A DNA stretch of 36,826 bases, taken from NCBI GenBank assembly GCA_022750115.1, contig JAKIWI010000003.1, positions 1 through 36,826 of the forward strand. The letters run 5' to 3'. Both the position numbers and the translations under genes were made by a program. Under the pieces are notes generated by a model, which made no database searches, had not been told where the DNA came from, and saw nothing but the letters and a program-made list of their open reading frames with translations. This stretch comes from Thermoplasmata archaeon (GTDB lineage Archaea > Thermoplasmatota > Thermoplasmata > Lutacidiplasmatales > UBA184). How positions within the stretch are numbered: the first letter of the stretch is position 1; each line of letters begins with the position of its first letter. Shown one piece after another: positions 1 through 36,826 of this stretch.

Positions 1-711
1 GATTCGACCCACACGCCCGAGTTCACGATGATGGAGTGCTACTGGGCGTACGCCGACTACCACGACATGCGGGCGCTCGTCGAAGCGCTCTACGCCCGCC
101 TCGCGGTCGTCGCCGCCGCCGCGCTCCCCGACGTGCCCGCCGCGAAGTCGGCGCCTGAGATGTTCCGACCCCCCTTCGATGTCGTCGACTACATCCCGAC
201 GCTCGAGTCGAAGCTCGGTGTGACCGGCCTGCTCGCGAAGTCGGTCGAGGAGCTTCGCGCGCTGTGCCAGACCACCGGCACGCCGATCCCGCCGGACGCG
301 AACGCCGCGAAGTGCTTCGACAAGCTGTTCGACCGCCTCGTCGAGCCGTCGCTCCTCCGACCGACCTTCGTGATCGACTACCCGGCCGTGACGAGCCCGC
401 TCGCGAAAGAGCACCGGACTCGTCCGGGGCTCATCGAGCGGTTCGAGCTGTTCTACCGGGGCTTCGAGCTCGGGAACGCGTACTCCGAGCTGAACGACCC
501 CGTCGAACAGAAGCGACGGCTGCTCGCCCAGGCCGGCAACGACCCGGACGCGAACTACGAGTACGATGCCGAGTTCGTCGAGGCGCTCGAGTATGGCATG
601 CCCCCCGCCACCGGCCTCGGCATCGGGGTGGACCGAATGACGATGGCCCTGACGGGCGCCGACTCGATCAAGGACGTCGTACTGTTTCCGCCGGCGCGGC
701 GGCGCTCGTAA
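1..711 (+). CDS. lysS: Lysyl-tRNA synthetase, class II (3' part)
   Basis: Charges tRNA-Lys with lysine in the cytoplasm. The gene enters from the left edge; the frame is open from base 1 and the 236 visible residues are the C-terminal half of the catalytic domain. Visible are the class II block around residues 7-25 (PEFTMMECYWAYADYHD), the lysine/ATP-site region near bases 360-520 (FVIDYP, SPLAKEH, ERFELF, ELGNAYSELNDP) and motif 3 near bases 595-650 (GLGIGVDRMTM), ending with the usual DVVLFPP tail. These match bacterial-type LysS; most archaea I know of use the unrelated class I enzyme, so this copy may be acquired. It is convergent with the next gene, whose stop lies 4 bases away. A tRNA-Lys lies about 11.5 kb downstream. 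Confidence 0.95.
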   Translation, partial: DSTHTPEFTMMECYWAYADYHDMRALVEALYARLAVVAAAALPDVPAAKSAPEMFRPPFDVVDYIPTLESKLGVTGLLAKSVEELRALCQTTGTPIPPDANAAKCFDKLFDRLVEPSLLRPTFVIDYPAVTSPLAKEHRTRPGLIERFELFYRGFELGNAYSELNDPVEQKRRLLAQAGNDPDANYEYDAEFVEALEYGMPPATGLGIGVDRMTMALTGADSIKDVVLFPPARRRS

Positions 712-715
712 CGAG

Positions 716-1756
716 CTACAGCTCGCGCCGGAGCCGCTCGTCGCGCTCGCGGTAGAGCGCGAGTCCGCCGAGGACCCCGCCCGCGGCGATCGACGCCGCG
801 ACCACGTAGACCGGCCCGCTGCCAACCACGGCCGAGGGACTCGGCAGGCGGATCGGCGCAGAGAGCGAGAAGGCGACGACGCCGGCCGACTCCGACGTTC
901 CCGACGGGTTCGCCACGACGACGTCGACGCCGCCCGACGGGTCGAGCCGTTCGCCGGACACCGCCGGACCCGCGGCGGCGCTCGTCGCGCCCGGCGACCA
1001 GCCCAACGAAGCGATCACGCCCGAGGCGCCGTCGGCCTCGACACCCATCGTACCGGAGTTCCAGCGCACTTGACCCGGAGTGAGCGCCGCACCCTGGCAG
1101 GGAGGCGAGGCGAGGGTGCTCGCCGCCTCGCACGCCTGAAGGGCGCTCGAGCTGGCGGCCGTGAGCGTGAAGACGACACCGAGGAGGTCGCTCGCATTGG
1201 TGAGCGGCCAATTCGAGACGCTCCACCCGACCTGGAGGGAGGCTCCGTCGTTCGTCGTCGCGCCCGGCGCGAAATCAACCCGCAGCTCGGCGATGCCGAA
1301 ACCTCCGTTGGCCTCGTGCTCTCCAGCGGGGGCGGAGGTGTTCCAGAGAGAACCCGATGAGGTTCGGACCGGAAGTGCGGCCGCGAGGGAGAGGGCCCAG
1401 GGGGAGAGCGCACCGGCGGGACGGGATCCATTGAACGACGTCGCCAGCGTCGGCGCTGCCGACGCCACGATGGTGTACGTCCCGTCGGAGGGAGCCAACT
1501 CCACCACCTCGGTCGCCGACAGAAGCGCGTTGATCGAGCTGTCGGCGTCCTGTACCAGCTCCACGGAGGGGTGGGCGGACGGCAGCACTACGCTGACGCG
1601 CCCCGTGTCGTAGGACGCAAACGGATGGGCGGCCGACGGTGTGCCGCTGGCTGCCGCGAGGGGAAGAAGCGCCAGCGTGCCCGCGAGGAGAGCGGTGGCG
1701 AGTGCGACCCGTCCGGAGCGAGAAAGTGTCCGACGGGCCCTCGAGGACCCCGTCAT
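716..1756 (-). CDS. Exported membrane-anchored protein, unknown function
   Basis: I do not recognise the family. The 346-residue product begins with a basic stretch and a hydrophobic segment (about residues 16-37, ending in an AAASG-type site) fitting a signal peptide. A long Ser/Thr/Ala/Gly-rich region follows, with possible N-glycosylation sequons such as NGS, NTS and NAS, then a single C-terminal hydrophobic helix (about residues 313-332) and a short charged tail (RERDERLRREL). This is a type I-like topology with the bulk outside the cell. Two cysteines near residues 208-219 could form a disulfide. The ATG at 1756 is supported by a TATAATAA box centred 32 bases upstream. It is monocistronic and convergent with lysS. 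It may be a surface or S-layer-associated protein, but that is inference from composition and topology. Confidence 0.75.
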   Translation of the reverse strand: MTGSSRARRTLSRSGRVALATALLAGTLALLPLAAASGTPSAAHPFASYDTGRVSVVLPSAHPSVELVQDADSSINALLSATEVVELAPSDGTYTIVASAAPTLATSFNGSRPAGALSPWALSLAAALPVRTSSGSLWNTSAPAGEHEANGGFGIAELRVDFAPGATTNDGASLQVGWSVSNWPLTNASDLLGVVFTLTAASSSALQACEAASTLASPPCQGAALTPGQVRWNSGTMGVEADGASGVIASLGWSPGATSAAAGPAVSGERLDPSGGVDVVVANPSGTSESAGVVAFSLSAPIRLPSPSAVVGSGPVYVVAASIAAGGVLGGLALYRERDERLRREL

Positions 1757-1784
1757 GGCGTCTAAGCCTCCCTTCGGGACCTCC

Positions 1785-1792
1785 TATAATAA
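1785..1792 (-). promoter_or_regulatory. TATA-like box of the 716-1756 gene
   Basis: TTATTATA on the minus strand, about 32 bases before the ATG at 1756, in otherwise GC-rich sequence. Spacing fits an archaeal TATA box with a very short leader. Confidence 0.6.
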
Positions 1793-1820
1793 CCGTTGTC
1801 GAACAGAGTTTGAACGCGCC

Positions 1821-2363
1821 TCACGGGTGAAGCTCCGACCAGAACCGGGTGAACCGGTCGACGACGGTCTCAGGGAGCGGAGGGAATTGCAACAGGAGCC
1901 GGTGGACCTGCTTCGAATCCGAAAGGCGTACGATGCGCGAGGCTCCCTGGCCTTGGCGGACGAGGATCGCACCGTCCTCGAGCTTGCGGAGATAGTAGGA
2001 GAGGTTCGGGCCGGTGGTGCCGAGGGTTTGCCCCAAAGCCGCAGGCGCGGTCGGGCCCTCTAGGTACAGGTACAACACGATCGCCCGCGGAGCGGGCAGT
2101 CGGAGCAGCGCGAGCAGCTTGCGGTCGACCTCGGGGATCGGTCCACCGATCTCGGGGACGACGGCCGGGTAGCAGCACTTGTACCCTCCTTGGAACTGGA
2201 CGGTGATCAGCCCCTGCCGACCCATCCGATACAGATGGTAGTCGAGCGTCCCGATCGGGATCGCGAGCCGTCGGCGGATCTCCCGGAGGTGGACCCCGGG
2301 GTAGCGCTGGATGAACGTGAGGAGCGTCTCCGCCCACGAGGCACGAATCGGTTCGTCGACCAT
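1821..2363 (-). CDS. Transcriptional regulator with two winged-helix domains
   Basis: A 180-residue DNA-binding protein. The first winged helix (about residues 12-66) has the archaeal pattern GVHLREIRRRL, IPIGTLDYHLYRM, GLITV, a recognition helix followed by a wing. A second one (about 80-148) has an alanine-rich helix-turn-helix, LSYYLRKLEDGAI, and a wing ending RIVRLSD. Such double-wing regulators of the MarR/ArsR-like class are common in Euryarchaeota. It is the second gene of a pair with the small membrane protein at 2383-2655 (19-base gap), and the pair diverges from the ABC transporter operon at 2717, so control of that divergent region is plausible but not shown. No cysteine or histidine metal site is obvious apart from the CC pair near residue 63. 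Confidence 0.85.
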   Translation of the reverse strand: MVDEPIRASWAETLLTFIQRYPGVHLREIRRRLAIPIGTLDYHLYRMGRQGLITVQFQGGYKCCYPAVVPEIGGPIPEVDRKLLALLRLPAPRAIVLYLYLEGPTAPAALGQTLGTTGPNLSYYLRKLEDGAILVRQGQGASRIVRLSDSKQVHRLLLQFPPLPETVVDRFTRFWSELHP

Positions 2364-2382
2364 CCAGCGACTCCGCGCGGCC

Positions 2383-2655
2383 TCAGCGGAGGAGGGTGGC
2401 GACGAACAGCACGATCAGCAGGGCCGCCTCGAACGCCGCGCTGATCAGGAGGAGCGTCGCGTCGCCCCACCCGCCCTCGAACAGTCCGATCCCGACGACA
2501 ACTCCCTGGACCGCAATCAGAAGGAACCCAACCGCGACGAGGGCCATCCGGGGCGTCGGCAGCCGCCGCACGGCGAGGAAGGCGAGCGCCGTCAGAACGC
2601 TGCCGAAGACCGCAATCCCGGCGAACGCGACGTTGAGGAGGGTCCCGGTGTCCAT
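2383..2655 (-). CDS. Small three-helix membrane protein
   Basis: The 90-residue product is almost entirely hydrophobic, with three predicted membrane helices at about residues 7-28, 36-58 and 68-89 and a short positively charged loop (RRLPTPR) between the first two. It resembles small membrane proteins encoded beside winged-helix regulators in haloarchaea and related groups; I believe these are catalogued only as a domain of unknown function, and the match is by impression. It is the first gene of a two-gene operon with the regulator at 1821-2363. A sensory or regulator-tethering role is conceivable but unproven. The ATG at 2655 lies 31 bases from a TATA element that may be shared with the divergent ABC operon. 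Confidence 0.7.
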   Translation of the reverse strand: MDTGTLLNVAFAGIAVFGSVLTALAFLAVRRLPTPRMALVAVGFLLIAVQGVVVGIGLFEGGWGDATLLLISAAFEAALLIVLFVATLLR

Positions 2656-2683
2656 CTCGCGCGGCCGCTATCGGCCTCCCCAC

Positions 2684-2688
2684 TTATA
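2684..2688. promoter_or_regulatory. Shared divergent TATA element
   Basis: The sequence CTTATACG (2683-2690) reads CGTATAAG on the other strand. Its centre is 31 bases from the ATG at 2717 (+) and 31 bases from the ATG at 2655 (-), and no other AT-rich element lies in the 61-base intergenic gap. It may serve both operons. Confidence 0.55.
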
Positions 2689-2716
2689 CGCGCACGCCTC
2701 CGTCGACCCCTCGTAG

Positions 2717-3523
2717 ATGACCGCCGGACGCCCCCAGGCCGACGGCGTCCCCCTCGATGTGGACCAACTTGGAGTGCGGTACTCCGAACGCGAAGCGGTC
2801 CAGTCCGTGTCGTTCCGCGTCGGACCCGGCGAGATCTTCGGGCTCCTCGGGTCGAACGGCGCGGGGAAGACCAGTTCGATCAAGGCCGTCGTCGGGCTCG
2901 TCCCGCGCTCGGCCGGCGCCGTACGCGTGTTCGGAGTCGACCCCGTCATCGACGCCGTCGCGGTCCGCGCGAGCATCGGCTACGTGCCCGAGTCGACGCT
3001 GCTCTACGACGCCCTGACGCCCCGCGAATTCCTGGAGTATGTCAGCGGCATCCGCGACCGGCCGCGGGAACGAACCGCGGAGCGCTCGGACGCGTTCGCG
3101 AAAGCGTTCCGGTTGGAGGAGGAGCTCGACACCCCGATCGTGGCGCTCTCGAACGGCACCCGCCAGAAGGTCGTGGTCATCGCGGCGCTCCTCCACGAGC
3201 CGGGTCTCCTCCTGTTCGATGAGCCGTTCAACCACCTCGACCCGCGCTCGGTGCGTCTCCTGAAGGAGATCCTCCACGAGTACGTCTCCGACGGGCACCG
3301 CGGCGTCCTGTTCTCGACCCACACGACCGAGCTCGCGGAGCAGGTCTGCGACCGCGTCGCGATCCTCGACGCCGGCCGTGTCGTCGCGATGGGGACGCTC
3401 GCGGAGCTGCGCAGCCAGGTCGCGGGTGGCCCGGCGACGCTCGAGCAGATCTTCCTCCGGCTCACCGACGAGGAGGAGGGGATCCGCACGGCGGCGCGCT
3501 CCGTCCGGTCCGGCGGCCCGTGA
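2717..3523 (+). CDS. ABC transporter ATP-binding protein
   Basis: The nucleotide-binding subunit of an ABC-2-like transporter; it hydrolyses ATP to drive the permease encoded next. In the 268 residues I see Walker A GSNGAGKT (45-52), the Q-loop region SIGYVPE (87-93, with Pro-Glu where Gln is usual), a signature LSNGT (144-148, in place of LSGGQ), Walker B LLLFDE (164-169), the D-loop HLD and the H-loop histidine in STHT (H202). Length is typical for ABC-2 ATPases. The stop overlaps the permease start by four bases. It heads a five-gene run through 9527 and has its own TATA box about 31 bases upstream. Substrate is unknown. Confidence 0.93.
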   Translation: MTAGRPQADGVPLDVDQLGVRYSEREAVQSVSFRVGPGEIFGLLGSNGAGKTSSIKAVVGLVPRSAGAVRVFGVDPVIDAVAVRASIGYVPESTLLYDALTPREFLEYVSGIRDRPRERTAERSDAFAKAFRLEEELDTPIVALSNGTRQKVVVIAALLHEPGLLLFDEPFNHLDPRSVRLLKEILHEYVSDGHRGVLFSTHTTELAEQVCDRVAILDAGRVVAMGTLAELRSQVAGGPATLEQIFLRLTDEEEGIRTAARSVRSGGP

Positions 3524-5193
3524 CCGCCCCGCCCTCCCGCCGGATCTACCAAACGGGTTGGAAGGAGCTCGCCTTCCAGGCGACCTTCGCCGTCCGCTCC
3601 GGCAACCCCGCCCCCGATGGCGACCCGAAGGGGTTCTCGAAGAAGGCGCGCAACCGCGTCGCGCTCAGCCAGGCGGCGGCGAGCGGCTTCCTCGGCCTCA
3701 TCGTGCTCGGCGGCGTCACGCTCCTCACCGACCCACTCGAAACCCTGATCGCCGGGCCCTCACTTCCCCGCGTCCTGTACATTGCGTTCGTCCTGGGAGG
3801 GCTCCTCATCGTCCAGCTCGGACTCCTCTGGTGGCTCGGACTCCAGTTCCTGCCCACCTTTCTCTCGTCGACGATCATTCCGGTCCTGCGGACGCTGCCC
3901 GTAGCGGCGCAAACCGTCGACCGGGTCGCGCTCCTGCTACTCATCCGACTGTTCGATGCTCCGGCACTCACCTGTCTGATCCTGACGCCCCTCGCCGTCG
4001 GTTTCGCGCTCGACTCGCCCTTGGCGGGGCTCGCCGTGGTCCCGGCGGAGATTACCGTCGTGGTCCTCGCGATGGCGTTTGCGATCGCCACGGGACGGTT
4101 CTTCGTCCGCAACGTGCTTGGTTCCCCCGGCGGCCACCGGGCGACGGCGCTCCGCTGGACGTACCTCGTCCTGTGGGGCATGCCGGCCTTCGCCCTGTTC
4201 GGGTTCATCGCGCTCGCACCGAGGTTCCTCTCGTTCGTCAGCACGCTCTCGTTCCAAGGGCCCTCGGCCGAGCTCGCCGGTCTCCTCGCGCTCTACCCGT
4301 TCAATTTCGCCCTCCTGCCCGCGCTGGTGGCCGCGCCCGCACCCGGTGAGGTCGTCCCGATCCCGGGCGGGGTCGTTGGAGTGCTCGTCGTGGCCGCGCT
4401 CTACGTGATCCCCGTCGGCCTCGCCGCGCGCTGGCTGCTGAGGGCCCCCGGGCGATTGGCGGCCTTGACGACCTCCGGCCACCGTCGGCGACCTGGCGTG
4501 CGGCGGCTGAACGTCCGTGTCCCGTCGCTCGCGATCGTGACGAAGGACCTCCGCCTCGCCTCGCGCACGCCGGCGTTCGCCTTCCTGATCCTCATCCCGC
4601 TCGGTGACGCGACGCTCCTCGGGCTTGCCACCGCATTCTCCCCGCTAGGCCGGGCCGACCCGGGGGCGCTGGCAGAGGCGGCCGTTGCCTCGGCCGCGCT
4701 TCTCGCAACCTTCTTTGGCCCCGCTTTTTTCGCCATCGAGGTGATGAGCTACTCCTACAGCCGGTCGCTCCCGCTGAAGGCGCGCAGCCTGCTGCTCGGG
4801 AAGACCACCCTCATCCTCCTCCTGTACACGCTCGCCGCCTCCGTCGTGCTGGTGCTCACGCTCGTCCGGTTCTTCCAACCGCTCGAGTTCGGTGCCTTTC
4901 TCCTCGCGGAGGTCCCGGCCGTCGTGGCCGCGGCGCTCCTCCAGCTCGGGATCCTGCTCGCCGTGGCAAAGCGCCGCGGACTCCCGCTCGTGAACCTCTA
5001 CACGGGGGCGTTCTGGCTGTTCGCCGTCAGCCTGCCGGGGTTGTTCGTCACGGGCACACCGCTCGCGCTCTACGCGATCCTGGCTGGCTCGGGTGTCGTG
5101 CGGGCCCTCGCCGTGATGGGCATCGCCGCCCTGCTCGAGCTCAGCGTCGTCGCACCGCTTACGCTCGGACGATTCCGCGGAGCGGCGACATGA
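3520..5193 (+). CDS. ABC transporter permease, ABC-2-like
   Basis: A 557-residue integral membrane protein with about a dozen hydrophobic segments spread over the length, starting near residue 52 after a charged cytosolic N-terminus. A hydrophilic, Arg-rich loop sits around residues 315-335 (GHRRRPGVRRL), splitting the protein into two membrane halves, as in large ABC-2 exporter permeases. It starts with GTG at 3520, overlapping the ATPase stop by 4 bases, and its own stop overlaps the valS start by 4 bases (ATGA), so translation of all three is probably coupled. Together with the ATPase it forms an exporter of unknown substrate. No substrate-binding protein or second permease is encoded nearby. 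Confidence 0.85.
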   Translation: MTAPPSRRIYQTGWKELAFQATFAVRSGNPAPDGDPKGFSKKARNRVALSQAAASGFLGLIVLGGVTLLTDPLETLIAGPSLPRVLYIAFVLGGLLIVQLGLLWWLGLQFLPTFLSSTIIPVLRTLPVAAQTVDRVALLLLIRLFDAPALTCLILTPLAVGFALDSPLAGLAVVPAEITVVVLAMAFAIATGRFFVRNVLGSPGGHRATALRWTYLVLWGMPAFALFGFIALAPRFLSFVSTLSFQGPSAELAGLLALYPFNFALLPALVAAPAPGEVVPIPGGVVGVLVVAALYVIPVGLAARWLLRAPGRLAALTTSGHRRRPGVRRLNVRVPSLAIVTKDLRLASRTPAFAFLILIPLGDATLLGLATAFSPLGRADPGALAEAAVASAALLATFFGPAFFAIEVMSYSYSRSLPLKARSLLLGKTTLILLLYTLAASVVLVLTLVRFFQPLEFGAFLLAEVPAVVAAALLQLGILLAVAKRRGLPLVNLYTGAFWLFAVSLPGLFVTGTPLALYAILAGSGVVRALAVMGIAALLELSVVAPLTLGRFRGAAT

Positions 5194-7883
5194 GCCACGA
5201 TCCCCTGCCCACACGATTCGACCCGGCGGCGATCGAGGCGAAGTGGCAGTCCGAGTGGCGGCGCCACGAGGCGTTCCGAGCGCCCGCCTCTCCGGGACCC
5301 CACCGCTTCTCGATGATCCTCCCGCCGCCGAACGTCACCGGGGTGCTGACGATCGGCCACATGCTCGGCAACACGGTGATGGACGTCCAAGCGCGCTGGC
5401 ACCGGATGCGCGGCGACGCCACGCTCTGGGTCCCCGCCGTTGACCACGCTGGCGTGTCGACCCAAATGGCGGTCCGCAAGGCGCTCTCCAAAGAGGGAGT
5501 CCGACTCGAGACGCTCCCGACCGAGGAGATTCGCGGCCGGATCGAGGCGTGGAAGTCGGAGCGGGAGGCGCACATCCGTCGCCAGCTCGAGGCGGGCGGG
5601 TTCTCGCTGGATTGGACGCGATACCGCTACACGATGGACCCGGCGGCCGTGCGCGCCACCCGGGAGGTGTTCGTCCGGCTCTTCCGGGAGGGGCTCGTCT
5701 ACCGGGGCGAACGGATCGTCAACTGGGACCCGAAGCTCCGCACCGCGCTCTCCGACCTCGAGGTGGTCCACCGGGAGGTGAGCGACGAGATGGTCACAAT
5801 CCGCTACCAGTGGGCCGACGGCCCACCGGGTGGGATCTCGGTCGCCACGGTCCGGCCCGAGACGATCTTCGGCGACGTCGCCGTCGCCGTGCACCCAGAC
5901 GACGAACGCCACGCTGCGTCGGTCGGACGCTCCGTCCGGGTTCCTCTCACCGACCGGACGGTGCCCGTGATCGCCGACCCGCGGGTGGAGACGGGATTCG
6001 GGACGGGTGCCGTGAAAGTGACACCGCGCCACGACCCGCTCGATTTCCAGATCTTCCGCGCGCACGAGGGGGAGCTTCAGCTCCTCCCGAGCATCCTCGA
6101 CCTCGACGGCCGGCTGGCGAGCGACCTCGTTCTCCCGGCGTACCGGGGCTTGGACCGCGAGAAGGCGCGCACGGCCGTCACGACGGCGCTCGCGGAGGCC
6201 GGGTGCGTCGAGAAGCGGGAGCCGTACCGCCACTCGGTCGGATTCTCGGAGCGCTCGGACGCTCGCATCGAGCCGCTCCTTTCGATGCAATGGTTCGTCC
6301 GGATGGCGGAGCTCGCGCCATGGGCGGTTCGGGCCGTCGAGGACGGGACGATCGGCCTGCATCCCGAACGCTGGAAGCGAACGTACTTCCACTGGATGGA
6401 GTCGCTCGAAGACTGGTGCATCTCCCGCCAGGTCGTCTGGGGCCACCCGATCCCGGTCTACTACTGCGACGCCTGCGGCTCGGTGACCGCGGAGATCGAC
6501 GTACCGGAGAAGTGCGCGAAGTGCGGCGCCACCGGCCTCCGCCCCGACCCGGACGTGCTCGACACCTGGTTCACGAGCTGGCTGTGGCCGTTCGCCTCCC
6601 TCGGATGGCCGGAGGCGACGAGCGACCTCGCGCAGTACTACCCGACGAACCTTCTCGTCACCGGCCGCGACATCGTGTTCTTCTGGGTCGCTCGGATGAT
6701 CATGTCCGGAGGCCGGTTCACCGAGAAGCCCCCGTTCTCCGACGTCGTTTTTACCGGGCTCCTGCGCGACGAGCTGGGCCGAAAGATCTCGAAGCACCTC
6801 GGGAACTCGCCCGACCCGATCGAGGTCATTCGGGAGCGGGGCGCGGACGCGCTCCGGTTCGCCCTCGTCCACCCGAACCCGGTCGACCAGGACGGACCGT
6901 TCACGCCGTCGACCCTCGACGGTGGTCGCAACTTCCTCACCAAGTTGTGGAACGTCGTCCGCTTCGTCCACGGCCACCTTGCCGAGGGCGCCGAGCTGCC
7001 CGCGAAGGCTCCCGAGAGCGCGGCGAACGGCCCGGTGGAACATCGCTGGATCCTCACCCGGTGGCGGCGGATGCAAACGGACGTCGACCGCGCGCTCGCT
7101 GCCTTCGAGACGACCGAGGCCGCGTCCGCGCTCTACCAGTTCCTCTGGCACGACTTCGCCGACGTCTACCTCGAGTGGGTCCGAGGGACCCTCGCGGGCG
7201 ACCGGGGCGAGGCGGCGGCAAGCGAGGCGCGGCGCGTCCTGACGTTCGTCACCGAGCGGTCGCTCCGCGCGCTCCATCCGTTCGTCCCGCACGTGACCGA
7301 GGAACTCTGGCACGCGATCCCGCATTCCGGGGAGCTGCTCGCCCTCGCCCCCTGGCCGTCCCCCGAAGAGGCCCACACGGACCCGGAGGCGGAGCTCGTC
7401 GTCGAGACGGTGATGGAAGCGGTCCGGACGCTCCGCCACCTCCGATCCGAACACCAGGTGCCGCTCACCCACGTTCCGATGGCGTTCGCGCGCCCGACGG
7501 GACCGGAGGCCGCGCGACTCCTCACGGAGAACGCGGAGGTCGTTCGGCGGCTCGCGAAGCTCGCGGGCTTCACGCTCCTAGGGGCGGACTCCCCGGTCCC
7601 CCCCGGCACGCGGGCGATGGTTCGGCCCAGCGGGGAGTACTACCTCGAGGTCCCGGAGAGCGCGCCGGCCTCCGACACGCTCCTCCGCGAGCAGGCGCGT
7701 CTCGAAGCGCTCCTCCGGAAGACCCGGGAGCGACTGGCGGATTCCGGATTCCGATCGCACGCCCCCCCGGCCGTCGTCGCCGAGACCGAGGAGAAGGCCC
7801 GAGAGCTCACGGAGCGACTCTCGAAAATCGCGGGCCAGCTCGGGCCGGCGGGCGCCGCGGCCACGACCGAGACGGGGGGCTGA
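5190..7883 (+). CDS. valS: Valyl-tRNA synthetase (bacterial-type)
   Basis: Class I synthetase charging tRNA-Val. The 897-residue protein has the nucleotide-binding block PPPNVTGVLTIGHML (46-59, TIGH standing for HIGH), a CP1 editing domain (about 150-400), a Cys4-type zinc element YYCDACG...CAKCG, the DTWFTSWLWPF signature, KISKH (532-536) for KMSKS, an anticodon-binding domain after about residue 600, and a C-terminal coiled coil (about 820-885, LLREQARLEALLRKTRERL). The coiled coil and the VNWDPKLRTALSDLEV block are features of bacterial ValRS. It is co-oriented and overlapping with an ABC permease upstream, and the aldo/keto reductase follows after two bases, so this housekeeping gene depends on the 2684 promoter unless it has an internal one. 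Confidence 0.97.
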   Translation: MSHDPLPTRFDPAAIEAKWQSEWRRHEAFRAPASPGPHRFSMILPPPNVTGVLTIGHMLGNTVMDVQARWHRMRGDATLWVPAVDHAGVSTQMAVRKALSKEGVRLETLPTEEIRGRIEAWKSEREAHIRRQLEAGGFSLDWTRYRYTMDPAAVRATREVFVRLFREGLVYRGERIVNWDPKLRTALSDLEVVHREVSDEMVTIRYQWADGPPGGISVATVRPETIFGDVAVAVHPDDERHAASVGRSVRVPLTDRTVPVIADPRVETGFGTGAVKVTPRHDPLDFQIFRAHEGELQLLPSILDLDGRLASDLVLPAYRGLDREKARTAVTTALAEAGCVEKREPYRHSVGFSERSDARIEPLLSMQWFVRMAELAPWAVRAVEDGTIGLHPERWKRTYFHWMESLEDWCISRQVVWGHPIPVYYCDACGSVTAEIDVPEKCAKCGATGLRPDPDVLDTWFTSWLWPFASLGWPEATSDLAQYYPTNLLVTGRDIVFFWVARMIMSGGRFTEKPPFSDVVFTGLLRDELGRKISKHLGNSPDPIEVIRERGADALRFALVHPNPVDQDGPFTPSTLDGGRNFLTKLWNVVRFVHGHLAEGAELPAKAPESAANGPVEHRWILTRWRRMQTDVDRALAAFETTEAASALYQFLWHDFADVYLEWVRGTLAGDRGEAAASEARRVLTFVTERSLRALHPFVPHVTEELWHAIPHSGELLALAPWPSPEEAHTDPEAELVVETVMEAVRTLRHLRSEHQVPLTHVPMAFARPTGPEAARLLTENAEVVRRLAKLAGFTLLGADSPVPPGTRAMVRPSGEYYLEVPESAPASDTLLREQARLEALLRKTRERLADSGFRSHAPPAVVAETEEKARELTERLSKIAGQLGPAGAAATTETGG

Positions 7884-7885
7884 CG

Positions 7886-8860
7886 ATGCCGCGAAAGAAG
7901 GACGCCCCGGCGGCCCCGAAGGCGGGCGCACCCGCGATCGGGACCGTACCGCTCAAGGTCGGCGGGAAACCCCACCCCGAGCTCGGGCTGGGACTCTGGT
8001 CCCTCGGTCGCTGGGAGCGCGACGACGAGACCCGCACACGCGCGACGGCGGACCACGCGCTTTCGCGCGGGGTCCGATGGTTCGACACGGCGGAGGTCTA
8101 CGGGACCGGCCGCTCGGAGCGGCTGCTCGGCGACGTCCTCGCCCGCGGGAACGTGGCCCCCAAGGAGCTGTTCGTGACGACGAAGGTGTCGTGGGAGCAC
8201 CTGCGGGCCGCCCAGGTGAGGGCCGCCGTCGTCGGCAGCCTGCAGAAGCTTGCCCGGACCTCGGTCGACCTGATCCTCGTGCATGCGCCCGACCGGCGCG
8301 TCCCGATCGCGGAGACGATGGGCGCCCTCGAGGCGCTCTGGAAGGAGGGGAAGATGGGCGCGATCGGGGTGTCGAACTTCTCGGTCGAACAGCTCGCCGA
8401 GGCTCGCGCCGCACTCCACGAGACCGACATCGTCGTCAACCAAGTGGTCTACAACCTGTTCGACCGCGAGGACGGCGATGGTGTCTCGGAGTACTGCCGG
8501 AAGAACGGCATCGTCGTCGAGGCGTACACCCCGCTCATGCGGGGGATCCTCGCGGGGCGTTACCTCGATGGAACGCCGCCGAGCCCCGAGGTCCGACGGT
8601 TCGCCCACGACCTGATGGACCCGAACCGGTACCGCACGATCGTCGCGGCCGCCCGAGAGATCCGCCAAGTGGCGACCGAGGCGAAGGTCCCGATGGCGTC
8701 GATCGCACTCCACTGGCTCCGCCGTCGTGGCGCGGCCGTATTGTTCGGGGCGAGCCGGCCCGAGCAGGTCGACGAGATCTTGGAGGCCTGGGGGCACCGG
8801 CCCAGCGACGCGGTCCTCGACCGGGCCGAAGCGATCGCCCAGGGGGCGACGCGTGCTTAG
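7886..8860 (+). CDS. Aldo/keto reductase
   Basis: NAD(P)H-dependent oxidoreductase with a (beta/alpha)8 barrel. In the 324 residues the catalytic tetrad is complete: D67 and Y72 in WFDTAEVYG, K100 in VTTKVSW, H133 in LVHAPD. Also seen are the GVSNFS strand (cofactor side), NQVVYNLFDR, a YTPL segment and a C-terminal cofactor-binding segment with VLFGASRPEQV. The ATG at 7886 lies two bases after the valS stop; an extended low-complexity Lys/Ala/Pro head (residues 1-18) precedes the barrel, so a later start is possible but none fits better. The gene sits in the ABC-valS-AKR-HAD run; its stop overlaps the HAD start. Substrate cannot be read from sequence. Confidence 0.93.
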   Translation: MPRKKDAPAAPKAGAPAIGTVPLKVGGKPHPELGLGLWSLGRWERDDETRTRATADHALSRGVRWFDTAEVYGTGRSERLLGDVLARGNVAPKELFVTTKVSWEHLRAAQVRAAVVGSLQKLARTSVDLILVHAPDRRVPIAETMGALEALWKEGKMGAIGVSNFSVEQLAEARAALHETDIVVNQVVYNLFDREDGDGVSEYCRKNGIVVEAYTPLMRGILAGRYLDGTPPSPEVRRFAHDLMDPNRYRTIVAAAREIRQVATEAKVPMASIALHWLRRRGAAVLFGASRPEQVDEILEAWGHRPSDAVLDRAEAIAQGATRA

Positions 8861-9527
8861 GCTCGTCGCGTTCGACATGGACGGGACGCTCGTCGACGCG
8901 AAGAGCTCCTGGGCGGCGATCCACGCCCACTTCGGCGACCACAACGACGAGGGGCTCCGGCTGTTCAACGCGGGCCAGATCGATGACCACGAATTCCTGC
9001 GCCGCGACATCGCCGTCTGGTGGCGCCACCGGCCCGACCTGACGATCGACGAGCTCGAGGCGATCCTCGACCGCGTCCCGCTGATGCCGGGGGCGCGTCC
9101 GCTGCTGGAGGCGCTCCGCGGCGCCCACGTGACCACGGCGATCGTGAGCGGCGGAATCGACGTCCTCGCTCGGCGCGTGGCGCGCGAGCTCGGCATGGAC
9201 CTCGCGCTCGCGAACGGCTTCCGAGTGACCGCGCAGGGGACGTTGACGGGCGAGGGGATCATCCGGGTGCCGATCCGCAACAAGGAGGCCGTCGTGCGGA
9301 AGCTGCAGGACGACCTCGGCATCCTCCCGGAGGAGACCGCCTCGGTCGGGAACTCCGAGATCGACGTCGGGATGTTTCGCCGGAGCGCGATCGGCGTCGC
9401 GTTCCTCCCCGAGGACGACGTGGTCCGCCAGGGAGCCACGAACGTCGTGGAGGAGAAGGATCTCGCGCGCCTGATCCCAATCCTCCTCCCGGCGTCCGGC
9501 GGGAAATCGGCCTCGCCGCCGAGCTAG
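8853..9527 (+). CDS. HAD-superfamily phosphatase (phosphoserine-phosphatase-like)
   Basis: A 224-residue haloacid-dehalogenase-fold hydrolase starting with GTG at 8853, inside the preceding gene's end (8-base overlap). Motif I is FDMDGT (nucleophile D8, acid D10), motif II is IVSGG, motif III lies in the RNKEAVVRKL stretch, and motif IV is VGNSEID. The helical cap between motifs I and II (about residues 15-85) and the VSGG motif point to the SerB-like class that releases phosphate from small molecules. In motif IV the first acidic residue of the usual GD-x-x-x-D pattern is Asn, with Glu and Asp still close by, so activity or metal binding may be altered. It ends the run begun at 2717. Confidence 0.88.
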   Translation: MLRLVAFDMDGTLVDAKSSWAAIHAHFGDHNDEGLRLFNAGQIDDHEFLRRDIAVWWRHRPDLTIDELEAILDRVPLMPGARPLLEALRGAHVTTAIVSGGIDVLARRVARELGMDLALANGFRVTAQGTLTGEGIIRVPIRNKEAVVRKLQDDLGILPEETASVGNSEIDVGMFRRSAIGVAFLPEDDVVRQGATNVVEEKDLARLIPILLPASGGKSASPPS

Positions 9528-9569
9528 CGGGAAAGCTGCTCTCGGCGGGGCCAGCGCGACCGCCAACCC

Positions 9570-9576
9570 TTTTGAA
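9570..9576 (+). promoter_or_regulatory. Probable TATA element of the aIF2-beta operon
   Basis: TTTTGAA is the only AT-rich stretch in the 70-base gap after the HAD gene, centred 25 bases before the ATG at 9598; it implies a leaderless mRNA. Confidence 0.45.
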
Positions 9577-9597
9577 CGGCGCCCGGCTCGGTCGAGC

Positions 9598-10218
9598 ATG
9601 GCCGATAGCTACGATGCGATGCTTCAGCGGGCGCGGACCCGCCTTCCTCCCGTCCAGGTCGGGACCGACCGATTCCAGGTCCCCGAACCGGACCTGATGA
9701 CCGACGGGAAGAACACCGTGATCCGCAACTTCCAGACGATCGCTGAAGTGCTGCGGCGCGAGCCGGCGCACGTCATCGGCTACCTCGCCCGGGAGCTCGG
9801 CTGCCCGGGGGTCCTCGACCTTCCCCGTGGCGTCCTGAAGAGCCGCATCCCGAAGGAGACGCTCTCCCAGCGGATCCGCGAGTACACGGAAAAGTACGTG
9901 ATCTGCTCCGAGTGCAAGCGGCCTGACACCCATCTCAAGCGCGACGGCCGTCTGACGCTTCTGATCTGCGAGGCCTGCGGCGCTCAGCGACCGGTCACGG
10001 TCCGGCGCGTGGTTGAGCCGGAGAAGCCGAAGACGCCGGTCGTCGTCGGTGAGGTGTACCGGCTGACGATCGAGGACGTCGGGAAGCGGGGCGACGGCGT
10101 CGCGAAGAAGGAAGGATTTGTCATCTTCGTGACGGGCGCGACCCAGCGCGGCGCCACGATCAACGCGAAGATCACGAAGGTGCTCGGCAACAACGCCTAC
10201 GCGGTCGTCCAGCCCTGA
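9598..10218 (+). CDS. Translation initiation factor 2 subunit beta with TRAM domain
   Basis: Part of the aIF2 heterotrimer that delivers initiator Met-tRNA to the small ribosomal subunit. The 206-residue protein has the unstructured N-terminal helix that contacts the gamma subunit (YDAMLQRAR), the alpha-beta core (about 25-97, VPEPDL, NFQTIAEVLRREP), a zinc ribbon with C103, C106, C124 and C127, and a C-terminal extension (about 147-205) with the TRAM pattern VGEVYRLTIEDVGKRGDG, GATINAKITKV. Classical aIF2-beta ends after the zinc ribbon near 140 residues; fused TRAM domains, which bind RNA, are known in some archaeal homologues. A presenilin-like protease and deoxyhypusine synthase follow closely on the same strand. 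Confidence 0.95.
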   Translation: MADSYDAMLQRARTRLPPVQVGTDRFQVPEPDLMTDGKNTVIRNFQTIAEVLRREPAHVIGYLARELGCPGVLDLPRGVLKSRIPKETLSQRIREYTEKYVICSECKRPDTHLKRDGRLTLLICEACGAQRPVTVRRVVEPEKPKTPVVVGEVYRLTIEDVGKRGDGVAKKEGFVIFVTGATQRGATINAKITKVLGNNAYAVVQP

Positions 10219-10224
10219 CCCGCG

Positions 10225-11193
10225 ATGCGGAGCCTGCGTAGCCTCGCGCTGCTCGGGCTCTACGTCGGCGCCCAGGTCGTCGCGCTCATCCTCGCCGCGC
10301 CGTTCAAGTCGGCCGGGCTCGCCTCGACGTCGAACCCGAACAACCCGACCGACCCGCTCTACATCATCGTCCTGATTGTCATCGTCCCGCTGCCGATCAT
10401 CTACCTCGCGACACGCAAGGGCGGACCCGCGTTCTTGCGCGCGCTCATCCTCACCGGGATCTCTGCGTCGCTGTTCATCACCCTGCAGGCGGCGCTCGCC
10501 CTCGTCGTCCCGCCGCCGTTCTTCCTCGGGAACTCGGCGGCGGGGCTTCTCGCCGACTGGTCGGTGCCGCTCGCCGGGTCGATCGCGGTCACGTTCCTGC
10601 TCGCGCTCGCGATCGAGCCGCAGTGGTACGTCGTCGACCTCGTCGGATTCGTCGCGGCGGGCTCACTGACCGCGCTGCTGGGGATCTCGTTCGGCATCCT
10701 GCCGACGTTCATCCTCCTGCTCGCGCTGATGGTCTACGACGCGATCGCGGTGTACGGGACGAAGCACATGATCACGCTCGCCGACGTGGTCACCGAGATG
10801 AAGGTCCCAATTCTCCTGGTGATGCCCGCGAGCCGCGGCTTCGACTACACCACGAGCGGGAGTCTCAAGGACCAGCAGGCGAAGCCGAGGGAGGAGCGGG
10901 AGGCGATGTTCATGGGGCTCGGGGACATTGTGATCCCGGGCACGCTCGTCGTGTCGGCGTTCATCTCGCTCCCGTCGCGCGCCATCGCCCTCGGCATCGG
11001 CGGCAACCTCCTTGCGGCCGTGGGCGCACTCCTCGGCTCGCTCGTCGGCTACGCGCTCCTGATCCGGCTCGTCAACAAGGGCAACGCACAGGCCGGGCTC
11101 CCGTTCCTGAACGGGGGTGCCCTCGCCGGCTACGCCGTCACCTACCTCCTCGTCTTCCATAACCCGACCCTCGGCCTGCAACTGCACCTGTAG
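10225..11193 (+). CDS. Presenilin-like A22 intramembrane aspartic protease
   Basis: Membrane protease of the presenilin/signal peptide peptidase superfamily that cleaves within membrane helices. In 322 residues I count about nine hydrophobic segments. The two catalytic aspartates are present in family context: YD at 171-172 in helix 6, and GLGD at 231-234 in helix 7, separated by a hydrophilic loop rich in charged residues (about 205-228). A C-terminal GGALAGY segment occupies the place of the PAL motif, with Gly instead of Pro. Length matches archaeal family members. It begins six bases after the aIF2-beta stop and ends 14 bases before the deoxyhypusine synthase start. Substrates are unknown; candidates are signal-peptide remnants and membrane proteins of the surface cluster. 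Confidence 0.9.
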   Translation: MRSLRSLALLGLYVGAQVVALILAAPFKSAGLASTSNPNNPTDPLYIIVLIVIVPLPIIYLATRKGGPAFLRALILTGISASLFITLQAALALVVPPPFFLGNSAAGLLADWSVPLAGSIAVTFLLALAIEPQWYVVDLVGFVAAGSLTALLGISFGILPTFILLLALMVYDAIAVYGTKHMITLADVVTEMKVPILLVMPASRGFDYTTSGSLKDQQAKPREEREAMFMGLGDIVIPGTLVVSAFISLPSRAIALGIGGNLLAAVGALLGSLVGYALLIRLVNKGNAQAGLPFLNGGALAGYAVTYLLVFHNPTLGLQLHL

Positions 11194-11207
11194 GAGACGG
11201 ACCGACG

Positions 11208-12152
11208 GTGTCGCGCAAGGTCGAAGACATCCGAGTCGACGACGGCCCGAGCCTCGACACGTTCGCCCGGCGCCTCGAGGCCGGCGGCGGGTTCAGCGCG
11301 AAGGGCGTCGGCGCGGGCGTCGGGCTCCTCGCGCGGATCCTCGGGGACAAGGGGATGACGAAGTTTCTCTCGTTCCCCGCGGACATCGTCGCGACGGGGA
11401 CGCGGGGCGTTTTGGCCGGCCTCATCCGCGATGGCTACGTCGACGCGGTCGTCACGACGTGCGGCACGCTCGACCATGACATCGCCCGCGCCTTCCGTCC
11501 GTACTACCACGGCGAGTGGAGCCTGGACGACGTGGCGCTGCGACGGAAGGGTCTCTACCGGCTCGGCAACCTCGTGATCCCGGAGGGGAACTACGGCCCG
11601 GTCGTCGAGCGGTTCGTTCAGCCCCTCCTTCGGAAGCTCTGGAAGGGCGGGAAGCGCGCACTGTCGACGCGGGACCTCGTCTGGGCGATCGGGGAAGCGC
11701 TCGGGCCGAAGCGTGGCGAAGGGAGCATCGCCCGCGCCGCCTTCGAGCGGCAGGTGCCGGTGTTCGTACCGGGCATCACCGACGGGGCGGTCGGTTCCCA
11801 GATGTGGCTGTTCTGGCAGGACCACCGCGCCTTCTCCGTCGACCTGATGAGCGACGAACAGGCGCTCTCCGACCTCGTCTTCACCGCGAAGCGCTCGGGC
11901 GCGGTCATGCTCGGGGGGGGGATCTCCAAGCACCACACGATCTGGTGGAACCAGTTCCGCGATGGCCTCGACGCCGCGCTCTACATCACAACGGCCGTCG
12001 AGTGGGACGGCAGTCTCTCGGGTGCGCGGACCCGGGAAGCGGTGTCCTGGGGGAAGGTCAAGCCGAACGCCGAGCACGCGACGGTCGAGGGCGACGTGAC
12101 CGTGCTGTTCCCCCTGATGGTCGGCGCGGCGCTCGAACGGCTGCGCGCGTAG
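11208..12152 (+). CDS. dhs: Deoxyhypusine synthase
   Basis: Transfers an aminobutyl group from spermidine to a lysine of aIF5A, the first step of hypusine formation. The 314-residue protein starts with GTG at 11208, with GGAGAC shortly upstream. Family blocks are clear: TTCGTLDHD (83-91), IPEGNYG, FVPGITDGAVGS, the GGGISKHH segment (236-243, histidine equivalent to human H288), NQFRDGLDAALYITTAVEWDGSLSGA read in two parts, and SWGKV with K283 corresponding to the catalytic lysine (human K329). No aIF5A gene lies in the window. It follows the presenilin-like gene by 14 bases, so the three-gene group aIF2-beta, protease, synthase is likely co-transcribed. Confidence 0.96.
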   Translation: MSRKVEDIRVDDGPSLDTFARRLEAGGGFSAKGVGAGVGLLARILGDKGMTKFLSFPADIVATGTRGVLAGLIRDGYVDAVVTTCGTLDHDIARAFRPYYHGEWSLDDVALRRKGLYRLGNLVIPEGNYGPVVERFVQPLLRKLWKGGKRALSTRDLVWAIGEALGPKRGEGSIARAAFERQVPVFVPGITDGAVGSQMWLFWQDHRAFSVDLMSDEQALSDLVFTAKRSGAVMLGGGISKHHTIWWNQFRDGLDAALYITTAVEWDGSLSGARTREAVSWGKVKPNAEHATVEGDVTVLFPLMVGAALERLRA

Positions 12153-12223
12153 CGGCGGGCCGACGACCCGAACACCATCGATCCGGAATCCGGCCCGGCC
12201 GCCGAAGGCGCTCTCCGCGACGG

Positions 12224-12228
12224 TTATA
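12224..12228 (+). promoter_or_regulatory. TATA box of tRNA-Lys
   Basis: GGTTATACGG, with TTATA at 12224-12228, lies 27 bases before the first tRNA base, the normal archaeal tRNA promoter distance. Confidence 0.65.
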
Positions 12229-12252
12229 CGGAGGCGCGAGTCCGCCGACCTC

Positions 12253-12327
12253 GGGCCCGTAGCTCAGTCCGGTCAGAGCAGGCGGCTCTTAACCGCAAGA
12301 TCGGGGGTTCGAATCCCCCCGGGCCCG
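12253..12327 (+). tRNA. tRNA-Lys (anticodon CTT)
   Basis: Full cloverleaf by hand: acceptor 12253-12259 pairs with 12320-12326 (7 of 7), D stem GCTC/GAGC (12262-12265 with 12276-12279), anticodon stem 12281-12285 with 12293-12297 (outermost pair is G-A), loop CTCTTAA giving anticodon CTT at 12288-12290, T stem GGGGG/CCCCC around TTCGAAT, discriminator G at 12327. No intron and no encoded CCA. The anticodon reads AAG. Confidence 0.96.
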
Positions 12328-12388
12328 TGCCGAGTCCTGCCCGTCGTTCCGACGGAACCCCCCGGGGAGGGACGAGGCTCGGCGCGCC

Positions 12389-13474
12389 TCAACGTCCCGG
12401 TCGTACCGGGAGCTCCAAGAGGGGGGTCCCGTCGGCCGCGGCGTCCCGGGTCAACGGACCCGGGGCGAGGGGCCAGCCCGGCGGGAAGCAGAACAGGTCC
12501 TTCATGGGGGGGTGGAGCGCCCAGCTGTCGTTGGCGTTGCCGGTACTGTTGAGGCCGAGGAGCCACTCCGTCGTGGTGAGCAGGTTGTAGTGGGTGTAGT
12601 TGTACGTCGAGGTGTACCCGGCACAGGCGTACGGGCTGATCGCCGCCGTGTAGACGTGGCCGCCACCCTTGGTCCCGTTGGCTCCGAGCGTGCTGTTCGA
12701 GCTCCCCTCGTCGTAGGTGAGGAAGAACACGGAGCTCTGGAAGAACGAGTCGTTGAGGAGCGGGCTCATCCAGTGGCGCAGGAACGTGTCGCACACCGTG
12801 ATGTTGGACGCCCAGCATTCGTTCGTGATGTTCGGGGAGAAGAACCCGTAGGTTGGGGTCTGGTTGATCGCCACGTCGTGGCTCCACGCCTGGAATCCGA
12901 GGTCGTGGCTCTGGCAGTACGACTGGTTGCCCCAGATGTCGGCGTAGTAGACGAACGGGTTGTGGGCCGCACGGTACATCGCCGAGTGGTTCTGGTCGCA
13001 GGCGTACGGCATCCCCTGCATGAACGCGTTCCAGCTGAGGCTGGGGGTGTGGTTGTTCAGCAGGTCGACGACGTTGCGGAGCTTCAGCACGTGCTGGTAA
13101 TTGTTGGCGACCCCTGAGGTTGCCGCCGTGTACGCCGGGAACGAGTAGTGCTCGATCGAGTAGAAGTCCCCGGCGAAGGCGTACTTCTGCGCCAGGTAGC
13201 GCTCGAACGGCCCGTGGGCCATCACCCATGGCTCGTTCAGGTTCTCGAGGAACACGGTGAACACATGGCAGATCGGGGTCGTCAGGTTCAGAGTCGGGCA
13301 GGCGGAGAGGAGGGCCCCGGACGCACGGGCGCTCCCGACCGGGTTCGGGGCCGGCATCGGCACGGCCAGCACGAGCCAAACTACCGCGAGGGCGACGACC
13401 AGCCCCAGCGGCCCTCCGAGCGCGGCCGTCCGTCGATGACTCCGCGCGAATCGGAGGAGCCCCGACGGCTTCAT
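12389..13474 (-). CDS. Exported phosphoesterase, acid-phosphatase/phospholipase-C family
   Basis: A probable secreted, membrane-tethered phosphomonoesterase or phospholipase of the family that includes AcpA and non-specific phospholipase C, a branch of the alkaline-phosphatase fold. Of 361 residues, 19-40 form a hydrophobic anchor. The core shows FLENLN (75-80), where the family has a Glu-Asn metal site, IEHYSFPAYTAATSG (107-121, matching the HxSxPNYxxxxSG block), FFLTYDEGSS and GGGHVYTAAISP, then the C-terminal TTTEWLLGL. There are many NxS/T sequons and Cys pairs, fitting an extracytoplasmic glycoprotein. I chose ATG 13474 over in-frame codons farther upstream because a TATA box sits 26 bases before it, and the added stretch would cover the promoter. 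Confidence 0.85.
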   Translation of the reverse strand: MKPSGLLRFARSHRRTAALGGPLGLVVALAVVWLVLAVPMPAPNPVGSARASGALLSACPTLNLTTPICHVFTVFLENLNEPWVMAHGPFERYLAQKYAFAGDFYSIEHYSFPAYTAATSGVANNYQHVLKLRNVVDLLNNHTPSLSWNAFMQGMPYACDQNHSAMYRAAHNPFVYYADIWGNQSYCQSHDLGFQAWSHDVAINQTPTYGFFSPNITNECWASNITVCDTFLRHWMSPLLNDSFFQSSVFFLTYDEGSSNSTLGANGTKGGGHVYTAAISPYACAGYTSTYNYTHYNLLTTTEWLLGLNSTGNANDSWALHPPMKDLFCFPPGWPLAPGPLTRDAAADGTPLLELPVRPGR

Positions 13475-13496
13475 CACCCTAAACTTGGGAAACGGG

Positions 13497-13503
13497 GTAT
13501 AAG
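13497..13503 (-). promoter_or_regulatory. TATA box of the phosphoesterase gene
   Basis: CTTATAC on the minus strand, centred about 26 bases before the ATG at 13474, implying a leaderless transcript. Confidence 0.65.
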
Positions 13504-13647
13504 GGGCCTCGATTCCCCCCCCGTGAGCCCCTAACCAACGCCGCGCGGAGTATCTCGGACGTGCGCGGGGTCCGCCGCGCCGACCCAACGCCCCCGGGCT
13601 CCCCCGCCGGCCGACCTGGGGGAACCTCGGCGCGGCCCGATGGCCCC

Positions 13648-14433
13648 CTACAGCTTCGCCGACGCCGTGGCCGCGCCGCGGGACCCCTCGGGAACGGCCT
13701 CGCTGGAGGCCGGCGCGGCGGCGGACGGCGGGACGCTCGCGGGCAGGCCCGAGAGCCGCGTGACCGTCCGCCGCACGTCGACCAGAAGTTCATCTCCGGC
13801 CCGGTAGTCCGCGTCGCTCGGCGCGCGGGCGCACCTCAGCCGGGCGGACTCGCCCTGGGCGTCGGAGGCGATGACGTCGAAGACCGCGTCGAACACCACG
13901 AGGTCGTGCCGGGGGGCGAGGTCGGTGACCAGGATCACCGAGACCCCGAACTTCTTCTGGACCTCCATCAGCCGACCGGTGATGGCGGGCTCGTCGGGGA
14001 ACTGGCGCGCGACGACCCAGCCGTTGGCGATGAGGATCGCCATCGGACGGCGGATCGGGAACCGTCGGCGGAGCGTCTGCTCCGACGCTTCGGGCGCGGC
14101 CAGGAACTCGGCGAGGTGGGACAACACCTCCTCGGGATGATCGACCCGGACGATCGGCCAGGCGTCTAGGAGCCCGGGACCACCGCCGTCGCCTTGGGCG
14201 TCGGGGGCGAGCGTGACCAGATGACGATCGGCGGGCACGCGATCCCCCCAGTCGATCGACCCTGGGAGGGCGGCCCCCGAGCGGGAACGGATCTCGAGCA
14301 ACGCGAACTCCGGGTCTAGGGCGGCCGCCACGACGTGCCCGGCGAGGTTCGCGGCCACCGCGTCGGGGCCCCGGACGACGACATGGGTGGGCCCCCGGGA
14401 GCGGGGAACGATCAAGAGAGGCGGGTTCGGCAT
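13648..14433 (-). CDS. Soluble protein of unknown function, possible RecA/KaiC-like fold without Walker A
   Basis: I cannot name the family. The 261-residue protein (from ATG 14433; an earlier codon at 14466 has less support) has no signal peptide or membrane helix. Alternating beta strands and amphipathic helices are suggested: THVVVRGPDAV, FALLEIRS, HLVTLAPD, PMAILIANGWVVARQF, VSVILVTDLAP, DAVFDVIASD, and a final strand LLVDV. The order resembles the second half of a RecA/KaiC domain, but no P-loop glycine-lysine is present where Walker A would be, so any nucleotide function is doubtful. The last 40 residues are Ala/Ser/Pro-rich and probably disordered. It lies between an exported phosphoesterase and an Fn3-PKD membrane protein on the same strand, with gaps above 140 bases. 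Confidence 0.65.
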   Translation of the reverse strand: MPNPPLLIVPRSRGPTHVVVRGPDAVAANLAGHVVAAALDPEFALLEIRSRSGAALPGSIDWGDRVPADRHLVTLAPDAQGDGGGPGLLDAWPIVRVDHPEEVLSHLAEFLAAPEASEQTLRRRFPIRRPMAILIANGWVVARQFPDEPAITGRLMEVQKKFGVSVILVTDLAPRHDLVVFDAVFDVIASDAQGESARLRCARAPSDADYRAGDELLVDVRRTVTRLSGLPASVPPSAAAPASSEAVPEGSRGAATASAKL

Positions 14434-14581
14434 GGCCCCGCTGCGGTCAGTCCACCCAGGACCCAAATCCCCTGCCGATACCCCCTATCCGGGTGAATAC
14501 GGGTAGGGTTCGCGCGGTGGGGTTGCGGCCGGCCCAGGGGAGGAGACGGAGACACCGGGACCGACGGAGGGGCGGGGGCCC

Positions 14582-15952
14582 TCAGCGCCCGGCAGACGGG
14601 AGGCCGTCGAGCTGGTCCATGAGCTCGTCGAGGTCCCGCGGCGCACCCGGGGGCGAAGGGTCGGGCGGGGGACCCGGGCCCGGGGCCGCGGTCACGGCCT
14701 CGTACCCCTCCGGCGGAGGCGGGAGCGTGGGCACAGCGCCCGGGGGCGGGCCCGACCGCGGTTCGTTCGGGGCGCCGCGCGCGCCCCGGCGGCGCCGAAC
14801 GACCTGGATCGCGAGCCAAACGACCGCCCCGAGGAACGCCAGGGCGATCACCGCGGACACGACGGGGGCGAACGGGGTCGAGGTGGACGCCAGGGGGGAG
14901 GTCGAGCCGCCTCCGGGAGTGGAGTGGGTGCCGCCGGACCCGTCCGACCGATTCGTGGGGGAGGTGGCGTTGCCGCTGACGGTGAGGCTCGCGGTCGCGT
15001 TGGCGTTGCCCCCTACCGCGTCGTGGACGAGGCAGGTGACGACGAAGGCGCCCGGGCTCGTGAATATGTGGCTCGCGTTGCGTCCCGCGGCGGTCGCCCC
15101 GTCCCCGAAGTTCCAGTCGTACAACCGCGGGGAGGTACCGCCGGTCGCCAGACAGGCGAACGAGCCTCGGAACCCCTGGGCGAGCGTGGTCGGAGCCGAG
15201 ACGATGGTGGCGGTGAGCCCCCCGGGGGTGCTGACCCGGGCCTCGTTGGACGACGCGACCGAGGGCGAGGGGTACGAAGCGCAGTTGGACGCGTTCTGGC
15301 AGCCGTCGGCGACGTTCACCTCGAAGGCGTACGATGTGCCCGCGTGGAGTCCGTTCACCGTGAGGGACCGGTCCGACTCGGTCGAGCTCCCCGCGACGGT
15401 GGCTAAGCCCCCGGCACTCACCGACTCGAGAACCGTGTAGGAGACGAACCCGACCTCGGACCCGTAGACGGCCCGGTTCGTCCACGACAGGTTCGCGGCC
15501 GTCCCTCCGACGAGGGTGGCCGAGAGCGTCGGCAACACCGGCTGCGTCTGGGCGAGGACGTTCGACGTCACCGAGCTCAACCCGGTCTGGCCCATGATCA
15601 CCCGCCACCAGTAGTGCCCCCCGGGCGACAGGCCGTCCTGGAACAGCGACGTGCCGAGGAAGTTGCCGATCGTCGCGACCGGCGTCCAAGGACCGCTCGA
15701 GCCGTTCGTCGACCGGTCGACCTCGTAGCCCGAGAACAACAGCGACCCGGAGGACGGCGAAAGCCAACTCAGGCCGATGGCGGCGGGGGAGACGCCGGCG
15801 GCTTTCAGGGCGATCCCGCCCGAGGCCCCCGGGGCGGACCCGACGGCGAGCGCCGGGCTCAGAACGAGGACCAACGCCGCGATCGGAAGGACCACCCACC
15901 AGCCGCGGCCGGTCCTCGACCCTGACTCCGCCGGAGGTGGGAACGGCCGCAC
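14582..15952 (-). CDS. Fn3-Fn3-PKD membrane-anchored surface protein
   Basis: Probably a cell-surface adhesive or scaffolding protein. The 456 residues read: signal/anchor helix (18-40), two fibronectin type III-like modules (about 45-136 with YEVDRSTNG and HYWWRV; about 141-240 with YTVLESVS and SYAFEVNVADG), a PKD domain (about 247-326, DWNFGDG at 279-285, SHIFTSPGAFVVTCLV), a Ser/Thr/Gly linker, one transmembrane helix (362-384), an RRRRG stop-transfer and a Pro-rich cytosolic tail of about 70 residues ending in an acidic DLDELMDQLDGL helix. The acidic tail could recruit a cytosolic partner. Start is GTG at 15952; no earlier in-frame start fits. A weak TATA-like CTATCTAA lies 36 bases upstream. 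Confidence 0.82.
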   Translation of the reverse strand: MRPFPPPAESGSRTGRGWWVVLPIAALVLVLSPALAVGSAPGASGGIALKAAGVSPAAIGLSWLSPSSGSLLFSGYEVDRSTNGSSGPWTPVATIGNFLGTSLFQDGLSPGGHYWWRVIMGQTGLSSVTSNVLAQTQPVLPTLSATLVGGTAANLSWTNRAVYGSEVGFVSYTVLESVSAGGLATVAGSSTESDRSLTVNGLHAGTSYAFEVNVADGCQNASNCASYPSPSVASSNEARVSTPGGLTATIVSAPTTLAQGFRGSFACLATGGTSPRLYDWNFGDGATAAGRNASHIFTSPGAFVVTCLVHDAVGGNANATASLTVSGNATSPTNRSDGSGGTHSTPGGGSTSPLASTSTPFAPVVSAVIALAFLGAVVWLAIQVVRRRRGARGAPNEPRSGPPPGAVPTLPPPPEGYEAVTAAPGPGPPPDPSPPGAPRDLDELMDQLDGLPSAGR

Positions 15953-15983
15953 AGTGCACCAAGACGAATCACGATGGGGCGGG

Positions 15984-15991
15984 TTAGATAG
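15984..15991 (-). promoter_or_regulatory. Weak TATA-like element upstream of the Fn3-PKD gene
   Basis: CTATCTAA on the minus strand, about 36 bases before GTG 15952, is the only AT-rich stretch near this start. Confidence 0.35.
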
Positions 15992-16222
15992 GGACCGTAA
16001 CCTCTGAGGAAGGCTCTACCGCTCCGGTCCGCCCGCCGAGCCGCGCCCGCGCCGGCGCCCCGTCCCCGGCGAGCCACGCTCCGACTGCCGGGGGGCCGGC
16101 CGCCGGGCCGAGTCGATCCGGCGGACGACGAGACCCGAGCGGCGCCCTTCCCTCGGAACGCGGTCGGTCCGAAGAGCCCGGCCGGGTGAGGGCGTTCCCA
16201 TCTTCCCCCCTCGTTCCCCGAG

Positions 16223-16230
16223 AAATTATC
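16223..16230 (+). promoter_or_regulatory. TATA box of the AbrB-like gene
   Basis: AAATTATC, centred about 27 bases before the ATG at 16254. A GGAG sequence (16247-16250) lies four bases before the start, so the short mRNA could still use ribosome pairing. Confidence 0.55.
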
Positions 16231-16253
16231 TGCCGGCGGGCGGCTAGGAGAGC

Positions 16254-16451
16254 ATGACGAACGGCGGGCGTCCGGCACCGTTCGTGAGTCACGCGGTGAA
16301 GGCCGCCCGGCGGTCCGAGTCGCTGCGGGTCACGATCCCCCAGGTGGTGGCGACGACCCTCGGGTTGCATGCGGGCGACGAACTGCGCTGGTTCCTGGAG
16401 CCCCAGTCCGGGTCCGTCCGTGTCGAAGCCCGGGCTCGACGCACCGAGTGA
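16254..16451 (+). CDS. AbrB/SpoVT-type DNA-binding protein
   Basis: A 65-residue protein with the swapped-hairpin beta-barrel signature: SLRVTIPQVVATTLGLHAGDELRWFLEP, read as strand, TIP turn, short helix, LHAGDEL turn and strand, then a last strand SVRVEARARR. The family forms dimers that bind DNA and includes antitoxins (MazE, VapB) and global regulators; in archaea many act as stand-alone regulators. No toxin gene lies on the same strand; the following gene is convergent and ends 19 bases away. The basic N-terminus (residues 12-20) may extend the DNA contact. Function within the cell is not evident. Confidence 0.8.
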   Translation: MTNGGRPAPFVSHAVKAARRSESLRVTIPQVVATTLGLHAGDELRWFLEPQSGSVRVEARARRTE

Positions 16452-16470
16452 ACCGCGACCGGTCGACCCC

Positions 16471-17673
16471 TCAGGCATCGGGGGATCGCGGACCCCGGTA
16501 TCGGGAGGCGGCGGGCTCGGCCCGCTTCGGACGGGTCGCGGCATCTGTGGGGGGGAGTTCGGGCGCGTCGGCGGTCCGGGAGAGGGTCGGCTCGAGGGAC
16601 AGTGGGGGCGCGAGGCGGAACCGCTTGCCCCGCGTCTTCCCGAGGGACTCGAGCAGGCCGCGGTCGACGAGGTCGTTCAGGTGGCGAAGGATCGTCTGCT
16701 CGCTGCGAGCGCCCACCCACCGCATCGCGTCCCGCGTCGAGAACCAGCCCGGGTCGCGTCGCGCGCGCGCGAGGAGCCGGAGGGCGGCCTCCTCGAGGCT
16801 GCCCGCGGCGGGGGGCCGCCCCAGCCAACGGGCGTTGGCCTGCGAGTAGGCATCGAGGACCGTGTCGAGGGCGTGGTCCACGAGTTCCTGGTACGACCCG
16901 GTCGCCTCGGTCCAGAGCAAGAGACGGGACGTCAGCTCCCGGGACGTTTGCGCGACGCGCGGCAGCGCGGTGAGCCCGACGTTCGGCAGCCCGAACAGAC
17001 GGAGGTAGAGGATCGCGACGGTCCGCCCGACGGTGACGTTGCCGACGGGGAACGGTCGGATGCCATGGATCGATTGGAACAGGACGGTCGCCGGGATCAG
17101 CGGGTGGTAGGTCGCCCCGACGCGGTCGACCCACTCGAGGACCGACTCGAGGTCGGGAACGATCTGCTCGGGGGGGCACGCGGTGAACACCTCGTAGCCG
17201 TCGGGGTCGTTGACGACGAGGGGCCTGGTCCGAAGATCCCCCGGGGTCCCCGGGGCCCCGAGCTCCGATAGGAGCGAGGCATGGACATCCTGGAGAAGGG
17301 CGACCGTCCACGGGGGGCGGAATCGCGCGGACTCGACCTCCAACCGGGCCTCATTGACGGCGAACCGCTCGCGGGGCGACCGCCGCCGGTCGACCGGAGC
17401 GGCCGACCGGGCCCCCGCGCCCGTCAATCCCGACCGGGAGAGGAACGCTCCGCCCGGACCCGGCGACCGCTCGAGGTCCCCGAGGAGAATCCCCGCGTAC
17501 TCCTCGACGTTCAGGACCGCCCGGTCGAGCTCGTGGTCGAGCGTGTAGACCCGGGCGGCGCGGACGGCGAAATCGAGGGGCGCGGCGACGAGCGGGCGGA
17601 ACGGCGAGCGCGAGCGGTACGCGACCGGTCGGCGCGCGTGGCAGTGGCCAAACCTGGCCGCACTGACGGCCAT
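16471..17673 (-). CDS. Fic-fold protein with degenerate catalytic motif and C-terminal winged helix
   Basis: Fic proteins transfer AMP or other groups to target proteins through a HPFx[D/E]GNGRxxR loop. This 400-residue protein has the surrounding Fic helices: a GDLRTRPLVV segment (146-154), HPLIPATVLFQSIHG (190-204), then RPFPVGNVTVGR (206-217) and AILYLRLFGLP. At the key positions the motif His is Arg (R206), the Asp/Glu is Val (V210), and the GR after GN is VT, while P207, F208, G211, N212, G216 and R217 remain. H203 lies just before it. A winged helix follows at about 294-356 (STRDAMRWV, QTILRHLNDLVDRGLL), then a disordered basic tail. It is therefore more likely a regulator or ligand-binding pseudoenzyme than an AMP transferase. 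The ATG at 17673 is supported by a TATA box 29 bases upstream. Confidence 0.78.
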   Translation of the reverse strand: MAVSAARFGHCHARRPVAYRSRSPFRPLVAAPLDFAVRAARVYTLDHELDRAVLNVEEYAGILLGDLERSPGPGGAFLSRSGLTGAGARSAAPVDRRRSPRERFAVNEARLEVESARFRPPWTVALLQDVHASLLSELGAPGTPGDLRTRPLVVNDPDGYEVFTACPPEQIVPDLESVLEWVDRVGATYHPLIPATVLFQSIHGIRPFPVGNVTVGRTVAILYLRLFGLPNVGLTALPRVAQTSRELTSRLLLWTEATGSYQELVDHALDTVLDAYSQANARWLGRPPAAGSLEEAALRLLARARRDPGWFSTRDAMRWVGARSEQTILRHLNDLVDRGLLESLGKTRGKRFRLAPPLSLEPTLSRTADAPELPPTDAATRPKRAEPAASRYRGPRSPDA

Positions 17674-17698
17674 GGCCCAAGCTCGGCCCGAGGTTCGG

Positions 17699-17705
17699 TT
17701 ATACC
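17699..17705 (-). promoter_or_regulatory. TATA box of the Fic-like gene
   Basis: GGTATAA on the minus strand, about 29 bases before the ATG at 17673. Confidence 0.6.
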
Positions 17706-17851
17706 TTGGCAGAAGCGAGTAACCTCCCCGGTCGACGGAACCGAAGGACGGCGGTCGACCGGGGTCGCGGGCGGCCGCGTCCCGGTTCAGCGTCGGGCCT
17801 CCCGGTACCGGGGAGCGGGGGGAGGGCCGGACCCGGCCCCGGGTCGCGGCG

Positions 17852-19840
17852 TCATGCCGAGACGACGGGCGGTCGAACGACGTTCAGCACCAACCCCGTG
17901 CTCGCGAGCGGGGGGACCCCGAGCGGGCGGGCCGGTTCGGCCGCCGGGACCGGCGGACCGTCCTCGGGCGCCGGCATCGTCGCGGGCCCGAGGAGGAACA
18001 ATCGGGGCACGTTCACGAGCAGGATCCCCTGGGCCGGGACGGTGTAGCCGGTAGCGAGTTTCGCCAAACCGCTCACGGGGGCGGCCAGGCTCGAATTCCA
18101 GTGAACGACCGTCGCCGTCGCGCTCGCAAGGACGCCGAGCCCGACCGAGACGGCGACCGACCGGGTGAGGTTCGCGTTGACGATCAGGATGCTCTCCGTC
18201 GTCGCGTTGAACGTCGCCACCGCCCATACCTCCGGGACCGTGGTCGCGACATGGCTCGCCACGACCGTACCCTTCGCGAGGTGGCGCAGGATCCCCGAGA
18301 ACAGCGTCCCGCTCGGCCCGGGCGCACCGTGGTAGCCGAGGAGGGCGTAGCCCAAGCGGGTCGTGGAGCTCGACTCGAGGTTGAACATCGTCAGCTGGCT
18401 GACGTTCGCCGTGAGCGCCTGCGAGACCGACGCGGCGAGGAACACCGCGTTCGCGTAGGTCCCGGCGAAGTTGGAGGGGGCCCAGCCGGGGCCGGCGTTG
18501 TACTCGTTCACGAACACCGGCAGCTTCCCGCAGCCCGAACACTCCCCGGCGATCGCCGTCCGGACCGCTGCGACGCTGTTGGTGATGTTGTCCGGTCCCG
18601 CCAGGGGTCCGTAGAACTGAGCGAGCTTCTCCTGCGACGCCCCGCTCGACGGATAGTTATGGACCGCCACCGCGGCGAGGTTCGGCCCGTCGACCTTCGC
18701 GACGTCCTGGAACCAGGCGGTGTTGCACGAGCAAGCGGCCTCGATGCCGATGAACTTGGCTCCCGGGTCGACCGCGGAGACGGCGGCGATCGCGCCCTTG
18801 ACGTCCAGGGCGTAGGCGAGCGGCGAGGCCCGGGAATGGTCCGTGGACCTCCAGTGGGTCCATGCAATCCCGTAGTGGTTCCAGCCGGTGGGCTCGTTGC
18901 CGATCGACCAGTAGTCGGGTTGGAAGCCGACCGCATGGACGATCCACTGGGCGATCGCGGCGTCCTCGCGGGAGTTGTTGTTCTCCCCCGGCAAGCTCAG
19001 GATCGCGTGGCAGTGGGGCGTCGTAGAGTCGCACCACGTCTTCAACGCGGTGAGGTCGAAGCCGCACCCGGGAGACGCCACCCCGTTCGCGCTGTACGAC
19101 CGGTCGGCCGATATGTTGCACGCGTCGGTCTGCTGCCCGTACCGAACCCAAGTGAACGGGGACGAGGCGAGGTAGCTCGTCACCGCGGAGCTCGTCGAGA
19201 TGCACGTCGCGCACGACGTCTGGGCGTCGACCGACCAGAACGTCCCGGGGGTCCGGGCGACGACCGGCCCCTCGATGAGCGACGCCGGCACGCCGCTCAG
19301 CCCCGAGGCCAGGACCCCGACCCGAACTGAGGTCGATACCGTCGCCTTGCGGGCGTCCGTGACCTTGACGGTGGCCGTGTACGACCCGGCCGAGGTGTAG
19401 GTGTGCGACGGAGTCGCCGCCGAGCTCGAGCCGGAGTCACCGAACGACCAAGAGTACCGGTAGGGCGACGAACCTCGGGTCACCGAAATTTGGAATGTCA
19501 CGTGGAGCGGGGCCGACCCTGTGGTGGGAGTCGCCGAGGCGCTGGCCCCCATCGTCCGGGACTGCTCCGTTCGGGGGGACACCGTCGTCCCGGCGCCGAA
19601 GGGACCGCCCAAGGCGCCCGGGGCCGATAGCGAACCCGAGAGGATCAGCCCGAGCGCAAGTCCCGACATGCCGAGGATCAGCGCGAGATCGAGCCATCCT
19701 CGCGTTCGGGGCACGCGCCCTGGCCCGCGCGAAGCGCGTCGGGTCGCGTTCCGGACCGAACCCCCCAGCCGCCCCGCCGGACCCCCGGAGGGGGTCGGTC
19801 GGGCGTCCGGTGGGAGCGCGACAGAGGAAATCGTCGTCAC
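17852..19840 (-). CDS. PKD domain-glycosidase (clan GH-A-like) surface protein
   Basis: Probably a membrane-tethered polysaccharide hydrolase acting outside the cell. Of 662 residues, 1-48 are basic and Pro/Gly-rich, 49-70 form a membrane anchor, and a PKD domain spans about 95-178 (YSWSFGDSG, SHTYTSAGSYTATVKV). The rest resembles a TIM-barrel glycosidase: WVRYG, ILSLPGENN, YWSIGNEPTGWNHYG with the N316-E317-P318 acid/base signature, VAVHNYP, and VFVNEYNAG with E446 as a likely nucleophile, about 129 residues later as in clan GH-A (families 39, 51, 79 and relatives). A C-terminal beta domain (about 540-620) follows. Several Cys pairs suggest disulfides. Start is GTG 19840; the protein has many sequons. 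The substrate cannot be deduced. Confidence 0.8.
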   Translation of the reverse strand: MTTISSVALPPDARPTPSGGPAGRLGGSVRNATRRASRGPGRVPRTRGWLDLALILGMSGLALGLILSGSLSAPGALGGPFGAGTTVSPRTEQSRTMGASASATPTTGSAPLHVTFQISVTRGSSPYRYSWSFGDSGSSSAATPSHTYTSAGSYTATVKVTDARKATVSTSVRVGVLASGLSGVPASLIEGPVVARTPGTFWSVDAQTSCATCISTSSAVTSYLASSPFTWVRYGQQTDACNISADRSYSANGVASPGCGFDLTALKTWCDSTTPHCHAILSLPGENNNSREDAAIAQWIVHAVGFQPDYWSIGNEPTGWNHYGIAWTHWRSTDHSRASPLAYALDVKGAIAAVSAVDPGAKFIGIEAACSCNTAWFQDVAKVDGPNLAAVAVHNYPSSGASQEKLAQFYGPLAGPDNITNSVAAVRTAIAGECSGCGKLPVFVNEYNAGPGWAPSNFAGTYANAVFLAASVSQALTANVSQLTMFNLESSSTTRLGYALLGYHGAPGPSGTLFSGILRHLAKGTVVASHVATTVPEVWAVATFNATTESILIVNANLTRSVAVSVGLGVLASATATVVHWNSSLAAPVSGLAKLATGYTVPAQGILLVNVPRLFLLGPATMPAPEDGPPVPAAEPARPLGVPPLASTGLVLNVVRPPVVSA

Positions 19841-19870
19841 CTCGGGCGTTGGAGGTGGAGCGGGGGAAGT

Positions 19871-19990
19871 ACTTAGTATTCATCTTGTAAGGAACGGTTG
19901 GATCCGACAATTACTAACATTTTTGAAACGTTATACACGTGTTTCTTTACTCTTGTGGAGAGAATTGACCCATTTCATGTGAAAATTCAC
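19871..19990. promoter_or_regulatory. AT-rich regulatory island (35% GC)
   Basis: By hand count 42 of 120 bases are G or C, in a neighbourhood well above 60%. It contains the perfect 8-base palindrome ACACGTGT (19935-19942), GTTATAC (19930-19936) and the inverted repeat GTGAA-AA-TTCAC (19979-19990). The placement between two divergent surface-protein genes suggests a shared promoter/operator region. Confidence 0.55.
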
Positions 19991-20034
19991 GGAATCTGAG
20001 AGAGCGGCTCCGGCCGCCCGGTCCGGTCGAACGG

Positions 20035-20056
20035 CCCGTGGAGAAAGGTCCACGGG
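20035..20056 (+). repeat. Perfect 8-bp inverted repeat (hairpin)
   Basis: CCCGTGGA (20035-20042) and TCCACGGG (20049-20056) flank the six-base loop GAAAGG. In RNA it would form a strong stem, possibly in a leader of the downstream gene. Confidence 0.55.
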
Positions 20057-20175
20057 GGCGAGGGGCGAGCGAGCGGGGCCGCTGGTCTCGCCCGGTCGCG
20101 GACGGCGAGCCGTCGAGGTCTTCGATGCCAGACCGCCGCTCGTCGAACGTGCTTCCCCGACGGTTACGGAGCGGG

Positions 20176-20181
20176 CTTATG
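20176..20181 (+). promoter_or_regulatory. Possible TATA element of the 20215 gene
   Basis: CTTATG, about 37 bases before ATG 20215. The position is slightly far, which leaves room for the GGGAG at 20203-20207 to act as a ribosome site. Confidence 0.35.
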
Positions 20182-20214
20182 CGACCTCGCCCCAGAATTC
20201 GAAGGGAGCCCCTC

Positions 20215-21573
20215 ATGCGGGCTCGAGGGGCGTCGATGAGCGGGTCGGGCGGCACGCGGGAGCTTGCTCGCGCCGACGGGCCAGCTACGGCTCCACCCCC
20301 CACCCCCAACGGCGCCCGTCCCCGGTGGTCGGGCCGTCGTGGGCGCTGGAGGAGCGCGGGGGCGACCGCCGCCATGATCGCGGTCATGGCGGCCGTTCTC
20401 CTGCTCGCCGTTCCGGGCGTCCCGCTGCCGGGCATCCTCGAGTCCGCGGCACCGACCGACCCACCGACGTCGCGGTCTCCACCCCCCTCCGGCGACCCGC
20501 CGGTGTCGAACTCCCCGTCCCCTCTCGCCTGCAACCGGGTCACGACCCCGACGCCGTCGTCGATCCTGGTCCCGGTGGCGGGCCCTTCGAGGGCCACCGG
20601 GCGGGGCGGCAGTGTGGGGGCGACGTTCGAGTTCTCGGTCGCGAACGCGACCTCGCGCCAGTCCGGCATCACCGTCGAGGTGCCCAGCGTGTTCGCCGCG
20701 TTCCCGCTGTCCGGGGGCGGGTCCACCTCGATCTACTTCGGTCCCCGGTCGTTCCCGCTGACGGGCGGTGGCGGCTGGCTGAACGGCTCGCGGTCGTCCG
20801 CGACGCTCCCCGCCCCGAACGGACTCGCCTTTGCGGCGAACGCGACCGCGCTCCTGTCGAGCCAGAAGATCGCCGTCCTCGCCGACACTCCGTACGGGTC
20901 GGTCACGCTCGAGGTCCGCTGGCAGTGGACGGTCACGACCTCGAACGGCTCTACGACGACGGGGGCGTGGAGCGTGCCGACGAGCTCGTCCGGATGGCCC
21001 GCCTCCGTTCCCAGCATCTTCGAGCCGGCGCCCGCCATCACGCGGCTATGGGAGAGCGGGCCGAACGCGTCGATCGGCTCCAACTTCACTGCCCGCCTCG
21101 GCGGGAACGTCTCCGCGCGCTACTTCTTCCTCGAGCTCGAGTCGGCGTCGACGGGCAAGGTCGCCCAGGATCATGGTCTGACAAGCTCGGCCGGGGCGAG
21201 CTCGGCGACCGTCACGATCGTGCTGCTGAACTACGACCGGTACCTGTACCCGGGGAACTACCTCGTCCACATCCACGACGCCTGCGGGGCGCTCCTGATG
21301 AGCCTCCCTGTGAACGCGTCGTACGCGTCCTCCGCGACGCTGACGGACTACCTCCAGCCCGCCACGTGCGGTCCGGTCACATTCAACGGGGTCTCGTATG
21401 CCAACGGCCGCTCGTTCTCCGTCGCCCCTGCTTCGACCCCCTACGCGGTCACGGTCCCGTCGTGCAGCGGCCACTCGTTCCACGGCTGGCATTTCTCCGG
21501 AGGCCTCTACCTATCGTCCTCCAACAAGATCCTCGTGAGCTCGAGCGGCTCGTTCACGGTCGTCTACTCCTGA
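20215..21573 (+). CDS. Membrane-anchored surface protein, unknown function
   Basis: A 452-residue protein with a basic Pro/Gly-rich N-terminus, one hydrophobic anchor (about 48-67, AMIAVMAAVLLLAVPG) and a large extracytoplasmic part rich in Ser/Thr and NxS/T sequons. The middle (about 130-330) looks all-beta. The last 70 residues (FNGVSYANG, HSFHGWHFSGGLYL, GSFTVVYS) resemble the divergent InlB B-repeat type of beta-grasp module in bacterial and archaeal surface proteins. I do not recognise a catalytic motif. Several in-frame starts exist between 20038 (GTG) and 20236; I prefer ATG 20215 because of the GGGAG eight bases before it and a TATA-like element upstream. The head before it would be low-complexity and Arg-rich. 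It diverges from the glycosidase gene. Confidence 0.72.
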   Translation: MRARGASMSGSGGTRELARADGPATAPPPTPNGARPRWSGRRGRWRSAGATAAMIAVMAAVLLLAVPGVPLPGILESAAPTDPPTSRSPPPSGDPPVSNSPSPLACNRVTTPTPSSILVPVAGPSRATGRGGSVGATFEFSVANATSRQSGITVEVPSVFAAFPLSGGGSTSIYFGPRSFPLTGGGGWLNGSRSSATLPAPNGLAFAANATALLSSQKIAVLADTPYGSVTLEVRWQWTVTTSNGSTTTGAWSVPTSSSGWPASVPSIFEPAPAITRLWESGPNASIGSNFTARLGGNVSARYFFLELESASTGKVAQDHGLTSSAGASSATVTIVLLNYDRYLYPGNYLVHIHDACGALLMSLPVNASYASSATLTDYLQPATCGPVTFNGVSYANGRSFSVAPASTPYAVTVPSCSGHSFHGWHFSGGLYLSSSNKILVSSSGSFTVVYS

Positions 21574-21647
21574 ACGGAGCGCCGGTCCCATCGTCCCCCC
21601 TCCCCGCCCGGGCGAGCAGAGCGCGGCGGGCGCCTCGGGCCACGAAC

Positions 21648-22175
21648 TTAGCGAACGACCGTCGGTCCCGGCGGCGCGGCGGCCGCCGCCGCCAGAGTCT
21701 CGGCGACCTTGGCCGCGAGGAGCGGCTTCATCATCGCGAGGACCCGCCCCTTCTTCAGCAGCGGTCCGAGGACCGTGCCGTCCGGCTCCGAGGCGGAGGA
21801 GATCACCACCTTCAGTTGGGGGTCCCGCTGGAGCAGCTGGAGCGCGAGCTCGGCGCCGTTGGTCGCATACGGGCGCGCGGTGCCGTCGGGCTCGGGCGCG
21901 GGCACCGCGGCGGGACGGGAGCGGAGCTCGATGTCGATGATGGCGATCTCCGGGTTCCAGCGCGTGAACACCTGGAGCGCTTCGGGGACGTCGGCGGCGA
22001 GCCTCAGGTCCGGGAGCGTCACGCCCAGGCGGAGAAGCAGCCCCTGGAGGAGCCGGCGCGCGGACGGCGAGTCGTCCACGATGAGGATCCGCTTGCCCCG
22101 CGCCGCGCCGATGTCGGGGGGGGCGTCGTTCGCCACTTTGGCCACACCGGGTCCCCCGTACGCTCGTCCGCTCAT
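21648..22175 (-). CDS. Stand-alone receiver-domain protein with an internal insertion
   Basis: A response-regulator receiver of 175 residues. It has acidic-pocket D34-D35 in ILIVDDSPSA, phosphoacceptor D81 in AIIDIEL, the switch Ser in VVISSAS (126-127), and K150 in MMKPL. Between D81 and helix 4 lies an extra Pro/Ala-rich stretch (about residues 85-105, RSRPAAVPAPEPDGTARPY), absent from ordinary receivers. An N-terminal head of about 27 residues is disordered. There is no output domain. The ATG at 22175 overlaps the stop of the upstream receiver (ATGA), so both are translated together with the kinase. It is probably a phosphorylation target of the kinase, either a signalling end-point or a phosphate sink. 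Confidence 0.88.
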   Translation of the reverse strand: MSGRAYGGPGVAKVANDAPPDIGAARGKRILIVDDSPSARRLLQGLLLRLGVTLPDLRLAADVPEALQVFTRWNPEIAIIDIELRSRPAAVPAPEPDGTARPYATNGAELALQLLQRDPQLKVVISSASEPDGTVLGPLLKKGRVLAMMKPLLAAKVAETLAAAAAAPPGPTVVR

Positions 22176-22555
22176 GGTTTTTCCCTTCCCGCCGGAAGCA
22201 ACGCGGCGACCTTCTCCAGGAGCGCTCGACGGTCGATCGGCTTCGTGAGGTAGGCGCTGCACCCGGCCTCGATCGCCTTCACCCGGTCGCCCTTCATCGC
22301 GAACGACGTCACCGCGACGATCGGGACGGACCCAGTCTCCGGGCGGCTCCGCAATTCGCGGGTGAATTCGTAGCCGTCCTTCCCGGGGAGTCCAATGTCC
22401 ATCAGGATCAGGTCGGGGACCTTGGCGGCGATCGCCTCGGCCGCCTCCTCCGCGTCGACGGCGCGGCGGATCGAGTAGCCCGCGCTCGCGAGCAGGACCG
22501 AGGCGAGCTTGGCGTTCGTCGGGTTGTCCTCCACGATCAGGATCTCCGCGCTCAC
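22172..22555 (-). CDS. Single-domain response regulator (DivK/CheY-like)
   Basis: A 127-residue receiver with E9-D10 in ILIVEDNPTN, phosphoacceptor D53 in LILMDIGLPGKDGYE, T83 in AVTSFAM, and K105 in YLTKPID. The NPTN and GLPGKDGYEF patterns are those of receivers that pair with large hybrid-type histidine kinases. No DNA-binding or enzymatic output is attached, so it acts by protein contact or in a phosphorelay. It starts with GTG at 22555, overlapping the kinase stop by four bases (GTGA), and overlaps the next receiver by four bases. All three genes form one transcription unit. Confidence 0.94.
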   Translation of the reverse strand: MSAEILIVEDNPTNAKLASVLLASAGYSIRRAVDAEEAAEAIAAKVPDLILMDIGLPGKDGYEFTRELRSRPETGSVPIVAVTSFAMKGDRVKAIEAGCSAYLTKPIDRRALLEKVAALLPAGREKP

Positions 22556-25500
22556 GCCCGCGCCTCGGCGAGCGGGACCTCCGCCCGAGCCGCCGGCCCG
22601 TTGTGGTAGGGGAACAGCACTCGGAACGTCGTCCCCCGACCGGGGGTGCTCTCGACGTCGATGCGCCCGCCGTGGAGCTCGACGAGCTTCTTCGTCAGCG
22701 AGAGGCCGAGGCCGGAACCCTGGTACCGTCGGCTCGGGCCGGCCTCGAGCTGCTCGAACTCGCGGAACAGGCGGGGGATGTCGGTCGCCGCGATGCCGAT
22801 CCCCGTGTCCCGGACCTTGAGCTCGAAGAACCCGTCGGCCTGCGGCTGCACGGACACCTCGACCTCACCCCCCTCGTCCGTGAACTTGACGGCGTTGGAG
22901 AGGAGGTTGTAGAGGATCTGCTTGAAGCGGAGCGGGTCGAGCCAGACGCTCGTGAGGTCGCGGGCGACGTGAGTCTTCAGCTTCAGCTTCTTATCGCTCA
23001 CCATCCGCTTGACGACCGAGGCGACCTCGTCGACGGCCTGCCGTGGGGCGAACGACTCGGGGGTGAGCTCCATCTTGCCGGACTCGACCTTCGCGAGGTC
23101 GAGGACGTCGTTGATCAGCTGGAGGAGGTGGTTGCCGCTGTTGAGGATGTCGCCGAGGTACTCCCGGCGCTCGGCGTCGAGGGTCGTCGAATCGCCGTTC
23201 AAGAGGAACTCGGAGAACCCGATGATGCTGTTGAGCGGGGTGCGGAGCTCGTGCGACATGCTCGCGAGGAACTCGCTCTTGAGGCGGTTCGCCTCCTGGA
23301 CGCGCAGGTTCTGGATCTCGAGCTCGCGATTGCGCTGCTCGAGCTGGTCGCGGAGGCGCTTTTGCTCGGTCACGTCCCGGGCCGCGGCGAACACCCCGGC
23401 GAGCCGGCCCTCCGTGTCCTTGAACGTCGTGGCGTTGTAGGAGATGTCGGTGACGGCGCCGGAGGCGGTCTGCATCTGGATCTCGAAGTCGGTGACCTTG
23501 TTCTCGGCGAGGACCCGGCGGATCGCCTGGTCGGCGCGCGCGGGGTCGTTGAAGTAGTTCTTGAACGGGGTCCCGACGAGCTGTTCGCGCGGGATCCCCG
23601 TGATCACCTCCATCTGCTTGTTGACGTCGGTGATGACCCCGAGGAGGTCGGTCGTCATCAGCGCGTCGATGTTCGACTCGACGAGCCCCCGGTTGTAGTT
23701 CTTCGACTCGCGCAGCTGGGCCTCGAGCTTCTTCTGCTCCGTGATGTCGCGCGCGGCCGCGAGCACGCCGCGCACCTCGCCCGCGGTGTCGCCGAACTTG
23801 CCCGCGTTGAACGACACCGGGATCTTCTGACCGTTCCGCTTTCGCAGGGTGAGCTCGTAGTTGGTGACCAGGTTCTCGCGGAGCGCGGTCCGGACGCCCT
23901 CGTCGGCGCGCGCCGGGTCGGTGAACAGTTCGGGGAACCGGTGCCCGATGAGGCGCTTGCGGCTGAAACCCGTCAACCGAACCATCTGCTCGTTCAGGTC
24001 GGTGATGGCGAGGTCCGGGTCGACCGTGACGAGCGCATCGGGCGACGCCTCGATCAGTCCGCGGTTGTAGTTCTGTTGCTCCCGCAGCTTCTCCTCGATC
24101 TTCTTCTGCTCCGTGATGTCGCGCGCCGAGGCGAAGATCCCCTCGATCTGCCCCTCGATCCCCTTGAACACGGCCGCGTTGAGCGACACGAGGGTGTGAC
24201 GGCGATTGCGCGACTTGAGGCCGAGCTCGAAGTTCGACACCGCACCTTCCTGCAGCGTACGCCGCACGCCGGCGGCCGCCCGCTCCCCGTCGGTGAAGTA
24301 GTCTCGGAACGAGCTCCCGACGAGAGACTCGCGGGGGACCCCGGTCAGCTTGACCATCTGCTCGTTCACGTCGGTGACCACGAGGTCCGGGTCGACCATG
24401 AACAGCGCGTCGGGCGACGCCTCGATCAGGCTGCGGTTGTACAGCTGCGACTCGCTCAGCTGGTCCTGGAGCTTCTTCTGCTCTGTGATGTCGCGGGCCG
24501 AGGCGAAGATTCCCCCGACGCGGCCGGCGGTGTCGCGGAACACCGACGCATTGAACGATACCTGGACGATCCGCCCGTGCCGGCTGCGGAGCGCGAGCTC
24601 GTAGTTCGTGACGACGCCGGCCTCCAGCGTCTCGCGGACGCCGGTGGCCGCGCGGGCCGGGTCGGTGAAGTAGTCGGGGAACTGCGAGCCGATCAGCTCG
24701 AGCCGGGTGTAGCCGGTGACGTGCACCATCTGCTCGTTCACGTCGGAGATCGTGAGCGACGGGTCGACGGTGACGAGGGCGTCGGCGCTGGCCTCGATGA
24801 GGCTGCGGTTGTAGTTTTGCGACTCGCGGATCTCGCCCTCGAGCTTCTTCTGCTCGGTGACGTCCCGCGCGGCGCCGAAGATCCCGTTCAGCGCCCCGTT
24901 CGCGTCGCGGAACGTCGTCGCGTTGAACGACACGGGGGTCTCGCTCCCGGCCTGGGAGATCAGGGTGAGCTCGTAGTTGGTCAGCTGGTTCTGCTCCAGC
25001 ACGCGCCGCACGGCCGCCTCGGCCCGCGCCGGATCGCGGAAGTACGCCTTGAGCGGAGAGCCGATCAGCCGGTCCCTCGGCACCTCGGTGATCACCTCCA
25101 TCTGCCGGTTGACGTCCGTGATCACCCCGAGGACGTCGGTGGTGAGCAGGGCGTCCACCGACGACTCGATGAGGCCCCGCGTGTAGTTCTGCGACTCGCG
25201 CAACTGGGCGTTGAGCTGCTTCTGCTCCGTGACGTCGCGCGCGCTCGCGAAGATCCCCTTGACCCGGCCCTCGACGTCCTTGAACACGGAGGCGTTGAGC
25301 GAGACCGGGAGCTTGGCGCCGTTCTTCGCGCGGAGCACGAGCTCGTGGTTGGTGACGAACCCCCGCTCGAACGTGCCGCGCACGCCGGCGGTCGCGACGT
25401 TCGGCTCGGTGAAGTACTGGATGAACGCCGAGCCGATGAGCTGTTTTCGCGAGTGGCCGGTCAGCTTGACCATCTGCTCGTTGACGTCGGTGATGAGCAT

Positions 25501-27102
25501 CTCCGGGTCGACGATGACCATCGCGTCGACGGAGGCCTCGATCAGGCCCCGGTTGTAGTTCTCCGACTCGCGGAGCTGCTCCTCGAGCATCCGCTGCTCG
25601 GTGATGTCCCGGGCCGAGGCGAAGATTCCCTTCACCCGGTTCTGCGGGTCGCTGAACACCGAGGCGTTCAGCGAGATGATCCGCTGCGGTCCGGTGCGGG
25701 GTTTGAGGACGAGCTCGTAGTTGGTGACGTAGGTCTCCTGGAACGTACGGCGCACCCCGGCCACCGCGCGCTCGGGCTCGGTGAAGTAGCTCTTGAACGT
25801 GCTGCCGGTGAGCTCCTCGCGCGAGTAGCCCGTGATCTTGACCATCTCCTCGTTGACGTCGGTGATCACGAGGTCCGGGTCGACCACGACGAGGGCGTCG
25901 GGCGACGCCTCGATCAGGCTGCGGTTGTAGCTCTGCGACTCCTGCAGCTGGGCGTCGAGCTTCTTCTGGCCCGTGACGTCGCGGGCGGAGGCGAAGATCC
26001 CGCGGACCCGGCCCTCGATATCGCGGAAGATCGAGGCGTTGAACGAGACGACCTGCTCCGTCCCGTGGCGGGTCTTCAAGACGAGGTCGTAGCTCTGCAC
26101 GTACCCCTCGTCGAGGGTCTGCTTGAGGCCGTCGGTCGCCCGCTGCGGGTCGGTGAAGTAGTCGGCGAACCGGCTCCCGATCAGTTCGTCGCGGTCGTAC
26201 CCGGTCGCCGTCTCCATCTGGCGGTTCAGGTCGGTGATGACGCCGTCCTTGTCGACGGTGATCAGCGCGTCGAGCGACGCCTCGATCAGCCCCCGCGTGT
26301 AGTTCTGCGACTCGCGGAGCTGCGTCTCGAGGCGCTTTTGTTCGGTGACGTCGCGCGCCGCGGCGAACACGCCGCGGAGCTTCTGGTCGCGTCCGCGGAA
26401 CGTCGTCGCGTTGAACGCGACCACGGTTTCGGCGCCGTTCGCCGAGCGCAGCGTCAGCTCGAAGTTGGTGACGCGGTCCTCGGCGAGGACGCGGCGGATC
26501 CCTTCCTCGGCACGCGCCGGGTCGGCAAAGTATCCCTTGAGCGGGGTCCCGATGAGCTGCTCGCGCGGTCGACCGGTCAGCTCCTCGACCCGCCGGTTGA
26601 CGTCGGTGATCACCCCGAGCGTGTCGGTCGTCATGATCGCGTCGATGTTCGACTCGATCAGGCCGCGGTTGTACTCCTCGGACTCGATGAGCTTCTGATG
26701 GAGGTGCTGCTCGCTGGTGATGTCCTTCGAGACGATCAGGAACCCGAGCGGCTGGCCCGCCTGCTCGCGCAGGACCGTGAGGACGACGCGGGCCGGGAAC
26801 GCCTCGCCGCTCTTGCGGCGGCGGGTCATCACCCCTTCCCATTTGCCCTGGTCGAGGGCGGCCTTCAGGACGGTGTCGAACTTTCCGGCGGCGACGTCCT
26901 CCGATGGCAGGAGGACTCGGCTGTCCTTGCCGACGATCTCGTCGGAGGTGTAGCCGTAGATCCGGTGGGCCCCCTCGTTCCAGAGGAGAATCTTCCCGGC
27001 GGAGTCCGACGCGATGATCGAGTACTCGGTCGAGGATTCGAGAACGTTCTGCAGGAAGGTTCGATAGTCACCAAACGGTGCCGCCCGGACGCTCGCCGTC
27101 AC
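22552..27102 (-). CDS. Giant histidine kinase with ten PAS domains
   Basis: A cytosolic sensor kinase of 1516 residues with no membrane helix. A divergent PAS domain (about 17-140, IIASDSAGKILLWNEGA) is followed by nine PAS repeats of exactly 124 residues each (151-1266), then the kinase core: H-box SHELRTPLNSIIGFSEFL with H1284, N-box LYNLLSNAVKFTDEGGEV, G1 DTGIGIA, F-box LFREFEQLE and G2 GSGLGLSLTKKL. All ATP-site blocks are intact, so it should autophosphorylate. No heme- or flavin-specific residue pattern stood out in the PAS repeats. The start is GTG 27102, chosen for an AAGGAGGT site six bases upstream and a TATA box about 60 bases upstream. Two receivers follow with 4-base overlaps. 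The A/BBB subtype order of the repeats is described in the findings. Confidence 0.96.
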   Translation of the reverse strand: MTASVRAAPFGDYRTFLQNVLESSTEYSIIASDSAGKILLWNEGAHRIYGYTSDEIVGKDSRVLLPSEDVAAGKFDTVLKAALDQGKWEGVMTRRRKSGEAFPARVVLTVLREQAGQPLGFLIVSKDITSEQHLHQKLIESEEYNRGLIESNIDAIMTTDTLGVITDVNRRVEELTGRPREQLIGTPLKGYFADPARAEEGIRRVLAEDRVTNFELTLRSANGAETVVAFNATTFRGRDQKLRGVFAAARDVTEQKRLETQLRESQNYTRGLIEASLDALITVDKDGVITDLNRQMETATGYDRDELIGSRFADYFTDPQRATDGLKQTLDEGYVQSYDLVLKTRHGTEQVVSFNASIFRDIEGRVRGIFASARDVTGQKKLDAQLQESQSYNRSLIEASPDALVVVDPDLVITDVNEEMVKITGYSREELTGSTFKSYFTEPERAVAGVRRTFQETYVTNYELVLKPRTGPQRIISLNASVFSDPQNRVKGIFASARDITEQRMLEEQLRESENYNRGLIEASVDAMVIVDPEMLITDVNEQMVKLTGHSRKQLIGSAFIQYFTEPNVATAGVRGTFERGFVTNHELVLRAKNGAKLPVSLNASVFKDVEGRVKGIFASARDVTEQKQLNAQLRESQNYTRGLIESSVDALLTTDVLGVITDVNRQMEVITEVPRDRLIGSPLKAYFRDPARAEAAVRRVLEQNQLTNYELTLISQAGSETPVSFNATTFRDANGALNGIFGAARDVTEQKKLEGEIRESQNYNRSLIEASADALVTVDPSLTISDVNEQMVHVTGYTRLELIGSQFPDYFTDPARAATGVRETLEAGVVTNYELALRSRHGRIVQVSFNASVFRDTAGRVGGIFASARDITEQKKLQDQLSESQLYNRSLIEASPDALFMVDPDLVVTDVNEQMVKLTGVPRESLVGSSFRDYFTDGERAAAGVRRTLQEGAVSNFELGLKSRNRRHTLVSLNAAVFKGIEGQIEGIFASARDITEQKKIEEKLREQQNYNRGLIEASPDALVTVDPDLAITDLNEQMVRLTGFSRKRLIGHRFPELFTDPARADEGVRTALRENLVTNYELTLRKRNGQKIPVSFNAGKFGDTAGEVRGVLAAARDITEQKKLEAQLRESKNYNRGLVESNIDALMTTDLLGVITDVNKQMEVITGIPREQLVGTPFKNYFNDPARADQAIRRVLAENKVTDFEIQMQTASGAVTDISYNATTFKDTEGRLAGVFAAARDVTEQKRLRDQLEQRNRELEIQNLRVQEANRLKSEFLASMSHELRTPLNSIIGFSEFLLNGDSTTLDAERREYLGDILNSGNHLLQLINDVLDLAKVESGKMELTPESFAPRQAVDEVASVVKRMVSDKKLKLKTHVARDLTSVWLDPLRFKQILYNLLSNAVKFTDEGGEVEVSVQPQADGFFELKVRDTGIGIAATDIPRLFREFEQLEAGPSRRYQGSGLGLSLTKKLVELHGGRIDVESTPGRGTTFRVLFPYHNGPAARAEVPLAEARA
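23305..26652 (-). repeat. Nine tandem 372-bp PAS-coding repeats
   Basis: In-frame repeats without indels at 26281-26652, 25909-26280, 25537-25908, 25165-25536, 24793-25164, 24421-24792, 24049-24420, 23677-24048 and 23305-23676. The recurring linker (around ESQNYNRGLIE) and the ARD(V/I)T(E/G)Q motif mark the period. Units are diverged in DNA but keep fixed length. Confidence 0.93.
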
Positions 27103-27108
27103 TCGCTA

Positions 27109-27116
27109 ACCTCCTT
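27109..27116 (-). promoter_or_regulatory. Strong ribosome binding site of the PAS kinase
   Basis: AAGGAGGT on the minus strand, six bases before GTG 27102. Its strength contrasts with the leaderless genes around it and decides the kinase start. Confidence 0.75.
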
Positions 27117-27160
27117 CGGACCGGCACCTACTGGGGAGCCAATCGCATTTCGGTGGCGCG

Positions 27161-27168
27161 ATATAAGG
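27161..27168 (-). promoter_or_regulatory. TATA box of the PAS kinase operon
   Basis: CCTTATAT on the minus strand, about 60 bases before GTG 27102; transcription would begin about 35 bases before the start codon, leaving a leader that contains the AAGGAGGT site. Confidence 0.6.
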
Positions 27169-27265
27169 TCACACCGTCGCAAATTGGATAGGGGGTTCCC
27201 GGTCGGATACGACGCGCGGCGATTGGGGCCTCTCGGGCCATCGCGCGCCGGGGGGCGGGGTGGCC

Positions 27266-28540
27266 TCAGACTCCCGTGGCCGGGAGCGTCCAGAGCGGCT
27301 CGAGCGCCCGCCGTTCGGCGGGCGCGGACGATCCGTCCTCCGCCGCCTCGGCCGGGTCGGCACGCGGCACCGGGCCGAGCCCGAGGATCGGGTCGCTCTG
27401 GCGGAGGATCGCGACGACCTCGGGCCGGAGGATCTCGAGCGGAAGCGGCCGCCCCTCGGCGAGCGCGGAGCGGACCCGCGTCTGGCTGGTGACCGCGCGC
27501 ACCTCGGGCCGGTGCCCGCAGCTCTTCTCGGAGGCCATCTGGCCGCAGCGGGTGCAGTACGACATCTCGCGGAACCTCAGCGGGGTGACCCCGACGGAGT
27601 ACTCGTCGAAGATCTCGTGGCAGGCGTACGGCTTGTAGAACGACCCGACGCCGGCCTGGTCGCGGCCGACGATGTAGTGGCTGCATCCGTAGTTCCGGCG
27701 CACGATCGCGAAGAACAGCGCGGCGCGGGGTCCGGCGTATCGCATGGAGATGGCGAGTGTTCCGAGGGCGACGCGGGCGGGCGGGTAATACTCGGCGAGC
27801 AACGCGCGATAGGCGTCGACCACGACCTGCGGCCGGTAGTCGCCCGGCTTGAGCGGTCCGACGACCGGGTGGACGAACAGGGCGTCGACGTCGTCCCGCT
27901 CCAGCGCGAGCCGGTGGAGCTGTTCGTGCCCGGCGTGGGGAACGTTCCGGGTCTGGAACCCAGCGACGTTCCGCCATCCGTTCTTCGCGAACGTCTCGCG
28001 GCTCTGGGCCGGGGTGTACTCGAGATCCGGGAACGGAACGTCGGGGGACCGTACGAGGTCGACGCGACCCGCCACCGCCGTCGACCCCGTTGTCGCCAAG
28101 GCGGCGACGTTCGGATGACGCGGGTCGGTGGTGCCATACACGCCCCGCGCAATCGCCGTCCGGTCGAGAGGGAACGACTCGCGGAAGTGGAGCAGCGCGA
28201 AGAAGCGTCCCGCGGTGTCCAGGAGTGCGACCTCGTCGCCCGGGCGCAGGTCGGCCACAACCGCCTCCGCGGCGCGCCCCGGGGGAGTAAGAACGATCGG
28301 GATCGGCCAAGGAAGCGAGTTGGGCAGCCGCAGCGTCCGAACCACGTTCTCGATCGTCGCCGCATCCATGAATCCGTCGAGGGGGCTGTACGCCCCGACC
28401 GCGAGCTTCGCCGCGTCGAACACCTGGTCGATCTCCGGGCGGAGCTGCGGGAGTTCGGCGACCTGAAGGGCCAACCGCTCCGCTTCCTGCGGCCCGAGCT
28501 GGCGGTCGACGAGACGCCCCCCGTAGGCGGGAGGGATCAT
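27266..28540 (-). CDS. sat: Sulfate adenylyltransferase (ATP sulfurylase)
   Basis: Makes adenosine 5'-phosphosulfate (APS) and pyrophosphate from sulfate and ATP, or runs in reverse. The 424-residue protein has QTRN (196-199) and HAGH (202-205) for ATP binding, MRYAGPRAALFFAIVRRNYGCSHYIVGRD read across 266-294, GRDQAGVG (292-299), and a zinc site C329, C332, C341, H343 near the C-terminus. The length and zinc site match the homodimeric Sat of bacteria and archaea; no APS kinase domain is fused, and none is encoded nearby, nor is APS reductase. ATG 28540 is chosen because GAGGTG lies seven bases upstream and the family begins with a segment like this one; in-frame sequence farther upstream is Arg/Pro-rich. 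An HxlR regulator lies 271 bases upstream on the same strand. Confidence 0.95.
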   Translation of the reverse strand: MIPPAYGGRLVDRQLGPQEAERLALQVAELPQLRPEIDQVFDAAKLAVGAYSPLDGFMDAATIENVVRTLRLPNSLPWPIPIVLTPPGRAAEAVVADLRPGDEVALLDTAGRFFALLHFRESFPLDRTAIARGVYGTTDPRHPNVAALATTGSTAVAGRVDLVRSPDVPFPDLEYTPAQSRETFAKNGWRNVAGFQTRNVPHAGHEQLHRLALERDDVDALFVHPVVGPLKPGDYRPQVVVDAYRALLAEYYPPARVALGTLAISMRYAGPRAALFFAIVRRNYGCSHYIVGRDQAGVGSFYKPYACHEIFDEYSVGVTPLRFREMSYCTRCGQMASEKSCGHRPEVRAVTSQTRVRSALAEGRPLPLEILRPEVVAILRQSDPILGLGPVPRADPAEAAEDGSSAPAERRALEPLWTLPATGV

Positions 28541-28811
28541 CCGGCACCTCGTCCCGGGAGGTCGCCGGCCGTACCTCCGACGGCCCGGTCCTGGGGCGCG
28601 GCGGGATGACGCGGGGGTCGGACCGCGAACGGGGTGGGCCGGCCTTCGAGCCCACTCGCGCGACTCCCCCGCGTCATCGGCCCCCGTCGCCCGCTCCCTT
28701 CCAACGGACTCAGCCAAGGGAGCGCTCGCTCGCAGGCGATCCGGCCGGATGGCCGTTGGCTATCCTTTGGACCGGTGAACGAGGGCACAGGACCTCGGAG
28801 CGGCTTCGGTG
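28541..28811. other. Gap between HxlR gene and sat
   Basis: 271 bases without a supported gene. I find no clear TATA box close to the sat start; AT-rich bases occur only near 28754-28764 (CTATCCTTT). Confidence 0.4.
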
Positions 28812-29483
28812 TTAAAGGGCGACCGTTTCCACCCGGGAACGGCCTATCGGATTCCGCACGCGTCGTGTCGCGGTGCGAAGCGGCGTGTCCTCCTCGAGGG
28901 GCTCGCGGTCCGCTCCCGCAAGGTCGCGAAAGCCGGCCGGGACCCTTCCGACACCCTTGCCGGTTCGCTCGGGCCTCGCGAGGTCCCCCGCGATGGGTCG
29001 GACGGTCGGGGTATGGTCGGTGAAGCGCAGGTAGAGGAGCACCGGCTGGGAAAGCCAGGCGACCGTCCACCCGCGTTCCGTGAGCGAGTAGCGGACGCGC
29101 GGGGGTCGAGAGTCGAGGATCTCCCGCTGGACCATCCCGTTCTGCTCGAGCTCCTTGAGCTTCAGCGAGAGGACACGGGGGCTGATGCCGTGGAGGCTCC
29201 GCCGGAGCTCCTCGAAGCCGGCGGACGGGAGCGCGTGGAGCGCGACGAGGACGTCCGAAGACCATTTGCCGAAGATCGACCGGACCAGATGGAGGTCGGC
29301 CCGCGCCGCGGCCAAGGGGTCCGGTTCCGACTCCGAGAGGTCGCGTACCCTCTCGGCGAGTCGGACCGCCGATTCCCGGAACTCCCGGAACTCGCGCCGG
29401 ATCTCCCCCTCGGCCGGGCTCGTCGCCGACGGTTCCAGGTTCGACCGTGTCACGGGGCTCGTCGGTCTCGTCGGCGCCATCAT
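28812..29483 (-). CDS. HxlR-family winged-helix regulator
   Basis: A 223-residue transcription factor. The HxlR core lies at about residues 65-150: IFGKWSSDVLVALHALPSAGF, ELRRSLHGISPRVLSLKLKELEQNGMV, and the wing REILDSRPPRVRYSLTERG, then a long helix. HxlR proteins bind as dimers to palindromes and often sense reactive electrophiles or aldehydes via a cysteine; none is near the usual N-terminal place here. Both an N-terminal extension (about 60 residues) and a basic C-terminal tail (about 45 residues) exceed the family's usual 100-130 residues. ATG codons at 29483 and 29480 compete. A TATA box and a perfect palindrome lie just upstream, which suggests autoregulation. It precedes sat on the same strand. 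Confidence 0.85.
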   Translation of the reverse strand: MMAPTRPTSPVTRSNLEPSATSPAEGEIRREFREFRESAVRLAERVRDLSESEPDPLAAARADLHLVRSIFGKWSSDVLVALHALPSAGFEELRRSLHGISPRVLSLKLKELEQNGMVQREILDSRPPRVRYSLTERGWTVAWLSQPVLLYLRFTDHTPTVRPIAGDLARPERTGKGVGRVPAGFRDLAGADREPLEEDTPLRTATRRVRNPIGRSRVETVAL

Positions 29484-29488
29484 GCCCG

Positions 29489-29500
29489 GGACCCGGGTCC
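29489..29500. promoter_or_regulatory. Perfect 12-bp palindrome, probable HxlR operator
   Basis: GGACCCGGGTCC is identical to its reverse complement. It lies between the TATA box and the HxlR ATG, covering the expected transcription start, where a bound dimer would block initiation. Confidence 0.55.
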
Positions 29501-29504
29501 ACCG

Positions 29505-29510
29505 ATATAA
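29505..29510 (-). promoter_or_regulatory. TATA box of the HxlR gene
   Basis: TTATAT on the minus strand (plus strand ATATAA), about 25 bases before ATG 29483, giving a leaderless message. Confidence 0.65.
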
Positions 29511-30104
29511 GTACGGAGTATTGAATCGGTCACGGTCGCACCGATTCGCGAGCGAGCCGGGTCGGAACTGGCCCGGAGGCCGTCCCCTGGTCGCTCCCCT
29601 CCCCGTCCCCCCGTTCGGAGGTCGGGAGTTGGCGCCCCGAGGGAACCTGCTCGACGGGACAGCGGCACGGCGCGGTGGGGCGGCGCTGCATCATTCCCCC
29701 CTCGGGAGGGGACCGGGACGAGCTCGAAGTTCGCTGCGAGGAGGCCGACGATCGCTTCCGTTGTCACGCCCATCCTACTCGTTCGACTTCGTTTCCTCGA
29801 CATCTTGGTCCCCGGAGCAGGATCCGACGAACCATCGGTCATTCCTGCCTTCCCCCCGCCGGACGATAGGGAGCGCGATCGAGGTGCGCGGCTCCGTCGC
29901 CGTCGGCCTCCGCCGATTCCGTCCGCGGGCGACTCCGCGGGTGCCCCGGCCCGGAGTCGACGTTGGGAGAAATCGAGCGGCCCCCCATCCCGCTCCGCCG
30001 GCCCATCGGTCGTCCTCCGCCCCCACGCCGACTCGGCGATTGCCCCCGGGGCGGCCACGTCGTCACCGGTCGGTCCCGGCGGCACCGATGGGTCCCGGGC
30101 GGAC

Positions 30105-30111
30105 CTAATAG
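30105..30111 (+). promoter_or_regulatory. TATA-like box of the phosphodiesterase gene
   Basis: CTAATAG, centred about 25 bases before ATG 30133, fits a leaderless transcript. Confidence 0.5.
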
Positions 30112-30132
30112 TCCCACCCCCGTCGTTTTCGC

Positions 30133-31587
30133 ATGCCGGGGGGCGGGGGGACCAGCGCCACCGGACGACGCCTCCTGATCTTCGGCCTGGACGGGGTCCC
30201 CCCGGAGCTCCTGTTCGACCGCCTGCTTCCGAGGATGCCGAACGTCCAGGCCCTGGTCGAACGCGGCGTCCGCGCGCCGCTGCGGACGACCGACCCGCCC
30301 ATCTCGGTGCCCGCCTGGCCCGTGATGTTCACCGGCGTGGACCCTGGTACCCTCGGCCTCTACGGGTTCCGCCACCGGCGGCCCCACTCCTACACGGACA
30401 TGTACCTCCCGGCGTCATCCGACGTTCCGGTCCCCACGATCTGGCAGATCCTCTCCGAGCGGGGGCGCCGGGTCGCGGTCGTCGGGATGCCGCTCGGGTT
30501 CCCTCCGCCGGCGGTGAACGGCGTGTATGTCTCGGATTTCCTGACGCCGCCCGGGAGCGAGGTCACCACGTTTCCGCCGGAGCTCCGCGCCGAGCTCGAC
30601 CGGCCGGGCGAGCCGTACCTGTACGACGTGGCGTTCCGTTCGGGGGACCTCGACCGGGTGGCGCGGGAGATCTTCGAGATGACCCGCCGCCGGTTCCGGG
30701 CGGCGGAACGGCTGTACGACCTGGAACCCTGGGACGTATTCGCGCTCCACGAGATCGGCACCGACCGGCTCCACCACGCGTTCTGGAAGCATTTCGACCG
30801 GACCCACCCCCAGTTCCAGCCGGGCAACCCGTACGAACGGGTCGCCGAGGAGTACTACGCGCTCGTGGACGATGGGATCGGCCGGCTGCTGGAGCGGGTC
30901 GGGGACCGGACCGACGTGGTCATCGTCTCCGACCACGGCAGCATGGCGATGCGGGGTTGCATTTGCGTGAACCAGTGGCTCGAGGAGAACGGTTACCTGG
31001 TGCTCCGCCACCCCCCGGCCCGCCCGGGGACCCCCCTCGAGGAGTGCGACGTCGACTGGCGCCGGACGACCGCCTGGGGCGCCGGCGGGTACTACGCGCG
31101 CCTGTTCCTCAACGTCCGGGGCCGTGAGCCCGAGGGGGTCGTCGCCCCCGGCCAGGTCGACGCCGTTCGGGCGCAGCTCATCGAAGACCTCCAGCGCCTG
31201 TGCGGCCCCGACGAGGAACCGATCTCCGTCGAGGTCTTCCAGCCGGAGCGACTGTACCATGCGGTGGCGGGAGACTCTCCCGACCTCATGGTCTACTTCG
31301 ACGGACTGCGAATCCGCTCCGCCGGGACGATGGGCCACCCGACCGGATTCCTCCCGGAGAACGACACCGGCCCGGACGACGCCGTCCATGGCCCGTACGG
31401 CGTGTTCCTCTACGCTCCCGCCGGGGGCGGCGAGCCGAGAGTGCTCCCGGAGTTTCCCGTGGTCGATGTGACCCCGACGCTGCTCCGGATCCTCGGGGAG
31501 CCCGTGCCCGAGCACATGCAGGGCCGGGCCGTCGAGGCGGTCGCCGCGGGGGCGGCCGGACTCGCGCCGACCCCGAACGCGGCCTAG
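30133..31587 (+). CDS. Type I phosphodiesterase/nucleotide pyrophosphatase-like enzyme
   Basis: A metal-dependent phosphohydrolase of the alkaline phosphatase superfamily. Of 484 residues, the metal ligands are visible: D20 in FGLDGVP, a likely nucleophile Ser58 in PPISVPAW (position where Thr/Ser forms the phospho-enzyme), the HEIGTDRLHH segment (Asp and His), VIVSDHGS, and a late His in VHGPYG. The C-terminus VVDVTPTLLRILG is typical. No signal peptide or membrane helix is evident, so it probably acts in the cytosol; the substrate could be a nucleotide sugar, polyprenyl phosphate or other phosphodiester. It ends 44 bases from the convergent sulfatase-like gene, a member of the same superfamily. 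Confidence 0.88.
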   Translation: MPGGGGTSATGRRLLIFGLDGVPPELLFDRLLPRMPNVQALVERGVRAPLRTTDPPISVPAWPVMFTGVDPGTLGLYGFRHRRPHSYTDMYLPASSDVPVPTIWQILSERGRRVAVVGMPLGFPPPAVNGVYVSDFLTPPGSEVTTFPPELRAELDRPGEPYLYDVAFRSGDLDRVAREIFEMTRRRFRAAERLYDLEPWDVFALHEIGTDRLHHAFWKHFDRTHPQFQPGNPYERVAEEYYALVDDGIGRLLERVGDRTDVVIVSDHGSMAMRGCICVNQWLEENGYLVLRHPPARPGTPLEECDVDWRRTTAWGAGGYYARLFLNVRGREPEGVVAPGQVDAVRAQLIEDLQRLCGPDEEPISVEVFQPERLYHAVAGDSPDLMVYFDGLRIRSAGTMGHPTGFLPENDTGPDDAVHGPYGVFLYAPAGGGEPRVLPEFPVVDVTPTLLRILGEPVPEHMQGRAVEAVAAGAAGLAPTPNAA

Positions 31588-31631
31588 GCCAGCCCCGAGG
31601 CGGGCGAGCGTCGCGGCGGGGACGCATCCCC

Positions 31632-33170
31632 TCAGTCGTATCCCCAGGAACGCAGCCGAGCGTCGATCTCCGGCGCCAACGCGAGACCCGGGCCGACGAG
31701 GCCATGACCGATCGACTCGATCCCCTCGTACGGCTCGAACACCTCGCGGTGGAGCGCGTGCGCCTCCGCCTCGGAGCACTGCTCGGGCGGGTGGAGGTCG
31801 GGGTCGGAGCCCGACATCTCCCATCGGAAGACGGCGGAGGTCTCGAGGTCGAGGACGAGCTTCTCGGTGCCACGATAGGCCGCCAGCAATCGGTGGTTCC
31901 ACGTCGCGTCCGCTTGGATGCCCCGCAGCGAACGGTTCGGGTCGGAGGCGGGCGCCCCCTCGCAGAACACCGCATCGCCCGCCGGGTTCGCGGCGGCGAA
32001 CGGCATCGGGGCGGTACCCGTGTCGTCGAACGGCGCCCGGCCGCCCGCCGCCGCCTTGAACCAGGCGGGGAGCTCGCAGAGGCTGAACCAACGGTCGACG
32101 CGGTGCGGGAGCGAATGCTCCGCCGGGCCGGAGACGACGAGGGGGACCCGGGCGATCGAGTCGGTCGCCCCGCAGCCGTGGAAGACGTTCCCGCCCTCGC
32201 CGAACGATTGACCGTGGTCGGCCGTTACGACGACCAGCGTCCGCTCGCGCTCGCCCGCTTGCTCGAGGGCCGCGATCATCTGTCCCACCTTGCGGTCGGC
32301 CTGCTCGATCGACCAGAGGTAGCCCCCCAGCAGCTCCTCCCACGGGACCCGCTGCTGGAGGCCGGGGACGGCGAGAAGGTAGTAGCGGGGGGTGCGCGAG
32401 TACCACCGCGAGAGCGCGCCGACGCGGTGGCCGTTCGGGATGAGCGGGTACGGCTCGTGCGCGTCCACGAGGTTGACGAACGCGTGGAACGGCCGCGACG
32501 GGTCCCGCGTGCCGAGCCAACCGCGGAACGCCTCCGGGACGAACGAGTTGCAGACGTCGCGCTTGAAGGCGACCTCTTGCGGGTGGTTGACGAAGTTGAG
32601 GGGGACGATGAACGGGGGGATCCGCTCGAGGAGCTTGCGCATCCACGGCGAGTAGAGCGCCCCGCTGTGCGACGCGAACCAGTTCGCGGTCGTCCGCTCC
32701 TCGTCGGAGATCCCGATGCGCCGTGCGACGCGGTGCGCGTAGCCGTCCTCGAGGCCGTAGCCGCCCACGAGGTGGACCATCTCGGTGAACAGCGCGGTCT
32801 CGTACCCCCGGCGCGCGAGCCAGGACGCGGTCGTCTCGCGGGGCGCTGGCCCCCGTTGGAACGTCCGCCGGCCGTGCGCGCCGGGGTAGTCTCCCGTAAA
32901 CATCGACATGTGGGAGGGGACCGTCCAGTTGGCCGGGGCGACGGCGCCGGGGAACACCGTCCCGTCCTGCGCGAGCCGGTCGATCGACGGGGTGCGCGCC
33001 GTCCGGTCGCCGCCGTTGACGGCGAAGCTTTTCGCCCGCGCGCAGTCCAAGACGACGAACAGGATGTTCGGCGGGCGCGAGGGGGAGGCCTTTTCGGCGC
33101 CGGCAAGCGATGGGTCGGTCGCCGTGTCTCCCCGCGCGGTGGGAGGAGCCGGCCCTCCAAACGTGCTCAT
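31632..33170 (-). CDS. Sulfatase-fold hydrolase with Thr in place of the formylglycine Cys
   Basis: A 512-residue alkaline-phosphatase-superfamily enzyme. N-terminal NILFVVLDCARAKSF (D42) supplies metal ligands; the nucleophile region reads NWTVPSHMSMFTG (81-93). Classical sulfatases have C/S-x-P-x-R, modified to formylglycine; here T83 is at the Cys position and H87 at the Arg position, so this is probably a phosphohydrolase or phosphotransferase resembling LtaS-type enzymes that use Thr. TADHGQSFGEGG supplies further metal ligands. No signal peptide is seen; residues 1-33 are low complexity. ATG 33170 is supported by a TATA box 27 bases upstream, and a start at 33212 would overlap it. It lies downstream of two membrane proteins on the same strand. 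Confidence 0.86.
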   Translation of the reverse strand: MSTFGGPAPPTARGDTATDPSLAGAEKASPSRPPNILFVVLDCARAKSFAVNGGDRTARTPSIDRLAQDGTVFPGAVAPANWTVPSHMSMFTGDYPGAHGRRTFQRGPAPRETTASWLARRGYETALFTEMVHLVGGYGLEDGYAHRVARRIGISDEERTTANWFASHSGALYSPWMRKLLERIPPFIVPLNFVNHPQEVAFKRDVCNSFVPEAFRGWLGTRDPSRPFHAFVNLVDAHEPYPLIPNGHRVGALSRWYSRTPRYYLLAVPGLQQRVPWEELLGGYLWSIEQADRKVGQMIAALEQAGERERTLVVVTADHGQSFGEGGNVFHGCGATDSIARVPLVVSGPAEHSLPHRVDRWFSLCELPAWFKAAAGGRAPFDDTGTAPMPFAAANPAGDAVFCEGAPASDPNRSLRGIQADATWNHRLLAAYRGTEKLVLDLETSAVFRWEMSGSDPDLHPPEQCSEAEAHALHREVFEPYEGIESIGHGLVGPGLALAPEIDARLRSWGYD

Positions 33171-33194
33171 GGAGCTTCCGAGCGGCGGTCGTGA

Positions 33195-33200
33195 CTTAAT
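33195..33200 (-). promoter_or_regulatory. TATA-like box of the sulfatase-like gene
   Basis: ATTAAG on the minus strand (plus strand CTTAAT), about 27 bases before ATG 33170; implies its own leaderless promoter despite the upstream genes. Confidence 0.5.
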
Positions 33201-33261
33201 CCGACGGAACACGGCCTCCCGGAGTGAGAAGCCCGTAACCGAGCAGTCCGTCCGGGGCCGG

Positions 33262-35679
33262 TCAGCGACCCAGAATCACCCACTCGGAATTCTGGAACTC
33301 CGGGCGGAACCCGAATGTCGCCTCATAGTACGTCAGCTCGACGGAACCGTAGGTCCGGTTCGGCCAGAGCAGGAACGCGATCGATTGGTTGGTCAGAAAT
33401 GTGGGGGTGCTGAGCAGCGGAGGAAGGGGACTCGCCGGTCGCGACGCCCCCGGCGACGAGAACTCGAGGGTCACCCCGAACGGGGAACTACCGTTCGAGT
33501 CCGGCACGACCGCGTTCCAGCTCGCGGACGGGCCCGCCGCCTTGCCGGTCTCCCATCGCGGGGCGACCGAGAAGCCGACGGTCGTGTTCAGGTGGACGCG
33601 GTCGGGATACTGGCCGAGCTTGCCCGAAACGTCGACGGTGAGCCCGGTCACGCGCGTTACCGAAGAATCGATCGTGTCGGTCGCGAGCGTGGTCGAGTTC
33701 GCCGGCGGACCGGTGAGCCCGACGGTGAGCGAGCTCACCGAGACGCCCGGGTCCGGCGACACCCGGAACGTGACCGTGGCCGAACCGTCGGGCGACATCG
33801 CGCCCGTTTCGACGACCTTCGCCACCGGCGTCGTGTAGACGACCGTCAGCGCCCCGCCGGGGCTCCCCGGCGCGACGAGGACCGGCGGAGACCCGCCCGC
33901 CAGCGGGTAGGTGGCGACCCCGCCGGGCCCCGAGGCGTTCAGCTCCAGGTTTCCCGCCGGGAGGCGGACGGCGGGGAACGGCACGCCTTCGATGTACGGC
34001 GTGTACATCGGCGCCTGGCTCATCGCGCTCGTGGCGAAGCCTGAGAACGATAGGGCCGATTGCGGGCTGACGAGGGTGTACTGCGAGCAGAGCGCCCAGT
34101 ACGTCTCCTGGCTTTGCGTGACCTGGAACGGGTCGAACAGGAGCCAAACGGGCCCGACGGTCAACGCGTTCCGCTCCGTCAACGCCTCCGTCCACCGGGC
34201 CGAGGACGGTACCGTGAGGACCGTCCCGGCGCGCGGGTTCGCGTGGAGCCACCGCTCCGCCTGGAGGAACGGCGCGTCGTGGGCGACGGCGGTGCTGGCC
34301 GCCTGGTTGTTCTCGGTGACGGGCACGGTGACGAAGGCGGCCACGGCGAGCAGCGCGATGGCGACGGTGATCGATGTGATCGCGAACGCGGCCCGCGGAG
34401 CCGGCCCGGAGGGGCGCCACGGCGGCGCGACCGAGATCGAGGGACCAGCCCCGGGCTCGAGCCGGGGCGGGGCCACCGGCGCGGGCAGGAACGTCGACGC
34501 GAAACCTCGCTCCACCGCGAGAAGCGCGACCAGGAAGAACGGCAGCGGGAGGAAGTACAGTAGCCGCGTGTAGTCGGTATCGACGTGCGCGAGGTAGCCA
34601 ATGCCCGGGACCGCGAGGGCCGCGCTGAGCCAACCCGCGGCGATCACGAGCCGCGTGTCCGCGCGACCCGGAACGAGGTGGGCGAGCACCAACACGGAGA
34701 GGAGCGCGACCAGGGGCGCGAGCGCGAGGAGCGCGGCCGTGGGGAGCGGCGGAAGGTACACCGGCGTCCCGATCGGCAGCGCGGCCGGCGCCCGTCCGAG
34801 CGGGGAGAACAGTTCTCCGACGTTGTCGATGAAGTACGCCGCCGGATTCGCGGTGAAGTAGCTCGGGTGGGAGATGCCGAGCCGCGCGGTCACCTCCGAG
34901 AACCCGACGATGGCGACGCCGACGGCGGCGAGCCCGATCAGGTTGGCGCGATGGAGCAGGAACCGGAGCGCCACCTTCCTCGTGAGCAGCAGGAAGAGCG
35001 TCACCACGGCGAAGATACTGAACAGCTCGAGGGCCGAGAGGTCGTGGCCGAAGTACGTGAGGCCGAGGAACGCGTACATCAGGGCGCCGTCGCGCGTCCT
35101 CTTCGAGCGCACGAACGCGAGCATCGCGACCAGCGCCTCGTTCATCAACACGAACCCGAGGAGGTTCGGGTATCCGCCCCAGAACAGCATCTGGATCGTC
35201 GACCCCGAGAGTACGGCGAACCCGACGAGCGCGACCTGGAGGGGCCCCGACGTGAGGAACCGCCGGGCGAGGTGGACGACGGACAGGCCGTACAGCAGGA
35301 ACAGCCCGATCCCGAGGATGTCCGCGGCGACGAGCGGGTTCCCCGTCGCGAGGACGAGCCCGCCGAGGAACGGGAACATCAGCGGGGAGTAGAACAGGAC
35401 CTGGTTCGCCGGGTCGGGCGCGGTGGGGAGCCCGACGTAGCCGTACGAGATCGCGAGCCAGTGGCCGGGGTCGACCCCCGGCGGGACCGGGGCCTGTGCG
35501 AAGGCGAACGCGACGAGGGCGGTGGCGAACGCGACGAGGCCGAGCATCGGTACGAGGTACCACGCGCTCGCCGCGCCCCGGGGCCGGAGGAATCGGTGGA
35601 CGACCCCGAACGCCTGGCCCGCTTCCGTGGGTTCTGCGGCGGGCCCGGGCGGCAACATCACGTGCGCGGGGACGCTCAT
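33262..35679 (-). CDS. Multi-pass membrane protein with large extracytoplasmic C-terminal domain
   Basis: An 805-residue protein; the N-terminal 470 residues hold about 11-13 membrane helices in the style of GT-C glycosyltransferases and related proteins (first helix at about 40-62, a loop with YVGLPTAPDPANQVLFYSPL, then NPAAYFIDNVGELFSP). No clear DxD or Asp-Glu catalytic motif is evident in the first loop. A linker (about 405-440) and a final helix (about 435-458) lead to a C-terminal beta-rich domain rich in Ser/Thr and sequons. The C-terminal part, from AHDAPFLQAERWLH onward, aligns with the partial gene at 35732-36826. Either protein could build or export surface glycans. No TATA box is clear upstream, so it is probably transcribed with the preceding gene (52-base gap). 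Confidence 0.75.
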   Translation of the reverse strand: MSVPAHVMLPPGPAAEPTEAGQAFGVVHRFLRPRGAASAWYLVPMLGLVAFATALVAFAFAQAPVPPGVDPGHWLAISYGYVGLPTAPDPANQVLFYSPLMFPFLGGLVLATGNPLVAADILGIGLFLLYGLSVVHLARRFLTSGPLQVALVGFAVLSGSTIQMLFWGGYPNLLGFVLMNEALVAMLAFVRSKRTRDGALMYAFLGLTYFGHDLSALELFSIFAVVTLFLLLTRKVALRFLLHRANLIGLAAVGVAIVGFSEVTARLGISHPSYFTANPAAYFIDNVGELFSPLGRAPAALPIGTPVYLPPLPTAALLALAPLVALLSVLVLAHLVPGRADTRLVIAAGWLSAALAVPGIGYLAHVDTDYTRLLYFLPLPFFLVALLAVERGFASTFLPAPVAPPRLEPGAGPSISVAPPWRPSGPAPRAAFAITSITVAIALLAVAAFVTVPVTENNQAASTAVAHDAPFLQAERWLHANPRAGTVLTVPSSARWTEALTERNALTVGPVWLLFDPFQVTQSQETYWALCSQYTLVSPQSALSFSGFATSAMSQAPMYTPYIEGVPFPAVRLPAGNLELNASGPGGVATYPLAGGSPPVLVAPGSPGGALTVVYTTPVAKVVETGAMSPDGSATVTFRVSPDPGVSVSSLTVGLTGPPANSTTLATDTIDSSVTRVTGLTVDVSGKLGQYPDRVHLNTTVGFSVAPRWETGKAAGPSASWNAVVPDSNGSSPFGVTLEFSSPGASRPASPLPPLLSTPTFLTNQSIAFLLWPNRTYGSVELTYYEATFGFRPEFQNSEWVILGR

Positions 35680-35731
35680 CTTCCCCGTCCTTCGGCCACA
35701 TGCTGAGGCGCTCGGGGGGTGGCGTCGACCG

Positions 35732-36826
35732 TCATCCGGTAGCTCCGGTCGTCGCCGCGGGAGCCGGTAGGGGAGGCGGGAGGGCGAGGACGACCCATTC
35801 GGAGTTCTCGTACACCGTGCCGAGCCCGTACTCCTGGGCGAGGTCGCTCGCCTCGCTCGGCGGGAACAGCGGGCTGGCCCCGGGCGCGGTGGCGCTCCAC
35901 CACAGGACGAACCGGACTCCGAGGGTCTGCCAGATCGCGGGGGCCGAGTAGCTGCCGGGAACTCCTCCGGCCGTGCCGGCGGCGGACGGGGTGGCGAGCG
36001 CGAGCGCGCCCCCGACGGTGGCCGTGCCGTTCGTGCCCGCGGGAACGAACGCGAGGCGGGCGGCGGGGCCGCCCGTCCCCGGGTCGAAGCTCGTCGCTTC
36101 TCGGAGCGCCGTGATCGGGGTCACGTTGCCGTACGTCGTCGCCGGTCCGCCCGCGCCGGCCGGCGTCCACAGGAAGCTTCCGGGCGCGGGGTTCGGCCAG
36201 CAGAGCGCCGAGCTGCCGAGCGGAGCCGAGACCGCGACGTCGAGCTCGTCGACCGAGAACGGCGGCCGCGCCGACGCGGTGAACGTCGCGGTCAGACCGG
36301 GAGCGGTGGGCGCGAGCGTGACGGAGACGTTGAACCAGAACGCCCGCTCGGCGAACGAGACCTCCATCGGGCCCGTCGCCGTGTTCGGCAGGACGACGGT
36401 GGGTCGGACGGTGAGGTTGGCCGAGAACGTCGCCCCGGTCGCCGCGTCGTGGAGCCGGAGCTCGACCTCCGAGGGCGGCACGCGGAGGATCGGTCGGAGC
36501 ACTCCGGCCTCGTAGGAGGCGTAGCTCGGGACGCCGGTGTCCACGGCCGGTGCGGTTCCGTGTACCGACCCGTCGACCTCGCCGTTCGTGACCGAGAAAT
36601 GGCCCGCGAGCGCAAAGTAGGCGAGCTGCGAATCGAGCTGCTGGGCCGGATAGAACAGGAGCGCCGTCGTGGCGTACGGGGCGAAGGCGTTCTCCCCCGT
36701 GAGCGCCCCGAGCCACTTGTCGGCGCCGGGGACCGTGAGGGTCCCGCCGGGTGTGCCGGACGTTTGAATCGCGTGCACCGCGTCCAAGAACGCCGGATCG
36801 TGCGCGATCCGCGTAAACGTCGCCTC
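35732..36826 (-). CDS. Extracytoplasmic domain of a paralogous membrane protein (5' part missing)
   Basis: The frame is open to the right edge; the 364 visible residues begin EATFTRIAHDPAFLDAVHAI, which lines up with TAVAHDAPFLQAERWL of the next gene (33262-35679), as do GTLTVPGADKW with GTVLTVPSSARW, LLFYPAQQLDSQLAYFAL with LLFDPFQVTQSQETYWAL, and the ending NSEWVVLALP with NSEWVILGR. The missing N-terminus is therefore probably a multi-pass membrane half too. The rest is all-beta, Thr/Ala/Gly-rich with several NxS/T sequons, so it is likely outside the cell. The gene pair looks like a tandem duplication that has diverged well. The nature of any enzymatic activity is unknown. Confidence 0.75.
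   Translation of the reverse strand, partial: EATFTRIAHDPAFLDAVHAIQTSGTPGGTLTVPGADKWLGALTGENAFAPYATTALLFYPAQQLDSQLAYFALAGHFSVTNGEVDGSVHGTAPAVDTGVPSYASYEAGVLRPILRVPPSEVELRLHDAATGATFSANLTVRPTVVLPNTATGPMEVSFAERAFWFNVSVTLAPTAPGLTATFTASARPPFSVDELDVAVSAPLGSSALCWPNPAPGSFLWTPAGAGGPATTYGNVTPITALREATSFDPGTGGPAARLAFVPAGTNGTATVGGALALATPSAAGTAGGVPGSYSAPAIWQTLGVRFVLWWSATAPGASPLFPPSEASDLAQEYGLGTVYENSEWVVLALPPPLPAPAATTGATG

Follow-up and report, generated by a model that had tools for sequence, protein, structure and literature searches.

Why would an archaeal histidine kinase carry nine PAS domains of one length, in an order that repeats every four domains, in front of its catalytic core? This question is raised by a gene of a Thermoplasmata archaeon (Lutacidiplasmatales) located on a contig of 36,826 nucleotides (GenBank accession number JAKIWI010000003.1). 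The stretch analysed, termed the window, is an entire contig of a 2.12-Mb draft genome that is 90% complete. Its nearest named relatives were mostly Thermoplasmata MAGs with AcS isolate names, such as those reported from acidic soils as Lutacidiplasmatales; the main text of that paper contains no occurrence of PAS or histidine kinase (PMC9287336).

The kinase gene starts with GTG and encodes 1516 amino acids, in which PAS1 is followed by nine PAS units of 124 residues, a HisKA domain and a HATPase_c domain, as read from the open reading frame, its translation and Pfam (Table 1). Pfam analysis indicated ten PAS stretches, one HisKA (aa 1275–1342) and one HATPase_c (aa 1389–1499); the cut-off of PF00989 was exceeded at ten places, and TIGR00229 also matched ten stretches. 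The protein was assigned to the HisKA type by the scores of PF00512 (79.1 bits) and PF02518 (107.3 bits), both above cut-off. SHELRTPLN is presumably the phosphoacceptor His box, and GIGI and GLGL were taken to be the HATPase_c boxes. PAS1 had 3ewk (MmoS) as its nearest solved relative by sequence, followed by other sensory-box chains and by chains of the FixL and NifL types. The GC contents at the three codon positions of the gene were 0.65, 0.41 and 0.96, and a long ORF on the opposite strand (22603–27492, plus) was taken as an antisense by-product of this high-GC repeat gene. Membrane segments appear to be absent, with none among the Pfam matches, and the kinase is probably cytosolic. Its HisKA domain was the only one matched in its own draft genome, in which four HATPase_c and five Response_reg matches were also found, two of the latter in the kinase operon.

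Table 1 Features of the kinase operon and its upstream neighbours in the window
Feature	Position	Strand	Evidence
HxlR-type regulator, upstream of kinase	28812..29483	-	PF01638; synteny
ATP sulfurylase, upstream of kinase	27266..28717	-	PF01747; synteny
Multi-PAS histidine kinase gene	22552..27102	-	ORF, Pfam
PAS1, N-terminal, separate class (P)	26668..27072	-	PF08447/PF00989
PAS unit 2, class A	26296..26667	-	unit alignment, class profiles, tree
PAS units 3-5, class B triplet	25180..26295	-	unit alignment, class profiles, tree
PAS unit 6, class A	24808..25179	-	unit alignment, class profiles, tree
PAS units 7-9, class B triplet	23692..24807	-	unit alignment, class profiles, tree
PAS unit 10, class A, adjoins kinase core	23320..23691	-	unit alignment, class profiles, tree
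HisKA domain	23077..23280	-	Pfam
HATPase_c catalytic domain	22606..22938	-	Pfam
REC1, single-domain receiver, 127 aa	22172..22555	-	PF00072 E 2.4e-28; GTGA overlap with kinase stop
REC2, second receiver-like gene, 175 aa	21648..22175	-	PF00072 E 3.9e-7 on longer ORF; ATGA overlap with REC1

A preliminary description of this DNA had noted nine PAS repeats of identical length at 23305–26652, and all eight start-to-start steps in the kinase were indeed exactly 124 residues. We placed the array at aa 146–1261 (window 26667 down to 23320), the former coordinates being the same array in a register five residues later. In that later register, the reported signature (Ser at position 1, TTD-x-LGVITDVN, NATTF and AARDVTEQ) was present in all three of units 2, 6 and 10, termed class A, and Ala at position 1 together with VD was present in all six of the others, termed class B, giving the order A-BBB-A-BBB-A. 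Identities among the window units were 55–64% for A-A, 54–64% for B-B and 43–54% for A-B pairs. By plain arithmetic, the chance that three special units among nine fall at a spacing of four is 1 in 84.

The array was then sought in other genomes. When genome_contigs was scanned with the window protein, 78 loci were obtained from the best 80 of 443 relatives. Seventeen loci, taken from the best matches to the window protein and hence a choice that favours full-length arrays but no particular A/B order, contained complete arrays in one frame: six archaeal (L005–L009, L011) and eleven bacterial (L010, L012–L020, L022). The titles of the bacterial loci named Deltaproteobacteria, Ignavibacteria, Myxococcales or Anaeromyxobacter, ANGP1, Planctomycetota, Schekmanbacteria and Gammaproteobacteria. 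In the window and in 17 of the 17 loci, ABBB-ABBB-A was preceded by a first PAS. The first PAS of L019 was a weaker P match (120 bits) that scored as B in another scan; additional P-type PAS domains stood in front in L010, which has two there, and before the kinase, one each, in L013–L019 and L022. Two second copies were also complete: L123, in the genome of L024, has P-P-ABBB-ABBB-A with 124 spacing at 8 of 8 steps, and L124, in the genome of L018, has P-A-BB-A-BBB-A-P, in which one B is absent, with 124 spacing at 7 of 7. Thus, of the 20 complete arrays (7 archaeal and 13 bacterial, all from draft genomes), 19 had the A-BBB-A-BBB-A order, the exception being the bacterial paralogue L124. Homologues with unrelated repeat numbers and order, which would have spoken against the preliminary description, were not what was found: number and order are common to 18 of the 19 other complete arrays. 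Seven arrays truncated at the end of a contig or interrupted by a break in frame (L021, L024, L025, L026, L027, L031 and L033) were left out of the 20; their visible parts fit the A/B order, except for L031, which is too broken to judge. The arrays of L024, L031 and L033 are spread over several frames, representing either assembly errors in repeats or decaying genes.

Spacing was also nearly constant. Among the first 18 arrays, 141 of 144 intervals were 124 residues (8/8 in the window and 133/136 in the 17 loci), the exceptions being 123 in L010, 125 in L011 and 123 in L018. As a control, five non-family proteins with at least four detected PAS domains, from 249 ORFs of the fetched loci, showed no interval of 124 among 19 (s.d. 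4.7; four larger gaps dropped). One of these five controls, L052 from Elusimicrobia, has nearly regular spacing (127, 126, 127, 127, 127), and L028, which has three B-like units and lies outside the control set, has one spacing of 124; fixed length alone is therefore not unique. In the loci seen, the family is set apart by fixed length combined with the A/B period.

Parts of the array were also seen by themselves. In 16 loci, mostly of Geobacter type or Desulfuromonadales (L034–L041, L043–L046, L055, L059, L060 and L077), a single strong A-type PAS (181–193 bits) was the last PAS match of the ORF, and class A may commonly serve as the transducer module on the kinase side. Three strong B-like matches stood consecutively, with no adjoining A units, in L028 (Ignavibacteria) and in L030 (Polaribacter), which suggests that BBB may itself be a module. 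L042 (Alphaproteobacteria) and L032 (Legionella drozanskii) had short mixed arrays of P and A, and their kinase cores group within bacterial group I (see below); the impression is of arrays that have lost their B triplets.

In a sample of 400 genomes of the archaeal class, 20 matched at E 1e-60 or better, and the long form was limited to one family. Bacterial spread, known from the best 80 of the 443 relatives and from 60 genomes around L013, was also sporadic: among those 60 (L013's own and 59 relatives), the gene was found at 1e-200 only in L013's own. The array GC content ranged from 43 to 70% and, in loci with flanking sequence, was near that of the flanks. This similarity and the scattered occurrence among several phylum labels fit transfer among bacteria and from bacteria to archaea, with amelioration afterwards; all the genomes are drafts or were assembled from metagenomes, and binning errors are possible for single cases. 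Carriage by a virus or a plasmid was set aside: six stretches in viral_contigs matched a pattern derived from the window protein, and none of them was a relative. Plasmid matches had an identity below 60% throughout the best 5000 listed, and 24–27% in ten of these.

We next asked how the order had been kept. In a tree of 162 units from 18 proteins, all 54 A units separated from all 108 B units with a support of 0.995 and no unit crossed the split, so that the 2nd, 6th and 10th PAS group together as the preliminary description had predicted. In archaea, each of the nine positions formed its own clade (7/7 sequences each, support 0.84–0.997). The bacterial arrays fell into two groups, I with 8 proteins and II with 3, with clean position clades at 5 of 9 positions (2, 3, 4, 7 and 8) and at 8 of 9 (all but 6), respectively; in group I, positions 6/10 and 5/9 were partly mixed, and 4 joined 7 (0.989). 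Between the three lineages, the only positions to join were position 9 in archaea and in group II, with weak support (0.73).

Constrained trees of ten proteins (90 units) were compared. Strict position orthology across lineages was rejected, the forced tree being worse by 279 lnL (AU 2e-52). Block duplication in register, taken as the only history for all lineages together, {2,6,10},{3,7},{4,8},{5,9}, was worse by 73 lnL and was also set aside (AU 0.014, KH 0.028), although one of the three tests, SH (0.096), did not reject it. Trees in which A and B each form clades lineage by lineage were not rejected (AU 0.154). In-register single pairs do exist (archaeal 4 with 8, support 0.76; group I 5 with 9), and pairwise DNA comparison of the window units ranked 4-8 first, followed by 2-10, 4-5 and 5-7. 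Of the block duplication proposed in the preliminary description, the period of four proved visible in evolution, in a six-PAS gene that lacks units 5–8 and in an exchange at an offset of four in L015; the expectation that units 2–5 would be closest to units 6–9 in register was not supported by the forced tree or the window pairs. In bacterial L015, DNA identity is 91% for units 5/9 and 93% for units 6/10, with identical runs of 108 and 105 bases, which shows a recent exchange or copy at an offset of four units across a B/A border.

These results fit homogenisation of A with A and of B with B within lineages better than a simple shared in-register block duplication. From the tree and the constraint tests, either units were swapped with others of their own class, A or B, within each lineage and the order stayed unmoved or, less likely, the order arose repeatedly. 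Another reading is that the array was grown and kept alike by gene conversion, with number and order little constrained beyond unit folding. Homogenisation within lineages, with strict orthology rejected so clearly, would be expected from it, as would the recent conversion in L015, the 87% DNA identity of units 6 and 10 in L013, and the variable number of units (1, 5, 8 or 9). Conversion alone, however, would mix A with B, whereas 0 of 162 units cross the split, and it leaves unexplained an identical order in lineages that have almost no position clades in common. Moreover, purifying selection acts on each array unit: dN/dS of the whole array against L006, L008 and L005 was 0.10–0.17, and 0.04–0.27 per unit. 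Values against L007 were higher (0.27–0.44) and were given little weight, because dS was close to that of the nearer pairs despite a larger protein difference. We regard conversion as the whole explanation as distinctly unlikely.

We judge it very unlikely that each lineage instead built A-BBB-A-BBB-A from a short P-A kinase and converged on the order. The lineage-wise A and B clades would allow it, and candidate starting points exist in the short P-A kinases of archaea and in the Geobacter-type loci where a single A-type PAS ends the series. The nine-unit order, the 124-residue length and the adjoining receiver would nevertheless have to arise three times, and position 9 of archaea joins that of bacterial group II.

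Besides the ten-PAS genes, the sample of the archaeal class holds one six-PAS gene (G198; P-ABBB-A) and six two-PAS genes (P-A; L085, L086, L087 and L110–L112, the last three also numbered L132–L134). The five units of the six-PAS gene clustered with positions 2, 3, 4, 9 and 10 (ultrafast bootstrap 93, 91, 89, 100 and 100); hence units 5–8, one four-unit period, are absent and A-BBB-A is retained. Its first unit is a weak A, at 88.6 versus 80.5 bits, and a tie in another scan was scored B. The single A unit of the six two-PAS orthologues clustered with position 10 (100). A tree of the kinase core had one clade of ten-PAS archaea (98.5/100) and one of two-PAS archaea (98.6/100), and it joined all archaea weakly (68/67); since, in addition, the outgroups were not one clade, the root is not firm. 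The short forms were taken as derived from the long form because the latter is common to bacteria and, for the six-PAS gene, because its units belong to separate position clades; this order of events is thus the probable one. As orthologues with five units or one persist, nine units are not indispensable. We propose that the length of the arm alters by recombination, mostly in steps of a whole period; L124 (A-BB-A-BBB-A) represents a change by one unit, not four. The order itself appears to be important, as near-same order occurs in several bacterial groups and the shorter arm lacks exactly four modules.

The predicted structure of the array was then examined. An AlphaFold2 monomer model built with 18 sequences contained nine PAS folds, with most core blocks at pLDDT 70–88, linker helices at about 36–60, and a pTM of 0.27. 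In the model, helix 108–129 leads from unit 2 towards unit 3, and most other junctions are predicted to be alike. The folds and the helices directed towards the next unit make a rod plausible; with such linker scores and pTM, it is unproved. A separate model of unit 9 to the HATPase domain had a mean pLDDT of 55, with the PAS part below 50, and was set aside. The best fold matches of the array model were PpsR (4hh2), DosP, LOV-HK, NifL and FixL. The A and B profiles reached chains of plant phytochrome, WalK and 3ewk, and units 2 and 7 searched singly against the PDB found no chain at E 1e-4.

The largest A/B differences lay at unit positions 17, 60, 97, 29, 14, 65, 25, 88 and 89, in the A-B loop, helices C and F and strands A, G, H and I. 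Mean JS divergence between the classes was 0.07 and 0.13 in the two linker helices. Of the eight core elements, six had values of 0.19–0.38; the other two, strand B (0.07) and helix D (0.09), were as alike between A and B as the linkers. Mapped on secondary structure, these differences suggest that A and B would be two chamber types on common linkers. A LOV photoreceptor requires a reactive Cys in helix E, and a FixL-type haem PAS requires a conserved proximal His in helix F. The 1516 residues of the kinase contain no Cys, and Cys occurred in the family units only at position 28 (39/162 units, none in the window). No position of the 162 units had a conserved His or Trp, the commonest His being 18/162 at position 77. 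On these grounds, neither a LOV signature in the kinase nor a FixL-type haem signature in the array units was found.

Ligand-free units could instead form a ruler or docking scaffold, with a rod that fixes a distance and A units that present a docking face for a partner at every fourth unit. Such a role would account for the strict length and period and for the absence of recognisable cofactor residues, and PAS extensions can mediate oligomerisation, as described for PpsR, the best fold match (4hh2; PMC3949515). Yet the A/B differences, as placed by secondary structure and not by coordinates, are not confined to one element but occur in a number of core strands and helices, and natural orthologues manage with one or five units. 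We consider the scaffold unlikely, and return to two pocket classes as the preferred reading.

The gene neighbourhood points to a partner of the kinase. A REC1 relative followed the kinase in 24 of the 24 loci whose sequence extends far enough (12 archaeal and 12 bacterial); outside this count are L015, L021 and L086, which end first, and L024–L027, L031 and L033. Gene order thus suggests that the kinase pairs with REC1. REC2 was matched in 11 distinct archaeal loci and in no bacterial one. ATP sulfurylase was matched beside six of the seven other long archaeal arrays (L005–L009 and L021, of which L005 has 98 residues only; not L011), and a link of the array to sulfur metabolism is possible; beside the six-PAS and two-PAS forms, whose flanks are short, it was unmatched. 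HxlR was upstream of six of the seven other long archaeal arrays (not L011) and of all seven short archaeal orthologues, so that the short genes have the same HxlR and REC1 neighbours as the long form. Archaeal-type genes elsewhere in the window encode deoxyhypusine synthase, signal-peptide peptidase, an eIF-5/eIF-2B-domain protein and a class I tRNA synthetase. PKD- and fn3-domain proteins and a Fic-domain protein lie near the kinase operon (14582–19840), and the large ORFs at 33262–35679 and 20038–21573 had no Pfam match and have relatives in archaeal loci.

Here, we propose a model, to which we give about an even chance, in which the array provides the input to a cytosolic histidine kinase of an old, selected architecture, P-(A-BBB)n-A-HisKA-HATPase with n=2, and serves as a phased signal-integrating rod with two pocket classes. 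The kinase would most likely act as a parallel dimer, with connecting helices joining its nine PAS pairs into a rod. Every PAS may be a chamber that accepts a small ligand or registers a metabolic or redox state; A and B would supply the two chamber types, and the A unit adjoining HisKA would act as a transducer. Equal unit length would hold the modules in phase, and changes would add or spread cooperatively to HisKA, which would phosphorylate the overlapping REC1 and perhaps REC2. Both receivers are without a recognised output domain and would act through protein contact. A further step, which is unlikely, is a structural period of four: each 124-residue module would rotate the rod by about a quarter turn, A units would face the same side once per turn, and whole turns would be gained or lost, making the arm a length-tunable allosteric antenna moved between bacteria and archaea with its receiver.

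Several known systems resemble this kinase in part. According to Galperin et al. 2018 (PMC5847659), archaeal histidine kinases are often cytosolic, with several PAS domains and stand-alone REC partners, and a bacterial origin has been proposed; the window kinase is alike in these three traits as given there, and its family adds two classes at a period of four, a constant 124 residues and the same order in bacteria. TIGR00229 sensory-box proteins match at the ten stretches noted above and differ in lacking the A/B period and the 124 spacing (0/19 in the controls, one of which is near-regular at 126–127). PpsR is a triple-PAS regulator, and its PAS has helical extensions (PMC3949515); it differs in having three PAS domains, in being a transcription factor and in its 17–20% identity to the kinase, and the TM-scores against it are low because the geometry of the model is not fixed. 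The redox and oxygen sensors MmoS, NifL and FixL resemble PAS1 by sequence alone, and array units 2 and 7 singly reach no PDB chain. The preliminary description knew of no long PAS kinase with this period; we found no description of one in open-licence papers, although the architecture itself turned out to be common to many genomes. A multi-PAS histidine kinase is a known kind; what stands out here is that the arrays follow a period of four, from which one departure was seen, and that natural variants of different length share one gene neighbourhood.

How signals pass and combine along long PAS arrays is hard to study in irregular arrays. This family offers a matched natural series of one, five and nine array units before the same kinase core in one gene neighbourhood, and this series, together with two classes in fixed order, constant length and the only HisKA kinase detected in a 90% complete genome, makes it a clean test system. 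Two questions could be put to it: do signals that travel along a PAS rod sum, cooperate or pass through gates, and is there a constraint on the phase of the modules?
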